From NCBI RefSeq assembly GCF_010119975.1, contig NZ_CP048222.1:6424501-6488500 (forward strand): DNA of 64,000 bases. Direction: 5' to 3'. This DNA is from Rhodocytophaga rosea. Its GTDB lineage: Bacteria; Bacteroidota; Bacteroidia; Cytophagales; 172606-1. Positions 1 to 64,000 of this stretch are shown here, piece by piece. The notes under the pieces are model-generated. The model worked only from the letters and a program-made list of their open reading frames with translations, searched no databases and was not told the DNA's origin. The position numbers and the translations under genes are program-made. Within the stretch, counting starts at the first letter, position 1. Every line of letters begins with the position of its first letter.

Positions 1-85
1 TGACTTACATAATTTAAAGTAGTAAGTTTTATTTCTATATCACCTTTGCTGAAGTTAATTTTTACAACCATACTTAAACGTATGG

Positions 86-953
86 CTACAATGTTTTCTG
101 CCTGGTTACTTCCAATACATGTTCCTGGGCAATAAAATCGATCACATGATTTACCACTTCATCCGATTTTAGATTATGACCTTTGCCTTTAGTTAGGATC
201 AATTTTGAATTTTTCCAGGACTGGTGAATCGAGATGGCATTTTCTACCAATGTTTCCTGGTCTTCCTCATCATGAATAAGTAAGCCGGGTATCGTTAAAT
301 TTTTTGTAAAAGTAGGAGCAGAAAAATAGGCTGGCAAATGCTGTACTTCCTTTTCAAATTGTTTCACGGTCAGGTTCATAGTTCTGGCATTTAAACCAAG
401 TTGCTTTTGATAGAAATTGAAAAACTCCTGTGCTTCTCCAGGACAAGCCGTAGCGATAAGTTTATCAGGCAATAACCGGGGTTGTGTATGGAAGGTGTAT
501 ATGGCTGTAAAACTGCCCAGGGAGTGACCGATCACGATATGTACTTTTACCAATATGTTCTATCGCTTTCACTATAATAGCGCTGTAAAGAGGTACAGTC
601 ATGAAACTGCCGGAACTTAGTCCATGGCCTGGAGCATCTAAAGCGTATAGGGTATAATGGCTTTTATCGATGGCTTCTATGTAGCGTTTCCAGCGGTATG
701 TATGGCTTTGCCATCCATGCAGGAGCAGAATATTTACCGGGCCGTTTCCCCATTTGTATCCTTGAATCGCCTCTTTATTATAGGGAATAGTAAAATGCCG
801 GGCACTTTGTAAAAACTGGCGCTGGCGGGCAGTCATCTTTACCCTGGCCGGATAGCAAAATACCCTGAATCCTAATTTGCCTGCTTTTTGCGGGGCAATA
901 TAGGCTAGTAAATTCAGGTAAAAACCTATCAGTTGTGGAAGGATCTTTTGCAT
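86..953 (-). pseudogene. Alpha/beta hydrolase, interrupted by a frameshift
   Basis: Two overlapping reading frames together make one alpha/beta hydrolase of about 289 residues. The N-terminal part (953 down to about 548) carries the oxyanion-hole motif LLHGW and the strand motif DAPGHG. The C-terminal part (about 550 down to 86) carries the nucleophile elbow GHSLG and a late GKGHNL segment that fits the catalytic His. On the coding strand the break lies at a run of four A (545-548 on the plus strand). Removing one A restores the reading HIGKVHIVIGHSLG. The total length is 3n+1, as expected for one inserted base. This is either a real frameshift that inactivates the enzyme or a homopolymer sequencing error. 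The substrate cannot be told. It lies directly downstream of a TetR gene and has its own copy of the TetR-type operator. Confidence 0.8.
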
Positions 954-967
954 ATAAGTTTGTTTTG

Positions 968-987
968 TAGATACCGATTGGTATCTT
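968..987 (-). promoter_or_regulatory. TetR-type operator upstream of the hydrolase
   Basis: An 18-bp perfect palindrome, AGATACCGATTGGTATCT at 969-986 apart from its central step, lies 15 bp upstream of the hydrolase start codon. A 20-bp block here (968-987) is identical, as its reverse complement, to the block at 1599-1618 in front of the adjacent TetR gene. Two matching sites in front of the regulator and its neighbour are the classic layout of an autoregulated TetR repressor. Confidence 0.8.
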
Positions 988-1002
988 GATGGATAAAAAA
1001 AA

Positions 1003-1593
1003 TTATATTTCTATTTCAATCAACTGTTTATTCAGATGTTTAGTCATTTTGACAATATCATCATTATTGCCTTCCAGTTTACTCATCATAATTCCTCCTT
1101 CAAGTCCGGCAATGATTAAGGAAGCATAAAAAACGGTATCTGTATCAGCCTTGATTTGTTTGTGTTCGATGCCTTTTTCCAGGATATGCACCACAGACTG
1201 GCGGAGGGTAGTAAGCATTTTATGGGCTTCCTTCCGTAAAGCAGGAAGTGCATCATCCGCCTCAGTAGCCGCATTCAGTAAAGGACAACCGCCTTTTAAA
1301 GGAGGCTTGGTAATATAGGTTTCAAAAAAAGAAAAAATAGCACGGAGTTTATCGCCGGCTGTTTTTTCATTCCTGATAATCTCACGCAATTTAGTAGAGA
1401 TTAGTCCAGATAAATAAGCCAGCGTTTGCTGTTCAAGTTCTGTTTTGTTGCTGAAATGCTTATAAATCGCTCCTTTAGTCAATCCAGTGGCATCCGTAAT
1501 GTTACTAATAGATGTGGCTTTGTATCCTTGTGTGTTAAACAGGATGCCTGATTGCTTCAAAATCATTTCCTTGGTAGCCTCTGGATTACGCAT
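1003..1593 (-). CDS. TetR/AcrR family transcriptional regulator
   Basis: A 196-residue regulator. The N-terminal TetR helix-turn-helix covers about residues 3-50 (ATKEMILKQSGILFN, then TSISNITDATGLTKGAIYKHF), and a ligand-binding TetR_C-like domain follows. I chose the ATG at 1593 (MRNPEAT). An upstream in-frame ATG at 1626 would place the 20-bp palindrome 1599-1618 inside the coding region, whereas 1593 puts the palindrome a few bases upstream, where an operator belongs. The stop is 49 bp from the start of the hydrolase gene, and a second copy of the palindrome sits in that gap. It therefore probably represses itself and the hydrolase in response to a small molecule. The ligand is unknown. 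Confidence 0.9.
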   Translation of the reverse strand: MRNPEATKEMILKQSGILFNTQGYKATSISNITDATGLTKGAIYKHFSNKTELEQQTLAYLSGLISTKLREIIRNEKTAGDKLRAIFSFFETYITKPPLKGGCPLLNAATEADDALPALRKEAHKMLTTLRQSVVHILEKGIEHKQIKADTDTVFYASLIIAGLEGGIMMSKLEGNNDDIVKMTKHLNKQLIEIEI

Positions 1594-1598
1594 GAACA

Positions 1599-1618
1599 AA
1601 GATACCAATCGGTATCTA
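1599..1618 (-). promoter_or_regulatory. TetR-type operator upstream of the TetR gene
   Basis: The palindrome AGATACC AAT CGGTATCT (1600-1617) is 6 bp upstream of the chosen ATG at 1593. Its 20-bp context equals the reverse complement of 968-987. This is the likely autoregulatory site of the TetR protein. Confidence 0.8.
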
Positions 1619-1814
1619 AAAGTCAATAGGTGATGCCTTAAAATTATTTACCCTCTATAAAAGATGAATCAATAGTAGTGCATTCCATCAACATCACTAT
1701 AAGCCAAATATGATTCTTCATTTGATTGCTAACGGCTCATAAACTCTTTCTTGTGTTAAGATTGCAGGTTTGGCGGTGGGGTTGTTGATGATTTAAGTAT
1801 GAGCGAATGATTTT

Positions 1815-2192
1815 TTATTGATAGAACTCTACAGTTTGATTACCTTTCGTGTCCCAATATATCCATTTGCCTACTCGTTTTTCTACATAGGGTTTGGATT
1901 TATAGCCCAGATAACCAGGTTGCCTCATTTTAGTATTCATTAAGAATTCTAACGTGATAAAACCTTCTTCTCTTGGCGCTCCATTGGCATAGTAACTCCG
2001 CCACTTGCCATAATTATAGGTTTCTTCGGTATGAAAACTAATCACCATATTGATGGCTTCTCCTTTATCCTTCTGACAACGTTCCACTCTGGCATATTTT
2101 CCTAAATCCCGAACATAGACTGTTGACGGACATTGGCTATAAGAACTCATAGCCACAAAACACAATAATGCAATTCCTAGATACTTTTTCAT
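1815..2192 (-). CDS. Small secreted protein of unknown function
   Basis: 125 residues. The N-terminus (MKKYLGIALLCFVAMSSYSQ) is a clear Sec signal peptide with a likely cut after about residue 19, so the mature protein is periplasmic or exported. The mature part has two cysteines (CPST, ERCQ) and two short aromatic stretches of the type YGKWRSYYANGAPREEG and VGKWIYWDTKGN. These resemble the MORN-like repeats of YwqK-type proteins (G-x-W-x-x-Y-x-x-x-G). The resemblance is loose and I assign no function. It lies 54 bp from the stop of the upstream sensor kinase gene and could be read with it. Confidence 0.7.
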   Translation of the reverse strand: MKKYLGIALLCFVAMSSYSQCPSTVYVRDLGKYARVERCQKDKGEAINMVISFHTEETYNYGKWRSYYANGAPREEGFITLEFLMNTKMRQPGYLGYKSKPYVEKRVGKWIYWDTKGNQTVEFYQ

Positions 2193-2246
2193 TTATTTTC
2201 CGCTAATACTAGGATAAACCAGGCAAATTGACTGCTGTAACCATTT

Positions 2247-5200
2247 TTAAGTTTTCGTCTCTTGCAGCGTTACGGTTGCTTTCACCAGACAATTCTTCAA
2301 ATCTTCCAGGTTAATAGCCTTACTGATATAATCATCCATTCCTGCCTGCAAACATAGTTCTCTATCTCCCTGCATAGCATTGGCGGTTAATGCAATAATA
2401 ACCGGCTGCTGTATTGCCTGGCTGCGAACCGCTCTGGTCGTTTCTAAGCCATCCATTTCCGGCATTTGTACATCCATCAGAATCACATCAAAAGTTTCAT
2501 TTGCTATTTTCTGTAGGACTTCAATCCCATTATTTACAATAGCCACCTGATAGCCAAGTTTTGTCAGGATTCTTTTGATTATTAACTGATTCACCTCATT
2601 ATCTTCGGCAACCAGAATACGGAGCGGATTTTTAAGTGAAAACTCTGTAGACAGAACCTGTTGTTTAACGGGCGTAAATTCCTGATTTTGTGGGGCAAAC
2701 TGATGGAGAATAAGTTTATAAAGCCCTTCCTGTTTGACAGGCTTATTCAAAACACCCGCAAATAATTGAGGGTACTTTTTATAACTTTCATCTCCAAAGG
2801 AATTGAGTAATACAACAGGAAGCCGTTCATGGTTTATTTCAATCGCTTTTGCTAGCAAAATCCCATCCATCGCAGGCATGTTCTTATCTGTCATTACTAA
2901 GTCAACCGCTGTTTGCGACAATAGTTGAAGTGCTTCTTTGCCGCCAGAGGATGTAAATGTCTCTATCTTCCATTGGTCAAGCTGGGTTTTCAGAAGGTTT
3001 AAACTGGTTATATTATCATCTACAATCAATATCCGTTTACCTTCCAGTTCTGATACAGAGGGCAATATACCAGAAACCGGAGCCGATGAAACTATACTGG
3101 TTTGAATAGTAAAGTGAAAAGTGGTTCCTTTACCCATCTGGCTTTCTACCCCGATTTGCCCCTTCATTAATTCAACTAATCTTGCACAAATGGCAAGTCC
3201 AAGTCCGGTGCCTCCATATTTACGGGTGGTAGAAGAATCTACCTGGGAAAATGCTTTAAACAAGCGTGAAACCTTATCTTCTGCAATACCAATACCAGTA
3301 TCGCTCACCTGAAAAGCCAGGGTGAGTGGCTCCTCATTCTTCTCTTCGGATAGGCTTACTTTTACCAGAATTTCTCCTTTCTCCGTGAATTTGATGGCAT
3401 TTCCTACCAGATTTACTAATACCTGGCGTACCCGCAGGCTGTCTCCGATAAAGGTGGCAGGAACATTATTTTCTATCTGGTATAACAGGTCTACACCTGT
3501 CTGAGCCGCTTTGCCGGCAAACATGTCTAGTACCTGTTCGATACAATGGCGTATATTTACTTGTTGCTGCTCCAGCTCCAGGTTACCTGATTCTATTTTA
3601 GAATAGTCCAGGATATCGTTAATAACGCCTAACAGGTTTTCTCCGCAACTATGTATGGTTTGGGTATATTCCAGTTGCTCATCCGTTAAAGCCGTTTCAG
3701 AAAGCAAGGCAGCCATTCCGATAACTCCATTCATAGGCGTACGGATCTCATGGCTCATATTGGCCAGAAAAACACTTTTAGCCTGATTAGCCGATTCAGC
3801 TGCTTTACGGGCTTGTTCTGCTTCCTGCCGGGCTTGCTGCTCATATTCTTTCTGAGCAACCAGTGCCAGGTTTATTTCTTCTAAAAACTGTGCTTGTATC
3901 TGTAGTTCCTCTTTTTGCAGGATCACTTCAGCCGTCCGTTCATGTACCTGTCTGGCTAATTCTTTTTTCTGTGTATTTATATTACGAAGCCTGACCCAGT
4001 TGAAACTTATAATACTACCGGTAATAAGCAGAATGATCATGCTTTTAAACCACCACGTCATCCAGAAGGGAGGAATAATATTGATTTTGATACTGGCAGG
4101 TGTTGTATTCCAGATGCCGTCGTTATTGGAAGCTTTCACTTTGAAAACATACTCACCAGGATCTAAATGGGTATACGTGGTGGTGCGCTTGTTGCCTACA
4201 TAATTCCATTCCTGGTCGAACCCTTCTAATTGGTAAGCATACTGGTTTTTCTCAGGTAATATAAAATTGAGGGCCGAAAACTCAAAAGAGAAAACATAAT
4301 GCTCATAGGCAAGTGTTATCTCTTTGGCTGTGCTGATGTGTTGCTTCAAAGGACTATTATCGCCTACTTCTACTGATTTGTTAAAAAGCTGGAAGCCAGT
4401 AATATAGACCGGCGGAACAAACTTGTTGTCTTGAAGGCTATCCGGATGAAAAATATTAAACCCATTTTGTCCGCCAAATAGCATCTCTCCATTTTTGAGT
4501 TTATAGCCAGCTGACCGGTTAAACGAATTGCCTTGCACTCCATCACTGATTCCATAGTTTCTGAAGGAATAAGTAGCAGGGGTAAACTTCGATAAGCCTT
4601 TGTTTGTGCTGAGCCAGAGATTTCTGGAATTATCTTCTAAAATACATTGGATAACACCACTGGGCAGGCCCTGCGTTTCTTTAAAACTGGTAAAGGAATT
4701 AGTAATTGAATCGAAAAGATTAAGCCCTCCGTTGGTACCAATCCACAGGCGATGGCTACTGTCTTCATAAATCGTATTGACCAGGTTATTACTTAAACTT
4801 TTACTATTCCTCCTATCGTGTAAAAAACGGGTAAATGACTGGCTTTTCTCATCATACAGATTCAGACCTACTGCGGTGCCTACCCATAAGTTATCTTTGC
4901 CATCAATGAATAAAGAAAGGATAGAATTATGACTTATACTTCCGGAAGAAATGTCCTCTGATCTGAATTGCGTAAAAGTATGCGTTGTTCTATCATAGCG
5001 GATCAATCCATTATCTATGGTGCCTATCCAGACATACCGTTTTTTATCCTGGATAATCACACTGATGCTTTCCTCTCTAAAGTTCTTCAGCTTACTACCG
5101 GCATTGATAGTAGTAAAATTATTATTCCTGGCATTGAACAGAGATAATCCACCTTTAAAATTGCCAAGCCATAGCGTATTGTCTTTATCCTGATAAATAG

Positions 5201-6494
5201 CTAATACATAGTTGCTTCCGATAGAGGTTGGAAGTTGATCACTATGCGTACGTGAGATAAATGTATTTTTTTCTCTGTTCCATAGATTTAAGCCTCCGCC
5301 ATCGGTTCCGATCCATATCATGCCATCAGCATTTTCATATAAGGAAAGTACATTATTATTTGTAAGACTATTCGGGTTATGGATGTCGTTTTTGTAGTGG
5401 GTAAACTTTTGCGATTGTTTATACAACAGGTTTATTCCCCCGCTATACGTACCTACCCACATATTATCTATGTTGTCTTTATAGATACAATAAACAGAAC
5501 CGTTATTTAACCCTTCCTGGCTGCCTTCCTGATGTGTGTGATAATAAAAAGTATTTGTGGTCTTATTGAGTACATTGATGCCGCCGTTGCGGGTGCCCAC
5601 CCAGAGATCCCCTTTCCAGTCTTCCTCCATGGAAATAACATCATTATGGCTGATTCCCTTAGGCTGAGTAGAAGTGTGCTGATACCGGATAAACGTGTTT
5701 GCCAACTGGTTAAATTTATTTAATCCGCCTCCTTCCGTTCCAAGCCATAGTGTTCCTTGTTTGTCTTCATAAATTACCCGGATGTCATTATGGCTGATAG
5801 TAGTAGTATCAAAAAGATTATTATGGTAGCCTGTAAATGTTTTGTTTACGGCATTAAATAGATTTAATCCATTGGTTGTGCCTATCCAGATGTTTTGCTT
5901 GCTGTCAATTTTTAGAGTGGTTACATAATCACTGCTCAGGCTTGATTTATTTTGAGGGTTGTGTTTGTAATGAGTAAAAACCTGGGTAGCCGGGTTGAAA
6001 ATGTTGAGTCCGCCCCCATAGGTGCCAACGATAATATTTCCATCTTTGTCCTGGCCTATAGCCCGTACATTATTATGGCTAATACTATGTTTATTGTTTT
6101 TGTTGTACTGATAATTGGTGAAGTTGTCCTGCTCGCGGTTGTAGAGGCTTAAGCCGCCATCATTGGTTCCTGCCCAGATTCTTCCTTGTTTATCTTCAAA
6201 AACAGTCCAGATATAATTTTCACTTAAACTATGTGGGTTCTCAGGATTATTCCGGTAGACTGTAAAGGTATATCCATCGTACTTGTTAAGGCCATCGAAA
6301 GTGCCAAACCACATAAAGCCCTGGCTGTCTTGTAAAATACAGGTGACATTATTATGTGAAAGCCCTTCATTACTGGTAATATATTTAAACTGCTGCCGGG
6401 AAGATTGGGCAAAAGCCGAGGAAATAGTAAATAGAATGATGGTAACAGAAAGCAGAATATGTATAAAAAACGGCCGGAAGTATAAAGATTGCAT
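2247..6494 (-). CDS. Hybrid two-component sensor kinase with periplasmic propeller and two receivers
   Basis: 1415 residues. A signal peptide or first membrane segment (about 8-30) is followed by roughly a dozen two-component-regulator propeller repeats (about 35-720, recurring WIGT..GGLN..N motifs), a Y_Y_Y domain (about 740-805) and one membrane helix (about 808-830). A coiled coil (about 845-905) leads to HisKA with phospho-His H915 in the motif HEIRTPMNG, an HATPase domain with GTGLGLAI, and two receivers with phosphoacceptor Asp 1203 and Asp 1341. The periplasmic propeller probably binds a glycan or other ligand and drives a phosphorelay. The best-known members of this class end in an AraC DNA-binding domain. 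This one ends in a second receiver, with no HPt or HTH, so it needs a separate output partner that is not obvious nearby. Confidence 0.93.
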
Positions 6495-6683
6495 ACACTA
6501 CAATTAAAAAATAGCCAATTCTTATGAATCAGAAGCATTATTGCCAGTGTAGCAATATATAATAGTATAAGCCGGGAATAGCATAAATATAACAAGGAAA
6601 GCTACATATGTAAGAGGCAAGGTGGTAAATTATGTTTTTCTAATGATAGATAGTACTTTTTATGTAGGCTACCATAGGGCGGG

Positions 6684-8219
6684 TTATTCATATTCCCATT
6701 TGTGAATCCAGGGGTCATGGGTTTGCTGCTGAAAATGTTTAAGCTTCCCGAGTAGTTGTGTAAAAACATCTTGATGTGCCGGGCTGTTTGCCAGATTCTG
6801 GATTTCATCCGGGTCTTTTTCCAGGTCATATAGTTCAAACTTAGGCCGGTTCAAAAATGCATCTATTGTTCTTTTGCCATACTGTTTCGTTTTCGATCGC
6901 ATAATCCCTTGCCAGGTGAATGATTTTACCAGATCAAGTGCCAAAGGAAAAGGAAGCTGGTGAGCAATATTATAGATCAGTTTGTATTTCCTGGTCCTTA
7001 CTGCCCGCATCGGATAGTACATGGTAATTTCATGCAGGGAATGGGAAGCATACACCTCATCCCAGCCAGGTACAGTTTCCTCTTCGAGCAGTTTTTTAAA
7101 GGAGCGGCCATGAAAAGCGGCCTGCGCTGGCAAGGCACCGGCAAACTCTAAAATGGTAGGTGTAATATCTGTCCAGGAAATCATACCCTGCTGTACCATT
7201 CCTTTCTTCAGTGTAGTCGGACTGCGAACAATACAGGGAAGCTTTATTCCGGCATCATATAAGGTAGTTTTTGCACCTGGAAATGCAATCCCGTTATCGG
7301 ATATGTATATAATTACTGTATTTTCATATTTACCTGATGCTTTCAGGTATTCTATTAACTTACCTACCCCTTGGTCTATCCTGGAAACAGCCTGGTAATA
7401 TTGCGCTAATTCCGCCCGGCTTTCCCTGGTATCAGGCAAAAAGGAGGGTACAGCTACTTGTGCAGGCTGGTAACTAACTTCTTTTATACCAGCATATCCT
7501 TCCTGCCTGTTGCCAAATGGATTAGGTGCTGTACCGGTATTAAAATCCGGCTCTCCATTGGGCAATACTTTATTAGACCGGTGAGGATCATCTGTAGCAA
7601 AATAGAGGAAGAAAGGCTGATTGATACTGGTAATAAAAGATTTGCTTAGTTCGGCCATTTGCACCGGATTGCGTCCTAAGGAAGCCGGATCATTGGCTTT
7701 TCCGGAGGATAATACTTTTTGAAAGGCGTATACCTGCTCTGGACCTACGTGAAATTTGCCTACTCTGGCCGTTTGGTAGCCTGCTTTGGCAAGTAATACC
7801 GGCAGGCTTTCAATGCTGGCAAATGAATTGAAATGGTGAAAACTATGCTCAAGTCCATACATGCCATTGGCATGATTATGCATCCCTGATAGAATTACGG
7901 TACGGCTCGGACTGCAACTGGCAGCCGTGCAAAATGCATTCGTAAAGCGGACACCTTCCGCAGCCAGCTGATCTAAATGAGGAGTTTTAATTACCCGGTT
8001 TCCATAACAACCCAGGGCATCCGTTCCATGATCGTCAGCAACTATTAAAACGATATTAGGTTTTCCTGCAGGTTTGCCTGTTTGTGCAAAACTTACAATA
8101 GGCGGTAAGAGGAATAAGAAAAAGGTATAAATGAAGCAGTTGATAGTTCTGGTAAAATGCTGCTTATATTCCGTTCTTCCGGTTTGTTTCACAGGATTTG
8201 CATGTATAGGTAAGGGCAT
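6684..8219 (-). CDS. Sulfatase of the N-sulfoglucosamine sulfohydrolase type
   Basis: 511 residues. An uncleaved-looking N-terminal stretch of about 25 residues precedes a hydrophobic signal segment (about 28-46, ending SFAQ), so the enzyme is exported. The alkaline-phosphatase-like fold starts at PNIVLIVADDHG, with metal-binding D62 and D63. The sulfatase signature CSPSR (C102-R106) is of the Cys type, which needs an anaerobic or FGE maturase to form formylglycine. Length and layout resemble heparan N-sulfatase-like members. The exact substrate is a guess: sulfated glycans are usual for this family. The start at 8219 leaves a long N-terminus before the signal, but no better in-frame ATG precedes the hydrophobic core. 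No SusC/D or maturase gene is adjacent. Confidence 0.88.
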   Translation of the reverse strand: MPLPIHANPVKQTGRTEYKQHFTRTINCFIYTFFLFLLPPIVSFAQTGKPAGKPNIVLIVADDHGTDALGCYGNRVIKTPHLDQLAAEGVRFTNAFCTAASCSPSRTVILSGMHNHANGMYGLEHSFHHFNSFASIESLPVLLAKAGYQTARVGKFHVGPEQVYAFQKVLSSGKANDPASLGRNPVQMAELSKSFITSINQPFFLYFATDDPHRSNKVLPNGEPDFNTGTAPNPFGNRQEGYAGIKEVSYQPAQVAVPSFLPDTRESRAELAQYYQAVSRIDQGVGKLIEYLKASGKYENTVIIYISDNGIAFPGAKTTLYDAGIKLPCIVRSPTTLKKGMVQQGMISWTDITPTILEFAGALPAQAAFHGRSFKKLLEEETVPGWDEVYASHSLHEITMYYPMRAVRTRKYKLIYNIAHQLPFPLALDLVKSFTWQGIMRSKTKQYGKRTIDAFLNRPKFELYDLEKDPDEIQNLANSPAHQDVFTQLLGKLKHFQQQTHDPWIHKWEYE

Positions 8220-8266
8220 TTTCTTAAACTTAAATGATTCTACGCTGCCTGGAATAGATAAGACTA

Positions 8267-8785
8267 TCAGCGTAATTTATACATCGTGCTCTTTTTAATC
8301 ATATCCTCTGTGGACATAGCATGCATCGTATTTTCTATCATTTTTTGCACCTGAAAGGCATCAGTATACGCTTGCTTTTGTTCTGCCAGAGTTTCACGGA
8401 TAATTCTGGCATGTGCCGGAGCGATCTGCGTTTTCCGTATATCGAGCAATATATTGCTATAGCAGTCGCATAAAAGCATGGTAAGGCTATTTCCCTTTTC
8501 AGTAAGCCACTCTGCGATTAATTCAGCTTGCATAGAATAGATATTGAGGCTAACATCTACACTCCAGTTCTCTGCCGGAAACGTGAGCAGAAAAAAAGGA
8601 ATATGGTTAGCGATATACACCCCATATTCCAGCTGTGCATGCTGCCAGCGGTAAATGTTTTCTGTTTCATAAGTAGGTATCCAGTAAATCAGGTCGAAAA
8701 ATGCAGCAGTAAAACTCGACCGGCATAACTCATGGCCCGGAGAGAAAAAAGATGGCAATACTTGCCCTACTTCATAGGATAGCAT
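8267..8785 (-). CDS. Hypothetical protein, possibly four-helix type
   Basis: 172 residues, not recognised. The first half is rich in aromatic residues (HELCRSSFTAAFFDLIYWIPTY) and lacks a signal peptide. The second half looks helical, with charged and Gln-rich stretches (RIIRETLAEQKQAYTDAFQVQKMIENTM). It lies 47 bp upstream of the sulfatase on the same strand, so the two may be co-transcribed. The 293 bp before it (8786-9078) are AT-rich and hold no gene that I can support. A DNA-damage or DinB-like fold is possible from the helical pattern, but no metal-binding His triad is evident. Confidence 0.6.
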   Translation of the reverse strand: MLSYEVGQVLPSFFSPGHELCRSSFTAAFFDLIYWIPTYETENIYRWQHAQLEYGVYIANHIPFFLLTFPAENWSVDVSLNIYSMQAELIAEWLTEKGNSLTMLLCDCYSNILLDIRKTQIAPAHARIIRETLAEQKQAYTDAFQVQKMIENTMHAMSTEDMIKKSTMYKLR

Positions 8786-9078
8786 ACAAATGTGTAGTGT
8801 ATAAAGATTGTTAAATGTCTAAAGCAGAAACACTATAGCTGGAACAGTAATGAACCAGTATTAGGCAACAAAGATATCCTGCTGCTTTCTATGCAAATAG
8901 CTTTAAAAATAAGTGAAAATGATGGAATAACAATCTCAGCACTATTATTTCAAGGTGTAATTCTTCTCAAACATGCATTCACATTTAAATTACCAAATTA
9001 TTCATACTTTTAAAACCATTTATAGGTTGTTTCATTCGAAAAGCCAAACAATAATTCTTACAATCTTTATTTCATAGA

Positions 9079-9396
9079 TCAGTTGCTCAGGGGCGAATAA
9101 ACCCCTCTATCCATGCGGATTTGTAAGGTATTCAGCATTTCGGGAAGGTTAAATCCCTGTTGTTGATATAATGCTGCTACAGCCTTTTTCGCCTGCATAA
9201 ATGACTCTTCGTTCTCCCAGATGGCCAGGGCAATAAATTTGTATTCGCCATTTTCTGTGGTTTGCTCATAGGCCATATCATTGATAAATCCCGGCTGTGT
9301 TTTTATAAAACTTCTGTTGATCTGCATTCTTTCGATAAACTGTTTCCTGGATTGTGAGGGTACTACGAATTGGTCAATTAAGATGAGTTGATTCAT
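9079..9396 (-). CDS. Antibiotic biosynthesis monooxygenase (ABM) domain protein
   Basis: 105 residues, the usual size for a single dimeric alpha/beta ABM domain. The first strand LILIDQFVVP, the helix segment RKQFIERMQINRSFIKTQPGF and the motif IALAIWENEESFMQAKKAV match the family pattern (strand, helix, PGF turn, W/E-x-x-x-x-F helix). Such proteins oxidise small aromatic substrates without cofactors, or act as heme-degrading or purely structural domains. The sequence alone does not tell which. It has no signal peptide, so it is cytoplasmic. The next gene upstream on the same strand is 133 bp away. Confidence 0.8.
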   Translation of the reverse strand: MNQLILIDQFVVPSQSRKQFIERMQINRSFIKTQPGFINDMAYEQTTENGEYKFIALAIWENEESFMQAKKAVAALYQQQGFNLPEMLNTLQIRMDRGVYSPLSN

Positions 9397-9529
9397 AAAT
9401 GTGAAATGTATGTAAAAGTTAGGATGTATAGGTATATAAAGTGTTAATGATTTATCTGATACAGTATTGATCGGCTACAAACTGCTAATACCTGGCAGCA
9501 AACAGTGGTGAGATAATATTTATGGCATA

Positions 9530-9766
9530 TCACTCATCTGGTAGTTCTGCGCATTGATAGCCGGCCTGTTCTATGAGTTGAATAATATCAGTAGCACTTA
9601 TGTCTACCGCTTCGATTCTCAACACCTTATCTGTATCTGCTGTATCTACATGCCACAGTTTTATTCTGGGCTCTTTGCTGATATTGGCGGAGATCCGCTT
9701 CAGGTCTTTTTTGAGCCGGAGGTTGGTTTTAAAAACCAGCACGTCGGCACGTATCGTAGGCAACAT
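9530..9766 (-). CDS. Small HMA-fold-like protein lacking a metal motif
   Basis: 78 residues. The order of elements (strand VLVFKTN, helix LKKDLKRISANI, strand KLWHVDTAD, strand KVLRIEAVD, helix DIIQLIEQAGYQCAEL) is the beta-alpha-beta-beta-alpha pattern of heavy-metal-associated domains. The CxxC loop that would bind copper is absent. A second protein in this window (20706-20951, minus strand) shares VFKTN, the D-x-x-DK[VI]LRIE stretch and the final GY-x-[AC]E. The two are therefore paralogs. It lies 38 bp downstream of the QueA-like gene on the same strand and may be the last gene of that operon. The function is unknown. Confidence 0.7.
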   Translation of the reverse strand: MLPTIRADVLVFKTNLRLKKDLKRISANISKEPRIKLWHVDTADTDKVLRIEAVDISATDIIQLIEQAGYQCAELPDE

Positions 9767-9804
9767 AGTTATGATGTAGAGGTTAAAGATTATTAGATAT
9801 TGTG

Positions 9805-10860
9805 TTAAGGTAAAATCAGGTGCAGGTCTCCGAACTGATGCCAGTAATAGTCGGCCGCAATAGCTGCTTGGTAGGCAAGTTCCAGGTGATCCATACCTGC
9901 CAGTGCCTGTAGCATGTGCAGATGAGAAGCTCTTGGTTCATGAAAGCCGGTAAGCAGGGCATCTGTTATTTTCAGAGAGTAGTTTTCATCAATAAACAAA
10001 CTGGTGTTTCCCCGGTATGGCCTCAACATTCCATCTGTACCGGCGGCACTCTCAATGGCTCGTATGGCAGTAGTGCCCACGGCAATAATGCGGTTTCCCC
10101 GGCTTTTTGCAGCATTAATAATAGCAGCCGAAATGGGACTGATCTCCATATATTCCGGATAAGGTGCCTCATTTTCTTCCAGGCTGGATACGCCCGTATG
10201 CAAGAGAACAGGTGCAAACACCACTCCTTTTTCTAGCAACTTATCTACCACCTGAGACGTAAATCCCCGGCCGGCTGAGGGCATTTCTGCACTACCCGGA
10301 TGAAAAGAAAAGAACGTCTGGTAATAGGCCAATGGATAGCGGTGATTGATTTTTTCATACTGAATGGGAAACGCATGTGCTGCCAGATAATCTTCTACTG
10401 GCTGGGAAAGTCGTAGGGTTGCCAACCATAGATCCAGTAATTGCTTATTAGCATAAAACCGTTCATCCACCGTAATACTGGCATCACCTGGTAAGCGAAA
10501 TACCATTCCTGGTTCTCCGGCTTTCCATCGTACGGTTTTATTACCCCGGATCGATCTTATTTCTATGAGCCACTGCTGGGCATTGATCTGGTTGCTTAGA
10601 TGTATCACGCCTTCACTGCCATCAGGCAGCGTTACTGCCAGTGCTGAGGGAATGGTTGCAGAAGTATTTACCACCAGCACATCGCCAGGGTTTATATAGT
10701 CAGATATATTATGGAACAGGCCGTGACTGATCTTCCCCGAACCAGTAGTGACCAGTAAGCGGACTTCATCCCGTAATAATTCCCGTTCCTCGGTAGGTTG
10801 AGGGCAGGAGAGGTGTTCAGGCAGGTCGAATTGTATAATATGATTACTTAGTGTTTGCAT
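9805..10860 (-). CDS. Divergent QueA-like SAM:tRNA ribosyltransferase-isomerase paralog
   Basis: 351 residues, the normal QueA length. Family landmarks are visible: PGDVLVVN, EMPSAGRGFT, AVGTTAIRAIESA and GFHEPRASHLHMLQALAG, which correspond to the QueA motifs PGDLLVFN, PTAGLHF, AVGTTSVRSLESA and NFHLPESTLIMLVSAFAG. Two signature stretches are changed. The canonical N[ND]TRVIPARL reads NTSATIPSAL, so both conserved arginines are lost, and PPYI.R is not recognisable. Canonical QueA adds the cyclopentene ring of queuosine to tRNA using SAM. The changed residues make that reaction uncertain for this protein. The adjacent upstream short-chain dehydrogenase is 50 bp away on the same strand, which suggests a two-gene unit with a linked role. 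Confidence 0.8.
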   Translation of the reverse strand: MQTLSNHIIQFDLPEHLSCPQPTEERELLRDEVRLLVTTGSGKISHGLFHNISDYINPGDVLVVNTSATIPSALAVTLPDGSEGVIHLSNQINAQQWLIEIRSIRGNKTVRWKAGEPGMVFRLPGDASITVDERFYANKQLLDLWLATLRLSQPVEDYLAAHAFPIQYEKINHRYPLAYYQTFFSFHPGSAEMPSAGRGFTSQVVDKLLEKGVVFAPVLLHTGVSSLEENEAPYPEYMEISPISAAIINAAKSRGNRIIAVGTTAIRAIESAAGTDGMLRPYRGNTSLFIDENYSLKITDALLTGFHEPRASHLHMLQALAGMDHLELAYQAAIAADYYWHQFGDLHLILP

Positions 10861-10910
10861 ACAGATGATTTAAGTGAAAAGAGCTTTTTTCGAGTAGCAG
10901 GGGCTTTGGT

Positions 10911-11621
10911 TTATGCTTGCTGTAATTTGAGAAGCTGCGGGGTGTAGCGGCCATTGGGCAAGGTGCCTTTAACAAGGTGGAGAATAGCCGGAACCGCATA
11001 TTCTGTAGGTGTAGGCCGGTCTGAAATGTCTTCTCCGGGAAAAGCAGCCTGGTGCATATCGGTTCGCATATCTCCGGGATCAAAGGCATAGAAATGAAAC
11101 TGTGGATTTTCTTTTCCCAGGATGGCTGTCAGGTGGTCTAAGCCAGCTTTGCTGCCTCCATAGGCGCCCCATTTCTCATACGCCTCAGCACCGGCATCGC
11201 TGCTTACATTAACAATGGTAGCTCCATCCTTGAGATAAGATTGCACTTTTTGCAAAAGCGAAACCGGTGCGATCAGATTAGTATGAAACACCAGATGCAG
11301 GTTATCTACTGGATGGCTTAATAAAGGTTGCAGGGGAGAAACACCGAGCGTAGAGGCATTATTCACTACCAGGTCTACTTTCCATTGATGTTGCGCTAAG
11401 GCTTCAGCCAGTTGCCATAAATGGATTTCATCGCGCACATCTCCTGATATGGCCACTACTTCGGTAAAGCGTTGCAGAAAATTTTTTGCGGACAATAATT
11501 GTCTGGCATCCCGTGCATTGATCAGCAATTTCCATCCTTTACGAGCCAGGTTTTCTGCCAGTGCAAATCCTAAGCCTTTAGATGCCCCCGTAATAAGAGC
11601 AGTTTTTTGATCTGTCGTCAT
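10911..11621 (-). CDS. Short-chain dehydrogenase/reductase
   Basis: 236 residues. A classical SDR Rossmann fold: cofactor motif TGASKGLG (11-18), NNAS (87-90), catalytic Ser near 140-141 and Y154-xxx-K158 in YGGSK. An Arg after the first strand (NARDAR) suggests NADP(H) rather than NAD(H). It sits 50 bp upstream of the QueA-like gene and is probably the first gene of that operon. A 22-bp dyad at 11762-11783 lies about 140 bp upstream of its start, and the next gene upstream encodes a GAF-LuxR regulator. The substrate is unknown. Confidence 0.9.
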   Translation of the reverse strand: MTTDQKTALITGASKGLGFALAENLARKGWKLLINARDARQLLSAKNFLQRFTEVVAISGDVRDEIHLWQLAEALAQHQWKVDLVVNNASTLGVSPLQPLLSHPVDNLHLVFHTNLIAPVSLLQKVQSYLKDGATIVNVSSDAGAEAYEKWGAYGGSKAGLDHLTAILGKENPQFHFYAFDPGDMRTDMHQAAFPGEDISDRPTPTEYAVPAILHLVKGTLPNGRYTPQLLKLQQA

Positions 11622-11761
11622 GATTGTGTATCGGTTTGTAACGATGCAAAGATGGACAGACCAATAGCCTTAAAAAACGGCCTAAAGGCCAGAAATGTAC
11701 CTGTACAATAGTACTGAATTATAACTCCAGAGTCAGATAAGAGGCAGTAGGAAGCAGCCAT

Positions 11762-11783
11762 CACCTGCACTATGGTGCAGGTG
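11762..11783. promoter_or_regulatory. 22-bp dyad between regulator and SDR gene
   Basis: CACCTGCAC, four bases, then GTGCAGGTG: perfect 9-bp arms. It lies between the stop of the GAF-LuxR gene and the start of the SDR-QueA-like unit. There is no T-run after it, so a terminator is less likely. It has the size and symmetry of a LuxR-type regulator site. Binding is inferred. Confidence 0.4.
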
Positions 11784-11831
11784 TCTGTTTAAAACACAAA
11801 TTTACTGTAGATACCTGGATGAAAAAACAAG

Positions 11832-12794
11832 TTAAGCTGTTAACAATCCACGTTTCAACGCTATATCTACGGCTTCGGTACGGGTACCGGCGTATAGCTT
11901 GGACATAATGGAGGTCATGTGGAATTTAACCGTACGTTCGGAAATAAATAACTGATCGGCAATTTGCTTATTGGTAAACCCTTTTTTTACCAGCAGCAAT
12001 AATTCCAGTTCACGGTTGGTTAAGGGCGAGCCGGGATATTTTAAATGATTATCCGGGGATTTCTGTGCAGGATCACTGGATTCGTGCAGAATGAGCAATA
12101 GTTGTTCCTGCAAGTTTATTGCTTCTGTTAAGGAAGCATGGAGATGTTCCTGTACGCTGGAAATATCTGTTTTTTCTGTAACTACTATTGCTTCTTGTAA
12201 ATGTATGATCAGGGTTTCTAGTCTTGGGCTTAGTATCCGGTTCAACACTTCCAGAATGGTAGCATCTTTGGTTGCCTGAGGATGGGTATAGGATTCCTGC
12301 AACCTGGTTCGCTGAATGGCCATGCCGATCAGTTCACTAATGGTATTGAGAATAGATAGTTGTGTATCGTTGAGTTGCTGAATTTCTTTGCTTACCAGAT
12401 TAATGAGTCCTACTTTCTGACCTCCGGTTGTTATCGGTATCGTCGCATGAAACTTGAGTTCCCTGGTACCAGTTTTGATGTTTTTGAGTCGGCTGCATGA
12501 AATTTCACTGATGTTTCTGGCTTTGGCAATATGATCGGACAGGTATTTTTCAATACAGTAGCACCATCCCGAAAGCCGTTCCGGGTGGTCGCTCAGGGCA
12601 GGAGGGAGGTTATAAGAAGCCGCCAGGTATACCGACTTTACATCTGCCTGCACCAGCCAGATCCAGCCAGTTTCCAGGTTTAACAGATTTACGGTTTTTT
12701 CCAGCGCTTTTCTCAGGGCCGCATGCAGGGAAAATTCCTTATTCAGGTCACTGGCAATTTCATACAGGTGAGAAAAATATTCGGTGTCACGCAT
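11832..12794 (-). CDS. GAF-domain LuxR-type transcriptional regulator
   Basis: 320 residues. The N-terminal GAF-like sensor covers about residues 18-165 (LETGWIWL, then TIPITTGGQKVGLINLVS) and is followed by a helical linker. The C-terminal LuxR/NarL helix-turn-helix covers about 255-315 (LTNRELELLLLVKKGFTNKQIADQLFISERTVKFHM). There is no receiver domain, so it probably responds to a small ligand or redox state through GAF rather than to phosphorylation. Several Cys residues in the GAF part (WCYCIEKY, SCSRL) could be redox or ligand sites. It is the gene just upstream of the SDR and QueA-like pair on the same strand, with about 210 bp between them, and may regulate that pair through the dyad there. 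Confidence 0.88.
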   Translation of the reverse strand: MRDTEYFSHLYEIASDLNKEFSLHAALRKALEKTVNLLNLETGWIWLVQADVKSVYLAASYNLPPALSDHPERLSGWCYCIEKYLSDHIAKARNISEISCSRLKNIKTGTRELKFHATIPITTGGQKVGLINLVSKEIQQLNDTQLSILNTISELIGMAIQRTRLQESYTHPQATKDATILEVLNRILSPRLETLIIHLQEAIVVTEKTDISSVQEHLHASLTEAINLQEQLLLILHESSDPAQKSPDNHLKYPGSPLTNRELELLLLVKKGFTNKQIADQLFISERTVKFHMTSIMSKLYAGTRTEAVDIALKRGLLTA

Positions 12795-12844
12795 CTGGAT
12801 TCAATAAGAAAAAATTTTCGGATGAGATGTACTCTTTTTATTGT

Positions 12845-13738
12845 TTAATTGATCGATACTCCCTGAAAAGACTGCGCTTTTCTTTCCTGTTCAGATACCC
12901 ACTTATTGCGGTAGGCGGTAGGGGTAATTTGCATCTTTTTCCGGAAGCTTACATTAAAATGGGAAATGGCGTTAAAACCGCTTGTATAGGCAGCCTGCAT
13001 TACCGGACAGCCTTCCATGAGCAGCTGGCAGGCTTTGTTGATGCGGTACTCATTTACAAAATCTGTAAAACGCATATTTGTCATTTTCCGGAAAAACCGG
13101 CAAAAAGCCGCCTGTGATAAACCGGTCAGGGCAACTACTGCTGCCATATCCATAGGCTGCTGATAATGGGCTTGTATATACCCATATACCTTATTAATCC
13201 GTTCACCGTCATAATACTGGTAGTGAGGCAGTTTTACCGGAGAATCCAGCAGGAATCCGTCTGTAGCAGTAGATAGTGTATGGAGTAGTTTCAGCATAGA
13301 GAGGGTTTTGTCCAGGGGAGCCATTGTTAGCAGGGACCGTAGTTTTTTATCCAGTTGCTTTCTGGTTTCCTCGCCGAAAGCTATTCCTGTCTGTAGTTTA
13401 TTCAGCCATCTTACTACAGCGGCGAATTCGGGAAACAGGCAAAGTGAACTGAGCAGGGTTTCTTTACTGAACTGAATAATGATTTCTTCAAAATCGCTCT
13501 GTGCCTGATAGTGGAAATTCAGGTGTGGAATATGCGGACCTATCAGTACCAGATCGCCGTTGGTATACTGGCTCATGTGATGCCCGACTTGCCGCCGGCC
13601 ATTTCCTGCCGGAATATATACCAGTTCACATTCGGGATGATAATGCCATAATACCTGACAGGGATTACTTCTGTCGTGGGTAGATACCTTAAAAAAACTT
13701 TCCTGGCTGGCAGGAATATTTTCCCGTTTTAGTTTCAT
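12845..13738 (-). CDS. AraC family regulator with N-terminal cupin
   Basis: 297 residues from the ATG at 13738 (MKLKREN). An in-frame ATG at 13870 is rejected because it would overlap the start of the divergent VOC gene and erase the promoter region. The N-terminal cupin shows WHYHPECELVYIPAG and GDLVLIGPHIPH, typical of sugar- or metabolite-sensing AraC proteins. The C-terminal double helix-turn-helix covers about 195-290 (MDMAAVVALTGLSQAAFCRFFRKMT, then FNAISHFNVSFRKKMQITP). It is transcribed away from a VOC-HAD gene pair and shares a 136-bp intergenic region with it, so that pair is a plausible target. The inducer is unknown. Confidence 0.9.
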   Translation of the reverse strand: MKLKRENIPASQESFFKVSTHDRSNPCQVLWHYHPECELVYIPAGNGRRQVGHHMSQYTNGDLVLIGPHIPHLNFHYQAQSDFEEIIIQFSKETLLSSLCLFPEFAAVVRWLNKLQTGIAFGEETRKQLDKKLRSLLTMAPLDKTLSMLKLLHTLSTATDGFLLDSPVKLPHYQYYDGERINKVYGYIQAHYQQPMDMAAVVALTGLSQAAFCRFFRKMTNMRFTDFVNEYRINKACQLLMEGCPVMQAAYTSGFNAISHFNVSFRKKMQITPTAYRNKWVSEQERKAQSFQGVSIN

Positions 13739-13826
13739 CGGATAAATTTGCCACATTAACACAATTTTAGCAAACGATACCTGAAATAAGTCAATGGAGC
13801 AAAAGTATTGATCAATCAGCCGATAG

Positions 13827-13854
13827 TTTGACAAGTTTACAACTTCTACTTTTG
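13827..13854 (+). promoter_or_regulatory. Candidate Bacteroidota promoter for the VOC-HAD pair
   Basis: TTTG (13827-13830) followed after 16 bp by TACTTTTG (13847-13854), which matches the Bacteroidota -7 consensus TAnnTTTG. The spacing is slightly short. The predicted start of transcription would be about 15 nt before the ATG at 13875. Confidence 0.4.
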
Positions 13855-13874
13855 TGTATATATTTCGCACACTT

Positions 13875-14264
13875 ATGAAGATCGAACACCTTGCTATCTG
13901 GGTACATGACCTGGAAAAGATAAAGAATTTTTATACGACCTATTTTGATGTAAGCGCCGGAGATAAATATATCAATCCCAGAAAACAGTTTACATCTTAC
14001 TTTTTGTATTTTGGCAGCGACAAAACGAGGCTGGAAATTATGCACCGGCCGGATATAGAGCCAAATCCAGGCAAAAGAGGCTTTTTACATGGTGTAGCCC
14101 ATTTTGCCATTTCTATTGGGAATAAACAAGGGGTGGACGCTCTTACAGATAGATTACGAAGCGATGGATATACTATTGAAAGTGAGCCAAGAACGACCGG
14201 TGATGGCTATTACGAGAGTGTGGTACTGGACCCGGAAGGAAATTATGTAGAAATATCAGCCTGA
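13875..14264 (+). CDS. VOC (glyoxalase/bleomycin resistance) family protein
   Basis: 129 residues. The start MKIEHLAIWVHDLE puts the first metal-ligand His at position 5. An earlier in-frame ATG at 13854 falls inside the candidate promoter. Both halves of the VOC fold are present: KIEHLAIWVHDLEKIKNFY and GVAHFAISIG. The C-terminal motif is DPEGNYVEI, with the terminal Glu ligand. The His and Glu positions are compatible with a metal-dependent lyase or dioxygenase. The stop is 4 bp before the HAD gene, so the two form an operon. The substrate is unknown. Confidence 0.88.
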   Translation: MKIEHLAIWVHDLEKIKNFYTTYFDVSAGDKYINPRKQFTSYFLYFGSDKTRLEIMHRPDIEPNPGKRGFLHGVAHFAISIGNKQGVDALTDRLRSDGYTIESEPRTTGDGYYESVVLDPEGNYVEISA

Positions 14265-14268
14265 GTGA

Positions 14269-14886
14269 ATGATGAGCCAGATAACCATAGATACCGTAAT
14301 TTTTGATTTTGGGGGTGTGCTGATCGACTGGAATCCCCGTTATTTATACAGAAAAATGTTTGATAAGGAGCATGAAATGGAATGGTTCCTTTCTACAGTT
14401 TGTACCAACGACTGGAATCTGGCGCAAGACAAAGGCCGCCCGTTTGCAGAAGCCGTCACACTGCTTCAGGCGCAATTTCCAGCCTATAAAGATCAGGTAG
14501 TTGCTTTTTATGAACGCTGGCCGGAGATGTTAGCCGGAGAAATTCCCGGATCTATAGCTGTGCTTGATGAATTATTAGCCCGCAATTATGCAGTGTATGG
14601 CCTCACCAACTGGTCTCACGAAACATTTCCGGTGGCACAGGAACGCTTTGAGTTTTTAAATCGGCTTCATGGTATTGTGGTTTCCGGAAGGGAGAAAATG
14701 GGCAAGCCGGATAAAGAAATTTTTCATCTGCTATTGAACCGGTTCGGATTAATATCCAGGCAGTGTGTTTTTATTGACGATAATGCAGCCAATATTCAGA
14801 CAGCACAGGAACTGGGTTTTCATACCATTCACTTTACGAGCGCCAATGAGATGCGGAAAGAGTTAGAACAGTATAACTTGTTATAA
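14269..14886 (+). CDS. HAD superfamily hydrolase (subfamily IA)
   Basis: 205 residues. Motif I is DTVIFDFGG, where the usual second Asp is Gly, as in YihX-type phosphatases and some haloacid dehalogenases. Motif II is GLTNWS, the motif III Lys lies in KMGKPDKEIF, and motif IV is FIDDNAANI. A helical cap follows motif I (RYLYRKMF to GRPFAEAV). It is probably a cytoplasmic phosphatase of small phosphorylated metabolites. It is 4 bp downstream of the VOC gene, and a second ATG follows the first directly (MM). A bidirectional hairpin terminator follows 70 bp after the stop. Confidence 0.9.
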   Translation: MMSQITIDTVIFDFGGVLIDWNPRYLYRKMFDKEHEMEWFLSTVCTNDWNLAQDKGRPFAEAVTLLQAQFPAYKDQVVAFYERWPEMLAGEIPGSIAVLDELLARNYAVYGLTNWSHETFPVAQERFEFLNRLHGIVVSGREKMGKPDKEIFHLLLNRFGLISRQCVFIDDNAANIQTAQELGFHTIHFTSANEMRKELEQYNLL

Positions 14887-14955
14887 AACATATGCTTTGT
14901 AATTAATAAAGTGAGCAGCTGGTTTCGGAATGTTAAAGTTTAAAGCACAGCTTTT

Positions 14956-14986
14956 AGGATAGAGCAATGAATATCTGCCCTATCCT
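14956..14986. terminator. Bidirectional hairpin terminator
   Basis: AGGATAGAGCA and TGCCCTATCCT form an 11-bp stem with one mismatch around a 9-nt loop, followed by TTTT on the plus strand. It lies between the convergent HAD (plus) and VOC (minus) genes. Confidence 0.65.
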
Positions 14987-15018
14987 TTTCTTTCTGGCTA
15001 TTTTTTTGATTGATAAAT

Positions 15019-15402
15019 TTATACTTCTTCCAATACGGATAAAATGTTCCCAGCCGGGTCTTTGAACCAGGCAATGTTCGGTCCTTTGTCACTCCGGCAA
15101 ATGCCTTTTTCATCCGTAGCAATCTCTCCCTTGTATTGCTCGAAAGTAATGCCCTTTTTTATCAATTCATCTACCACCTTTTCAATGCTATTCACAGGAA
15201 AATTAAGTACCGTAAAAGTAGCAGGCACATGATCAGGTTTCTGATAGATAATGATGGGATGGTTCCCTTCCGTATGTAATTCCAGAAGTCCCATTTCGTT
15301 CTCCTTTACTGTAAGGCCAAGCGTATGTTGATAAAAATCTTTGGCTTTGTTGATGTCGTTGGTGGAAAAGCCGCTAAAGGCTTTTGTGAGTGAATTCGTC
15401 AT
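15019..15402 (-). CDS. VOC family protein
   Basis: 127 residues. [25 protein letters not shown] is the standard first half of a glyoxalase/bleomycin-resistance fold, and [15 protein letters not shown] its C-terminal end with the terminal Glu. The second-half strand [21 protein letters not shown] has no obvious His, so metal binding is uncertain. It is the last in a run of small minus-strand genes (DinB, RibD-like, VOC), but the gaps of 45-61 bp leave open whether they form one transcript. Confidence 0.85.
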
Positions 15403-15463
15403 AGGTTAGCTGTTTACGTTTTTACTTTTTTATCTTGCTTATCTAATCAATCTACTATTCTGC

Positions 15464-15952
15464 TTACTCGTAGCGCATCGGCTTTTTTCCAAAGCCCTTC
15501 CTTAATATTCCGATCTGGCCAATGTGATAAGCAATATGATGGTTGATAAATGCCCACAATTCGCCGGACGAGGTAGCTACTTGGTTGAAGGGTTTGGGAG
15601 GAGGATATGTAAGCGTTTCTGGTGTTAATTTTGCCAGGTTCTGCCGGAGTGGCTGGTAAAGCCCATTCCATTCAGCTTTAATCTCTTCAATGGTGGGGTA
15701 AGGAAAATTATCTTTGGCTTCCGATTGCCCCATCACGGCAAACAACTCATTCCACTTTACCTCCGGGTTCAGGCCAGCCATGAGTGCCAGGCCATATTGT
15801 GAGTTTAATAAATGTCCGGCTAAATATTTTACATGATTGATCTGGGTATTCCCATAGAGCCGCTGGTTTGTTTCTTCATCCGGGAAATCTTCCAGCACAT
15901 GGTTGTATAAGCGTTGATGCAGATCAAATTGGGAAAGCAGGAAATTCTTCAT
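15464..15952 (-). CDS. DinB family protein
   Basis: 162 residues, all helical. QFDLHQRLYNHVLEDF starts helix 1, HVKYLAGHLLNSQYGLA gives the first metal His on helix 2, and NHHIAYHIGQIGILRKGFG gives the C-terminal HxxxH pair. These are the three His expected of a DinB four-helix metal protein. Family members include bacillithiol transferases and DNA-damage-induced proteins of unknown role. No operon partner points to a substrate. It has no signal peptide. Confidence 0.85.
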   Translation of the reverse strand: MKNFLLSQFDLHQRLYNHVLEDFPDEETNQRLYGNTQINHVKYLAGHLLNSQYGLALMAGLNPEVKWNELFAVMGQSEAKDNFPYPTIEEIKAEWNGLYQPLRQNLAKLTPETLTYPPPKPFNQVATSSGELWAFINHHIAYHIGQIGILRKGFGKKPMRYE

Positions 15953-15997
15953 AGCGTTGGATGGTTGTATCTAAAAAAAATCTAATGGATAAATTGT

Positions 15998-16561
15998 TTA
16001 ACTCTTTATTCTCTCGTATGAAAGCAGGATTACACCACTGCTTTCGAATATTTTAGAAGAAGTAAGTTTTAGGTCCAGCTTATGTTGTATCCCGGAAAAA
16101 AGTGTTTCTCCCCGGCCTAAAGCAACCGGATCAATCATAATCTGATAATGGTCGATGAGGCCTGCCTCTGTAAACTGCGTGACAATACTTCCACTGCCTA
16201 AAATGGTTAAATCGTTCCCTGGCGTTTCTTTTAACTGTTTCATTTGTTCCACAATATTACCGCGCATAAGGGTGGTATTGTTCCAGTCAGCCGTTTTTAG
16301 TGTATTCGAAAAAACAATTTTCTCTGTCTTGTTCATGCCTTCGGCTACTTTCGGAAACAGCTGGGCAGCCATCGCCGATGGCCAGAAATGGCGCATCATT
16401 TCATAGGTAGTCCGGCCAAAGAGTAAAACGTTTTGCGATTGCAGGGATTCTTCCGAGTATTTCCCTTCTTCGTCTCCATGCCGGTGCCAGCTGGTATCTT
16501 CATTTTCTCCTTTAAAATAACCATTGAGGGATATAAATGTAAATGAACTGAGTGTACGCAT
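15998..16561 (-). CDS. Dihydrofolate reductase / RibD C-terminal family protein
   Basis: 187 residues. The start RTLSSFTFISLNGYFKG, the middle LLFGRTTYEMMRHFWPS and the late ILGSGSIVTQFTEAGLIDHYQIMIDPVALGRGE are the three landmarks of the RibD C-terminal/DHFR-like fold, which binds NADPH. Stand-alone members of this size are common accessory reductases with unknown substrates. They are not the riboflavin enzyme, because the deaminase half is absent. It lies 45 bp upstream of the DinB gene on the same strand. Confidence 0.88.
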   Translation of the reverse strand: MRTLSSFTFISLNGYFKGENEDTSWHRHGDEEGKYSEESLQSQNVLLFGRTTYEMMRHFWPSAMAAQLFPKVAEGMNKTEKIVFSNTLKTADWNNTTLMRGNIVEQMKQLKETPGNDLTILGSGSIVTQFTEAGLIDHYQIMIDPVALGRGETLFSGIQHKLDLKLTSSKIFESSGVILLSYERIKS

Positions 16562-16709
16562 ACTATTTGGATAGAGCCAGGATCAGAAGTTTAGTGAAGT
16601 ATAGAGAATATTTTGGGAAAGAGTGCTCAATTGGAAGAGCTGTGTAGAAGCCTTTTCAGCCAATAGCTCCTCTGTTCAGGTATTCCAATGAAAAATAGCA
16701 TGATCAACC

Positions 16710-17222
16710 TTATTTTACAGCCGGTGTAGCATTTTCATAAGCAGCCTCCAATGCGGCGATATCAAATTTCTTCATACGCAAATAAGCATGGGTCACTCGT
16801 TGTGCTTTTGAAGAATCCGGGTCAGTGAGCAGTTTAGGTAAAATAGCCGGTACAATTTGCCAGGATACACCAAACTTATCTTTTAACCAGCCACAAGGAC
16901 CTTCCTGCCCACCATCGGTAAGCTTTTGCCAGTAGCTATCAATTTCCTCCTGTGTCTGGCAATAGATCATCACAGATACAGCCTCATTAAATTTGAATTC
17001 AGGGCCTCCGTTTAATGCCAAAAATTGCATATCATTGATCGAAAAATCAACCGTCATTACGGTGCCTGCCGGTTTATGATGGAATTCAAATCCCTCTGTT
17101 CCAAACCGGCTGATTCGCCCAAGTTGGGAATTTTTGAAGACAGATGTATAAAACCTGGCAGCTTCTTCGGCCTGCGTATCATACCATAAGCAAATGGTCA
17201 TTTTTTGGGTTGTAGGTTCCAT
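16710..17222 (-). CDS. PhnB-like VOC protein (3-demethylubiquinone methyltransferase-like fold)
   Basis: 170 residues from the ATG at 17222 (MEPTTQKMTICLWYD). An upstream in-frame ATG at 17384 is rejected because it would run through the divergent promoter region and into the GlxA-type gene. Landmarks are AARFYTSVFKNSQLG, the Phe-rich strand MTVDFSINDMQFLALNGG, and the C-terminal DKFGVSWQIVPAIL. These match the PhnB/YdcI-type VOC family. Despite the historical name it has no methyltransferase domain. It faces a GlxA-type regulator across a 126-bp region with AraC-like repeats, which makes it a possible target of that regulator. Confidence 0.88.
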   Translation of the reverse strand: MEPTTQKMTICLWYDTQAEEAARFYTSVFKNSQLGRISRFGTEGFEFHHKPAGTVMTVDFSINDMQFLALNGGPEFKFNEAVSVMIYCQTQEEIDSYWQKLTDGGQEGPCGWLKDKFGVSWQIVPAILPKLLTDPDSSKAQRVTHAYLRMKKFDIAALEAAYENATPAVK

Positions 17223-17289
17223 AGTTTGTTTTAATTTTGTTTGTATCACAAAGGTAGGCCATAAATTCCGGCAACAACTGGTGTAAATA

Positions 17290-17334
17290 CGACATTGTAG
17301 GAGGGTGATTGCGACATTAAAATATATATATTTG
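17290..17334 (+). promoter_or_regulatory. AraC-type direct repeats and candidate promoter
   Basis: CGACATT occurs at 17290-17296 and again at 17312-17318, exactly 22 bp apart, the spacing usual for AraC-family half-sites. Eight bp later TATATTTG (17327-17334) matches the -7 consensus TAnnTTTG, and the GlxA-type gene starts 15 bp on. This fits activation or autoregulation by the adjacent regulator. Confidence 0.5.
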
Positions 17335-17348
17335 TAAAAAAGGATCTC

Positions 17349-18341
17349 ATGAAACATGTCTCTATTCTCATTCCCAAAGGGCACTATAGCATTGTAAATA
17401 TTGCCGGGGCGTTTCAGATTCTGGAAGCGGCAAATGACTTATACTTTCAGAAAAAGGGCTTAAAACTCTTTGAAATAGAACTTGTATCGAATGAAGATCC
17501 GGCCAGGGAATATAAAGGTTTGTATACGATCAATCCGACCAGAAAATTGCAGGAAGTGACACAAAGCGACCTGATTATTGTGCCTGCGGTGCATGCCGAC
17601 ATCACCACGGTTCTGGAAGAAAATAAAGCCATGGTGCGTTGGATCAAAGAAAGATATAACGATGGCGCAGAAGTAGCTTCTTTCTGCATTGGTATCTACC
17701 TGGTGGCTGAGGCTGGTATTCTCAATGGAAAGGTGTGTTCTACCCATTGGGCGCATGCGCAACAACTGAAAAGCCGCTTTCCCTCTTTGGATATCCGGGA
17801 TGAAAACTTTATAACGGACGACCGGGGTGTATATACCAGCGGTGGTGCCTATGCATTTACGAATCTTATTCTTTATCTGATAGAAAAATTTGGCGGCAAG
17901 GAGCTGGCCATTCAGATTGCCAAGGCATTTATGATAGATCTGGATAAAGGCTCACAAGCAACTTTTATGGTGTTTAATGGCCAGAAAGACCATCATGATG
18001 AAGTAGTTTTAAAGGTTCAGCAGTATATAGAAACCAATTTCGAGGAGAAATTCACAGTAGACGAACTAGCGGCCACCCATGCCACCATTCGCAGGACTTT
18101 GGAGAGAAGATTTAAAAAGGCAACTGGTAATTCGGTGAATGAATATACGCAACGGGTGAGAATAGAAGCAGCTAAAAAGCAGCTTGAAATGGGCCGTAAA
18201 ACAGTGAACGAGGTAATGTACGAAGTAGGCTATTCTGATGGCAAAGCATTCAGAGAGGTGTTTAAGAAATATGCAGGCATTAGTCCGGTAGATTACCGTC
18301 AGAAGTTTGGGTATAGTAAAATAGAATATGCCAGGGTATAA
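17349..18341 (+). CDS. GlxA-type regulator (DJ-1/PfpI domain plus AraC HTH)
   Basis: 330 residues. The N-terminal DJ-1/PfpI-like domain covers about 1-185. Its nucleophile-elbow Cys is in the ASFCIG motif, followed by GVYTSGGAYAFTNL. The AraC double helix-turn-helix covers about 220-325 (FTVDELAATHATIRRTLERRFKKATG, then EVMYEVGYSDGKAFREVFKKYAGISP). In this family the DJ-1 domain acts as a sensor rather than a protease. The start is supported by the 22-bp direct repeats and TATATTTG just upstream. It is divergent from the PhnB-like gene. The ligand is unknown. Confidence 0.92.
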   Translation: MKHVSILIPKGHYSIVNIAGAFQILEAANDLYFQKKGLKLFEIELVSNEDPAREYKGLYTINPTRKLQEVTQSDLIIVPAVHADITTVLEENKAMVRWIKERYNDGAEVASFCIGIYLVAEAGILNGKVCSTHWAHAQQLKSRFPSLDIRDENFITDDRGVYTSGGAYAFTNLILYLIEKFGGKELAIQIAKAFMIDLDKGSQATFMVFNGQKDHHDEVVLKVQQYIETNFEEKFTVDELAATHATIRRTLERRFKKATGNSVNEYTQRVRIEAAKKQLEMGRKTVNEVMYEVGYSDGKAFREVFKKYAGISPVDYRQKFGYSKIEYARV

Positions 18342-18397
18342 ATTTCTGATTTCTGCCGGGTTGTAGGGGAGAGGAGCATTGAATTACGGCCCACCGG

Positions 18398-18943
18398 TCA
18401 GGGCAATGCTGTTTCCATATCTATCACTTTTACGATTCCTCTGGTGGGTGCCAGGTTCTGCCAGATCCAGTTGTAATGTTCAATAATTTGATCCGCTTTC
18501 ATATGTGGACGGTCAGCCGTTGTATGGGCATCTTTTACAATGGTTACCTGAAAATCTTTGGTTAAGGCAGATTGAACCGTAGATTCTACGCAAAAATCTG
18601 TAGCACTGCCGGTGATAAATAGTTCGTTGATCCTATTCTTTCTTAAATAGCTTTCTAATGCTGTCTGGTAAAAAGCATCATTAGCCGTTTTAGAGATGAT
18701 AAGATCTCTTTCACTGACATGCAGCTCTGAGAGTAATTCCCATTCTGTTGTGCCCGGAATAAAATAATTTTCTGCGGTGCCATCATGCTGGATAAAAATT
18801 ATTGGATGGGCCGCTTTCCGGAAGATGTCAATGAGTTCGTTAATCCTCTCGATCACACTCTCCGATTCGAATCTGGGCGTATGTGAGGTAAAGGCACCTT
18901 TTTGCATATCTATAATTAAAAGCGCTTTTGCAGGGGATTCCAT
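18398..18943 (-). CDS. Cysteine hydrolase (isochorismatase family)
   Basis: 181 residues from the ATG at 18943 (MESPAKALLIIDMQ). An in-frame ATG 17 codons upstream (18994) is possible but adds an unusual basic N-terminus. The catalytic triad is visible: Asp in LLIIDMQKGAF, Lys in LIISKTANDAF and Cys in TGSATDFCVESTV, with the cis-peptide region before it. Members hydrolyse isochorismate, nicotinamide or related amides. The residues do not decide which. The preceding gene (DUF3052-like) ends 63 bp upstream of this start, or 12 bp upstream of the longer one, so co-transcription is likely. Confidence 0.9.
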   Translation of the reverse strand: MESPAKALLIIDMQKGAFTSHTPRFESESVIERINELIDIFRKAAHPIIFIQHDGTAENYFIPGTTEWELLSELHVSERDLIISKTANDAFYQTALESYLRKNRINELFITGSATDFCVESTVQSALTKDFQVTIVKDAHTTADRPHMKADQIIEHYNWIWQNLAPTRGIVKVIDMETALP

Positions 18944-19006
18944 GTTGGGTGTTTTTTGGTAAGTTACTATTTCCTTATCAGGAAACAGCCTCATATTTAT
19001 TAGCTG

Positions 19007-19426
19007 TTATTCTGTTCTTAGTTTTCCGTAACTGTTAGCATACGTTTTTCCTTTTTTAGGATGAGTAAACTTAATCGCAGACCAGACCGGATTGATACTG
19101 ATAGTTGTGCTTTCCACTAGCCCGTAATCATATCCAATTTTGATAACCGTTGTCAGTGTGAGGTCGGTGTTTAGCTGTTTTGCTTTTGGCCAGGAAACCC
19201 AAAGCATGCCGGTTTGTTTTAAATGCTGCTTCAACTTTGGGAAATATTCATGAAACACAGCCTGATTGATTGCAAACAAATGTATGTAATCGAAGTCACC
19301 GGTAAGCGTTGATTTAACTTCAAGCATAGGTGGATCAATGGCATGGATGGCTTCGTCTGGTGCGTGAATGAAGATAGCACTCATTCCCTGTTTAATGCCC
19401 ATTTTTTCTGAAACTGATCTTGCCAT
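19007..19426 (-). CDS. DUF3052 family protein
   Basis: 139 residues. KMGIKQGMSAIFIHAP at the N-terminus, the middle GMLWVSWPKAK and the late VESTTISINPVWSAIKF match my memory of the DUF3052 family, a small alpha/beta protein with an S-adenosylmethionine-like fold but no known activity. It has no signal peptide. It probably shares a transcript with the following isochorismatase-type gene. The gap of 74 bp to the glycolipid-binding gene upstream does not show whether that gene is included. Confidence 0.75.
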   Translation of the reverse strand: MARSVSEKMGIKQGMSAIFIHAPDEAIHAIDPPMLEVKSTLTGDFDYIHLFAINQAVFHEYFPKLKQHLKQTGMLWVSWPKAKQLNTDLTLTTVIKIGYDYGLVESTTISINPVWSAIKFTHPKKGKTYANSYGKLRTE

Positions 19427-19500
19427 AATGTGGGTTGTGGTATTATTTCAATTGTTTCCTGTTACAAATCTGCTCATACTGCTATTCCCAAGCGGTAATA

Positions 19501-20091
19501 CTAAACTGGCATATTAAGATAAGTACTTGTCAGACTGGCTGTCCTGACAAATAATTCCGGATAATCTACCACCAGTCCCAGTTCATCTACGGTAATAACA
19601 GCTTCAAAATCATTCGGGATATTTTCGTACTGATACGTGGTATCGGAAAGACGGGTATATTTTTGCCTGACTGGTTTTATTTCTTGTGCCAGTAAGTCGA
19701 AGTAGATCACCTGTATCTCCCGGGATGTTTGCTCAGGTAGTTTCAAACGCCTGACAGGTAACGTATTGGTGAAAGGTGTTAATGGAATATCTATGTCGAT
19801 ACACCCTCTAAACTCTGGGGCTGATTTGCCATTGCTTGTCCAGTTGCCTTTGCCATCGCTTTCAAAACGGAAATGCTGTATTTGGTTGCTATGCTGGCTT
19901 TTTATGTCAGCAAATACAGTTTCCCACTGGGGGTTTGTTTGAATCTGGTATGCCACCCGGTAGATTTTATTCTCATAGGTGCCCACAATGACTGAATCGA
20001 CCTGGGTGCCTATTTCTGTGGTGGTTACCAGGCAGTTTTCCAGCGAATGGTATTCCCGGCCAGCCCATAGCACATTTGTCTGTATCCTCAT
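19501..20091 (-). CDS. Putative glycolipid-binding protein (PF06475 type)
   Basis: 196 residues, all-beta in appearance. The motifs PQWETVFADI, GNWTSNGK, FRGCIDIDIPLTPFTNTLPVRRL and QKYTRLSDTTYQYE are characteristic of the putative glycolipid-binding family known from Pseudomonas PA1994. It lacks a signal peptide, as do its relatives. The final residues FVRTASLTSTYLNMPV extend past the usual end. Its start codon overlaps the stop of the upstream gene by 4 bp (ATGA), so the two are translationally coupled. Confidence 0.8.
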   Translation of the reverse strand: MRIQTNVLWAGREYHSLENCLVTTTEIGTQVDSVIVGTYENKIYRVAYQIQTNPQWETVFADIKSQHSNQIQHFRFESDGKGNWTSNGKSAPEFRGCIDIDIPLTPFTNTLPVRRLKLPEQTSREIQVIYFDLLAQEIKPVRQKYTRLSDTTYQYENIPNDFEAVITVDELGLVVDYPELFVRTASLTSTYLNMPV

Positions 20092-20657
20092 CTTTTTGTG
20101 GTAAGTTGAATGACATGCGTAATTACGCCATCCTGACTGATGGAAATAAAACCTGTATGCCTGGATAAAGGAATGTTCACTATGCCTGCTCCGGTATAGG
20201 TATCCTGAAGGATTTTCCTATACGATAGATACAACCAGTTTAAATAATAGAGGGTAACCTTCAACTGGCAAGCAGTTGGGATGGTAACCCGAATGCTGTC
20301 TGAATCTACCTGAGCCTCTTCCAGTGAAAAAATGGCTGGCAGACAGGCAAGTTTTACCTGATCTACCAGCAGTTCTGTAATCGGCGCAAGTCCTTTTACC
20401 ACTGCTATTGCCGGATTTTGCACGCTGAAAGCAGTTATAATCATTTCCTTATGTGTATTACTCACGCCACGTCCGAGGGCAATTACATCGAAATCCGTAG
20501 CTGTAAATTCACTGAAAATCTGTTCCGGCTGATTATAGGACTGGCTGCTGGTAGTCACAAATCCCGATTTGTTTAAGGCAAGCGTTAACCTGTTTAGGAC
20601 CTTTTTACTGGCTCCTATGAGAAGTACCCTTTTTCCTAGATAACATCCTCGATTCAT
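20088..20657 (-). CDS. Uncharacterised protein with Rossmann-like N-terminus
   Basis: 189 residues, not recognised. The first half reads as an alpha/beta nucleotide-binding or receiver-like fold: strand KRVLLIGAS, helix KKVLNRLTLALNKSGF, strand DFDVIALGRG, helix THKEMIITAFSV, strand AIAVVKG. The second half is beta-rich with an odd Tyr-rich stretch (LYYLNWLYLSYRKI). A true receiver would have an Asp after the third strand. Here the position reads ALGRG, so phosphorylation is unlikely. It overlaps the glycolipid-binding gene by 4 bp, which argues that the two proteins work together. The function is unknown. Confidence 0.65.
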   Translation of the reverse strand: MNRGCYLGKRVLLIGASKKVLNRLTLALNKSGFVTTSSQSYNQPEQIFSEFTATDFDVIALGRGVSNTHKEMIITAFSVQNPAIAVVKGLAPITELLVDQVKLACLPAIFSLEEAQVDSDSIRVTIPTACQLKVTLYYLNWLYLSYRKILQDTYTGAGIVNIPLSRHTGFISISQDGVITHVIQLTTKR

Positions 20658-20705
20658 TATATATAGATCTTATTGAATATTTGTACGGTATCAGCCAATC
20701 CATGT

Positions 20706-20951
20706 TTACCTGAGAACTTCGGCATGGTAGCCAAAAGCGGAAATCACCTGTATAATCTGGTGTATATTAATCAGGGTAACTTGCCCTTCAATTCGCAGGA
20801 TTTTATCACAATCATCCAGATCGAAAGTAATTCTGGCTTCCGGCAATAATTTCTCTAGAGCAGCAATAATAAACTGTACCTGCCATTCCTGATTGACATT
20901 GGTTTTGAAAACTTCTACTACCTTGTCAGGATGTATAAAGATGGTTTCCAT
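20706..20951 (-). CDS. Small HMA-fold-like protein lacking a metal motif
   Basis: 81 residues. Strand KVVEVFKTN, helix QVQFIIAALEKLL, strand ARITFDLDD, strand DKILRIEGQV, helix IHQIIQVISAFGYHAEVL follow the ferredoxin-like order of heavy-metal-associated domains. There is no CxxC. It is a clear paralog of the 78-residue protein at 9530-9766. It is 48 bp upstream of the Rossmann-like gene on the same strand and may open that operon. The function is unknown. Confidence 0.7.
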   Translation of the reverse strand: METIFIHPDKVVEVFKTNVNQEWQVQFIIAALEKLLPEARITFDLDDCDKILRIEGQVTLINIHQIIQVISAFGYHAEVLR

Positions 20952-20996
20952 AAACAGGTTGATCTAAGGTGACTAATTAATGTAGAAAATAGTATC

Positions 20997-21422
20997 TCAT
21001 ATTTGTTCACTTGTGCAGGCGATCCATTTATGTACAACTTCTTTCAAAGCTGTTTCTTTGCTTCTTACATCTTCCATGTCCGCAAATGTGGCTATCGCTC
21101 TGTCATTTGTTATCCATTCCAAAATGCCGGTGGAATCTTCAAATAACCGGCTTGTTGAAGTACTGGCTTTTACTTTTGCTCCGCAATGGAAGATAAGCCT
21201 GAAATAAGAGTTGCCATGCAGGTTAAAAGTAATCCGGTCGTCGTGCTGATAGCAGAAACTAGGGGCTTTCCATTTGATATGTTCCGTTAGCTGGGCATTG
21301 GCATTTAGAATAATACTTCGAACCATTTCTATCTCCGGTTTCAGTGGATGCTCCAGCTGGTGTAAGAATGTAAGCACTTGCTGGTGACCGGTTAGTTTTT
21401 TAGGCTTTATTTTTTCGCTCAT
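20997..21422 (-). CDS. DUF1801 domain protein
   Basis: 141 residues from the ATG at 21422 (MSEKIKPKKL). An ATG at 21497 would lie upstream of a 19-bp-stem hairpin and give an unlikely N-terminus. HPLKPEIEMVRSIILNANAQLTEHIKWKAPSF is the YdhG/DUF1801 core, with the family's Lys-Trp-x-x-Pro, followed by YFRLIFHCGAKVK and a short C-terminal helix (ALKEVVHKWIAC). The role of the family is poorly known. It is close to frataxin-like small alpha/beta proteins in fold. It has no signal peptide. Confidence 0.85.
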   Translation of the reverse strand: MSEKIKPKKLTGHQQVLTFLHQLEHPLKPEIEMVRSIILNANAQLTEHIKWKAPSFCYQHDDRITFNLHGNSYFRLIFHCGAKVKASTSTSRLFEDSTGILEWITNDRAIATFADMEDVRSKETALKEVVHKWIACTSEQI

Positions 21423-21463
21423 ATGTTTTCCCGGATGATAATGGAATGACCTGCTAAAGATAA

Positions 21464-21507
21464 TAAGACCAGCGTGAAAATACTTGAATATTTCCACGCT
21501 GGTCTTA
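21464..21507 (-). terminator. 19-bp-stem hairpin, candidate terminator
   Basis: TAAGACCAGCGTG and its partner form 19-bp arms (21464-21482, 21489-21507) with one mismatch and a 6-nt loop. It lies on the 3-prime side of the small membrane protein gene (21669-22049, minus) and just before the DUF1801 start. The T-run after it is poor, so a role in the DUF1801 leader is also possible. Confidence 0.5.
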
Positions 21508-21668
21508 CTATTTTAACCGCCAGACAATCGTAGCTAGTATGTATACTTACTGGTAATGAATTAACCTCCTGGAAATTGACTGTATTATTAAGATTTGTTA
21601 AATAATTAGGGGTTTATACGATAGAATGCCGCTATTCTGAAGATACAGGAAAGCAAAGTGAAAGCGGT

Positions 21669-22049
21669 TTAATAGCTCCCTGTTAAACGTAAACCCTTAC
21701 TTTGCAGTACGGCCATGGCAGCTACCCAGAGGGCAACGCCTGCAATCAGAACAGTGCCGATCATCGAAATATGGCTGGTTAGCAGAGCAACAGCAATGAT
21801 ACTGCCAATCACCCATATTCTGTCCAGCCAGATAATGAGTGTAACCTGTCCTTTGTTGAGTGGTTTCTGAAAGGCGGCAAATAATACAAAAGCAGCAAAC
21901 AGAACCAGAAATATTCCCACGCCAATAAAAGGCGATACCTGATCCACTCCAAATAAGGAGGCGAAGAAATTGGAGAAAAGAACGAGTAAAAGCCCGGTGG
22001 CGCCAGAACTGATAGCGTTAATTTTTAAAATGTTTGGTAAGGAAAGCAT
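21669..22049 (-). CDS. Small four-helix membrane protein
   Basis: 126 residues, strongly hydrophobic, with four predicted membrane helices (about 8-30, 38-60, 68-90, 95-115). GATGLLLVLFSNFFASLFGV and IGVGIFLVLFAAFVLF are the first two. No family is recognised with confidence. It resembles small integral membrane proteins annotated only as hypothetical. It is divergent from an AraC-type regulator, with 145 bp between the two starts containing a 21-bp-spaced direct repeat, so it is a likely target of that regulator. Confidence 0.7.
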   Translation of the reverse strand: MLSLPNILKINAISSGATGLLLVLFSNFFASLFGVDQVSPFIGVGIFLVLFAAFVLFAAFQKPLNKGQVTLIIWLDRIWVIGSIIAVALLTSHISMIGTVLIAGVALWVAAMAVLQSKGLRLTGSY

Positions 22050-22101
22050 ATGTGTATGAGTTTGATGTTAAAACAAAGGTAAAGCACATCTATCCTTCGG
22101 G

Positions 22102-22129
22102 CATTGTCATCAGGTGACAAGCCATTGTC
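22102..22129. promoter_or_regulatory. AraC-type direct repeat
   Basis: CATTGTC at 22102-22108 and again at 22123-22129, 21 bp apart. An inverted TTGTCA / TGACAA pair lies between and across them. The repeats sit between the divergent membrane-protein and AraC-regulator genes, which suggests binding by that regulator. Confidence 0.45.
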
Positions 22130-22194
22130 TTTTTGCGCCATGCAGCAGGCTGCTCTGATAATTTTACTTTTCTTTGAGAAAGAAAACAGGGTCT

Positions 22195-23205
22195 ATGGAA
22201 AATTTCGGCAAAGGGTTTATACAGGCATTATTAGCTTATGCAGTACAAAGAGACATTTCTATCAAACGTTTATGTGAAGCTTCGGGCATTGATTATGCGG
22301 CTTTACAGCAACAGAAAGGCTATATTATTTCTCCCGAAAAGGTTAATAGTTTGTGGAGAAATGCAGCTCATTTTTCGAATGATGCGCATTTTGGATTACA
22401 TTTCGGAGAATCCATGCAACTGGCAGCACTGGGAATTATCGGGCAGATCATCTCCACCAGTCAGACAGTGGGCGAAGCTTTATCGCAGGCAAGCACTTTG
22501 GTTCCGTTGCTCACCGATCTGTTCAGCGTGGAGGTAAATTACCAGGAAACCTCTTTCCAGGTCATTCTTGCCTATGACGTTCAAAAAAGACATGCGTTCC
22601 CCTATACTTTCCGCCACATGGCTGATTACCTGATGGTGTTTGCCTTACATGAGCTCGATGGATTGACAATGGAAAAATTAAAACCTTTGGCCATAGGCTT
22701 GACGGGCACAGAATCTTTACGGGAATACGAGCGTATATTCAGTTGCAAAATTCACCCTAACCAGGACGAGATATTTCTGGAGTTTCCGATGAACTGTTTA
22801 GCTATTCCTATTTTTACCGCAAACTATGACTTGCAAAAAGTATTGATTGAACAAGTTTCCGGCTTAGTTCAGCCAGCATCTAAAGACACTGTATGGCAGA
22901 ATAAGATTTACAACTATCTGCTTACCAACGCTTACCTTTACAGTCAGTCGCTGGAGAATGTGGCAGCAAATTTTAATACAAGTCCCAGGAGTTTGCAGCG
23001 CAGGCTGAAAGAAGAGGGTGTTAGCTTTCTGGATGTGGTAGATAAAGTACGCAAAACCCTTTCCATTTCGTACCTGTCTTCGGGGAATTACCAGGTAAAA
23101 GATGTTGCCTATACCCTGGGCTATAATGATCCCAGTGCATTTCTGCGGGCATTCAAGCGATGGACTGGCACAACGCCAGCCGTATACAGACAGCAGAATC
23201 GGTAG
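22195..23205 (+). CDS. AraC family regulator (OruR/arabinose-binding-like sensor)
   Basis: 336 residues from the ATG at 22195 (MENFGKGF). A long sensor domain of about 200 residues (RDISIKRLCEASGIDYAAL, GLHFGESMQLAALGIIGQI) is of the type found in OruR and ArgR-like AraC proteins. The C-terminal AraC HTH covers about 235-333 (LENVAANFNTSPRSLQRRLKEEG, then VKDVAYTLGYNDPSAFLRAFKRWTGTTP). Three codons upstream of a second possible ATG the sequence is AG-rich (GAAAACAGGG), a weak ribosome site. It is divergent from the small membrane-protein gene and may regulate it and itself. The inducer is unknown. Confidence 0.9.
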   Translation: MENFGKGFIQALLAYAVQRDISIKRLCEASGIDYAALQQQKGYIISPEKVNSLWRNAAHFSNDAHFGLHFGESMQLAALGIIGQIISTSQTVGEALSQASTLVPLLTDLFSVEVNYQETSFQVILAYDVQKRHAFPYTFRHMADYLMVFALHELDGLTMEKLKPLAIGLTGTESLREYERIFSCKIHPNQDEIFLEFPMNCLAIPIFTANYDLQKVLIEQVSGLVQPASKDTVWQNKIYNYLLTNAYLYSQSLENVAANFNTSPRSLQRRLKEEGVSFLDVVDKVRKTLSISYLSSGNYQVKDVAYTLGYNDPSAFLRAFKRWTGTTPAVYRQQNR

Positions 23206-23256
23206 TCTGTGATTATTTTATATCATTTCGATTTATTGCTAAAATCAATAATAACT

Positions 23257-23730
23257 ATGATGGAAACATCTATTAAAGAACACGAGTATTGGATGCAGAT
23301 ATGTATCGAGTTGGGAAAACAAGCCATGCAGGATGGAAATCCCCCGGTAGGTTCAATCTTAGTGAAAGATAAGCAGATCATTGGCGAAGGAAGGGAAGCC
23401 GGAAAATCCAAAAGCGATATTACCTGCCATGCCGAAATCGAAGCGATCCGGGATGCTGTTCGCAAAGGGAATACGCATTTTCTCTCTGAAGCACTCCTCT
23501 ATACAACCCATGAACCCTGCATTATGTGTTCCTATGTCATCAGGCATCACAAAATTCCTGTGGTAGTTATGGGTACAGAAGTTCCCCTGATCGGTGGCTG
23601 TTCTTCGGAGTATCCCATCTTAACAACCGATACAATATCTATCTGGAGTGCACCTCCTCAAATTATTACTGGTGTGTTAAAAGAGGAATGTGACTTGTCA
23701 ACTGGTGATTTCAGAAAAAATTTTAAGTAG
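23257..23730 (+). CDS. Nucleoside/nucleobase deaminase
   Basis: 157 residues from ATGATG at 23257. The zinc site is complete: CHAEIEAI (His ligand and catalytic Glu) and EPCIMCSYVI (two Cys ligands). The N-terminus WMQICIELGKQAMQDGNPPVGSILV is the standard cytidine/deoxycytidylate deaminase-like start. Length and pattern fit guanine, cytosine or tRNA-adenosine deaminases of the GuaD/TadA group. The residues visible do not separate them. It follows the AraC-type gene by 51 bp on the same strand. Confidence 0.9.
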   Translation: MMETSIKEHEYWMQICIELGKQAMQDGNPPVGSILVKDKQIIGEGREAGKSKSDITCHAEIEAIRDAVRKGNTHFLSEALLYTTHEPCIMCSYVIRHHKIPVVVMGTEVPLIGGCSSEYPILTTDTISIWSAPPQIITGVLKEECDLSTGDFRKNFK

Positions 23731-23857
23731 GCATTTTAATTGTATGTGTCTGATTAATAATACCTTAAAGCGATATTGATAAGATGCACATAAAATTATT
23801 TTACAAAAATTTTGCAAAGTTCAAAAACATCTATACATTTACATCCATCAATATGTT

Positions 23858-24145
23858 ATGGCGAGGAAGATGGATACGAAAGCAGTAGAAAGGATAGCAA
23901 AAGCCTTAAGTGACAAAAACAGGCTGTTGATCCTTCAGAAAATAGCGAAGCAGCGATGTTTGGGCTGTACCGAGATGCATGAAATTGTTTCTCTGGCTCA
24001 GCCTACTTTATCACATCATGTAAAAGTACTGGTAGATGCCGGATTAGTAGATTCTCACAAAGATGGCCGGAATCTGAACTTATACCTAAATAAAGAAACA
24101 GTGCAGGAATTAATTGATTTTTTATCCCAATTGAATCAAGACTAA
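23858..24145 (+). CDS. ArsR family transcriptional regulator
   Basis: 95 residues. A winged helix of the ArsR/SmtB type: ERIAKALSDKNRLLILQKI, then EIVSLAQPTLSHHVKVLVDAGLVDSHKDGRNLNLYLN. Cys residues at RCLGCTEM near helix 2-3 could bind a metal or react with oxidants, but the alpha-3 ELCVC metal motif of classic ArsR/SmtB proteins is not present. It stands 211 bp before the adaptor gene of an RND efflux cluster and is a likely regulator of it. A perfect AT-rich palindrome sits in the gap. Confidence 0.9.
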   Translation: MARKMDTKAVERIAKALSDKNRLLILQKIAKQRCLGCTEMHEIVSLAQPTLSHHVKVLVDAGLVDSHKDGRNLNLYLNKETVQELIDFLSQLNQD

Positions 24146-24273
24146 GTCACATACATTTCACTTCCACTAAAACCAATAGACTCATGAATCCTTCCGTGTT
24201 TCAAAAGGACTTGTCCTGTCTGGAAAAGCATTATTAGCTTTTTTTTACACATATATATCGATACATATAAATA

Positions 24274-24295
24274 TTTAAATATTATAATATTTAAA
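24274..24295 (+). promoter_or_regulatory. 22-bp AT palindrome, candidate ArsR operator
   Basis: TTTAAATATTA followed directly by its reverse complement. It lies 61 bp before the adaptor ATG and 128 bp after the ArsR stop. ArsR/SmtB proteins bind imperfect AT-rich dyads of similar size. Base composition alone makes such palindromes less rare, so the call is tentative. Confidence 0.45.
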
Positions 24296-24356
24296 AAGAG
24301 CATCTTATTGCCTTTTCTCAACAGAATCAGTATAGCTTACTAACCCATTAATCCAG

Positions 24357-25436
24357 ATGAAAAAACAATCTAAAATCCTTATTTCCGGGGCTGTCATGTT
24401 AGCAGTATCATCCCTGGTTATTTTACCCGGCTTTTTATCCAGTAAAAATACAGAACCTCAGAAAAAAACGGCTGCACCGCCAGTCCAGGCGGTCAATCGC
24501 ACGGCCGTAGATGCCTTTATCGTAAAAGGGTCTGCTATTGATGAAACCATTCAGGCAGTAGGCACGGTAGCCGCCAAACAAAGTGTTGACATTGTAAGTG
24601 AACTCGCCCGGAAAGTGACTAAAATCTACGTAAAAGAAGGCAGCGATGTGCAGGCAGGAGCGCTCTTATTTAAATTAGATGATGCTGATTTACTGGCCAG
24701 AAAAAATAAACTGAAACAACAGGAAAAACTGGCTTTGCTGGATGAAAACCGATTCCGGGAACTGCTTTCTACTGAATCTGTTACCCAGCAGGAGTATGAC
24801 CAGATTTCTACCAATCTGAAAGTACTACAGGCCGACATACAAGTAGTAGACGTAGAAATCGCTAAAACTGAACTCAGAGCCCCTTTTTCCGGTAAAATTG
24901 GCTTAACCAGAGTGGATGTAGGTGCCTTTGTAACATCCAATACGGTACTCACGACCTTGCAGGATGTAAGCCAGGTAGAAGTGAATTTTACAGTGCCGGA
25001 AAAATACGCCAGTGAAGTAAAAGCAGGACAGTCAATTCAATTCACCACGGAAAACGCGACCCAGACGTTTACAGGAAAAATTATAGCTACCGAACCTAAA
25101 ACAGAGGTTGCTACCCGAAGCCTGAATGTACTGGCGGTGAGTGAAAACAAAGAAGGCAGGCTTGTTCCCGGCGTTTCAACCAGGATAGACATTGGGCTGA
25201 AGCAAATCCAGAATGGCATTACCATCCCTACACAGGCTTTAATTCCGACACCCAAAGGATATTCACTCTTTGCCGTTAAAAACGGCCAGGCAGAAATACG
25301 GGAAGTAAAAACCGGCAAACGTACCAAAGGCAACATGCAGATACTGGAAGGTGTAACTATCGGAGATACCATTGTAACGACCAATATTCTCCGGCTTGGT
25401 CCAGGCGTCCCGGTAACGCTGGCAAGTGCCAATTAA
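24357..25436 (+). CDS. RND efflux periplasmic adaptor (membrane fusion protein)
   Basis: 359 residues. The N-terminal hydrophobic segment (7-30) is a signal or membrane anchor. A lipoyl-like hairpin (VDIVSELARKVTKIYVKEGSDVQAGALLFKLDD), a coiled-coil hairpin (about 115-165), a beta-barrel domain (VNFTVPEKYASEVKAG) and a membrane-proximal domain (GRLVPGVSTRIDIG) follow in the HlyD/AcrA order. It links the inner-membrane pump and the TolC channel. It is the first gene of a gene order adaptor-pump-TolC, separated from the pump by about 700 bp. Confidence 0.93.
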   Translation: MKKQSKILISGAVMLAVSSLVILPGFLSSKNTEPQKKTAAPPVQAVNRTAVDAFIVKGSAIDETIQAVGTVAAKQSVDIVSELARKVTKIYVKEGSDVQAGALLFKLDDADLLARKNKLKQQEKLALLDENRFRELLSTESVTQQEYDQISTNLKVLQADIQVVDVEIAKTELRAPFSGKIGLTRVDVGAFVTSNTVLTTLQDVSQVEVNFTVPEKYASEVKAGQSIQFTTENATQTFTGKIIATEPKTEVATRSLNVLAVSENKEGRLVPGVSTRIDIGLKQIQNGITIPTQALIPTPKGYSLFAVKNGQAEIREVKTGKRTKGNMQILEGVTIGDTIVTTNILRLGPGVPVTLASAN

Positions 25437-26138
25437 GATCTCATTTATTCATTTAGTGATTGTACAAACCAGCTATGAACGGGAGTGGGGAGGAGTAACT
25501 CTCCTTCCTCTCCTTACTAAAAAAGTAAATATGAGGTCGGAGATTGTATATTTTTATGTAAGCATTTATGAATGAATACTAGCTAGTTTACTTCATAGGC
25601 CGACTTTACTTTTCTTTTGCATGCCCAAAAGACGGCAAAAACGAGAGTTTTTGAGCGAGCCTTGCGCTAAGATTGTGTGGCAAACATGAGAATGTTTGAG
25701 CCAGCCTTGTGTGCCAGTAACAAAAGAAAAAGGCAGCACCAACAAAGCCTGTTTTACGCTGGAATGGCTGATAGTCGCGCAAACCTCCAGCTTACGCACA
25801 AGGCCAAAACCGGCCACACTGTTGCTGCACCCCTGCCCGCAAAAAGAAATATTTATTGTATGTAGCCCTATTTCTAATAATAAAACAATGAATTAGATAT
25901 TGCCGATAACAGCTTTTGCAGGAGCCACCTTATACAACCTTTGGGTCAGCATGGGCTATGAGCGGGTTGTATAGAGGGGCGGATGCGAAAGTGGGGCCTG
26001 TCCGGCCCAGGAGGACAAAAGCTTCTTCGCAACATATATGTTTTGAGTACACAAAATAAATACTATTCAATCGCTGAGCTCAATCCTCACCCTTGCCACT
26101 AACACTTTTTAATTTTAACCACACTTATATTCATTCCT
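25437..26138. other. 700-bp non-coding gap within the efflux cluster
   Basis: Between the adaptor stop and the pump start. The short open frames here have no domain sense. The gap holds a pair of GAGA hairpins (25634-25711), a pair of CTTTTCTTTTG and CAAAAGAAAAAG stretches in inverted orientation (about 25609 and 25721), and a GC-richer segment at 25760-25830. The layout suggests an inserted non-coding repeat element, so the pump may be transcribed from its own promoter. Confidence 0.5.
25634..25711 (+). repeat. Tandem GAGA-loop hairpins with covarying stems
   Basis: Two 33-nt units, 45 bp apart and 27/33 identical. Unit 1 has stem CAAAAAC / GTTTTTG around GAGA (25636-25653). Unit 2 has stem CAAACAT / ATGTTTG around GAGA (25681-25698). 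Two of the differing positions lie in the stem and change together (A-T to C-G, C-G to T-A), so pairing is kept. The loop is a GNRA tetraloop. The shared flank reads GAGC[GC]AGCCTTG. Function unknown. Confidence 0.7.
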
Positions 26139-29100
26139 ATGAGTTTATCAGGAATAAGTATTAGCCGGCCAGTATTGGCTGGCGTACTATCCGTATTGAT
26201 TATTTTATTCGGTATTGTGGGATATACCTACCTGGGTATCCGGGAATATCCGGTAACCGATTCTCCCATTGTAACTGTAACCACCACCTATCCAGGTGCA
26301 AGTCCGGATGTGATTGCCTACCAGATCACAAAACCCCTGGAAGAAGTAATCGGAGAAGCCAACGGTATCCGTACCATCTCTTCTGTTTCCAGGGAAGCAG
26401 CCAGTGTAATCACCGTTGAGTTTAACCTGAATGTAGACCTGGAAGCCGCCGCCAATGATGTGCGGGATAAAGTTTCCAAAGCCATTCGTTTGTTGCCTGG
26501 AGATGTAGATCCGCCGGTAGTAGAAAAAGCCAATTCTGGGGATGTAGTGATTTTTATGGCTGTAGAAAGCAAAACCAGAAGCATTCTGGAAGTAAGCAAT
26601 ATTGCGTCTACGGTGATTAAAGAACGCATGCAAACCATTCCGGGCGTAAAACGGGTGGGGATTGCCGGTGAAAAGAAATATGCCATGCGCCTCCGCATTG
26701 ATCCGGTTAAACTGGCAGCCTATCAACTGACTCCTTTAGATATTGAGCAAGCCTTACGCAAAGAAAATGTAGACCTTCCTTCCGGCCGTATTGAAGGCGA
26801 CCAGAATGAACTTACCGTACGGACTTTGGGCCGGCTGGTGCAGGAAAAGGATTTTGATAATATGATTATCAAGCAGGAAGGTAACAGCATTATCCGTTTT
26901 AAAGATATTGGTTATGCAGAACTGGGGGCTGAAAATGAACGTACTGCGATTCTGAACAGCGGCAAAGGAAATACGCCGGTAGTAGGGGTTTTCGTAGAAC
27001 CGCAACGGGGTGCCAATGCCGTAGCTATTGCTGATGAATTCTACAAACGTCTGAAAGAACTCCGCAAAGAAATCCCACAGGAGTATGAACTAACCGTAGG
27101 AAAAGATTTTACAGAACCCATCCGGAATTCTATCAGCGAAGTGGAAGAAACGCTGTTTATTGCCTTTGGCCTGGTGATTCTGATCCTGTTTATTTTCCTC
27201 CGCGACTGGCGTTCTACTATTATCCCGGTAGTGGCGATTCCGGTGTCCATTATCTCGGCTTTCTTTATTATGTATGTGGCAGGGTATTCCATTAACGTTC
27301 TCACTTTACTGGGGCTCGTACTTGCGATTGGTCTGGTAGTGGATGATGCGATTGTGGTGCTGGAAAATATCTTTGCCAAAGTAGAAAATGGAATGAATCC
27401 GGTGCAGGCTGCTTTTACTGGCTCTAAGGAAATCTATTTTGCGGTGATTTCGACTACCATTACCCTGGCGGCTGTGTTCCTACCCATTCTTTTCTTGCCA
27501 GGAATCACTGGTAAACTGTTCCAGGAATTTGCTATTGTGGTCGCAGGTTCAGTATTGGTATCTGCTTTTGTGGCGCTTACGCTTACGCCGATGATGAGTG
27601 CCTATTTGCTCAAGCCGCATACTAAACCCAACTGGCTCTACCGCAAAACGGAACCTTTCTTTGTTCGGTTAAACAACGGCTATGAACAATCGCTCAACTG
27701 GTTTATGAAACGTCGCTGGCTTGCTTTTGCTGCCTTGGCTATAACCATGGGACTGATTTACGTAGTAGGCCGCTTGCTTCCTTCCGAATTAGCTCCTTTA
27801 GAAGACCGTTCGCAATTGTCACTGGTAGTAATGGCACCGGAAGGTTCTTCGTATGAATACACCGAGAAATACATGAATGAAGTAGCCAAATTCTCTGTAG
27901 ATTCTACCCAGGGGCTGTTTCAGAGTTATTCGATTCTGGCTTTAACTTTTGGTCCGCCTGCTCCGGTAAACGTGGCTATTCAGAATGTGTTTTTAAACAA
28001 ACCTGAAGAACGGAATACGACCCAGGCCCAGGAATTTATGCGGTATGCCCGCAATGCACAACAATTCAGAGGGGTACTGGCCTTTCCTTTACAGCCGCCT
28101 ACCATCGGAAGCCGTTTCGGACAAGCACAACCAGTGCAATATGTATTGCAAGGCACCAATCTGAAAGCCATCACCGATGTATTGCCGAAATTTATGGAAG
28201 AAGCCAGAAAAAGCCAGGTATTACTCTTTGTGGATTCAGATTTAAAAGTAAATAAGCCTGAACTGGTACTGAAAATTGACCGCGATAAAGCCGCTGAATT
28301 GGGAATTTCGGTAGCTGAAATTGCCAGAAGTTTACAATTGGCCTTAAGTGGACAACGCTATGGGTATTTCATCTTTAACGACCGCCAGTATGAAGTAATT
28401 GGGCAACTGCAGAAACAGGACAGGGATAATCCCTATGATTTAAAATCTATTTATGCCCGTACCAGAACCGGTGAAGTCGTTTCATTAGATAATCTGGTGA
28501 CCTTTGAAGAAAGCATTAGTCCGGCAGCGATTTACCGCTACGACCAAGCGATATCCGCAACAGTTTCGGCTGGTCTGGCACCAGGTAAAACCATTGGAGA
28601 TGGCGTAGCAGAAATGAATGCCATTGCTAAACGGGTATTGCCGCCTACGATTAAAACATCCTTAGCTGGAGAATCCAGGGATTTTTCGGAAAGCTCATCC
28701 AGTCTGGTATTTGCTTTCATCTTTGCCTTAGTATTAATTTATCTGGTATTGGCTGCCCAGTTTGAAAGCCTGATGGACCCCTTCATCATTCTGCTTACCG
28801 TTCCCATGGCCATGACTGGTGCTTTGATCAGCCTCTATGCCTTCGACCAGACCTTAAATATCTTTAGTCAGATTGGAATCATTACGCTGATTGGATTGAT
28901 CACGAAAAATGCCATTCTGATCGTCGAGTTTGCCAACCAGAGCAAAGAGCACGGTTTAACCATTATGGAATCAGCCAAAGCCGCAGCCGTTTCCCGGTTC
29001 CGCCCAATTCTGATGACGAGCTTAGCTATGATTTTTGGTGCTGTTCCTATCGCCCTCACTACCAGTAGCCGTAATTCGCTCGGAATTGTAATTGTAGGTG

Positions 29101-29225
29101 GTTTATTGTTCGCTGGTTTTCTAACATTATATGTCATTCCAGCGGTATATTCTTACCTCGCCAGGCCATATAAAGCCAGAGTAGTGGAGAAGGCTACACC
29201 TATTCAGGAGCCTGCGCTTGCTTAA
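26139..29225 (+). CDS. RND multidrug efflux pump, inner-membrane component
   Basis: 1028 residues, the AcrB/MexB (HAE1) length. Twelve membrane helices are arranged as one after the start, a large periplasmic loop, five more, then a second copy. The proton-relay pair D402-D403 lies in GLVVDDAIVVLENI, and K923 lies in LITKNAILIVEFAN, as in functional pumps. The N-terminal motif ISRPVLAGVLSVLIILFGIVGY is typical. It forms a trimer with the adaptor and TolC to export drugs, dyes or detergents. The ArsR upstream may control it. It is followed 62 bp later by the TolC gene. Confidence 0.96.
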   Translation: MSLSGISISRPVLAGVLSVLIILFGIVGYTYLGIREYPVTDSPIVTVTTTYPGASPDVIAYQITKPLEEVIGEANGIRTISSVSREAASVITVEFNLNVDLEAAANDVRDKVSKAIRLLPGDVDPPVVEKANSGDVVIFMAVESKTRSILEVSNIASTVIKERMQTIPGVKRVGIAGEKKYAMRLRIDPVKLAAYQLTPLDIEQALRKENVDLPSGRIEGDQNELTVRTLGRLVQEKDFDNMIIKQEGNSIIRFKDIGYAELGAENERTAILNSGKGNTPVVGVFVEPQRGANAVAIADEFYKRLKELRKEIPQEYELTVGKDFTEPIRNSISEVEETLFIAFGLVILILFIFLRDWRSTIIPVVAIPVSIISAFFIMYVAGYSINVLTLLGLVLAIGLVVDDAIVVLENIFAKVENGMNPVQAAFTGSKEIYFAVISTTITLAAVFLPILFLPGITGKLFQEFAIVVAGSVLVSAFVALTLTPMMSAYLLKPHTKPNWLYRKTEPFFVRLNNGYEQSLNWFMKRRWLAFAALAITMGLIYVVGRLLPSELAPLEDRSQLSLVVMAPEGSSYEYTEKYMNEVAKFSVDSTQGLFQSYSILALTFGPPAPVNVAIQNVFLNKPEERNTTQAQEFMRYARNAQQFRGVLAFPLQPPTIGSRFGQAQPVQYVLQGTNLKAITDVLPKFMEEARKSQVLLFVDSDLKVNKPELVLKIDRDKAAELGISVAEIARSLQLALSGQRYGYFIFNDRQYEVIGQLQKQDRDNPYDLKSIYARTRTGEVVSLDNLVTFEESISPAAIYRYDQAISATVSAGLAPGKTIGDGVAEMNAIAKRVLPPTIKTSLAGESRDFSESSSSLVFAFIFALVLIYLVLAAQFESLMDPFIILLTVPMAMTGALISLYAFDQTLNIFSQIGIITLIGLITKNAILIVEFANQSKEHGLTIMESAKAAAVSRFRPILMTSLAMIFGAVPIALTTSSRNSLGIVIVGGLLFAGFLTLYVIPAVYSYLARPYKARVVEKATPIQEPALA

Positions 29226-29287
29226 AACCAATAAACAGGCAGGGAAATAATGCACTGCCTGCTGATCAAACATATTATTTACCTATC

Positions 29288-30622
29288 ATGAAACCATATA
29301 TCATTTTTATAACCGGGTTATTCCTGCTGATTGCGTTATCTGCTCTGGCTCAGGAAAAAAAACTCACCTTGCAGGATGCAGTACATCTGGCTATTGACAA
29401 AAACCGGGATTTGCAGGTATCACGGCTGGAAATTAACAAATCAGCGCATAAAGTGCGGGAGGCCAAAGGATACGCTTTACCAACCGTTGCTGCTTCAGGG
29501 CAGTATTTACACTTTTTACAACGTCAGGTGACTTTCCTGCCTGGAAATTTTGCAGGCCTGGCAGATAACCAGATTGCTACTCTACGGGTAGGAGGTACTG
29601 ATGCCTATGTGGGTGGTATATCCCTTGTCCAGCCTGTTTTTCAGGGAGAAATTTTCTCTGGTATCCGGGCAGCCAAATTAGCTGAAAGCCTGAGTGAAGA
29701 GGACCTGGCATTCACGCAAGCTATAGTAGTAACTGAAGTGAAAAAAGCCTACTTACAGGCGCTCATTACCAACGAACAATTAAAACTGCAACAGCAAAGT
29801 ATTGCCCGCAATGAGCAGGAGTTAAAAGATTCCCGTTCCTTACTGGCCCAAGGCAGGGCTTCCAGAGTGGATACCTTACGGGCCTATATCACCATTGAAA
29901 ACCTGCGCCCCGATATTATCCGCCTGACCAATGGGGTAGAAATAGCCAAAACGGTGTTAAAAACCACCATTGGTTTACCCGAAAGTGAAGCCATTGAACT
30001 AACCGATTCGCTAAGTTACGATAGTACCTTGCCAGCTATCCTTTCGGCTACTGCCTGGGAAGAAGCCGTTACTGCCCGTCCGGAAGTAACCAGATTAGTC
30101 ATCACTGAAAAACTGAATACAGAGCAGATTAAACTGGAATCAGCATCCTATCTGCCCAGGATATCAGCCATTGGGCTAGCCCAGACACAAACACAAGCCA
30201 ACGATTTCCGCTTTGGAGACTATAAATGGCCGGTGAGCTCGTATGTGGGCCTGCAACTCTCGGTGCCAATATTTTCAGGCTTCAGAACGGCAGCCCGTAT
30301 CCAGCAGGCAAAAGTAAGCAGGTTGCAAAGCTCAACCCAGCTGGAAAATACAAGAGAATTGATCCGGGCAGAAGTAAAAATAGCCTTATCTAGAGTGGAA
30401 GAATCCAGGCGCAGAATCGAATCACAAGGGCAAACCGTATCTACTGCCGAATTAAGTTACCGCATTACCCGTGACCGCTGGAAACAAGGCATTGCTTCCA
30501 GGCTGGATTTATCTGATGCAGAACTTTCTTTGTCACAGGCGAAATCCAATTACCTGCAAGCCGTGTATGATTATTTAACAGCTACCGTAGATCTGGATAA
30601 AGCATTAGGGCGGATCAGGTAA
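29288..30622 (+). CDS. TolC family outer-membrane channel
   Basis: 444 residues. A signal peptide (about 1-21, ending LAQ) is followed by two repeated OEP halves. Recurrent helical segments such as LQDAVHLAIDKNRDLQVSRLEI, LKLQQQSIARNEQELKDSRSLLAQGRA and the matching second-half VEESRRRIESQGQTVSTAELSYRITRDRWKQG make the coiled-coil barrel. The outer-membrane strands are short and glycine-rich. It closes the adaptor-pump-TolC operon and is followed about 100 bp later by a 14-bp-stem terminator. Confidence 0.95.
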   Translation: MKPYIIFITGLFLLIALSALAQEKKLTLQDAVHLAIDKNRDLQVSRLEINKSAHKVREAKGYALPTVAASGQYLHFLQRQVTFLPGNFAGLADNQIATLRVGGTDAYVGGISLVQPVFQGEIFSGIRAAKLAESLSEEDLAFTQAIVVTEVKKAYLQALITNEQLKLQQQSIARNEQELKDSRSLLAQGRASRVDTLRAYITIENLRPDIIRLTNGVEIAKTVLKTTIGLPESEAIELTDSLSYDSTLPAILSATAWEEAVTARPEVTRLVITEKLNTEQIKLESASYLPRISAIGLAQTQTQANDFRFGDYKWPVSSYVGLQLSVPIFSGFRTAARIQQAKVSRLQSSTQLENTRELIRAEVKIALSRVEESRRRIESQGQTVSTAELSYRITRDRWKQGIASRLDLSDAELSLSQAKSNYLQAVYDYLTATVDLDKALGRIR

Positions 30623-30723
30623 ACAGATGATCAAAAATCAGTAATGGATATGTAATCCCAGAGTATGCTTCTTTGCTATTTTTGCATTGACTAAATACTT
30701 TCGAACCGTATTTGAGCCAAAAT

Positions 30724-30770
30724 TAAAAGCTGACAGAATTACATTTATTGTATAAATCTGTCAGCTTTTA
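30724..30770 (+). terminator. Hairpin terminator of the efflux operon
   Basis: TAAAAGCTGACAGA (30724-30737) and its exact reverse complement (30757-30770) form a 14-bp stem with a 19-nt loop, with the T-rich end TTTTATATT on the plus strand. It also serves as a boundary to the minus-strand gene that ends at 30817. Confidence 0.65.
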
Positions 30771-30816
30771 TATTAAATTTCATAGATGTATTGGCAATAA
30801 TGCACTTAGCACTTAT

Positions 30817-31065
30817 TTAACCTCCCGCATTGCTTTGTCCTCCTCCCCGGATAATATCAGGTATTTCCTCTCCCAATACATGAACGCCAAAGCTGATCCT
30901 GTGTGTATTCAGCAATTCAATGAATGTTGCTACATTCTCTTCTTTTGGGAGAAAAAGAAAGGCAACAGAGATTTCTCTCACCTGTAGTGAAAGGTGGGTT
31001 AGCTCTGTTTTAAGGCTGGGTGTATCCTCCAGCTGCTGTTTAAATATGGTAATAATTATCTCCAA
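30817..31065 (-). CDS. Small protein, paralog of the next gene
   Basis: 82 residues, not recognised. The pattern is alpha/beta: strand IIITIF, helix TPSLKTELTHLSLQVREI, strand VAFLFLP, helix NVATFIELLNTHRI, strand FGVHVL. A Gly-rich tail (IIRGGGQSNAGG) ends it. It is homologous to the 83-residue protein at 31178-31429: both share I-x-IF-x-x-QL-x-D, LS-x-x-V-x-x-I, a [YF]-x-P stretch and a final [IV]x[FV]G[VL]H. The order suggests a tandem duplication of a two-gene unit on the minus strand. Confidence 0.6.
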   Translation of the reverse strand: MEIIITIFKQQLEDTPSLKTELTHLSLQVREISVAFLFLPKEENVATFIELLNTHRISFGVHVLGEEIPDIIRGGGQSNAGG

Positions 31066-31177
31066 TGTTGACTTTGATAATGGAGAGTATACGCAAGGAG
31101 TTGAAAATATTTACATTTCTGGCTTAAATTTTAACATATATGCTAAAATTAATAGCCTTGTGTAACTTAAAAGCAAT

Positions 31178-31429
31178 TTACTTTTCTTCAATTTCCTTTT
31201 TTTTCGAGCCATTATTCTGATGCAAGCCGAATTTGACCTGATGATGCTCAAGTAAAGACAGTATTTCTTGGGTTTTTTTTATTTTGGGGACATACGCACA
31301 TGCGTTGCCTATGGGGGCCACTTCCTGAGACAGGCTTTCGATTTGATGAGCCAGTTGGGTATGATCTTGAAGCTGGGAGTTAAATATAACGATTACTATA
31401 TCCAATCTGTCAGTTTCCTGTTTATTCAT
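31178..31429 (-). CDS. Small protein, paralog of the preceding gene
   Basis: 83 residues from the ATG at 31429 (MNKQETDRLD). An in-frame ATG at 31498 gives a basic, less likely N-terminus. The core IVIVIFNSQLQDHTQLAHQIESLSQ is followed by a strand with YVPK and by ILSLLEHHQVKFGLH. It ends in a Lys/Glu-rich tail. It is homologous to the protein at 30817-31065, 112 bp away on the same strand. No known family is recognised. The similar spacing of strand and helix elements suggests a small ferredoxin-like or ACT-like fold. Confidence 0.6.
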   Translation of the reverse strand: MNKQETDRLDIVIVIFNSQLQDHTQLAHQIESLSQEVAPIGNACAYVPKIKKTQEILSLLEHHQVKFGLHQNNGSKKKEIEEK

Positions 31430-31499
31430 GTTCAAAAATTGCTTTTCTCCTCTCTTTATCAAAGAAATGTTGTTAATAACTCCCTGCTTGTACAACAAT

Positions 31500-31986
31500 A
31501 ATGCCGTATCTGTATAAGGCTAAACTTTCTGAAAAGATGAATGTTTTTGTTTCTGTTGGAAATGGGTGTTAATACTGATAATTACCCTGCGTACTTGACA
31601 CATAATCATACATTTTTAAAGCAAATGGTAAACTTACAACGTTTGTTGTAGACTATGTAACCTGCCTTTATATTATATCCCCTATTTACTGTTTTGCTAT
31701 ACACTCAAGTTATCGATCATTCGGGCCATCACTAAATATGAGTAACAAATCGCTATAGCGCTTATTAGATAATTTCAGTGGTCAAATACCATAAATGTGT
31801 AGTATAATAACTACATAAAAATTACAATTTTGGCAAATAATATTCTAGAAAATATTTATTAAGTGCAATATTATTAGTGATATCTATAGTATTGTAAAAT
31901 TTTTTTTGGTTTTGGCTTGCTCGTATATAGAAAAAGATTATTTTTCAATTTGATTCATCTAAACTTTTCACCTTTAATCTATCATT
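31500..31986. other. Intergenic region before the SusC-like gene
   Basis: 487 bp, AT-rich, no gene. It holds a small hairpin, TACAAC with GTTGTA, around 31637-31652. The stretch just before the SusC-like ATG is very T-rich. I see no convincing TTG / TAnnTTTG pair. Confidence 0.5.
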
Positions 31987-34900
31987 ATGAAACAAACCGT
32001 ACTACTTCAGTTAGTAGCATTGGTGCTGATGGTGTATTCACCTAATGCACTGAAAGCACAGGATAGAGCTATTACCGGTAAAGTAACCTCAGCAGATGAT
32101 GGTTCCACTTTACCTGGTGTAAACGTATTAGTGAAAGGCACAACCACTGGTACCACTACTAATGCAGAAGGAGACTACAGCATATCTGCTCCTGCCAATG
32201 CTACTTTGGTATTTAGTTTTGTTGGTCTTGTCGCACAAGAGGTTCCTGTTGGCAACCGCACAGAGATTGATGTAATCTTAGCCTCTGACGTTCAAACATT
32301 GAGTGAAATTGTAGTTACCGGGGTGGGGGTTGCCACCGACAAGCGAAAGTTGGGCATTTCGGTAGAATCCATTACAGCAAAAGATCTGCCTGCCGCGCCA
32401 ACTGCCTCTGTAGATCAGGCCCTAGTGGGAAAAATTGCAGGCGCCCAGATCTCCAGTACCAGTGGTACACCTGGCGCAGATGCCAATATTGTGCTGCGGG
32501 GCATTAATACCATTAACCGGGGCACAGCGCCTATTGTGTTGATAGATGGGATTCAGGTAGCGGCTACCAATTTAAATACCATAGACCTGAATAGTATTGA
32601 GCGGGTAGAAGTGGTACAAGGCGCTGCTTCTGCTACGATCTATGGAGCGCAGGGAGCCAATGGGGTAATTCAACTATTTACCAAAAAAGGAAAAAGCGGC
32701 CAGTTAAACATTGATGTTTCTTCCAGTGTAGCCAACAATACCTTTTTGAATGTGGGTGATTTGCGTAAGGCCAAATACCATGCGTTTGTAACAGATGCCA
32801 GTAATAATGTGATCGGTACGTCTGGTAATCCACTTGTATTAGACCCTGCCACACTGATCTACAGCGAGAATGTGCAGTATAATCCATTAAGTGTGACCAG
32901 TGTGCTCAATAAAGAGTACGATCAGAACCTGCGGTATTATGATCATTTTAATTTCTTCTTCAAGCCTGCCAATACCTATAATAATAGTATCTCTCTTTCA
33001 GGAGGAAGCGACAAAATAGACTTTATCGTAGGTTTATCCAATAACAGCCAGGAAAGCAATATTGTGGATAACGGAAGCCTTTCCAGAACCAATTTAACCT
33101 CCAATCTGGGACTTAAAGTAGCCAAAGGTCTTACCTTCCGCTCCATTACGCAACTAGCCTATACCAAAAGCACTTTGAAAAGCGACGACCGGAATATTAT
33201 GTTTAGTGTGAACAATGCCCGTCCGTTCGCCAATTTTGAGCAAAAAGACCCCGATGGGGATTATGGTTTTTACTTTGGAGATGCAGTAGGAGTAAACCAC
33301 TGGAATCCACTATACTATCAGCAGTACACCAATTCAAAGGACAACAAAGTAGATGTGATTCAGAACTTTAATTTAAACTATAAGTTTCCAAAGTTCGTCG
33401 AGTTAGATGCAAAATATGGGTTAAACTACCAGCGGCAGGAGCGAATTGTGATTTATCCGAATCAGACGGAAAACAACAACAGTGCCGCTGCGCCGGATAA
33501 TTACCTTTCAAACTTTGGGATAGATAATACCGGAGAGATTGATAATTATAGTTTCAATAAAACATTCCAGAATTTTCTCGCTACCGCAACCCTGAGTACT
33601 GATTTTGCAAAAGATTTCAGCATCAATATTCCGATCAAAACAGTTACCCAACTGGCTTTCGACTGGCGCAATACCAAATATAACCAGTATATCACCTATG
33701 GGTTAGGACTGCCCACCTATACCCCTTATACCGCCAGCCAGGCTACGGTTTTCAGAGTTCCTTCCGCAGACCCTACCCGGCAGATCAACGATGTAGAACG
33801 GGTGGGCGGCGATTATGCTGAGCCTTTTGTTACCTATGGATACCTGGTAAACCAGCGGCTTGAATTCGGGGACGTCGCAGGTATTTCCGGTGGATTCCGC
33901 AGCGATTATTCGTCTGCTTTCGGAGGAGGGTCTAAACCGTTTACTTTTCCAAGAGGAGATGCTTACTTCCGCATATCTAGCCTGGGTTTCTGGGAGAATA
34001 GTATAGCTAGTGCCGTACCTGAGTTTAAACTCAGGGTTGCTTACGGAGAAGCTGGCATCCAGCCGAGGCCATTCGACCGCTACCCAACGATCGGAACCAA
34101 AAGCCTGGGCAGTAGCAATGCCTTTTATATTCCCTATGCACAAAGCAATCCTGATCTGAATGTGGAAGTATCCAAAGAGCTGGAAGTAGGGACAGATTTC
34201 GCCTTTAGTGTATTGAAAAATACTGGCTGGCTGAATAATGTCGGCCTGGAAGTAACTTACTGGAAACGTAGTACAGACAATGCCATTTATGATGTCAATG
34301 TAGCACCTTCGGCAGGTATTGGAACCTTGAAAGACAATGCTTTCTCTCTGGAATCCCGCGGCTTACAAGCCTCTTTAAATGCCCAGATTTATAATAGTGC
34401 TACCTTTAACTGGAATTTTACCACCAATTTTGGAAAGCAAACGTCAGAGATCACTTCTACCAACGGACAGGAAATTGTGGTGCTTTCCAGTGCCGGCAGT
34501 ACCAACTATGTATTGAGGGCAGGAGAGAAAATAGGCCAGTTGTATGGATTTATTATTCTCAACCAGGTAGATGCTTTAAAACCAGATGGGACACCTCATA
34601 TTCCGGTAGATGAACAGGTAAATTATGAAGTAGCCAGCAATGGATATGTAGTGAATACAGCAACCAAACAACCTTTCTTCTCTTCGGGATTATACAGCTT
34701 CGGCGATCCGAATCCGAAATTCAATATGTCCTTCATAAACGACCTGACCTTTAAGCGGTTCCTAACCTTATCTTTCCAATTCGACTGGGTACAGGGCAGC
34801 CACTTATACAATCAGACCAAAGAATGGATGTACCGCGATGGGATTCACAGCGATTATGAAAAACCTATCACCATAGGAGGCGAAACTGGTGCCTGGACCG

Positions 34901-35211
34901 CTTTTTACAGAGGGATTTATGCGCAGCGCCAGGCAAATGGTACCAAGAATTATTTCTATGAAGATGCTTCCTTTGTTCGTTTACGGAATATTTCTGTAGG
35001 GATAGATCTGACAGGTATTATTAAAATTCCGGCATTCCGGAAGCTCCAGCTTGTTCTTTCCGGACGTAACCTGCTCACCTTTACCGATTATTCAGGCATG
35101 GACCCAGAAGCTAGTTCTGGTACAAACAGTTCTGCCTGGGACCGTGGTACAGATCATAATACCATGCCTAATTACCGTTCCTATCAGGTGGGTCTCAATT
35201 TTGGTTTTTAA
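31987..35211 (+). CDS. SusC/RagA-type TonB-linked outer-membrane transporter
   Basis: 1074 residues. A signal peptide (to about 24) is followed by a CarboxypepD-regulatory-like domain (about 27-95, GKVTSADDGSTLPGVNVLVKG), an STN-less plug with the SusC signature (SEIVVTGVGVATDKRKLG, then VLIDGIQ), a 22-strand barrel, and the C-terminal aromatic end NFGF. It imports a large or complex substrate (glycan, peptide or siderophore) using TonB energy together with the lipoprotein encoded 18 bp downstream. No glycoside hydrolase or regulator is adjacent, so the substrate cannot be inferred from context. Confidence 0.96.
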   Translation: MKQTVLLQLVALVLMVYSPNALKAQDRAITGKVTSADDGSTLPGVNVLVKGTTTGTTTNAEGDYSISAPANATLVFSFVGLVAQEVPVGNRTEIDVILASDVQTLSEIVVTGVGVATDKRKLGISVESITAKDLPAAPTASVDQALVGKIAGAQISSTSGTPGADANIVLRGINTINRGTAPIVLIDGIQVAATNLNTIDLNSIERVEVVQGAASATIYGAQGANGVIQLFTKKGKSGQLNIDVSSSVANNTFLNVGDLRKAKYHAFVTDASNNVIGTSGNPLVLDPATLIYSENVQYNPLSVTSVLNKEYDQNLRYYDHFNFFFKPANTYNNSISLSGGSDKIDFIVGLSNNSQESNIVDNGSLSRTNLTSNLGLKVAKGLTFRSITQLAYTKSTLKSDDRNIMFSVNNARPFANFEQKDPDGDYGFYFGDAVGVNHWNPLYYQQYTNSKDNKVDVIQNFNLNYKFPKFVELDAKYGLNYQRQERIVIYPNQTENNNSAAAPDNYLSNFGIDNTGEIDNYSFNKTFQNFLATATLSTDFAKDFSINIPIKTVTQLAFDWRNTKYNQYITYGLGLPTYTPYTASQATVFRVPSADPTRQINDVERVGGDYAEPFVTYGYLVNQRLEFGDVAGISGGFRSDYSSAFGGGSKPFTFPRGDAYFRISSLGFWENSIASAVPEFKLRVAYGEAGIQPRPFDRYPTIGTKSLGSSNAFYIPYAQSNPDLNVEVSKELEVGTDFAFSVLKNTGWLNNVGLEVTYWKRSTDNAIYDVNVAPSAGIGTLKDNAFSLESRGLQASLNAQIYNSATFNWNFTTNFGKQTSEITSTNGQEIVVLSSAGSTNYVLRAGEKIGQLYGFIILNQVDALKPDGTPHIPVDEQVNYEVASNGYVVNTATKQPFFSSGLYSFGDPNPKFNMSFINDLTFKRFLTLSFQFDWVQGSHLYNQTKEWMYRDGIHSDYEKPITIGGETGAWTAFYRGIYAQRQANGTKNYFYEDASFVRLRNISVGIDLTGIIKIPAFRKLQLVLSGRNLLTFTDYSGMDPEASSGTNSSAWDRGTDHNTMPNYRSYQVGLNFGF

Positions 35212-35229
35212 CTCCTAACAACGCAACAC

Positions 35230-36873
35230 ATGAAACGAACTACTATTCATACTTATATACTTATTCTTTCAGGTATTCTTTTTTCCTGCAAAGATCAGTT
35301 AGATATTCAGAATCCTAACCAGCCTGGCCTGGCTAGTGCACAAACTGAGTCTGGGCTTATTTCATTGGCACAGGGGGGAGTGTATGTAAATGGGTTTAAA
35401 GAACTCAAATATTATGATGGGGTACCTGGCTATTTCTGGTCTGGCGCGATTGGCTTCCATGAATTAATGGGCGATGTAATAGGCGAAGAAGCCGCTAACC
35501 AGTTCGGAAACCAGATTGGCGCCCCTGAATATCTATTGCTGGATAATGGAACCAGGGTAGGAAATCCTAATTCACCTGCCCAGCAGATTGCACTCATCCG
35601 TCAGGCCAATGTAAATGCAAACGCCGGGCAAAATACCATTTTCTATGAGTGGGCGTACATGTATGGAATGAATAATGCGATGAATACGGTACTTAATTCC
35701 ATAGAGCAAGCCAGTTTTTCAGGAGACGCCGAAACAAAGAAGAACACAGTAAAGGCCTGGGCCTATTTCTGGAAAGGGTTTGCTTATTCAAGAATTGGAT
35801 CAATTTATTATGCCGGCTTAATTAACAATGAGTCAAACAAAACCAATGGAAACTATGTAACTAAAGAGCAAATCATAGCAGAAGCTACTGCAAATTTTGA
35901 CAATGCAGCCACTATTCTGGGTGCTATCAGCAACCAGGCTGACTATCAGGCCACCTTAGGCAAACTGATCCCGGATTTTAATCAGGTAGGCAAAGGAGGA
36001 ATACTAGCGCCTGACATGTGGGTACGCAATATCAATACTATGAAAGCAAGAAATATTCTGGTAAATACTACCGTAAAAACGATGACAGCTGCCCAGTGGA
36101 ATGAGATTCTTACCCTGGCTGGGAATGGTATTACAGCTACTGATCTGGTATTTACCGGCCGTTCTAATGAAAACGGAGATTTCCTTTCAGCCAACGCTGG
36201 CACGGTAGCAGCCAAAGCTACAAATAATCCGGGCAGTGGCATTACCTATAAAATCAGCGAAAGACTTATTCAGGATTTTAAACCAGGCGATAAACGACTG
36301 GAGAATAACTTTCTGCAGCTGGCAAGCCCCTGGAGAGGGGAGTCTTCCCGTGGCAATTCATTCAATACCAGATGGCAGCTACTGGATGGAGGCAATGGAT
36401 TACCAGGTGTAGTTGTATTAAGCAACCGTACACCTGGTGAATATGAATTGATCCTGGCCGGTAATTATGAAGAAAATGCACTGATGCTGGCAGAAGCTAA
36501 AATATACAGCAACGATATTGAAGGAGGGTTACAGTTGATAGATGAGGTCCGTACCTATCAGGGGGCAGGTTTAACGCCAGTGGCTGGTACAGGCTTATCC
36601 CTGGAAGCAGCAAAAGAAGAGCTTCGCCGTGAAAGAAGAGTTACACTGCCATTCAGAGGTCTTTCTTTCTACGATGCCCGGCGCTGGGGGGTAATCGATG
36701 ATATTTCTCAAGGCGGCGGACGTACAAATGCTATTGTAATCAGTCAGACTGGTCAGTTGAATACCAATGCCACCATCAATTACAACTTCCTCGATTACTG
36801 GGATGTGCCAGATAATGAATTAGTCTATAATCCGGCTCAACCGGGAAGTGCTCCTACCAGAAATCCAAAATAA
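35230..36873 (+). CDS. SusD/RagB-type outer-membrane lipoprotein
   Basis: 547 residues. The N-terminus ILILSGILFSCKDQ is a lipoprotein signal with the lipidated Cys at about residue 20. SusD-type TPR-like helices follow, with the late family motif YDARRWGV and the C-terminal ending PRNP-type (APTRNPK). It caps the SusC-like barrel on the cell surface and captures the substrate. The gene is 18 bp after the SusC-like gene and is followed by a strong hairpin terminator, so the operon is only these two genes. Confidence 0.95.
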   Translation: MKRTTIHTYILILSGILFSCKDQLDIQNPNQPGLASAQTESGLISLAQGGVYVNGFKELKYYDGVPGYFWSGAIGFHELMGDVIGEEAANQFGNQIGAPEYLLLDNGTRVGNPNSPAQQIALIRQANVNANAGQNTIFYEWAYMYGMNNAMNTVLNSIEQASFSGDAETKKNTVKAWAYFWKGFAYSRIGSIYYAGLINNESNKTNGNYVTKEQIIAEATANFDNAATILGAISNQADYQATLGKLIPDFNQVGKGGILAPDMWVRNINTMKARNILVNTTVKTMTAAQWNEILTLAGNGITATDLVFTGRSNENGDFLSANAGTVAAKATNNPGSGITYKISERLIQDFKPGDKRLENNFLQLASPWRGESSRGNSFNTRWQLLDGGNGLPGVVVLSNRTPGEYELILAGNYEENALMLAEAKIYSNDIEGGLQLIDEVRTYQGAGLTPVAGTGLSLEAAKEELRRERRVTLPFRGLSFYDARRWGVIDDISQGGGRTNAIVISQTGQLNTNATINYNFLDYWDVPDNELVYNPAQPGSAPTRNPK

Positions 36874-36905
36874 GCAGGATATAGGTGCTTTTCAATAAAA
36901 CCTCT

Positions 36906-36959
36906 ATTCATAAACACAAAAGCCGTTGTTAGATAGCAACGGCTTTTGTGTTTATGAAT
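36906..36959 (+). terminator. Strong hairpin terminator after SusD
   Basis: A perfect 23-bp stem (36906-36928 with 36937-36959) around an 8-nt loop, containing AAAAGCCGTTG / CAACGGCTTTT. It lies 32 bp downstream of the SusD stop and ends the operon. It also shows that the next gene must start after 36960. Confidence 0.85.
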
Positions 36960-37032
36960 GAATAAGGCGATTGGTGGAACAGTAAGGTGTATGTTTGTTC
37001 GTTATATTGTGTATAATTTAAAAAGAGATAGA

Positions 37033-37515
37033 ATGGAAGCTATACATTTTCGGTTAGCCACCAATAGCGACAGGAATGTAATTATTGAACTGGTGAAAAG
37101 TTCTCTTACTGAATTTAATCTTACCTACAGCCCCGAATCATCAGACCGGGATTTACAGGACATTGAAATGTCTTATATGCACAATGGGGGCACTTTTGAA
37201 GTACTTGAGAATGAAGCATCAGAAATAATAGGCACCATAGCGCTGCTGAAAATTGACAATACTATTTGTAAGTTGAGAAAAATGTATGTCCGGAAAAACG
37301 AGAGGGGCAAGGGCCTGGGTTCACGGCTGCTAACTCGGATCATTGAAAAAGCCAGGCAATCAGGCTTTAGTCAAATAATACTGGAAACAGAGCATAGTAT
37401 GAAAGCAGCTATTAACCTGTATAAAAAGTTCGGATTTTCAGCTATTGCCAGCCAGGCTGTTTCCCCACGGTGTGATATAGTGATGAAATTAGATTTATTA
37501 TGCGAAAAGAAGTGA
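37033..37515 (+). CDS. GNAT family N-acetyltransferase
   Basis: 160 residues from the ATG at 37033 (MEAIHFRL), preceded by AAAAGAGATAGA. An earlier in-frame ATG lies inside the terminator hairpin and is rejected. The acetyl-CoA binding loop is seen as RKNERGKGLGSRLL, with the preceding strand LRKMYV. The late strand ILETEHSMKAAINLYKKFGF is the usual motif B. The substrate is unknown. It overlaps the next gene by 16 bp, so the two are co-translated. Confidence 0.9.
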   Translation: MEAIHFRLATNSDRNVIIELVKSSLTEFNLTYSPESSDRDLQDIEMSYMHNGGTFEVLENEASEIIGTIALLKIDNTICKLRKMYVRKNERGKGLGSRLLTRIIEKARQSGFSQIILETEHSMKAAINLYKKFGFSAIASQAVSPRCDIVMKLDLLCEKK

Positions 37516-38069
37516 TATTAATTGGTCCGATGGGGGTGGGTAAAACGACTACCGCCCTATTGCTGTCGGAAAAACTGCAGATACAATCGATCGGGTTAGA
37601 TGATATCCGCTGGTATTATTACTATAAGCAAGGATATAGCATTGCTCACGCAAAGGCATTGCGTCAGGAAAAGGGGTTTAGGAACGGAATTTATCCCTAT
37701 TGGAAGCCTTTTGAGGCCAGTTCTGTGGTAGCCATGTTAGCAGACTTTCAGGATTGCGTATTTCATTTCGGGGCTGGCCAGTCGGTATATGAAGATCCTG
37801 CCTTGTTTGCCAAGGTGCAGGATGCATTAAATAATTGTGAGAATGTAGTTCTGCTGATTCCATCCAGAGACCATGCTGAGTCACTGGCGTACCTGGTAAA
37901 TCGTTTTAAAGAACGGGGCAAAACACCCGATGAAGACATGGTCGGGTTATTAAAGCTTTTTATCGAACATCCTTCCAATTGGACGCTGGCAAAGCATATT
38001 GTGTTTACGAAAGATAAAAGTCCATCAATCGTGTGTGACGAAGTATTGTCAATTACACAACACCTGTAA
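37500..38069 (+). CDS. P-loop kinase-like protein (shikimate-kinase-like)
   Basis: 189 residues. Walker A is GPMGVGKT (9-16), and the second strand DDIRWYYYYKQGYSIAHAKAL occupies the place of the nucleoside or shikimate-binding region. A lid-like Arg-rich segment (IPSRDHAESLAYLVNRFKERG) follows. The fold is that of small nucleotide kinases and shikimate kinase, but the substrate-binding Arg-Gly-Gly stretch of AroK is not evident. The substrate is open. The gene overlaps the acetyltransferase by 16 bp, which suggests one functional pair. Confidence 0.8.
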   Translation: MRKEVILIGPMGVGKTTTALLLSEKLQIQSIGLDDIRWYYYYKQGYSIAHAKALRQEKGFRNGIYPYWKPFEASSVVAMLADFQDCVFHFGAGQSVYEDPALFAKVQDALNNCENVVLLIPSRDHAESLAYLVNRFKERGKTPDEDMVGLLKLFIEHPSNWTLAKHIVFTKDKSPSIVCDEVLSITQHL

Positions 38070-38204
38070 TCAAATCATTCATTGAAGAAGCCGTATTTAA
38101 CTCGTAACATCTTACTTCCTCATTTCAGTACCCAAACCATTTAGATCAATCAACCTTAATTTCACTTCCTGCAGGTTTTGAACCAGAAAAAATATGCTTA
38201 AAAA

Positions 38205-38256
38205 TTTTGCGAAACCGATTAGTTGCGTATATTTGCAACTGATCGGTTTCGCAAAA
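38205..38256 (+). promoter_or_regulatory. Inverted-repeat operator upstream of ArsR-SRPBCC
   Basis: 22-bp arms (38205-38226 and 38235-38256; TTTTGCGAAACCGAT core) with one mismatch and an 8-nt spacer GTATATTT. It ends 15 bp before the ArsR ATG, so a bound repressor would block transcription. The spacer contains a TATATT-like element. It is a strong candidate for the ArsR binding site. Confidence 0.75.
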
Positions 38257-38271
38257 TAAATTATTAGATCC

Positions 38272-38592
38272 ATGAGAAGAGATGTGTTTCAAGCCATTGC
38301 TGATCCGACAAGAAGGGCAATTATTGTATTGATAGCTACCCAGGCAATGACTCCAAACGCCATTGCCGAACATTTTGACACTACCCGGCAAGCGGTTTCC
38401 AAACATCTGCGCATATTAACCGAATGCCAGCTGGTAAGACAAGAACATCAGGGGCGGGAAATTTACTATCAACTGGAAGTAAGCAAAATGAAAGAAATTG
38501 AAAACTGGCTTGAACAATTCAGAAAGTTATGGGAAAGCCGTTTCAATCAGCTTGACAGTGTATTATTAACCATCAAAAACAATAAAAAATGA
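38272..38592 (+). CDS. ArsR family transcriptional regulator
   Basis: 106 residues. A compact winged helix: [21 protein letters not shown], then [40 protein letters not shown]. It lacks metal-binding Cys or His clusters. This type is the partner of SRPBCC/AHSA1 proteins in many bacteria, and the stop here overlaps the start of such a gene by 4 bp (ATGA). The inverted repeat just upstream is the likely autoregulatory site. Confidence 0.93.
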
Positions 38593-39098
38593 ACAACAAC
38601 TTAGCATTTGATTTTTCTGTAAACAAGGAAAACAACACAATCGATGTAAAAAGAGAATTTGCCGTCGAACTGCCTCTGGTTTGGGATGCGTACACAAAGA
38701 GCGAAATTCTTGACCAATGGTGGGCACCCAAACCCTGGAAAGCCAGAACTAAAACCATGGATTTCCGGGAAGGCGGACGTTGGCATTATGCGATGGTAGG
38801 GCCAGAAGGCGAAGAACATTGGTCACTGGTAAATTATAAGAGTATTCAAACCCGAAAGAATTTCACAGGATTAGACGCTTTCGCAGATGCAGAAGGTAAT
38901 GTGAATAAAGATATGCCTCAGTCAACATGGGAAATAAACTTTTCTGACAAAGGCCAGGTAACGCTGGTAGAAATCTGCATTTCCTACGATGATCTGTCTC
39001 AACTTGAAACTACTCTTCAGATGGGTTTCAAAGAAGGATTGTCAAAAGCTATGGAAGGATTAGACGAGTTGTTGGCTTCGGCAGTAAAATCAAAATAA
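38589..39098 (+). CDS. SRPBCC (AHSA1-like) domain protein
   Basis: 169 residues. An SRPBCC fold: [31 protein letters not shown] at the start, then [16 protein letters not shown] and the C-terminal helix [23 protein letters not shown]. Members bind small hydrophobic ligands in the cavity under the long helix. It is co-translated with the ArsR regulator and may be part of a ligand-sensing pair. The ligand is unknown. A hairpin terminator follows after about 48 bp. Confidence 0.92.
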
Positions 39099-39146
39099 TA
39101 CGATACAAAAGAACAGTTACCGCCAGCAGCAGGTTGGTATAATGGG

Positions 39147-39180
39147 AGCAGAGCTATTAACCTCAATAGCTCTGCTTTTT
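39147..39180 (+). terminator. Hairpin terminator
   Basis: AGCAGAGCTATT and its exact complement form a 12-bp stem with loop AACCTC, followed by TTTT. It ends the ArsR-SRPBCC operon. Confidence 0.8.
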
Positions 39181-39262
39181 CTTGTATGATGAGGAATAAT
39201 TTCAAATTCTCTTACGATATTCAATACCTGTTTGTGTTTGAATCCTTGCTATTTCTATTCAT

Positions 39263-39880
39263 CTACGTTTTTTGCTTTTTGCGCTGATAATAACTCCGGG
39301 ATTTATCAATACTTCCACAAGCCTGCATATCGCACCATCGGCGGGTGTTATTTTTGCTTTGATCTAAGAACAGCCATCCGCAGCCACTGCATTCCTTCAT
39401 GCGCCTGGGTTCCTGTCTGGTAAGAATATCATAGCCGGATTTAAGGGCCATACGAAGGGGTAAATATAAATCAGTTTCCTCTATCCGCCAGCTTACCTGC
39501 AGGCCATCCTTTTCTGCCTGAAATTCAATATGGGAGAACCCCTTCAATAAGTCTTTGTTGAAAGATTCCAATACCTGTTGCGGAATAGATTTTCCATGAG
39601 CCATCGCAGAGAAAAGCAGGTACATATTTTCACGGGTATCTATTATGTCTGCTAGTATGCGCTTTGCCTCTCTTTCATGTTCCTGCGCGTACTTACTAAG
39701 CTGTGTTAAGGTTTGTTCTGGCAAAATCTCTTGCCGTTGGGCAAAAACCAGCAAATCATCATACCGGACCAGATACTCTCGCACAGTCTCTTCATATCGG
39801 GAGCCTACTGTGTTTACAAAATCAAAGCAAAGGCAACCGCCATCAAAGGTAATCGTCCGGATGCTTCTGGGAGTATGCAT
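39263..39880 (-). CDS. CGNR zinc-finger (ABATE domain) protein
   Basis: 205 residues. The N-terminal ABATE-type region (GGCLCFDFVNTV, then YDDLLVFAQRQ) is followed by a C-terminal zinc finger: CSGCGWLFLDQSKNNTRRWCDMQACGSIDKSRSYYQR, with CxxC, WC and ACG and the CGNR-like basic tail. Proteins of this type are thought to be stress-linked DNA-binding regulators. It is divergent from the EamA exporter, and a 13-bp inverted repeat lies between the two genes, so it probably regulates that exporter and itself. Confidence 0.88.
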   Translation of the reverse strand: MHTPRSIRTITFDGGCLCFDFVNTVGSRYEETVREYLVRYDDLLVFAQRQEILPEQTLTQLSKYAQEHEREAKRILADIIDTRENMYLLFSAMAHGKSIPQQVLESFNKDLLKGFSHIEFQAEKDGLQVSWRIEETDLYLPLRMALKSGYDILTRQEPRRMKECSGCGWLFLDQSKNNTRRWCDMQACGSIDKSRSYYQRKKQKT

Positions 39881-39952
39881 AAAAAGTGCTTTAAAACAAA
39901 TATAAAAAATAATTCTTACTACCTAAACACATTTTGCCAGTAATTCGTTAAT

Positions 39953-39982
39953 ATTACCATCAAAATATTTTTTGATGGTAAT
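39953..39982. promoter_or_regulatory. Inverted-repeat operator between CGNR and EamA genes
   Basis: ATTACCATCAAAA, TATT, TTTTGATGGTAAT: perfect 13-bp arms. It lies 24 bp before the EamA ATG and 73 bp from the CGNR start. Likely a regulator site, with the CGNR protein as first candidate. Confidence 0.6.
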
Positions 39983-40005
39983 AATGTACTTTAATTACGA
40001 ATGAT

Positions 40006-40956
40006 ATGGCATCACAACAAAATGTGGTTCAGGCATCAGCTAAGGTGATATCTCAAAGCTGGCTTATCATCCTTGCCTTTGCAGCTATTTATTTTATCTG
40101 GGGTTCTACTTTTCTGGCGGCTTTGATCGGCCTGCAAGGATTTCCGCCTTTCATGCTGGCAGGTTTGCGTTTCTTACTGGCCGGCGGGCTCCTGCTCACA
40201 GGATGTCTGTTGAGTGGGGAACGTTTGCCGGCTCTGCGGGAAGTTGCTAAAAATAGCATCAGTGGTATTCTGATGCTGTCCGGAGGAACAGGCAGTATAA
40301 TCTGGGCAGAGCAATATATTTCTTCCGGACTTGCAGCTATCTTGATAGCGACAGAGCCTTTCTGGTTTATTGTGCTGGACAGAAAAGCTTGGCGGCAGTA
40401 TTTTTCTAATAAATGGATCGTGATGGGTTTATGCCTGGGAATGGCAGGTTTTCTTGTACTTTTCCTTTGGCCAAAACAGGGAGAGTCCTTATTTGCTCAC
40501 CAGATAAGCATTACTGCTATCATCGTGGTATTGGTAGGCGCTGTATCCTGGGTAATTGGTTCCTTATATTCCAAATACCGCACGACTACTCATTCCCTCT
40601 GGATGAACAGTAGTTTGCAACTAATTATAGCCGGTGTGTTCTGTTTGCTGGTAAGCAGTATTACCGAAAACTGGCAAGGCTTTGCCTGGGATAAAGTAGC
40701 AACAGGAGCCTGGATGGCGTTATTTTATATGTCTGTGATGGGTTCTATTGTGGCCTATACCGCCTATATCTGGCTGCTTACAGTACGGCCTCCGGCTGTG
40801 GTGGGTACTCATACCTATGTCAATCCGGTGGTGGCGGTGGTATTGGGTTGGCTATTCGCACACGAACCAGTGTTGCTTCCGCAAATCATTTCCTTGCTGC
40901 TGATTCTGGCAGGTGTACTTCTGGTCAATATTCCTACCTATCAGAAATCATCCTAA
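40006..40956 (+). CDS. EamA family (DMT superfamily) exporter
   Basis: 316 residues with ten membrane helices in two five-helix repeats. AAIYFIWGSTFLAALI and PPFMLAGLRFLLAGGLLL in the first half and MGSIVAYTAYIWLLTVRPPAVVGTHTYVNPVVAVVLGW in the second half are typical EamA landmarks. Members export amino acids, purines or other small metabolites. The substrate is unknown. The 30-bp dyad upstream and the divergent CGNR gene suggest control by that protein. Confidence 0.93.
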   Translation: MASQQNVVQASAKVISQSWLIILAFAAIYFIWGSTFLAALIGLQGFPPFMLAGLRFLLAGGLLLTGCLLSGERLPALREVAKNSISGILMLSGGTGSIIWAEQYISSGLAAILIATEPFWFIVLDRKAWRQYFSNKWIVMGLCLGMAGFLVLFLWPKQGESLFAHQISITAIIVVLVGAVSWVIGSLYSKYRTTTHSLWMNSSLQLIIAGVFCLLVSSITENWQGFAWDKVATGAWMALFYMSVMGSIVAYTAYIWLLTVRPPAVVGTHTYVNPVVAVVLGWLFAHEPVLLPQIISLLLILAGVLLVNIPTYQKSS

Positions 40957-41072
40957 TTGCCGGCTATACGAGTAGGATCAACTTAGAATAACCAAAATAC
41001 AAGTATCTGAAATTTACCTGCCCCTAGAAAATTAGATTGATTGAATACACTGAATTTATTTCTAATAAAACC

Positions 41073-41717
41073 ATGCTGAATAAATATATTACAATAAGCG
41101 TACTGGCATGTGAGGATGGTTTAAGAGAAGGGCTTCGTGCCATGATGGACAGCACCTATGGATATCAGGTAGTAGGTTCGTATAAGTCAGGTCTGAATCT
41201 GATCACTCATCTGAAAGAAAAACATTCGGATGTGGTGTTTGCAGCCATGGATTGTTATAAAGATCATCAGGCAGGATCTGCTTATCCGGAATTCATCAGA
41301 AAAATTAAAGGAATATCGCCCAAAACTAAATTGATACTTTTTACCGATATAGAAACGGAAGAGGCTATACTTCAACTGCTGAAAGCAGGAATTGACGGAT
41401 ACATTACCAGAGATAGTTCGCCGGTGAAACTGCTTGAATCCATTAAAGAAGTGTTTGAAGGAGGAGCACCTTTGAGCCCTTCTATTGCCAAGGTAGTGGT
41501 GGGTTCTTTCCACAAAAATACATCTTCAGTTCTTAGTCCGAGAGAGGTACAGGTTCTGGAACTGTTAGCCAGAGGAAAAACCTATCTGGCTATTGCAGAC
41601 GCATTATTCATAGATAAAGAAACCGTACGGTCGCATATCAAAAATATTTACTGGAAACTGGAAGTCCATTCCAAAGCAGAAGCGATACAAAAGGCACTCT
41701 ATGAAAAAATCATTTAA
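41073..41717 (+). CDS. LuxR/NarL-type response regulator with altered receiver
   Basis: 214 residues from the ATG at 41073 (MLNKYITISV). An earlier in-frame ATG at 41037 lacks a clear ribosome site. The receiver shows the acidic pair CED, and VVFAAMDCY gives the probable phosphoacceptor Asp. The conserved Lys after the fifth strand is replaced by Arg (GYITRDSSPVKLL instead of GYLLKD). The HTH_LuxR lies at about 148-210 (LSPREVQVLELLARGKTYLAIADALFIDKETVRSHI). The Lys change may alter phosphorylation, so it could act without a kinase. No sensor is adjacent. Confidence 0.88.
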   Translation: MLNKYITISVLACEDGLREGLRAMMDSTYGYQVVGSYKSGLNLITHLKEKHSDVVFAAMDCYKDHQAGSAYPEFIRKIKGISPKTKLILFTDIETEEAILQLLKAGIDGYITRDSSPVKLLESIKEVFEGGAPLSPSIAKVVVGSFHKNTSSVLSPREVQVLELLARGKTYLAIADALFIDKETVRSHIKNIYWKLEVHSKAEAIQKALYEKII

Positions 41718-41799
41718 ACAGAATCTAATGGTTCTACCTACGGAAAAACGACTCTAATCATCCCAATACCAACGCCTCACTAAACATACAAACAAATAC

Positions 41800-41851
41800 T
41801 TAGCAGGGAGGCAATAAAATTTTTATAAAAATTTTATTGCCTCCCTGCTAA
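41800..41851 (+). terminator. Perfect 52-bp palindrome, candidate terminator
   Basis: TTAGCAGGGAGGCAATAAAA plus six more bases, followed directly by the exact reverse complement (26 + 26 bp, no spacer). It lies 83 bp downstream of the response-regulator stop. The stem is GC-rich outside and AT-rich in the centre. It can act as a terminator in either direction, but its length and perfect symmetry are unusual. Confidence 0.55.
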
Positions 41852-42394
41852 CCTTTCCTGCCATAGGATACTCATTCATACATGCTTGAATACCTTACTT
41901 CCTAACCACTAAGTAGAGAAATGAATACAAAAGGAATGAAAATTAAACATACATCTAATTTTCATAAATGGCTGCCTTCCGGCAATATCCAATAATTGAT
42001 TCTTTACTTGTTGAGAGAAAATTTCCCTACCCTACATTCTGAACTTTACTAATTTAAAACAGGAAGTGATTACTAACAAAGCAAATACCCAAATGAATAT
42101 GCTCCCCTGCACTTGCAATGCTCTTCTCCTTATTTACTCCTCTACTACACGGCTTTATAACCCATAGCTGATCTTTACTGAAAGGCGGATAAAAAGCTTT
42201 TACAGCTACCCACAAGTGAGTTTACACCTGGAGGATCAGCTATGCCCTTTCGTAAGAATCAATGCTTGAAAAGCAGTATTTCTCTGGTGAGATACATCCA
42301 TCCGGAAAGCTGCTGAAGGGAAAGTTTTGCCCGGTAGGGTAGGAGATGGCCTCAAACAGAAATTATTTTAAAATTTTAACTAGTCCAACAAACC
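41852..42394. other. Non-coding region upstream of the S8 protease with possible structured leader
   Basis: About 540 bp without a supported gene. An 11-bp complementary pair, CATAGCTGATC (42163-42173) and GATCAGCTATG (42234-42244), encloses about 60 nt with an inner AAAAGCTTTT. A second nested hairpin follows at 42272-42314 (AGCA / TGCT outer; GTAT-CTC / GAG-ATAC inner). The region ends about 50 bp before the protease ATG and could be a structured leader of its mRNA. Confidence 0.4.
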
Positions 42395-45300
42395 ATGAAA
42401 TTAACGAGTATTACCATTTACTTATGCTTATTGTTGCTATACTTTTCAGCACCTGCCCAAACACAGCAAACAGGTACCGAAGAGTATGCCTATTACCTGA
42501 ATGGGAAAAAAGTAGAGCTCACACCCAAACAGGATGAGATTTTTGTCACGTTCGCTACTAAACCGAGTCTGGCTAAAAGCAAAACCATAGCCGGTAGTTT
42601 TCTCAAAGAAATAGCAAAACCCGAACAGGCAGATGTATTTGCTCCTGTAAATGCCGTGCGCTATAAAGTAAATGCCGGACAAACTGGCTTAGCTGGCAGT
42701 TATGGGCAGGTGGAAAAACAGCTCAAAAATAATCCGGATGTGATCACAGCCTATCCTGCTTTTATGATTGGCAAAGACATAGTATATGTCAGCAATAAAT
42801 TTCACTTTTCTATCAAAAAAGGCGCTGACCTGGCGCAGATTAAAGCTTTTCTGAAGAACAACAAATCAACGATCGTAGAAGAAATCAACTTAGGGGACAG
42901 GATACAGTATGTAGTAGCGGTGAGCAAAGGAGGAAAAGTATTTAACACTGCCAATAGCTTGTTTGAAGGCGGACAGGTAGAATTTGCCGACCCTGATTTT
43001 ACATTTACGGCTCAAAATCACTATACCCCGACTGATTATTTGTTTTCCGGACAATGGTTTTTACACCAGGCTACTGATGCCGATATTGATGCGCCGGAAG
43101 CATGGAACCTGACGATGGGATCTCCTGCTGTAACCGTAGCCGTCATAGATGGCAACGGATATGATCTGGCCCATGAAGATATGAAGGGTAAATTTGTAAA
43201 CCCCTATGATGCGGTAAACGATGATAACGATCCCTCTCCTGAAAATGCAGATGCCAACCACGGCACTCCTTGCGCCGGTTTAATTGGCGCTACCACCAAT
43301 AATACGCTTGGGGTTGCTGGTGTAGGATTTAATATCAAGGTAATGCCTGTTTGTATAGGTTTTAATGCAATAGGGCTAAATTTTAGTTCGAATAGTACCA
43401 TCATCGCCAGAGCGGCAGAAAAAGTAATTGCGGCACCAGGCGTAGTGGCGGTCAGCAATAGTTATGGCCTTGGCGCAACGCTGGGAGCTTCTGTAGAAGG
43501 AAGCTATACAAAAATGCGTTTTAATAGTAGGAATGGCTTAGGTGCTGTGGTCTTGGCTTCTACGATGAACACTGGTTTGAATAGCCCTACTGTATATCCA
43601 GCTGGTTTTTCGGATGTGGTAGGCGTAGGTGCCTCTAACAATATAGATAAAAGGGCTGATTTTTCAAATTATGGGAGCCTGCTGGATATTGTAGCGCCAG
43701 GAGTAAATATCCTTACCGTTGACCGTACCGGACTTGCAGGCAGTTCTCTCGATAATTATACGAATTTTGGGGGTACCTCTGCTGCTTGTCCGATAACAGC
43801 AGGCGTGGTGGGCTTGATGGCTTCTCTCCGCCCTGGATACGGTGCGCTTAACTACATGATTGGCCTGTTAAAGTCGGCTGACAAAGCTGGTGGTTATGAA
43901 TACCTGACTTTAGCCGGACACCCCTATGGCACCTGGAATAATGAAATGGGCTATGGCCGGGTGAATGCATTCAGGGCTTTACAATTTATTCAGGGTATCC
44001 CTCTGGTTTCGGGATTTGAACCAGTAGGCGGCCCAGTAGGAACCAGCGTGACGATCACTGGGAAAAATTTTCTGGGTGCCGGATCAGTTACCTTTAATGG
44101 AGTAAGTGCTCAGTTCACAGTGGTAAACGAAACTACTATTGTGGCTACTTCTCCGGCTGGGGCAAGCAGCGGACCTATTTATGTATCCAATGCAGCCGGA
44201 ACTGGCAAAAGTGCTGGCAGCTGGGTATTGTCTAACTATTGTATTCCTGTCATTGAGAATCCTTGTTCTACCGGAGACTATATCAATAATTTTAGCTTAC
44301 ATACTTTGGTAAACAACGGCTCTGGCTGTAATGGGCAAACGTCTAATTATATTAATTATGATCCTTACGAATCAAAAACCACGGTGCTTCAGAAAGGACA
44401 GAGTTATACCATTAGTATGCAGGCAGGAGCTAATCATTCGCAAGGCTTTGGGGTATGGATCGACTATAATAATGATAGTGATTTTTCAGACAGTGGTGAA
44501 TTTGTATATAAGACGCCCTCTGCCGGAACCGGTGTATTTACAGGTACGATAACTATTCCCTCTACCGTAACAGCCGGTCAGAGACGAATGCGTGTAAGAA
44601 CTAAGTACTTTGCAATACCTGCTGCCAGTGAGTGGTGTGCAAAATACACAATAGGTGAAGTTGAAGACTATACCATTACCATCGGGTATTGTATACCGGA
44701 AGCCAACTGTCAATTAGGAGATTATATCAATAATTTCAGTTTCAATACCCTGGTCAATAACAACACCGGCTGTAATATGGAAGGAGCCTCCGTAAATGGG
44801 TATATCAACAATCCTCCTACCGGTACACTGACCACTACAGTAAGCAAAGGAAAGACCTATCCATTAAAAGTGCAGTCAGGCACCATTTCGCCACAAGGCT
44901 TTGGGGTATGGATCGACTATAATAATGATAATGATTTTAATGATTCAGGTGAGCTTGTCTATGTTTCGCCCTCAGCAGGTACTACCCAGTATAGTACCAA
45001 TATAACAATTCCTTCTACAGTTTCTACAGGGCAGCGCAGAATGAGAGTCAGATCTAGGTACAATGCTGCTTTTGCAGCTAGTGAATCCTGTACACAATTT
45101 ATGACTGGCGGAGAGACAGAAGATTACACCATTACCATCAATGAAGGAACAGTAACTTCTTCCTCCCAGTGGAACAAACGTTTTGGCGGCAGCGGTTCAG
45201 ATAATTTCAGTGTGGTGATCAAAACCTCAGATGGGGGTTATCTCTTGGGCGGACATTCTACCTCAGCCATCAGTGGCGACAAAACACAAGCTTCGCAAGG

Positions 45301-46747
45301 GGCACAGGATTACTGGATTGTAAAAACAGACGCGTCTGGTAATAAACAGTGGGACAAACGTTTTGGGGGTTCAGCCGGAGATTACCTGAATACGATCATC
45401 CGTACTTCTGATGGCGGCTATTTATTAGGAGGTAACTCTCAGTCAGGTATTTCAGGAGATAAGTCACAGGCTTCCCAAGGCGGACAGGATTACTGGATAG
45501 TGAAAATCTCTTCTACAGGTGCTAAACAATGGGACAAGCGTTTCGGCGGCTCAGCCAATGATGACTTGCACACCTTGCATCAATTATCTTCCGGAGAATA
45601 TATGCTGACAGGGTATTCTGCTTCAGGCATCAGTGGAGATAAATCGCAGGCTTCTCAGGGACTCACCGATTATTGGGTGATTAAAATTAACTCCACAGGT
45701 GGGAAAGTATGGGATAAACGTTTTGGTGGCTCAGGCGATGATTTTGTAGAAGCGTCCGTAGTGAATTCTGATGGCAGCATCGTATTGGCTGGAAGATCGG
45801 CTTCCGGTTTGAGTGGAGATAAAAGCCAGGCTTCCCAAGGCGGCAGAGATTTCTGGGTGATCAAGATCAATTCTACAGGAGGTAAGGTATGGGATAAGCG
45901 ATTTGGCGGAACAGGCAATGAAGATGCCAATGCCATGGTGGCTGTTTCGGATGGGTATTTGATAGGCGGCATATCCACTTCTGGTGTGAGTGGAGATAAG
46001 AGTCAAACTTCTCAAGGCGGACAGGATTACTGGGTGATTAAAATTAACTCCACAGGTACTAAGCAATGGGATAAACGTTTTGGCGGCAGCTTGACTGAGG
46101 ATCTCAGGTCACTTATAGCTACCTCAGATGGTGGATTCTTAATAGGTGGTAAATCAGATTCTGGCGTAAGTGGAGATAAGAGTCAGGCATCACAAGGCGG
46201 ACAGGATTACTGGGCTATTAAAATCACCTCTACAGGCACCAAGCAGTGGGATAAACGTTTTGGAGGTTCAGCCGCTGAAGAGTTAAGAACTGTACTACAA
46301 ACTTCTGAAGGAGGATACTTACTGGCAGGCCGTTCAGATTCGGGCATAGGCGGAGACAAGAGCCAGGCTTCACAGGGAGGCACTGATTACTGGATGGTCA
46401 AAATAGCCGCTACCGGTTCAACCGTTAGTTTTACAACTGAAGCAGAAGCCAGGGTAGCTACTGAATCACCGGAAGTGGCAGAGGAATCGATCCAGTTAAA
46501 GGCCTGGCCTAATCCATTCAAAGGAAAAACTACCATAGCGTTTACCTTGCCAAATACAGAATTGGTAGAAGTGAAGGTGTATGACATAGTAGGCAATGAA
46601 GTAAAAAGCTTATTCATCGGAGAAGCGGAAGCAGGCAAGCCTTACGAAATAACCTGGCAGACAAGCTCAGAAAAACCGGGAATGTATATCATCCGGATAG
46701 GCAGCCTAAGTGCTACTACGTATACAAAAGTTATTCTCCTGGATTGA
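42395..46747 (+). CDS. Secreted S8 subtilase with TIG, GEVED and repeat domains, T9SS-exported
   Basis: 1450 residues. A signal peptide (to about 22) is followed by a propeptide-like region to about 220 and a subtilisin domain with the full triad D252 (VAVIDGNG), H289 (ANHGTPCAG) and S462 (GGTSAACP). An IPT/TIG domain (about 545-605), two GEVED domains (each with WIDYNND.DF.D.GE) and seven 60-residue repeats (925-1343, WDKRFGGS...SGDKSQASQGG.DYW..KI) follow. A C-terminal type IX secretion (Por) sorting domain (WPNPFKGK to TKVILLD) ends it. Subtilases of this type degrade extracellular protein. The repeats may bind surfaces. A strong terminator follows. Confidence 0.95.
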   Translation: MKLTSITIYLCLLLLYFSAPAQTQQTGTEEYAYYLNGKKVELTPKQDEIFVTFATKPSLAKSKTIAGSFLKEIAKPEQADVFAPVNAVRYKVNAGQTGLAGSYGQVEKQLKNNPDVITAYPAFMIGKDIVYVSNKFHFSIKKGADLAQIKAFLKNNKSTIVEEINLGDRIQYVVAVSKGGKVFNTANSLFEGGQVEFADPDFTFTAQNHYTPTDYLFSGQWFLHQATDADIDAPEAWNLTMGSPAVTVAVIDGNGYDLAHEDMKGKFVNPYDAVNDDNDPSPENADANHGTPCAGLIGATTNNTLGVAGVGFNIKVMPVCIGFNAIGLNFSSNSTIIARAAEKVIAAPGVVAVSNSYGLGATLGASVEGSYTKMRFNSRNGLGAVVLASTMNTGLNSPTVYPAGFSDVVGVGASNNIDKRADFSNYGSLLDIVAPGVNILTVDRTGLAGSSLDNYTNFGGTSAACPITAGVVGLMASLRPGYGALNYMIGLLKSADKAGGYEYLTLAGHPYGTWNNEMGYGRVNAFRALQFIQGIPLVSGFEPVGGPVGTSVTITGKNFLGAGSVTFNGVSAQFTVVNETTIVATSPAGASSGPIYVSNAAGTGKSAGSWVLSNYCIPVIENPCSTGDYINNFSLHTLVNNGSGCNGQTSNYINYDPYESKTTVLQKGQSYTISMQAGANHSQGFGVWIDYNNDSDFSDSGEFVYKTPSAGTGVFTGTITIPSTVTAGQRRMRVRTKYFAIPAASEWCAKYTIGEVEDYTITIGYCIPEANCQLGDYINNFSFNTLVNNNTGCNMEGASVNGYINNPPTGTLTTTVSKGKTYPLKVQSGTISPQGFGVWIDYNNDNDFNDSGELVYVSPSAGTTQYSTNITIPSTVSTGQRRMRVRSRYNAAFAASESCTQFMTGGETEDYTITINEGTVTSSSQWNKRFGGSGSDNFSVVIKTSDGGYLLGGHSTSAISGDKTQASQGAQDYWIVKTDASGNKQWDKRFGGSAGDYLNTIIRTSDGGYLLGGNSQSGISGDKSQASQGGQDYWIVKISSTGAKQWDKRFGGSANDDLHTLHQLSSGEYMLTGYSASGISGDKSQASQGLTDYWVIKINSTGGKVWDKRFGGSGDDFVEASVVNSDGSIVLAGRSASGLSGDKSQASQGGRDFWVIKINSTGGKVWDKRFGGTGNEDANAMVAVSDGYLIGGISTSGVSGDKSQTSQGGQDYWVIKINSTGTKQWDKRFGGSLTEDLRSLIATSDGGFLIGGKSDSGVSGDKSQASQGGQDYWAIKITSTGTKQWDKRFGGSAAEELRTVLQTSEGGYLLAGRSDSGIGGDKSQASQGGTDYWMVKIAATGSTVSFTTEAEARVATESPEVAEESIQLKAWPNPFKGKTTIAFTLPNTELVEVKVYDIVGNEVKSLFIGEAEAGKPYEITWQTSSEKPGMYIIRIGSLSATTYTKVILLD
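45167..46423 (+). repeat. Seven tandem 180-bp repeats inside the protease gene
   Basis: Period 180 bp (60 residues). The fifth unit is one codon shorter. Each unit has the motif WDKRFGG, then SDGGYLLGG, SGDKSQASQGG and DYW-[IV]KI. Units are diverged in DNA but strongly alike in protein. They are inside residues 925-1343. Confidence 0.9.
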
Positions 46748-46776
46748 GTTCAATAGTAGTAGAAGGTTTTTATATT

Positions 46777-46820
46777 AAGTGAATGGTGGAACAATTCAGT
46801 GTTCCACCATTCACTTTTTT
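46777..46820 (+). terminator. Hairpin terminator after the protease
   Basis: Perfect 17-bp arms (AAGTGAATGGTGGAACA) with loop ATTCAG, followed by TTTT. It lies 29 bp downstream of the stop codon. Confidence 0.9.
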
Positions 46821-47006
46821 CTTAGTATATGAACGTGAAATAATAGATCGAACCATACGCTAAAGGGTATACCTTTTTGGTAAAAAAATAGTCCTGCTAC
46901 CTGACTTATGAATATAAAATTATTTTTGTAAACTGCTAAAGTAAAATGCTGCACTCAAACGTCTGCCAGAGCAGGAAAAGAATAAAACTTCTATACATAT
47001 TAAGCT

Positions 47007-47507
47007 ATGACTAATAACGATTCTACAAAACCAACGCCACCCAGTTTATATGAATGGGCAGGTGGCATGGAAGCTTTTCAGCGGTTGACTAGTATTTTTT
47101 ACGCAAAAGTAAAGGAAGACGAACTGTTATCAGAGGTATTCCGGCATATGTCGCCCGATCATCCGGAGCATGTGGCTTTTTTTGTTGCAGAGGTTTTTGG
47201 CGGACCCAAGCGCTATAGCGAACTGGCTGGCAACAGTGCCCATGCAGAAATGGTAAGCCATCATATCAGCCGCCGCCTCACGCAAACGCAGCGCCAAAGA
47301 TGGATAGCTTTACTCTTAGAAAGTGCGGATGAGATTAACCTGCCCGATGACCCTGAATTCCGTTCTGCTTTTGTAGCATATCTGGAATGGGGCACCAGGC
47401 TGGCCGTACTCAATTCTCAATCCGATATTAATCCTATTACCACTGAGCCTATGCCCAAATGGGGATGGGGTGAAGTAGGCGGTCCTTATCAGGCACCATC
47501 GGAATAA
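47007..47507 (+). CDS. Group II truncated hemoglobin
   Basis: 166 residues, longer than the usual 120-130. LYEWAGGMEAFQRLTSIFYAKVKEDELLSEVF is the first two helices, with the Tyr of B10 in FYAK. HHISRRLTQTQRQRWIALLLES gives the proximal-His region and the GH helices, with the Trp typical of group II. A Pro/Trp-rich tail (EPMPKWGWGEVGGPYQAPSE) extends it. Such globins bind O2 or NO. No redox partner is adjacent. The permease operon on the opposite strand ends 89 bp further on. Confidence 0.9.
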   Translation: MTNNDSTKPTPPSLYEWAGGMEAFQRLTSIFYAKVKEDELLSEVFRHMSPDHPEHVAFFVAEVFGGPKRYSELAGNSAHAEMVSHHISRRLTQTQRQRWIALLLESADEINLPDDPEFRSAFVAYLEWGTRLAVLNSQSDINPITTEPMPKWGWGEVGGPYQAPSE

Positions 47508-47595
47508 TACTAATTTGTTGTGTGTAGCTGGTAAAATATGTATCACAAAGCTTTACAAATCAACTACATGACATACATAATTTATAATACAGTAT

Positions 47596-50258
47596 TTACT
47601 CATTCCGTAAAGATTGTACCGGATTCATCAAAGCGGCTTTGATGGCCTGATAACTTACCGTTAATAAAGTAACAAGTATAGCACCTCCACTGGCAACAGC
47701 AAAAATCCAAAGGGAGATAGTAGTCCGGTATTCATAGTTTTCCAGCCAGCGATACATACAATAATAAGCGATGGGAGCAGATATACACAAAGCGATGAAT
47801 ACCAGACGTACAAAATCCTTGGATAGCAACAACCACACATCTTTCACTGAGGCGCCTAATACCTTGCGGACTCCTATTTCTTTGGTGCGTTGTTCAGCTG
47901 TAAACGAAGCGAGCCCGAATAAGCCCAGGCAAGAGATCAGAATGGCAAGTGTGGCAAATAAAGTAGCCAGTTTGCCAATGCGTTCTTCAGCAGCGAATTT
48001 CCTGGCATATTCCTCATCCACAAACTGATAATCGAAGGGAGCAGAAGGAATAAGTTGTTTGAATACAGTTTCTATTTTAGGTAAGGCCACACTAGCACTC
48101 GCTGTAGGTTTGATTTTAATATTGATCCAGTTGACAGACCCATTAAATCCTTTCAGGTAGAATAAAGTAGGTTCGATAGGCTCATAAGGCGATTCCATTA
48201 CCATATCTTTGATCACACCCAGGATGATATATTGCTTTACTTCTCCGCTTCGCCACCATTTCCAGCTTACGGTTTCTCCTACTGGATTTTCCAGCCCCAT
48301 ATATCTGGCCGCACTTTCATTAATGACCATCCCGGAAGAATCACCCGCTAGTTCTCTGGAAAAATCCCGCCCGGCTATAAACTGCCAGCCTACGGTTTTG
48401 CCATGGTCAGATGTTACAGCCAGGGTGCCAAAGCTATCATCAATATTCGGGTCTTTGCCCTTCCAGGTGAATCCATTATTGCCTGAATAAACTTGTGTCA
48501 CTTTTCCCATCGACTGAGACATTTCTTCTACTACGCCGGTATTTTTTAGTTCTGTTCTCAGCAAGTCGTATTTTCCCTGATAATCTTTCGACTTCATTTC
48601 CATGGTAATAAGCCCATCCCGGTTATAACCCACCGGGCGGCTCTTGCCAAACTGAATCTGGTTATACACAATCATGGTACAGATAATCAGTGTAGCAGAA
48701 ATGCTGAATTGTATTACCACCAGTACCTGCCTGGGAATAGCCGCCAGCCTGCCTGCCCGGAATGTACCTTTGAGCACTTTTACAGGATTGAAGGAAGATA
48801 AATATAGTGCCGGATAACTTCCGGCCAGAATACCAGTGAGGAAAATAAACAGCAGGCTACCTAGCCAGAACCAACCATTCGTCCACAGCATCTGCATCTG
48901 TTTATCGGCTATTTCATTAAAAAGGGGCAAAGCAAGACTAGCCAGTAAAATGGCTACCAGAAAGGCAAGTATTGTTACCAGAAAGGATTCGCTAAAGAAC
49001 TGGCTGATCAATTGTTTCCGTACCGAACCCAGGGTTTTCCGTACACCTACTTCTTTGGCCCTTTTCTCGGAGCGGGCGGTAGAAAGGTTCATGAAATTGA
49101 TACAGGCTAATAACAGCACAAATCCGCCGATCATACCCACCAGCCAGACAAACCGAACAGGTCCTGTATTTGCCACTCCATCTTCAAATTCACCATATAA
49201 ATGCCATTGACTCATCGGATGAAGCAAAATCTGTGGTTTTTGTGCAGCTAAATCCTTATATCCCTCCAGGTTCCTGATCTTATTAAGCGAAGCATCTTTG
49301 ATCTGTTGAGAAACTGCTTTAAAACTGCTGGCAGGATTGATCTGGGCATACATCGTGAGAAAATGATTCGACCAGTCATTGATGGCCCGTTGCTTGATCC
49401 ACTCATTCATGGTCTCCCACAAAACGAAAGGTGCAAAAAATTGAATCCGGTGAAATCTGGAGTTATGCGGAAGGTCTTCATACACACCGGTTACGTGTAC
49501 ATACACATCTGTATTGATTTTTACCCGTTCACTCATAGGATTTTTATCGCCAAATAAAGCTTTGGCCGTAGACGCTGAAAGCAAAACAGAATGCGGATTA
49601 CTAAGGCCGCTCCAGCTTCCTTCCAGCATCTTGAGGGTGAACATTTCCGGAGCAGCCGGGTCCATAAAAACACCCGTTTTGGATACTTTCGTTTCCCCCC
49701 TGTGAGGATATAGTCTTGTGTCCAGGACGACCGGATGATGTGTTTGAACTGGTTGCGGTAACTGGTTTGCAGTTCGGTTGCCAGCGGATATTGCAGACTT
49801 CCGCCCACCCATATGCTGCCTTTATTAGAGTCACGCTTCATCACCTGGGCAATATGATCATAGTGCTGGTGATAGGTGTTGAAAGAAAGTTCATCGTGAA
49901 TCCATAAGCCAATAAGCATGGCTACAGCCATCCCTATGGAAAGTCCACCAATGTTAATAACAGAGTAAGATTTATGTTTGACGAGATTGCGCATAGCAAC
50001 CGTTAGATAATTTTTTAGCATACCAGGATGAAAAGTGGATGTTTGTGTATAGGAATAGTTTGATTTGCGCCTGCGGACAAATGGTGGAACTACCGAAAGT
50101 ACAGCCACTATATATTGTAAATCGGCCACCTTTTTACCGGATTGCTGCTGCCAGTAAGCGTACAACTCTGCCAGATCGCCTTCTACTTCTTCCAGGGTAT
50201 TAGCAGGATGAAGCCATCGGAGCAGCCATATAATCCAGTGGGGTGGTTGTGGTGTCAT
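47596..50258 (-). pseudogene. Orphan FtsX/MacB-type permease (sixth in operon), frameshifted
   Basis: The two parts form one permease of about 886 residues. The N-terminal part (50258 down to about 49700) has the prefix domain LHPANTLEEVEGDLAELYAYW and the first membrane helix. The C-terminal part to 47596 has the FtsX cores with SGSYPALYLSS-like and GVRKTLGS motifs and ends PVQSLRNE. The break is at a run of six G on the coding strand (49695-49700). A seventh G restores LTGGETKVSKTG, which aligns with the paralog at 52928-55543. Its length is 3n+2, as expected for one deleted base. It is 3 bp downstream of the fifth permease. Sequencing error, inactivation and slipped-strand phase variation are all possible. 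Confidence 0.85.
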
Positions 50259-50261
50259 GGC

Positions 50262-52919
50262 TTATTCGCTGCGTAAAGATCTAACCGGATCAGCCAGGGC
50301 GGCTTTAATCGCCTGGAAACTTACCGTGAGTAAGGCGATCAGAAGGGCAATAATTCCTGCCATCGCCATTATACTCATTCCAATATCTACCTGGTAAGCG
50401 AAATCCTGCAACCATTGGTGCATGGCATACCAGGCAAGAGGTGTAGCAATAGCGAAAGCAATCAGTACGAGCTTTATAAAATCTTTGGAAAGAAGTGATA
50501 CAATACTGGGAATACTTGCTCCCAATACCTTCCGGATACCAATTTCTTTGGTGCGTTGGGCGGTAACAAAAGCAACCAAACCAAATAATCCCAGGCAGGC
50601 AATTACAATAGCCAGGCAGGCGAATACGGCGAAAATCTGCCCGATCTTCTGTTCAGCCTGATACATATTGTCAAAGCGATCATCCAGGAAGGAATACGTG
50701 AAGGGCATATCTGAGTATTTTTTCCAGGTTTGTTCCACTGATTTGATCAAACCAGGTAAATCATTGGTTTGTACCCGCAAGGCAATCTGGTAGATATCTG
50801 CATCATAATACATCACCAGGGGAGCAATCCGGTGCCGCAGCGATTCATGGTGGAAATTTTGCACCACGCCAATAATGGTGTGCGTTCGTTTGCTTCCCGG
50901 AGAGCCATCTCCCAGGTCGGAGATGCGTTGCCCAATAGGATTTTTGAAGCCAAATTGCGCGGCTGCTGCTTCGTTAATCAGTACAGCCTCTTTATCTGTG
51001 CCAAATTCTCTGGAGAAATTTCTGCCTTGCTTGAGTTGAATACCCAGAGTTGGTAAGTATTCCTCATCTATGTAATAGGTTTTGATCCGGAAAGTAGAAG
51101 TTTGATTAATTGAGCCTTCCGGTTGAAAACCATCTGTTGCGCTATTGGAGGCACCAGCCGGTAGGTATCCGGCAAAGCTTGCCCGGGTGATTTGAGGATC
51201 TTGTAATAATTCATTCCTGAAAGCCTGGCTTTTTTCTAACAGGTACGTGTCCTGCACAATCAGCACCTGCTCTTTATCAAAACCTAGTTTTTTATTCTGA
51301 ATGTATTGTAATTGCCTGTACACCACCGAAGTGCCAATCAGTAAACTGATGGAAACGACAAATTGAAAAACGACCAGAGAACTTCGCAGCCAGTTGCCTT
51401 TGTATCCTTTTAATAGTTTGCCTTTTAATACACTCACCGGCTGAAAAGACGAGAGGAAAAATGCCGGATAAAGCCCCGCCAGAAAGCCTACTATCAATGA
51501 AAGTAGTAAGCTGCCACCCAATAGCCAGGTATATTCCAGTGAGAAAAGACTTAACGTTTTGCCCGCCAGTTGATTAAAGCCTGGCAATAGAAGAATGACT
51601 AATACAAATGAAACCAGCAAGGCTATTACTGTAAGCAGTATTGATTCTGTTAAAAATTGCCTGATCAATTGGGATTTTACCGAACCCAGCACTTTCCGGA
51701 TGCCCACCTCTTTTGCCCTTTCTGCCGATTGGGCAGTAGAGAGATTCATAAAATTAACACAGGCAAGGGTAAGGATAAACAAAGCAATGGCCGAAAAAAT
51801 ATATATGTACTTACTATCGCTGTTGGCTTCTATTTCATTTTCCATATCTGAATACAGGTGAATGTCAGTAATGGGTTGCAGAAAAAAGCCAAGCTGTCCG
51901 CCGGTTCTCTCAAACTCCTCCAGGCTGATTCCCATAAATTCCTGTATCTCTGATCCCAGGTACTTTTCGACAATTTCCTGGTTTTTGGCTTCAAAAGTTT
52001 CGGGCCTGGTTCCTTCCTTCAATAGCAGATAGGTATAGGCGCCACTCGACAGCCATTTTACATTCGGATCGCGGTCAATAGTGATGAGGGAGGCAAACAG
52101 GGTATAGTGAAAATGCGATTGCATGGGAACATCGGCACAAACACCGGTTACTTTAAATAGACCATCTTTTCCCATCTTCAGCATTTTTCCAACCGGATCT
52201 TCGAGGCCAAAGTATTTTTTAGCAATGGTTTGGGTAATTACAACGGAATTTGGCTCGGTAAGCACCGTTTTTGCACTTCCTTTTAACAGGGGAATAGAAA
52301 AATTTTCGAAAAAATTGGCATCCGCGAAAGCTACTTGTTCCTCTTTAAATTTTTTATCCTTATAACTCACAATATAGGTTCCATTCTCATCAATCCGGGT
52401 CGCACTTTCCACAAAAGGATAATCATTGACAAGTGCCTGTCCGGCAGGCCTGCCAACAAAAGCATTCTGAATATCATTCCCACCGATTCTTCCTTTCATA
52501 TATACCCGGTACATTCTGTCGGCATGGGCAGAGTAGCGGTCGTAGCTCAGTTCATCCTGTACAAACAAAACAATGAGCAGAAAAACAGCCAGGCCAATAG
52601 AAAGGCCGGCAATATTAATAGCGGAGAAGGCTTTTTTCCGCATGAGGTTGCGGAAGGCAATGGTTATATAGTTGCGTATCATATGGAGATGAAGGAAAGT
52701 AGGTTGCGTATAAGATTTCTTTTGTTTCCGCTGACGAACAAACGGAGGAAGCAGGGAAAGGACACTCAAGATAAAGCGTACATTCGCCTGTTTTTTACCA
52801 GATTGATCTACCCAATAGGTATACATTTCAGCTAAATCGCCTTCTACCTCTTCTATCGTTTCCAGAGGATGAAGCCACCTGAGTAGCTTTATTGCCCAGT
52901 AAGGGGGATGAACATTCAT
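50262..52919 (-). CDS. Orphan FtsX/MacB-type permease (fifth in operon)
   Basis: 885 residues. Cytoplasmic prefix about 1-75 (PPYWAIKLLRWLHP, then EEVEGDLAEMY), membrane helix 1 (about 95-120), a MacB-like periplasmic core (about 120-280), the first FtsX core (about 285-430, KEVGIRKVLGSVKSQLIRQF), a second periplasmic core, and the second FtsX core (about 765-885, GIRKVLGASIPSIVSLLSKDF). It ends in the family pattern DPVRSLRSE. It has no ATP-binding domain. In MacB-type systems a separate ATPase drives such a protein, but none is in this window. It is 8 bp after the fourth gene and 3 bp before the sixth. Confidence 0.92.
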   Translation of the reverse strand: MNVHPPYWAIKLLRWLHPLETIEEVEGDLAEMYTYWVDQSGKKQANVRFILSVLSLLPPFVRQRKQKKSYTQPTFLHLHMIRNYITIAFRNLMRKKAFSAINIAGLSIGLAVFLLIVLFVQDELSYDRYSAHADRMYRVYMKGRIGGNDIQNAFVGRPAGQALVNDYPFVESATRIDENGTYIVSYKDKKFKEEQVAFADANFFENFSIPLLKGSAKTVLTEPNSVVITQTIAKKYFGLEDPVGKMLKMGKDGLFKVTGVCADVPMQSHFHYTLFASLITIDRDPNVKWLSSGAYTYLLLKEGTRPETFEAKNQEIVEKYLGSEIQEFMGISLEEFERTGGQLGFFLQPITDIHLYSDMENEIEANSDSKYIYIFSAIALFILTLACVNFMNLSTAQSAERAKEVGIRKVLGSVKSQLIRQFLTESILLTVIALLVSFVLVILLLPGFNQLAGKTLSLFSLEYTWLLGGSLLLSLIVGFLAGLYPAFFLSSFQPVSVLKGKLLKGYKGNWLRSSLVVFQFVVSISLLIGTSVVYRQLQYIQNKKLGFDKEQVLIVQDTYLLEKSQAFRNELLQDPQITRASFAGYLPAGASNSATDGFQPEGSINQTSTFRIKTYYIDEEYLPTLGIQLKQGRNFSREFGTDKEAVLINEAAAAQFGFKNPIGQRISDLGDGSPGSKRTHTIIGVVQNFHHESLRHRIAPLVMYYDADIYQIALRVQTNDLPGLIKSVEQTWKKYSDMPFTYSFLDDRFDNMYQAEQKIGQIFAVFACLAIVIACLGLFGLVAFVTAQRTKEIGIRKVLGASIPSIVSLLSKDFIKLVLIAFAIATPLAWYAMHQWLQDFAYQVDIGMSIMAMAGIIALLIALLTVSFQAIKAALADPVRSLRSE

Positions 52920-52927
52920 GTGTTATT

Positions 52928-55543
52928 CTATTCGTTTCTAAGAGATTTCACCGGGTTCATTAAGGCTGCTTTAATTGCCTGAAAACTTACTGTGAGCAGG
53001 GTAAGTACTATTGCTATACCTAGTGCCAGAATAAATACATCTGCACCCATCTGGATGCGGTAGGTATAATTTTGCAGCCAGTCATTCAAAAAGTAAAAAG
53101 CCAGGGGTGAAGCAATCATGCAACTGACTAGTACCAGCAACAAAAAGTCTTTGGAAAGCATCATCCATAGTTGAGCCACAGTAGCCCCCAGCACCTTGCG
53201 GATGCCAATTTCTTTGGTGCGTTGTTCAGCCACATAGGCAGCCAGCCCAAACAGGCCTAAGCAGGAAATAAACACGGCAAGTATGGCAAAAAAGCCTGAC
53301 AGTTTTCCAATGCGTTCCTCATGGCTGAATTTGCGGGCATAGATCTCATCCACAAATTTGAAATCGAATGGAACAGATGGATTGTATCTGGCAAACACCC
53401 TTTCCACTTTGCGCAAAGCTTCCCGTATACTTAGTTGCGGAGCCAGCCGGATATTGATCATATTCACTGCTGATCCATCGTTGATAATAAAAAAAGAAGG
53501 AGCAACCGGCTCAAATGGATTACTTTTTATCATATTCTCCACAATGCCAATAATCTGGTAATCTTTATTATTGAACCTGATAGAAGTGCCAACTGGCTCT
53601 TTCAAACCCATTAATTTGAGTGCTGCCTGGTTTAGCACTACGGCCGAGGAATCAGTGGCATATTGTGCAGAGAAATCCCGTCCATTCACCACTTGCCAAC
53701 CTATCGTTCTGCCATACTCATGGGAAATGCGGTTGGCCATCAACAAAGGGTGCATTTCGGGCGATTTTCCAGGCCAGTATACATTGGTAACCCCACCGTA
53801 GTCATCGGTTACCGAGCCGGAAGATTGGGAAAAATCAGCTACTGCTCCACTGCTGAGCAAATCGTTTTTTATTGAAGCATGATGCGTATATAGCTCCGGT
53901 GTGTTCATGATTACTTCAATCAAACCATTCTGGCTGTACCCGGTAGGCCGGTCTTTGGCATACTGGATCTGGCGGTAAACGGTAATAATACCAATCACCA
54001 GTGCAATGGAAACTGTGAACTGAAAAATAACCAATGCTTTGCGGGGTGTAGCTGCCAGACGGCCAGCCTTAAATGTGCCTTTTAATACTTTTAAAGGTTG
54101 GAAAGACGACAAATATAAAGCTGGATAACTGCCGGAAACCAGGCTGGTGAGCAAACAGAAACCCAGGCAAATTATCCAGAATAGCGGATTTAACCATAAG
54201 AAGCGTATGCTTGTCCCGGCAATCTCATTGAAAAATGGAAGGGAGAGCAATACGAAACCCACAGAAATAATGAACGCCAGTGCTACCATCAGGAAGGATT
54301 CACTCAGGAATTGTAATACCAGTTGCCTCCGTACCGAACCCAGGGTTTTCCGGATGCCTACTTCTTTGGCCCGTTTGGCGGAGCGGGCGGTAGAAAGGTT
54401 CATAAAATTAATGCAAGCCAGCAGTAATACAGCGATACCCACCATGCCAAATAACTTTACAAAGTAGATCAGCCCTCCGGTGTTTATACCATTCTGAAAG
54501 TCGCCATACAAATGCCATTTGGGCATGGGATGCAGAAAAAATTCAGGCTTGTAGGGAGGCGGATTTTCCCGTTTCATGCGGATGTCCTTAATTTTGGCAG
54601 AAACATCACGTGCTTGGGCCTGATCAGTAAGCTTTACAAAAATCTGGTAAGAATTTTCATCCCATTCCTGCACAGCATTTTTTGCATTTGGATTAAGGGA
54701 TACAAACAGTGGCCAGGGAGCCAGAAAGAATACTTCATTAAAAGAACTGTTGCTGGGAAAATCCTCATACACTGCAGTAATTTTTACAGTTTCCTTATTA
54801 TTCAGGGTGAGTAATTTATTCACAGGCGATTCGTCGCCGAAAAGTGTGATTGCCAGAGATTGGGAAAGCAAAATGCTATTCAGCTCTTTCAGGCCATTAG
54901 CCGAACCAGCCACTATTTTCACAGACATTATATCTATAAAATCCGGCTCTACATACTGGCCGGTTTTTGAAAATTTTTTATCTCCGTTCGCCAGTATGGT
55001 TTCTCTGGTATAGGTAGACAAACTGACCGACTCAAAATCTGGATAGTTGCGCCTGAGTTCTTCTGCCAATGGGATAGGCAATGAATTGTAAGACACTTTT
55101 TCTGTTTCGAAAGTAACAAACTGCCAGAGCTGGGCAACCCGGTTATAGTTATTGTGGGTTTTGTTATAGGATACTTCATTCCAGACCCAAAGGCCAATGA
55201 GCATGGATACAGCCATACCAATAGCAAGACCGCCGATATTGAGGAATGAATAGCCTTTGTTCTTGATCAGGTAGCGAAAAGCGATAATAATGTAATTGCG
55301 GATCATATCAGGATGGAGGAATGAGGTTTGTGTATAGGAATGTTTTGGTTTACGCTGACGAACAAATGGAGGAAGCACTGAGCATACAGCCAGTATATAG
55401 CGTGCATCTGCCCGCCTCTTACCGGATTGCTGATGCCAGTAGGAATACATCTCTTCCAAGTCGCCTTCGACTTCTTCTATGGTCTCAGATGGGTGCAGCC
55501 ACCGGAGCAGCCAGTTAATCCAGTAAGGAGGGTTTGTTTTCAT
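52928..55543 (-). CDS. Orphan FtsX/MacB-type permease (fourth in operon)
   Basis: 871 residues from the ATG at 55543 (MKTNPPYWINW). A longer frame to 55699 overlaps the third gene and is rejected. The prefix has LHPSETIEEVEGDLEEMYSYW. The cores have KEVGIRKTLGSVRRQLVLQF and GIRKVLGATVAQLWMMLSKDF, and the end is NPVKSLRNE. It is the closest relative of the frameshifted sixth gene: KWHLYGDFQNG and SGSYPALYLSSFQPLKVLKGTF in this protein match QWHLYGEFEDG and AGSYPALYLSSFNPVKVLKGTF in that one. A recent duplication is likely. It starts 2 bp after the third permease gene. Confidence 0.92.
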   Translation of the reverse strand: MKTNPPYWINWLLRWLHPSETIEEVEGDLEEMYSYWHQQSGKRRADARYILAVCSVLPPFVRQRKPKHSYTQTSFLHPDMIRNYIIIAFRYLIKNKGYSFLNIGGLAIGMAVSMLIGLWVWNEVSYNKTHNNYNRVAQLWQFVTFETEKVSYNSLPIPLAEELRRNYPDFESVSLSTYTRETILANGDKKFSKTGQYVEPDFIDIMSVKIVAGSANGLKELNSILLSQSLAITLFGDESPVNKLLTLNNKETVKITAVYEDFPSNSSFNEVFFLAPWPLFVSLNPNAKNAVQEWDENSYQIFVKLTDQAQARDVSAKIKDIRMKRENPPPYKPEFFLHPMPKWHLYGDFQNGINTGGLIYFVKLFGMVGIAVLLLACINFMNLSTARSAKRAKEVGIRKTLGSVRRQLVLQFLSESFLMVALAFIISVGFVLLSLPFFNEIAGTSIRFLWLNPLFWIICLGFCLLTSLVSGSYPALYLSSFQPLKVLKGTFKAGRLAATPRKALVIFQFTVSIALVIGIITVYRQIQYAKDRPTGYSQNGLIEVIMNTPELYTHHASIKNDLLSSGAVADFSQSSGSVTDDYGGVTNVYWPGKSPEMHPLLMANRISHEYGRTIGWQVVNGRDFSAQYATDSSAVVLNQAALKLMGLKEPVGTSIRFNNKDYQIIGIVENMIKSNPFEPVAPSFFIINDGSAVNMINIRLAPQLSIREALRKVERVFARYNPSVPFDFKFVDEIYARKFSHEERIGKLSGFFAILAVFISCLGLFGLAAYVAEQRTKEIGIRKVLGATVAQLWMMLSKDFLLLVLVSCMIASPLAFYFLNDWLQNYTYRIQMGADVFILALGIAIVLTLLTVSFQAIKAALMNPVKSLRNE

Positions 55544-55545
55544 AC

Positions 55546-58188
55546 TTATTCGCTGCGTAAGGAACTGACCGGATTGGCTAGTGCTGCTTTGATCGTTTGA
55601 TAGCTGATGGTGAGTAGGGCAATCAGGATAACGGCTAGACCTGCGGAGGCAAACATCCAGGGGGATATAGAAATCCGATAGGCAAAATCTTCCAGCCATC
55701 GGCTCATCAGGAACCAGGCAAGCGGTGTGGCAATCAGGAAGGCGAGTACAACCAGTTTGAGAAAATCTTTGGTTAGCGTCCCTGCAATGCCAGTGGCTGT
55801 AGCGCCCAGTACTTTTCGGATGCCAATCTCTTTTGTTTTTTGCGAAGTAGTATAGGCAATCAGGCCATATAAGCCCAGGCAGGCAATGACCAGGGATAAC
55901 ACAGAAAAGTATAAAAATATCCTAGCAAACCGTTCTTCCGCCCGGTATTGTGCTTCAATAGCGCTATCTGAAAAAATATAATCCAGCAGAACGCCAGGAA
56001 AATGTTTCTTCCAGGTTTTCTCCAGCCAGGCAGTTACAGCAGCAGGTTGCGAAACATTGGTCCGGAGGGTAATTCTTGAAAAGTAGCCATCTGAAGGATA
56101 CATGGCCAGTGGTTCGATCAGGTGTTGCAGGCGGCTGAAATGGAAGTCTTTTACTACACCGATGATGCTGCCTTGCTGATTTCCAATATTGAAAGGCTTT
56201 CCAATGGCTGAACTGGCATCTTTCCACCCCAATCTTTGTATGGCCGATTCATTTACAATAACCGGAAGAACCTTAGTTGCCGGTGACACCTTATCAAAAT
56301 TCCGTCCTGCCAGCAAGTGTAGGCCATACACCTTTATAAAATTAGAATCTACGGCCATCCGGGCAGTATTTACCTGCACTTTGTTTCCTGCTGCATCTAC
56401 GGTTTCTGATTCGCCGGAGGGCAAACTGCCCAGTAAGGTATTGGAAACTGTGGCTCCTGAAATAATCGGATTTGTTTCTAATTCAGTGGCAAATGCAGCG
56501 TACCGGCGCACTACATCTGCATTGCCATGCACCCGTAAAAAAAGCAAGGCATCTTTGTTATATCCCAGGTCTTTGTTTTTAATATAGGTTAGCTGCGAGT
56601 CAATAATAATGATGCTGCTTATAAGCAGAATGGTAATGACAAATTGTGAAACGACCAGCAACTTCCGCAACACTATTCCTTGAGTTGCTGATTTAAAATT
56701 TCCCTTTAACACAACAATGGGTTTGAAACCAGAAATAATGAAGGCCGGATAGATACCTGATACCATGCCTAGCAATAGGCTTATACCTATCAGAAAAACT
56801 ACCAGCATAGGAGATGTGAACAATGATAGATTTTTGCCGGTGATCTGAAAAAATAACGGCTGCAACAGGTAACACAGGACGAAGGCAAGCATCAGAGCGG
56901 CCATGGCAAGTAGGATAGATTCCAGCAGGTATTGAATCATTAACTGATGCCTGAAAGCGCCCACTACCTTTTTAATGCCTGTTTCTTTGGCTTTACTTAC
57001 TGCCTGCGCCGTAGCCAGGTTCATATAATTAATCCCGGCCAGTAGTAAGATAAAGATGCCAATGGTAGAAAAAATATAGACATGCATTTCATTGCCGGTA
57101 GCGGCTAGTTCATATTGTAAATGCGACCTGAGATAAATATCGCTGAGTGGCTGCAGTTGATAAAAATAGATTTCCCGCCATTGAGCAAACCGTTCGCCTA
57201 CATATTTTCCGTAGAACTGGGCTATTTTATCAGAAAATGCTTTATAATCCACCCCTTCTTTTACTAATACATAGGTATAATAGCTGCCATCACCCCAGCC
57301 ATCTACTGTTAACACATCCGGTTTGGCTACCTCAACTGTTTTGAAAGAAACAATCATGGTAAAGGTAAAATGGGCATTATACGGAGGATCGGCCATAACG
57401 CCGGTAATTTTATAGGATGCGCCATAGCCGGTATCATACATATTGAGCAGAAGTGTCTGGCCGATGGGGTCACTGTCGCCAAAGTATTTTTTTGCAGCAG
57501 ATTCCGTGAGAATGATGGAATAGGGTTCATGTAAGGCAGTAGCTACATCTCCTCTGGTGAGTTGATAAGTGAACACATCAAAGAAAGAAGGATCGGCCAG
57601 CAAAATGCCTTTTTCCAGTACCTGCTCCCCTTGATGAGTTATTATTTCTTCCCGCAAATCAAGCCGGACGGTATTTTCCACTTCCGCATAATCTTCCTTG
57701 AGTGCTTTGGCCATAGGCGCACTGGATACAGCAAATTTGATAACACCAGATTCTGTTTTTGCCAGGGCAGTCAGCCGGAAGATTCGGTCATAATTCTTAT
57801 TAAATCGGTCATAACTGAGTTCATCGCTTACCCACAGGGCAATCAAAGAAAAGCAAACCAGGCCAGCCGTTAATCCCACCATGTTTAATAAGGCGTAGGT
57901 TTTGTTTCTGGCCAGACCACGCCGGATATGTTTTATATAATAGTGTATCATAGAAAAGGTCAGGTATAGTGGTTGTGAATGTTTTTTAGAGCGTTGCCGA
58001 ACAAAAGGTGGTAATACCGACAACACTGCCAGTAAATAGCGAACATCAGCTTTAGGTTTGCCATACTGGTTATACCAGTAAGCATATAATTCTTCTAAAT
58101 CTCCTTCCACTTCTTCCAGCGAATCAGAAGGGTGCAACCTTTGGAGTAGCTTTGTTAGCCAGGCCGGTGGAGGAGATATAGGTTTCAT
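55546..58188 (-). CDS. Orphan FtsX/MacB-type permease (third in operon)
   Basis: 880 residues. The prefix is more diverged but keeps LHPSDSLEEVEGDLEELYAYW and VLSVLPPFVRQR. The first FtsX core reads GIKKVVGAFRHQLMIQYLL and the second GIRKVLGATATGIAGTLTKDF. The end is NPVSSLRSE. The predicted layout is one N-terminal helix, then three helices, one helix and a final three helices, as in its neighbours. There is no ATP-binding motif. It is 3 bp after the second gene and 2 bp before the fourth, which points to translational coupling. Confidence 0.92.
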   Translation of the reverse strand: MKPISPPPAWLTKLLQRLHPSDSLEEVEGDLEELYAYWYNQYGKPKADVRYLLAVLSVLPPFVRQRSKKHSQPLYLTFSMIHYYIKHIRRGLARNKTYALLNMVGLTAGLVCFSLIALWVSDELSYDRFNKNYDRIFRLTALAKTESGVIKFAVSSAPMAKALKEDYAEVENTVRLDLREEIITHQGEQVLEKGILLADPSFFDVFTYQLTRGDVATALHEPYSIILTESAAKKYFGDSDPIGQTLLLNMYDTGYGASYKITGVMADPPYNAHFTFTMIVSFKTVEVAKPDVLTVDGWGDGSYYTYVLVKEGVDYKAFSDKIAQFYGKYVGERFAQWREIYFYQLQPLSDIYLRSHLQYELAATGNEMHVYIFSTIGIFILLLAGINYMNLATAQAVSKAKETGIKKVVGAFRHQLMIQYLLESILLAMAALMLAFVLCYLLQPLFFQITGKNLSLFTSPMLVVFLIGISLLLGMVSGIYPAFIISGFKPIVVLKGNFKSATQGIVLRKLLVVSQFVITILLISSIIIIDSQLTYIKNKDLGYNKDALLFLRVHGNADVVRRYAAFATELETNPIISGATVSNTLLGSLPSGESETVDAAGNKVQVNTARMAVDSNFIKVYGLHLLAGRNFDKVSPATKVLPVIVNESAIQRLGWKDASSAIGKPFNIGNQQGSIIGVVKDFHFSRLQHLIEPLAMYPSDGYFSRITLRTNVSQPAAVTAWLEKTWKKHFPGVLLDYIFSDSAIEAQYRAEERFARIFLYFSVLSLVIACLGLYGLIAYTTSQKTKEIGIRKVLGATATGIAGTLTKDFLKLVVLAFLIATPLAWFLMSRWLEDFAYRISISPWMFASAGLAVILIALLTISYQTIKAALANPVSSLRSE

Positions 58189-58191
58189 AAT

Positions 58192-60804
58192 TTATTCGCT
58201 TCGTAAAGATTTTACCGGATTCATCAAAGCTGCTTTGATTGCCCGGAAACTCACCGTGAGAAAAGCGATAAGCAGGGTAATCATTCCGGCGATCAGAAAC
58301 ACTTCTATTCCTATAGTAACCCGGTAAGCAAAATTTTCCAGCCACTGATGCATCATGTACCAGGAAATGGGAAGAGCTATAGCAAAGGCGAGCACGATAA
58401 GTTTGAAAAAGTCTTTAGACAACAGCAGGGTGATATTCCCGACCGATGCCCCCAGTACCTTTCGGATACCCATTTCCTTGGTTTTTGCTTCTGCCAGGAA
58501 GGTGGTTAATCCAAATAAACCTAAACAAGAAATAATAATGGCCAGGGTAGTCAGATTCGAGAATAAATAATAAAACCTAAATTCCAGTGCATGCAGTCTG
58601 GCAAGTTTTTCATCCTGAAAGACATATTCGAAGGGTTTATTGGGCATGTGTTTCTGCCAGATCTGCTCAACAGAAGAAAGCGTTTGAGGCAGGTTTTTCC
58701 CATGCGTTTTGAGGTAAAATGTGCTTCCGTTGCCTTCTTCCCATATGAACCCAAATGGCTTGATGGTCTGGTGAAAAGAGGTAAAATGAAAGTCTTTTAC
58801 AATGCCCACTATGGTTAGCGCCTGTGTCTGGTCCTGGGTATCATCCCACCTGATTTGCTGCCCAACATAGGGCGGGGCTAAGCCTAGTTGTTTGACGGCT
58901 GTTTCATTGAGAATAATGGCTGTAGTATCTGTTGCAAAAGCCCTGGAGAAATTCCGTCCTTCTACCAGTTCTATTCCCATGGTAGGGAGAAAAGCTTGAT
59001 CAGTTCTGAAAAAATTGAGGCTGATATGTACTTGTTGTTGATTGTCACTGATCCCATTCACTTCGTTCTGACTGCCTATTATTCCATCTGCCCTGGCCAC
59101 TCCGGCTATACCTGGTATGGTTTTAAATTCGTTGAGCATCGCCTGCGGATCACCGGCACCCCTGATGTTAGGCAGCAGCAAGATGTTTTCCTGGGCAAAT
59201 CCTACTTTTTTCTGCTGGATATAGGCTACCTGCTCAAAAATGACAATAGAGCCTGTAATGAGTGTAGTAGAGATTACGAATTGAAATACAACTAAGGTTT
59301 TTCTCAATCCTATTCCCTGCGACGAACCAAAAAAACTACCTTTCAGCACTTTTATCGGCTCAAAGGCAGACAGATATAGCGCCGGATACAGTCCGGCAAT
59401 GAGTCCAATGCTGATGACTACAACTATAAGAATAGGCCATATGAGTTGTTGGTTCGCTTCAAACAAGGAAAGCTGGGTGCCAAATATTTTTTCCGTAAAG
59501 GGGAGAAATAATCCTGTGCCAAGCAAGGATAAACCAAAAGCAATACTGATCGTGAACACAGATTCGGCCATAAACTGCTTTACTAATACCAGTTTTGAGG
59601 CGCCAACTACTTTCCGGATGCCTACTTCTTTGGCCCGTTTGGCTGCCTGAGCCGTTACCAGATTAACATAATTGATACCGGCAATAAAAATGACTAAGAC
59701 AGCAATTGTACTGAGAATATGGACATAGGTTATGTCACCATTGGCACCTAATTCCCATTTCAGCTCAGACCTGAGATGAATGTCAGTAATGGCTTGCGTG
59801 TAGAACTGATTAAGGCTTTCTGGTTGGTATTTCTTAAAAAGCGGTTGTAATTGTGCTTGAAAAGCGGCTGCATCTGCCTGAGGTTTCAGGCGGACGTAGG
59901 TATAAAAGCTATACCGTTGCCAGTTTGTCTTAAAGTCACTTACGTTTTGAAAGGGAATTAAAAAATCGAAGGTAAAATGCGAGGTTTGCGGTACATCTTC
60001 TAAAATAGCCGATACCTGAAAATCGGTTCCGTTGTCGACATTGATACGGATGGTTTTTCCGATTGGGTTTTCATCTCCAAAATATTTTTTTGCCGCACTT
60101 TGGGTTAAAACAATAGAATGAACTCCATTGAATGCTTGTTGCTTATTGCCTTCTACAAACGGAAAGTCAAAAACATTAAAAAAATTGCTGTCTACCCGGA
60201 TCAGGTTCAGTTCATAGAAACGTTTCTCTCCATACTCCAGTAAAAAGATTCGCTCCCGGTTAGGAAAAAAACGGGTGGCATAAGCAATCTGGGGCATATC
60301 TTTCTCTAAAGCCGGAGCCAGTGCCGGTGGGGTTGTCGCATCCGGAACGCTGCTGCCATCATTATTAACAAAATCCTTTACTACCCGGTAGATCAACTCT
60401 GGCTGATGGTGAAACCGGTCATACCTGAGCTCATGATTCACAAACAGGAGAATCACCGTAAAGCATACCAGACTGATGGCTAGTCCGGAAATATTGATAA
60501 AAGAAAATAACCTTTGCCGGTTCAGGTGGCGGAAGAGGGTAGTAAGATAGTTGAGCAGCATATCAGGTTGTAGGAGTAAGGGTGATGAGTAAGCCTGTTT
60601 TTGTTTACGCCTTTGTACCAAAGGCGGAAGTACCGAAAGCACAGCCAGCAGATAGCGAAATTTTGCTTTGCGTTTCCCTTGCTGTTGGTACCAATAAGTA
60701 TATAATTCAGCTAAGTCTCCCTCTACCTCTTCCAGTGTTTCTGCCGGATGCAATAGGCGAAGCAGCCTTGTTGCCCATTTTGATGGAGGAGGTAGAGGGT
60801 TCAT
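58192..60804 (-). CDS. Orphan FtsX/MacB-type permease (second in operon)
   Basis: 870 residues. The prefix has LHPAETLEEVEGDLAELYTYW and YLLAVLSVLPPLVQRRK. FtsX cores have KEVGIRKVVGASKLVLVKQF and GIRKVLGASVGNITLLLSKDF. The end is NPVKSLRSE. It is closer to the third gene than to the fourth or sixth in the stretch after the first core (VYIQQKKVGFAQENIL). It has no ATP-binding domain. It starts 4 bp after the first permease gene. Confidence 0.92.
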   Translation of the reverse strand: MNPLPPPSKWATRLLRLLHPAETLEEVEGDLAELYTYWYQQQGKRKAKFRYLLAVLSVLPPLVQRRKQKQAYSSPLLLQPDMLLNYLTTLFRHLNRQRLFSFINISGLAISLVCFTVILLFVNHELRYDRFHHQPELIYRVVKDFVNNDGSSVPDATTPPALAPALEKDMPQIAYATRFFPNRERIFLLEYGEKRFYELNLIRVDSNFFNVFDFPFVEGNKQQAFNGVHSIVLTQSAAKKYFGDENPIGKTIRINVDNGTDFQVSAILEDVPQTSHFTFDFLIPFQNVSDFKTNWQRYSFYTYVRLKPQADAAAFQAQLQPLFKKYQPESLNQFYTQAITDIHLRSELKWELGANGDITYVHILSTIAVLVIFIAGINYVNLVTAQAAKRAKEVGIRKVVGASKLVLVKQFMAESVFTISIAFGLSLLGTGLFLPFTEKIFGTQLSLFEANQQLIWPILIVVVISIGLIAGLYPALYLSAFEPIKVLKGSFFGSSQGIGLRKTLVVFQFVISTTLITGSIVIFEQVAYIQQKKVGFAQENILLLPNIRGAGDPQAMLNEFKTIPGIAGVARADGIIGSQNEVNGISDNQQQVHISLNFFRTDQAFLPTMGIELVEGRNFSRAFATDTTAIILNETAVKQLGLAPPYVGQQIRWDDTQDQTQALTIVGIVKDFHFTSFHQTIKPFGFIWEEGNGSTFYLKTHGKNLPQTLSSVEQIWQKHMPNKPFEYVFQDEKLARLHALEFRFYYLFSNLTTLAIIISCLGLFGLTTFLAEAKTKEMGIRKVLGASVGNITLLLSKDFFKLIVLAFAIALPISWYMMHQWLENFAYRVTIGIEVFLIAGMITLLIAFLTVSFRAIKAALMNPVKSLRSE

Positions 60805-60808
60805 AGGT

Positions 60809-63517
60809 TTATTCGTTGCGCAAGGATTTTACAGGATTAGCTAAAGCCGCTTTAATGGCCTGCCAGCTAACAGTCAGGATCGCAATCAATAGGGCCAGGC
60901 AACCTGCCAGTGCAAAAATCCACCAGTCCAGGTCTATGTGGTAGGCATAGTCCTCGAGCCATTGATTAATCGCCCACCAGGCGATCGGGAAAGCAATTGC
61001 ATTGGCAATTAATACCAGTTTTAAAAAATCTTTGGAGAGCAGGGAGGTAAGATTGAATACGGTAGCGCCTAATACTTTTCGTATGCCGATTTCTTTCACC
61101 CGCTGCTCAGCCGAGTAAGTAGCCAGGCCGAAAAGACCCAGGCAGGCAATGAAAATAGTGGCAAGGGCTACCCAAACCAACAGCGTTTGCCGGCGGTAGT
61201 CTTCCATATAAAATAAGGCCAATTGTTCATCCAGAAAATGGTATTCAAATGGTTCCTCTTTATCGGCCTCTACCATCACTGCTTTTAGCTTTTCCAAGGT
61301 TGCCGGTATATTATTAGCATCAATCCTGGCTGTGTAATAATCGATAACATGGATAGGATTATTATTGTAGGCCAGTACTAAAGGCTCTATTTTATTTTTT
61401 AACGACTGAAAATGAAAGTCTTTGACAATTCCGATCACCCTGGCTTTAAAAGGGATAGCAAGGGGTTGAAATCCGTCTCCCCTTGACATAGCCGGAATCT
61501 CCACCAGCTGGTCAGAGGGCTCAGTAATGTTTAATAATTTAGCTGCTGTTTCATTTAACAGCACAGCCGTAGAATCAGTTGGAGTATTAAAATTCCTACC
61601 TTTTATCAGTTCTACTTCGAAAGTTTGTAAAAAATCTTTGTCAGCACCAAAGAGATAGGCATCCTTTGGTTCAATCCGGTTACCCTGTGTGTTGATTTTA
61701 ACAGTCCGGAGTGTTTTCCATTCGCCCGGTACTCTGGAGGTAACAGAAACATTTTTTACCGAGGGTATTTTGCTCATTCCTTCTTTGATCGCCTCAAAGC
61801 TACTTCTTGCCTTTCCCGTATTTACATCAATGACTACCAAGAGGTCTTTATTGAATCCCAGATCAGTTGTGTTCATAAACTGTACCTGCCGGTAGAGAAC
61901 GATGGTACCAATGATGAGCACAATAGCGATGGTAAACTGAAAAATAACCAGGCTTTTTCTCAGGTTCAGGCTACCCCCGGAATTGATTTTCATACCCTTC
62001 AATAGCAACGTAGGCCTGAAACCAGATAACAGAAAAGCAGGATAGCTGCCTGATAATAAGCCAATCACAATAGTAACTCCTATGGCCATCAGCCATATCT
62101 GGTAACTGGTTCCGAAGCCTAAGGAGAGTTGCTTGTTTGTGAATTCATTGAAGGAAGGCAACACAAGATTTACAAAAATAATGGCCACCACAAAAGCAAG
62201 ACTGGTAACCAGGAGGGCTTCGAATAAAAACTGATACACCAAATTAGCTCTCGCTGCACCGACCGACTTGCGTACCCCAATTTCTTTGGAACGGTTAGCA
62301 GCCCTTGCCGTAGCTAAATTCATGTAATTGATGCCGGCAATAATTATTACAAAAAAGGCGATAAAGGAAAAAATGTTGATATATACCATGCTTCCCTGCA
62401 CAATAGCTTCCACATTTGTATTGCGGGCACCATCCACTATATTTTCAGAATTCAAGTGTAAATCTGTTAATGGCTGCAAGCTATAGGAGAGTGTTGTACC
62501 TGCTTCCGGTTTAAGATTAGCGTGGATCAGCTTTGTTATTTTCGTTGAAACGGATTCCGGATTTGACTGAGGCTTTAATAAAAAATAGACTGAAAAATCT
62601 GTTGATGACCAGTCGCTTTCCATTGTCTGCTTAAAATAATCGAAATTCCGGAAAGAAGCTTCAGAAACCAGTGAATTGAAACTGAAACTCGAATTGCTGG
62701 GATGATTTTTCAAAATTCCAGTAATTTTTAAAGGCGCTTCCATGAAGCTAAACTCTAATGTCTTGCCTAACACCTGTGTCTGATTAAACAGCCGCATGGC
62801 TAAATCTTCATTAATAATGATTGAATTCGGCGCTTGTAAGGCAGTCTGTTTATCCCCTGCAATCAGGGGGAAATCAAAAATCTGCAAAAAATTCTCATCG
62901 GCAACCGTAACTGTTTCCTGAAAAGGAACCGGATTTTTGGGATCGATCAGATTGGCCCGCCCGATCCGCTGGAACCGGGTTGTATTTTCTACTTCGGGAA
63001 TCATTTTCCTGGTTTCTTCCGCCAGTTTGTAGCTTCCGGCGGCAATAGTGGTTTGCTCGCCTTTTACATTTTTATGCTCTACTACCCGGTAGATCCGGCT
63101 GGCATGTGTGTGCTGCTGATCAAATGTGAGTTCGTCGAACAGATAAAGCCCGATCAACAAAAAACAAGTGATACCAAAGGCCAGGCCAGCTACATTAAGG
63201 CTAGTGTATAGTTTGTTTCTTGTGAGGGTTCGGATAGTGATAATGAAATAATTACGGATCATATCAGGCGCTGAAGAGTAAGGTGAGTGAAATTCTTTTT
63301 TTTGTTTCCGGTATTTTACAAAAGGCGGCAGCACCGAAAGCACAGATAAGATATAGTGCCTGTTCGCTTGCCGCTTTCCTGCTTGCTGAAGCCAGATCAT
63401 ATACAATTCATCTAAGTCCCCTTCCACTTCTTCTATGGTTTCAGTGGGGTGCAGTCGCCTGAGCAACCATACTGCCCAACGGGGTGGCTGAGGTAAGGCA
63501 TTGTTAGGTGATGTCAT
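60809..63517 (-). CDS. Orphan FtsX/MacB-type permease (first in operon)
   Basis: 902 residues, the longest of the set. The prefix has LHPTETIEEVEGDLDELYMIW and YILSVLSVLPPFVKYRK. The cores have KEIGVRKSVGAARANLVYQF and GIRKVLGATVFNLTSLLSKDF. The end is NPVKSLRNE. A distinctive stretch in the first periplasmic region (SENIVDGARNTNVEAIVQGSM) is not seen in the others. Its start codon overlaps the PadR stop by 4 bp, so translation of this permease depends on that of the regulator. It has no ATP-binding domain. Confidence 0.93.
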   Translation of the reverse strand: MTSPNNALPQPPRWAVWLLRRLHPTETIEEVEGDLDELYMIWLQQAGKRQANRHYILSVLSVLPPFVKYRKQKKEFHSPYSSAPDMIRNYFIITIRTLTRNKLYTSLNVAGLAFGITCFLLIGLYLFDELTFDQQHTHASRIYRVVEHKNVKGEQTTIAAGSYKLAEETRKMIPEVENTTRFQRIGRANLIDPKNPVPFQETVTVADENFLQIFDFPLIAGDKQTALQAPNSIIINEDLAMRLFNQTQVLGKTLEFSFMEAPLKITGILKNHPSNSSFSFNSLVSEASFRNFDYFKQTMESDWSSTDFSVYFLLKPQSNPESVSTKITKLIHANLKPEAGTTLSYSLQPLTDLHLNSENIVDGARNTNVEAIVQGSMVYINIFSFIAFFVIIIAGINYMNLATARAANRSKEIGVRKSVGAARANLVYQFLFEALLVTSLAFVVAIIFVNLVLPSFNEFTNKQLSLGFGTSYQIWLMAIGVTIVIGLLSGSYPAFLLSGFRPTLLLKGMKINSGGSLNLRKSLVIFQFTIAIVLIIGTIVLYRQVQFMNTTDLGFNKDLLVVIDVNTGKARSSFEAIKEGMSKIPSVKNVSVTSRVPGEWKTLRTVKINTQGNRIEPKDAYLFGADKDFLQTFEVELIKGRNFNTPTDSTAVLLNETAAKLLNITEPSDQLVEIPAMSRGDGFQPLAIPFKARVIGIVKDFHFQSLKNKIEPLVLAYNNNPIHVIDYYTARIDANNIPATLEKLKAVMVEADKEEPFEYHFLDEQLALFYMEDYRRQTLLVWVALATIFIACLGLFGLATYSAEQRVKEIGIRKVLGATVFNLTSLLSKDFLKLVLIANAIAFPIAWWAINQWLEDYAYHIDLDWWIFALAGCLALLIAILTVSWQAIKAALANPVKSLRNE

Positions 63518-63852
63518 AGCCCAGCCAGTTTAATGCTATGGGGCGGAACCAGTTGCCAGAGTTGGGTGCGTAATTCCTGAATGTCTTGTATGGCCCGGCT
63601 GCCTGCTGGTGTAAGTGTAAACAGTCGCTTTCGTCTTCCTCCCCGTTCGGCAGTAGCACCTCCTAATTGAGATTTTACAAAGCCTTTCTCCTCTAAGCGA
63701 ATCAGCGTATTGTGTACCGTGCCAAAAGTAACTTGCCTGCCAGTTTGCTGCTCCAGTTCCTGACTTACGGTAACACCATATGCCTCCCCATCCAGGATGG
63801 CAACCATTAGTAAAACCATTTCTTCAAATTCTCCCAAATAGGTTCTTTTCAT
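63514..63852 (-). CDS. PadR family transcriptional regulator
   Basis: 112 residues. A winged helix of the PadR type: LGEFEEMVLLMVAILDGEAYGVTVSQELEQQTGRQVTFGTVHNTLIRLEEKGFVKSQLG and the Arg-rich wing AERGGRRKRLFTLTPAGSRAI. A short C-terminal helix for dimerisation follows. It is the first gene of a seven-gene operon and overlaps the first permease by 4 bp. In Acidobacteria and some other groups PadR genes of this type stand in front of orphan permease genes, so it is likely to repress the operon. A palindromic candidate site lies just upstream. The effector may be a signal sensed by the permeases, by inference. Confidence 0.93.
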   Translation of the reverse strand: MKRTYLGEFEEMVLLMVAILDGEAYGVTVSQELEQQTGRQVTFGTVHNTLIRLEEKGFVKSQLGGATAERGGRRKRLFTLTPAGSRAIQDIQELRTQLWQLVPPHSIKLAGL

Positions 63853-63857
63853 CGTCT

Positions 63858-63893
63858 TTGGTATTAGTCTATATTTTGTCGTACAAATACCAA
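63858..63893 (-). promoter_or_regulatory. Candidate PadR operator
   Basis: TTGGTATT and AATACCAA (8-bp arms, 63858-63865 and 63886-63893) with a 20-bp spacer that contains TGTCGTACA, a smaller dyad. It lies 5 bp upstream of the PadR start. It is the only symmetric element in the 148 bp at the end of the window. The role is inferred from position. Confidence 0.45.
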
Positions 63894-64000
63894 GCCGATT
63901 TTATAAATTACTCATATTCAGATAATTATGAGAGAATTAAGCATAGAATAGTGTAAATTCTGTTATGCCTACGAACAGTAAGTGTCCGGTTTAGTGCATG

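Follow-up and report, generated by a model that had tools for sequence, protein, structure and literature searches.

In the available part of Ravi et al. (2024, mSystems, PMC11237479), the HAAS-PadR dyad pairs a small helical cytoplasmic domain at the N-terminus of membrane proteins, FtsX/MacB_PCD permeases included, with a stand-alone PadR protein; the idea is based there on gene neighbourhood and domain analysis, and the dyad is proposed as an alternative to two-component systems. ADOP proteins (TIGR03434 / TIGR03433, prefix NF038403) are likewise duplicated orphan permeases encoded behind PadR and bearing a prefix domain, as on plasmid pACPOL4 of Acidisarcina polymorpha (ADOP 710 bits, PD1 44 bits, PadR 132 bits). 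The available part of PMC11573002 lists 28 copies of 'acidobacterial duplicated orphan permease' in one Dyadobacter strain and 33 in another. NCBIfam NF038404, the permease prefix domain 2-containing transporter, is a model that names only the domain (PD2), and the phrase 'permease prefix domain' was not found in the literature searched. By fold, the closest systems to our permease model are E. coli YbbAP and MacB. Both work with a dedicated ATPase, YbbP is itself a duplicated permease, and to our knowledge neither YbbAP nor MacB carries a PD2 prefix.

The window operon and its prefix domain

The window, the whole 64,000-nucleotide stretch of Rhodocytophaga rosea DNA that was analysed, contains an operon of a PadR gene followed by permease genes, for which the open reading frames confirm the minus strand and the spacings described in an earlier sequence-only reading. 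The PadR-family regulator (63514..63852; 112 aa; PF03551, 41.8 bits) is followed on the same strand by duplicated FtsX/MacB-type permeases 1 (60809..63517, PD2 at 63305-63487), 2 (58192..60804, PD2 at 60601-60786), 3 (55546..58188, PD2 at 57988-58170), 4 (52928..55543, PD2 at 55349-55531; the listed ORF starts upstream, at 55699) and 5 (50262..52919, PD2 at 52722-52907). That reading had counted six full-length paralogs, but only five are intact; the sixth consists of two overlapping minus-strand ORFs in different frames, a 5' part with the PD2 tag (49533..50258, tag at 50064-50246) whose frame is broken downstream, and a 3' part lacking PD2 (47596..49812). The break is either a real lesion or a sequencing error.

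The two FtsX cores claimed for each permease are seen by domain profiles in all five intact chains, each of which also holds two MacB_PCD stretches and so has the full make-up of a MacB/FtsX-type duplicated permease on one chain. The model of permease 5 (mean pLDDT 89.5) matches YbbAP best (PDB 9ge6, E 2.2e-18, TM-score 0.43-0.46) and also matches MacB (5gko, E 7.7e-13). Because domains, model and fold match all place both FtsX/MacB halves on each intact chain, the earlier proposal that the permeases are subunits of hetero-dimers is not needed, and we dropped it.

PD2 scores 57.8-68.9 bits in all six window genes, the curated cut-off being 35 bits. The ADOP profile TIGR03434 gives 265.8-329.8 bits for the five intact genes and 283.8 bits for the 3' part of permease 6, short of its 622.3-bit cut-off; at 266-330 bits they support the earlier view that this operon is the Bacteroidota equivalent of the permeases linked to PadR in acidobacteria, and unlike ADOP the window permeases stay below the cut-off and carry PD2, with PD1 not among the matches. 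The HAAS fold consists of three helices with a GxP kink and is homologous to DUF1700/DUF1048, and PD2 is modelled as three helices. We found no support for homology of PD2 to HAAS or PD1 and retain only the analogy: hhalign of PD2 against 26 PD1 sequences (25 from Gemmatirosa, one from Acidisarcina), PD1 being assumed to be the HAAS-type prefix, gave a probability of 0.2%, three window PD2 stretches had no significant Pfam match, and searches of the PDB returned no sequence or fold match for PD2.

The tag follows the operon and the body does not

The R. rosea genome encodes 28 PD2 permeases in 12 PadR-led clusters (sizes 6, 5, 4, 3 and 3, plus seven single genes), and 12 of its 16 PadR matches head these clusters, one for each of the 12; PadR and PD2 genes cluster more than chance would allow. 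PD2 genes thus adjoin a stand-alone PadR in 12/12 clusters, as in the HAAS-PadR dyad. The arrangement, whose absence from related genomes would have counted against the sequence-only reading, recurs in relatives and in named species. The seven relatives sampled have 144 PD2 matches, from which we fetched 71 tagged genes, preferring multi-gene clusters; four more relatives with PD2 matches (G002, G004, G025, G033) were left out of this sample. Five of 34 units lack a PadR, four of them at region or contig ends and one (G003b.2+) as an artefact of our 4500-bp rule; these were kept in identity counts and excluded from PadR correlations, as was G005, a near duplicate of G003. The named set comprises 80 loci, the best 80 of at least 559 PadR matches, and since they were chosen as best PadR matches, the figure of 89 of 96 PadR genes followed by PD2 is conditional on that choice. 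Within these best 80, PadR has no permease directly behind it in L169, L174 and L185, and in L233 it leads three permeases with no detected PD2.

The sequence-only reading had noted the same prefix domain in all six permeases, which holds for PD2 as a family but understates the case, as the prefix is specific to its operon. Among the 27 intact genes of the 12 R. rosea operons, PD2 identity is 0.694 within operons (32 pairs) versus 0.358 between them (319 pairs), while the corresponding body identities are 0.339 and 0.328. Permutation of operon labels equalled this in 0/5000 trials for PD2 and 718/5000 for the body, and the nearest neighbour lay in the same operon for 20/20 tags versus 3/20 bodies. 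Pooling this genome with the seven sampled relatives gave 0.753 versus 0.392 for PD2 and 0.367 versus 0.343 for the body, with same-operon nearest neighbours in 74/79 and 18/79 cases (13.9 at random); 34 multi-gene operons (66 pairs) from the 80 named loci, the best of at least 559 PadR matches, gave 0.743 versus 0.410 and 0.367 versus 0.349. The operon signal stops at residues 75-90 of the permease. By sequence comparison, then, PD2 is operon-specific and the bodies are nearly devoid of operon signal.

Individual loci make the same point. A run of seven genes in G034 contains two tag types, and a PadR gene, initially missed, lies exactly at the switch; a body of the R. rosea genome (I1_1) and one of a relative (G001a_3) are 0.76 identical and have tags only 0.28 identical. 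In the body tree, tagged and untagged permeases interleave with at least 13 tagged/untagged changes, and three of the interleaved untagged bodies come from ATPase-bearing operons. Weaker cases are G001 (tag neighbour in 5/7, with the body also at 0.425 versus 0.329), G023 (one pair, permutation 675/2000) and the two-gene operons L200, L204 and L205, whose tags are unlike (0.39-0.46) and whose genes have no visible PadR between them. We also considered PD1 of Gemmatirosa as a second-phylum test (0.78 versus 0.39; 14 genes, three two-gene operons) and dropped it, because in two of the three pairs the bodies resemble each other as well (0.69, 0.68), which leaves tag and body unseparated.

Fourfold silent sites carry the signal as well, with PD2 at 0.616 within versus 0.415 between operons and the body at 0.379 versus 0.358, and in two operons the silent sites of PD2 are identical at 34/34 and 21/21 positions. 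DNA-level copying of the tag is thereby shown for some operons. The window operon gives no sign of recent copying, its silent sites being saturated (67/195), and its PD2 identity of 62% seems to be maintained by selection instead.

Covariation of PadR with PD2

PadR divergence tracks that of PD2 more closely than that of the body, with r 0.54 against 0.11 in 38 operons and r 0.71 (partial 0.68 given the body) against 0.34 in 87 operons of the named set; in the R. rosea genome alone the values are 0.37 and 0.29, or 0.41 and 0.20 with first genes. Part of this covariation is shared ancestry, as the PadR-body value of 0.34 indicates. At residue level, the charges at PadR 31 and PD2 41+42 are opposite in 43 and like in 1 of the 44 cases charged on both sides, among 125, a count made on the same sequences on which the contact was chosen. 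In a separate split test, the halves of which may contain related species, none of the other 1155 pairs scanned in the named set was as negative as PadR31-PD2 41 (r -0.74), and the remaining 38 operons gave r -0.80 for it. Later genes of operons are opposite in 35 and like in 0 of 92. Within six of the eight genomes, cognate pairs are 33:0 opposite:like versus 92:41 for mispairs, with a Fisher p of 3e-5 that is too small, since genes sharing an operon are not independent of each other.

Among 1224 PadR-PD2 position pairs, 8 fall below r -0.4 (opposite charge) and 6 above 0.4 (like charge), so that the two kinds of strong correlation are almost equally common and only 31/41 stands out. A control with three body segments (1564 pairs) had 4 pairs above 0.4 and a single one below -0.4, E8-R806, whose r of -1.0 comes from near-invariant columns. 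In the window operon the predicted contact is uncharged, with Q31 of PadR facing Y/I-W of PD2; residue 31 is the predicted main contact position with PD2.

Given that PD2 is operon-specific, that PadR tracks PD2, and that the charge pairing is kept in the split test, PD2 is most likely a docking tag by which the permeases of each operon are matched to the PadR that heads it, a reading we hold with good though not full confidence. The three-helix cytoplasmic PD2 of each permease would dock the PadR repressor of its own operon, the second helix of PadR (about residues 30-34) contacting one face of PD2 helix 2 (38, 41, 42). The permease bodies, with their differing periplasmic domains, would be interchangeable modules, each bearing the tag of the PadR operon in which it resides, and the tag would have spread at least partly by copying of tag-coding DNA among operon genes. 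PadR would occupy its own promoter at a TTTGTNNNACAAA site, and membrane PD2 could bind it in a manner that varies with each permease's transport or substrate state, making several differently tuned permeases parallel inputs to one regulator; physical binding and its direction, like the operator, are what we infer here. The earlier suggestion of signalling to PadR is supported, and the prefix domain appears to be what signals.

Within-operon likeness of PD2 might instead come solely from local gene conversion, or from a translation-start sequence common to the genes, PadR lying in front without touching PD2. Neighbouring genes are expected to copy from one another and the silent sites show this in several operons, and in the R. 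rosea genome alone PadR tracks PD2 hardly more than the body; yet opposite-charge covariation at defined residues survives the split test, tag types change at PadR genes within the unbroken gene array of G034, and the window operon keeps its PD2 identity with saturated silent sites, so that we consider this explanation improbable. Slightly less probable still is that PadR binds a small-molecule cargo of the permeases and PD2 mediates homotypic assembly within the operon. PadR proteins controlling transporters are well known, ordinary PadR-controlled efflux is a precedent, and an operon-specific tag would fit homotypic assembly too; against this, PD2 covaries with PadR, and the seven single-gene operons of the R. 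rosea genome keep the tag with no partner gene, their contact charges being opposite in 4, neutral in 3 and like in 0.

The docking-tag reading suggests a modular multi-input signalling system, to which we give even odds: exchangeable bodies, a tag of ~65 residues, and a charge-coded helix-helix match to the operon's PadR could provide a dozen insulated PadR channels with up to six inputs each, replacing two-component systems. If true, many different envelope transporters would be wired to one regulator without histidine kinases, a possible reason for the dozens of 'orphan' permeases in relatives such as Dyadobacter. Compared with the available part of the HAAS-PadR account (PMC11237479), operon-specific tags, body exchange and residue-level covariation are described here only. 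The predicted contact of PadR 31 with PD2 41/42 is testable, 12 PadR-tag pairs in one genome form a natural set for specificity tests, and, if the reading is right, one can test directly the idea that a PadR takes a domain of a membrane protein, not a small molecule, as its ligand.

A probable remote ATPase and the upstream elements

Within the reach of our search, the window encodes no ATPase, as claimed: when 75 complete window ORFs of at least 90 aa were compared with a model built from seven of the genome's own LolD/MacB-type ATPases, none matched. Directly past the edge, where an ATPase gene would have refuted the sequence-only reading, none was found within 3.5 kb. An HxlR-family regulator is encoded directly beyond the edge.

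Loss of ATPase coupling, leaving the permeases as sensors or scaffolds that act without an ATPase and report to PadR, would agree with the finding that no ATPase ORF was tagged in any of the genome's 12 PD2 operons, and with the 80 named loci, the best of at least 559 PadR matches, which gave one LolD-like ORF (L162, 311 bits, 8 kb off on the opposite strand) and five further, weaker matches. However, of 235 tagged permeases 204 retain two copies of a motif that we take to be the coupling loop (29 have one, 2 none), tagged bodies interleave with untagged ones, three of these from ATPase-bearing operons, and a palindrome (TGTCCG-N4-CGGACA) seen before several PadR genes also lies upstream of two of the four ATPase-bearing permease operons; a third such operon lies divergently ~2 kb from operon E3. 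This earlier proposal is accordingly disfavoured, and we regard it as unlikely. The kept coupling loops and the palindrome common to two ATPase-bearing operons favour a remote ATPase, and candidate cognate ATPases are encoded elsewhere in the genome. Most likely the tagged permeases are still ABC permeases, served by an ATPase from elsewhere that they may share within a wider, probably sigma54/NtrC-type, envelope-stress regulon.

As to an ATPase in the same regulon, the shared palindrome is observed, and from it we infer a single regulon of the palindrome-bearing operons. In the window an imperfect copy with 3 mismatches lies at 63983..63998 (minus strand). We rejected the whole-genome count as evidence, the 19 sites found with one mismatch not exceeding the reversed control (21); by our reading only placement is informative, 16 sites occupying gaps that precede genes of permease systems and the other 3 lying inside ORFs. 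The palindrome was absent directly upstream of the 8 ATPase genes examined. The upstream test covered 43 'untagged' permeases, six of them with a site, and those 10 of the 12 PadR genes for which a gene call and sufficient upstream sequence were available; H1 and I1, among the 43, are actually tagged, and neither belongs to the six.

A second palindrome, TTTGTACGACAAA (63875..63887, minus strand), lies 22 bp before the PadR start and is the putative PadR operator. TTTG-N5-CAAA occurs in 41 of 106 PadR upstream regions, against a mean of 0.55 in shuffles, counts less independent than they look because the named loci include near relatives. Next to it, CGGCTTGGTATTTG (63884..63897, minus strand) is a divergent copy of TTGGCA-N4-ATTTG, a candidate sigma54-like -24/-12 element. 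Exact matches to TTGGCA-N4-ATTTG number 12 across the genome, against 2 for the control; 5 of them precede the genome's own PadR genes and 7 lie elsewhere. RpoN has one match in the genome, and five of the eight strong activator matches lie beside permease clusters.

The window operon and its transport part

At the right end of the window, on the minus strand, a PadR gene (63514-63852, 112 aa) is followed by six permease genes, with intergenic gaps of -4, 4, 3, 2, 8 and 3 bp. The sequence-only reading had described six full-length paralogs in a PadR-led operon, and while the PadR, the six genes and the gaps stand, only five permeases are intact; the sixth (47596-50258) consists of two overlapping ORFs in different frames, and may be either a pseudogene or a sequencing error. 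Each of the five intact chains carries the N-terminal permease prefix domain 2 (PD2, NF038404), which we call the tag, with two MacB_PCD and two FtsX domains in the remainder, which we call the body.

The earlier observation that the window lacks an ATPase was borne out, as no LolD/MacB-type ATPase is found among its 75 complete ORFs of at least 90 aa, and the gene directly beyond the window edge, upstream of PadR, where an ATPase was looked for, encodes an HxlR regulator. The genome-wide search for such ATPases that had been proposed did return seven strong LolD-like ATPases (189-269 bits) from the R. rosea genome, whose chromosome is a single contig of 8.98 Mb; four adjoin FtsX-type permeases and three do not, and none lies in the window. 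Elsewhere in the window, 26139-30622 holds genes for an AcrB-type efflux pump and an outer-membrane efflux protein.

In a structure model of permease 5 (mean pLDDT 89.5), PD2 forms three helices, residues 63-71 are a loose linker, and two MacB-like halves follow; among solved structures the model is matched best by E. coli YbbAP, next by MacB, and then by LolCDE and BceAB. Of 235 tagged chains, 204 carry two copies of what we take to be the coupling-loop motif of FtsX-type permeases, 29 carry one and 2 carry none.

Tags and bodies across operons

The R. rosea genome encodes 28 PD2 permeases in 12 clusters, headed by 12 of its 16 PadR matches. It also encodes many duplicated permeases of ~800 aa that lack PD2, some of which form long arrays. 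A search of relatives detected PD2 in 12 of 39 genomes, and a phylum-wide draw in 26 of 296 (25 above cut-off), R. rosea included in both.

Among the 27 intact tagged permeases of R. rosea, PD2 identity averages 0.694 within operons (32 pairs) vs 0.358 between them (319 pairs), whereas the bodies (residues 98-902, numbered on permease 1) give 0.339 vs 0.328, and no body segment tried exceeds a difference of 0.025 (second FtsX domain). When operon labels were permuted 5000 times the PD2 difference was never reached, whereas that of the bodies was exceeded 718 times. By PD2, 20 of 20 genes have their nearest neighbour in their own operon, and by body 3 of 20 do; the operon signal drops at residues 75-90, after PD2 and before the first membrane helix.

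Pooling with seven relatives (71 genes, sampled from multi-gene clusters) gave PD2 identities of 0.753 within and 0.392 between operons and body identities of 0.367 and 0.343, with same-operon neighbours for 74 of 79 genes by PD2 and 18 of 79 by body (random expectation 13.9). G001 on its own shows a weaker pattern, with the PD2 neighbour in the same operon for 5 of 7 genes and body identities of 0.425 within and 0.329 between operons, and G023 offers a single pair. The 137 tagged genes at named loci, the best 80 of 559 PadR matches with flanking DNA, from hosts including Larkinella, Spirosoma, Dyadobacter, Chitinophaga and Runella, gave 0.743 vs 0.410 for PD2 and 0.367 vs 0.349 for bodies. 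In the relative G034 a seven-gene run carries two tag types, and an ORF scan placed a PadR missed by the first gene calling exactly at the change.

Closely related bodies can bear unlike tags, as in I1_1 of R. rosea and G001a_3 of a relative (body 0.76, PD2 0.28) and in two adjoining G016 operons (0.68, 0.30). A FastTree phylogeny of 27 tagged and 41 untagged R. rosea bodies from fetched stretches, with 26 of 65 branches open, requires 18 tag-state changes, at least 13 of them forced by well-supported branches, where shuffled labels expect 21. Because fourfold silent sites of PD2 are more alike within than between operons (0.616 vs 0.415; bodies 0.379 vs 0.358), we conclude that tag DNA has been copied among the genes of an operon, and recently in some, two operons having all PD2 silent sites identical (34/34 and 21/21). 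In the window operon the silent sites are saturated (67/195) despite a PD2 protein identity of 0.62, which points to long-standing selection on its tags.

Other arrangements were also seen, some of them exceptions to the usual one. A 787-aa permease gene without PD2 lies within a tagged operon of G003 (L140, 8258-10621), and this operon lacks the gene in the near relative G005; either the body arrived recently and has yet to be tagged, or G005 has lost it. Close relatives of the window PadR have no permease directly behind them in Dyadobacter soli, Dyadobacter sp. SG02 and Spirosoma panaciterrae (L169, L174 and L185, near 10001-10340), and in Emticicia agri (L233, 10001-17951) a window-type PadR heads three permeases, in all of which PD2 was undetected. 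Near 15000 of two Gemmatirosa kalamazoonensis plasmid stretches, L242 and L243, a PadR (57% and 44% identical to that of the window) precedes permeases; the L242 permease matches PD2 weakly (28 bits, model built here), that of L243 is PD2-like by eye only, and the two plasmids hold 34 matches, 33 above cut-off, to another prefix domain, PD1 (NF038403). Long untagged duplicated-FtsX arrays without a window-type PadR occupy 7048723-7090653, 5439664-5471619 and 2498338-2514058 of the R. rosea chromosome (L112-L117), and for two of these three, one end is no more than 400 bp from the gene of a sigma54-type activator.

Covariation of PadR with the tag

Across 38 operons of R. rosea and relatives, PadR identities correlate with those of PD2 (r 0.54; 0 of 5000 permutations) vs 0.11 for bodies, and across 87 named operons (from the best 80 of 559 loci) the values are 0.71 (0 of 2000 permutations) vs 0.34, with a partial correlation given body of 0.68 in this best-80 set. 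The 12 operons of R. rosea by themselves show little contrast (0.37 vs 0.29). For 125 PadR-PD2 pairs, the excess mutual information is higher than that between PadR and three body segments by a factor of 2.3-3.5, and PadR 31-PD2 41, 31-42, 43-62, 33-38 and 34-38 are among the highest-ranking position pairs. PD2 38, 41 and 42 fall by spacing on one face of helix 2 in structure models, and PadR 30-34 presumably lies in helix 2 of the winged-helix fold; solved structures of PadR relatives exist.

The charge of PadR 31 is opposite to that of PD2 41+42 in 43 of the 125 pairs and like in 1, with 14 opposite and 1 like among 32 PadR representatives below 65% identity, and 35 and 0 among later operon genes (n=92). 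In six genomes, cognate pairs (PadR and PD2 of one operon) were 33 opposite, 0 like and 44 neutral, vs 92, 41 and 360 for mispairs from different operons. With positions picked on named loci only (best 80 of 559), PadR 31-PD2 41 had the lowest charge correlation of all 1155 pairs (r -0.74), and in the 38 operons used as the check it gave r -0.80; three more top pairs held their sign there and one was not computable. The window operon is uncharged at these positions (PadR Gln; PD2 Tyr/Ile-Trp), and Q with YW is the commonest residue class.

Most likely, PadR would dock on PD2 at the membrane, as the covariation suggests, and the state of each permease would set, in either direction, the amount of PadR free to repress. 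The domain models, the PadR neighbourhood and the HAAS-PadR idea were known before, as was the fact that Dyadobacter has such permeases in large numbers (PMC11573002); in the literature searched we found no description of operon-specific tags, body exchange or a charge-coded PadR-tag contact.

Upstream elements and a candidate regulon

Upstream of 106 PadR genes (12 from R. rosea and 94 named, from the best 80 of 559 loci), GTCC-N6-GGAC precedes 49 (0.05 on average in shuffled sequence), usually at around -110 to -150, and TTTG-N5-CAAA precedes 41 (0.55 on average in shuffled sequence), usually close to -40 and often preceded by TTGGCA. The chromosome has seven exact copies of the palindrome TGTCCG-N4-CGGACA, each in an intergenic gap ahead of a permease-system gene. 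Three precede the PadR operons B5, E3 and K1, and two others precede, respectively, a permease-permease-ATPase operon and an untagged permease. The remaining two, which hint at a connection with envelope-stress systems, precede a Toastrack (DUF4097) gene that belongs to an untagged array (L113, 474-1433) and a pentapeptide-repeat gene that has a permease after it (L121, 4964-5725). With up to one mismatch, sites lie within 300 bp upstream of 4 of 10 PadR genes, of 6 of 43 permeases in which no tag was recognised and of 3 of 134 other genes, all three of which are tied to permease clusters, and directly upstream of none of 8 ATPase genes. A site with one mismatch lies between a sigma54-type response regulator and an operon that comprises a 418-aa gene, an ATPase and a permease.

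Five of eight strong sigma54 activator matches adjoin permease clusters, and the genome has one RpoN match. We assume that the permeases studied here fall under COG0577. COG0577 permeases in Bacteroidia are enriched for sigma54 according to a 2025 survey (PMC12316311), and Toastrack and pentapeptide domains are named as partners of HAAS-PadR systems in PMC11237479. From the placement of the palindrome, the sigma54 activators and RpoN, the survey and these partners, we infer an envelope-stress regulon in which PadR would act as local repressor. The window operon itself is preceded by a TTTGT-N3-ACAAA palindrome and a divergent -24 element, and of TGTCCG-N4-CGGACA it has only a copy with three mismatches.
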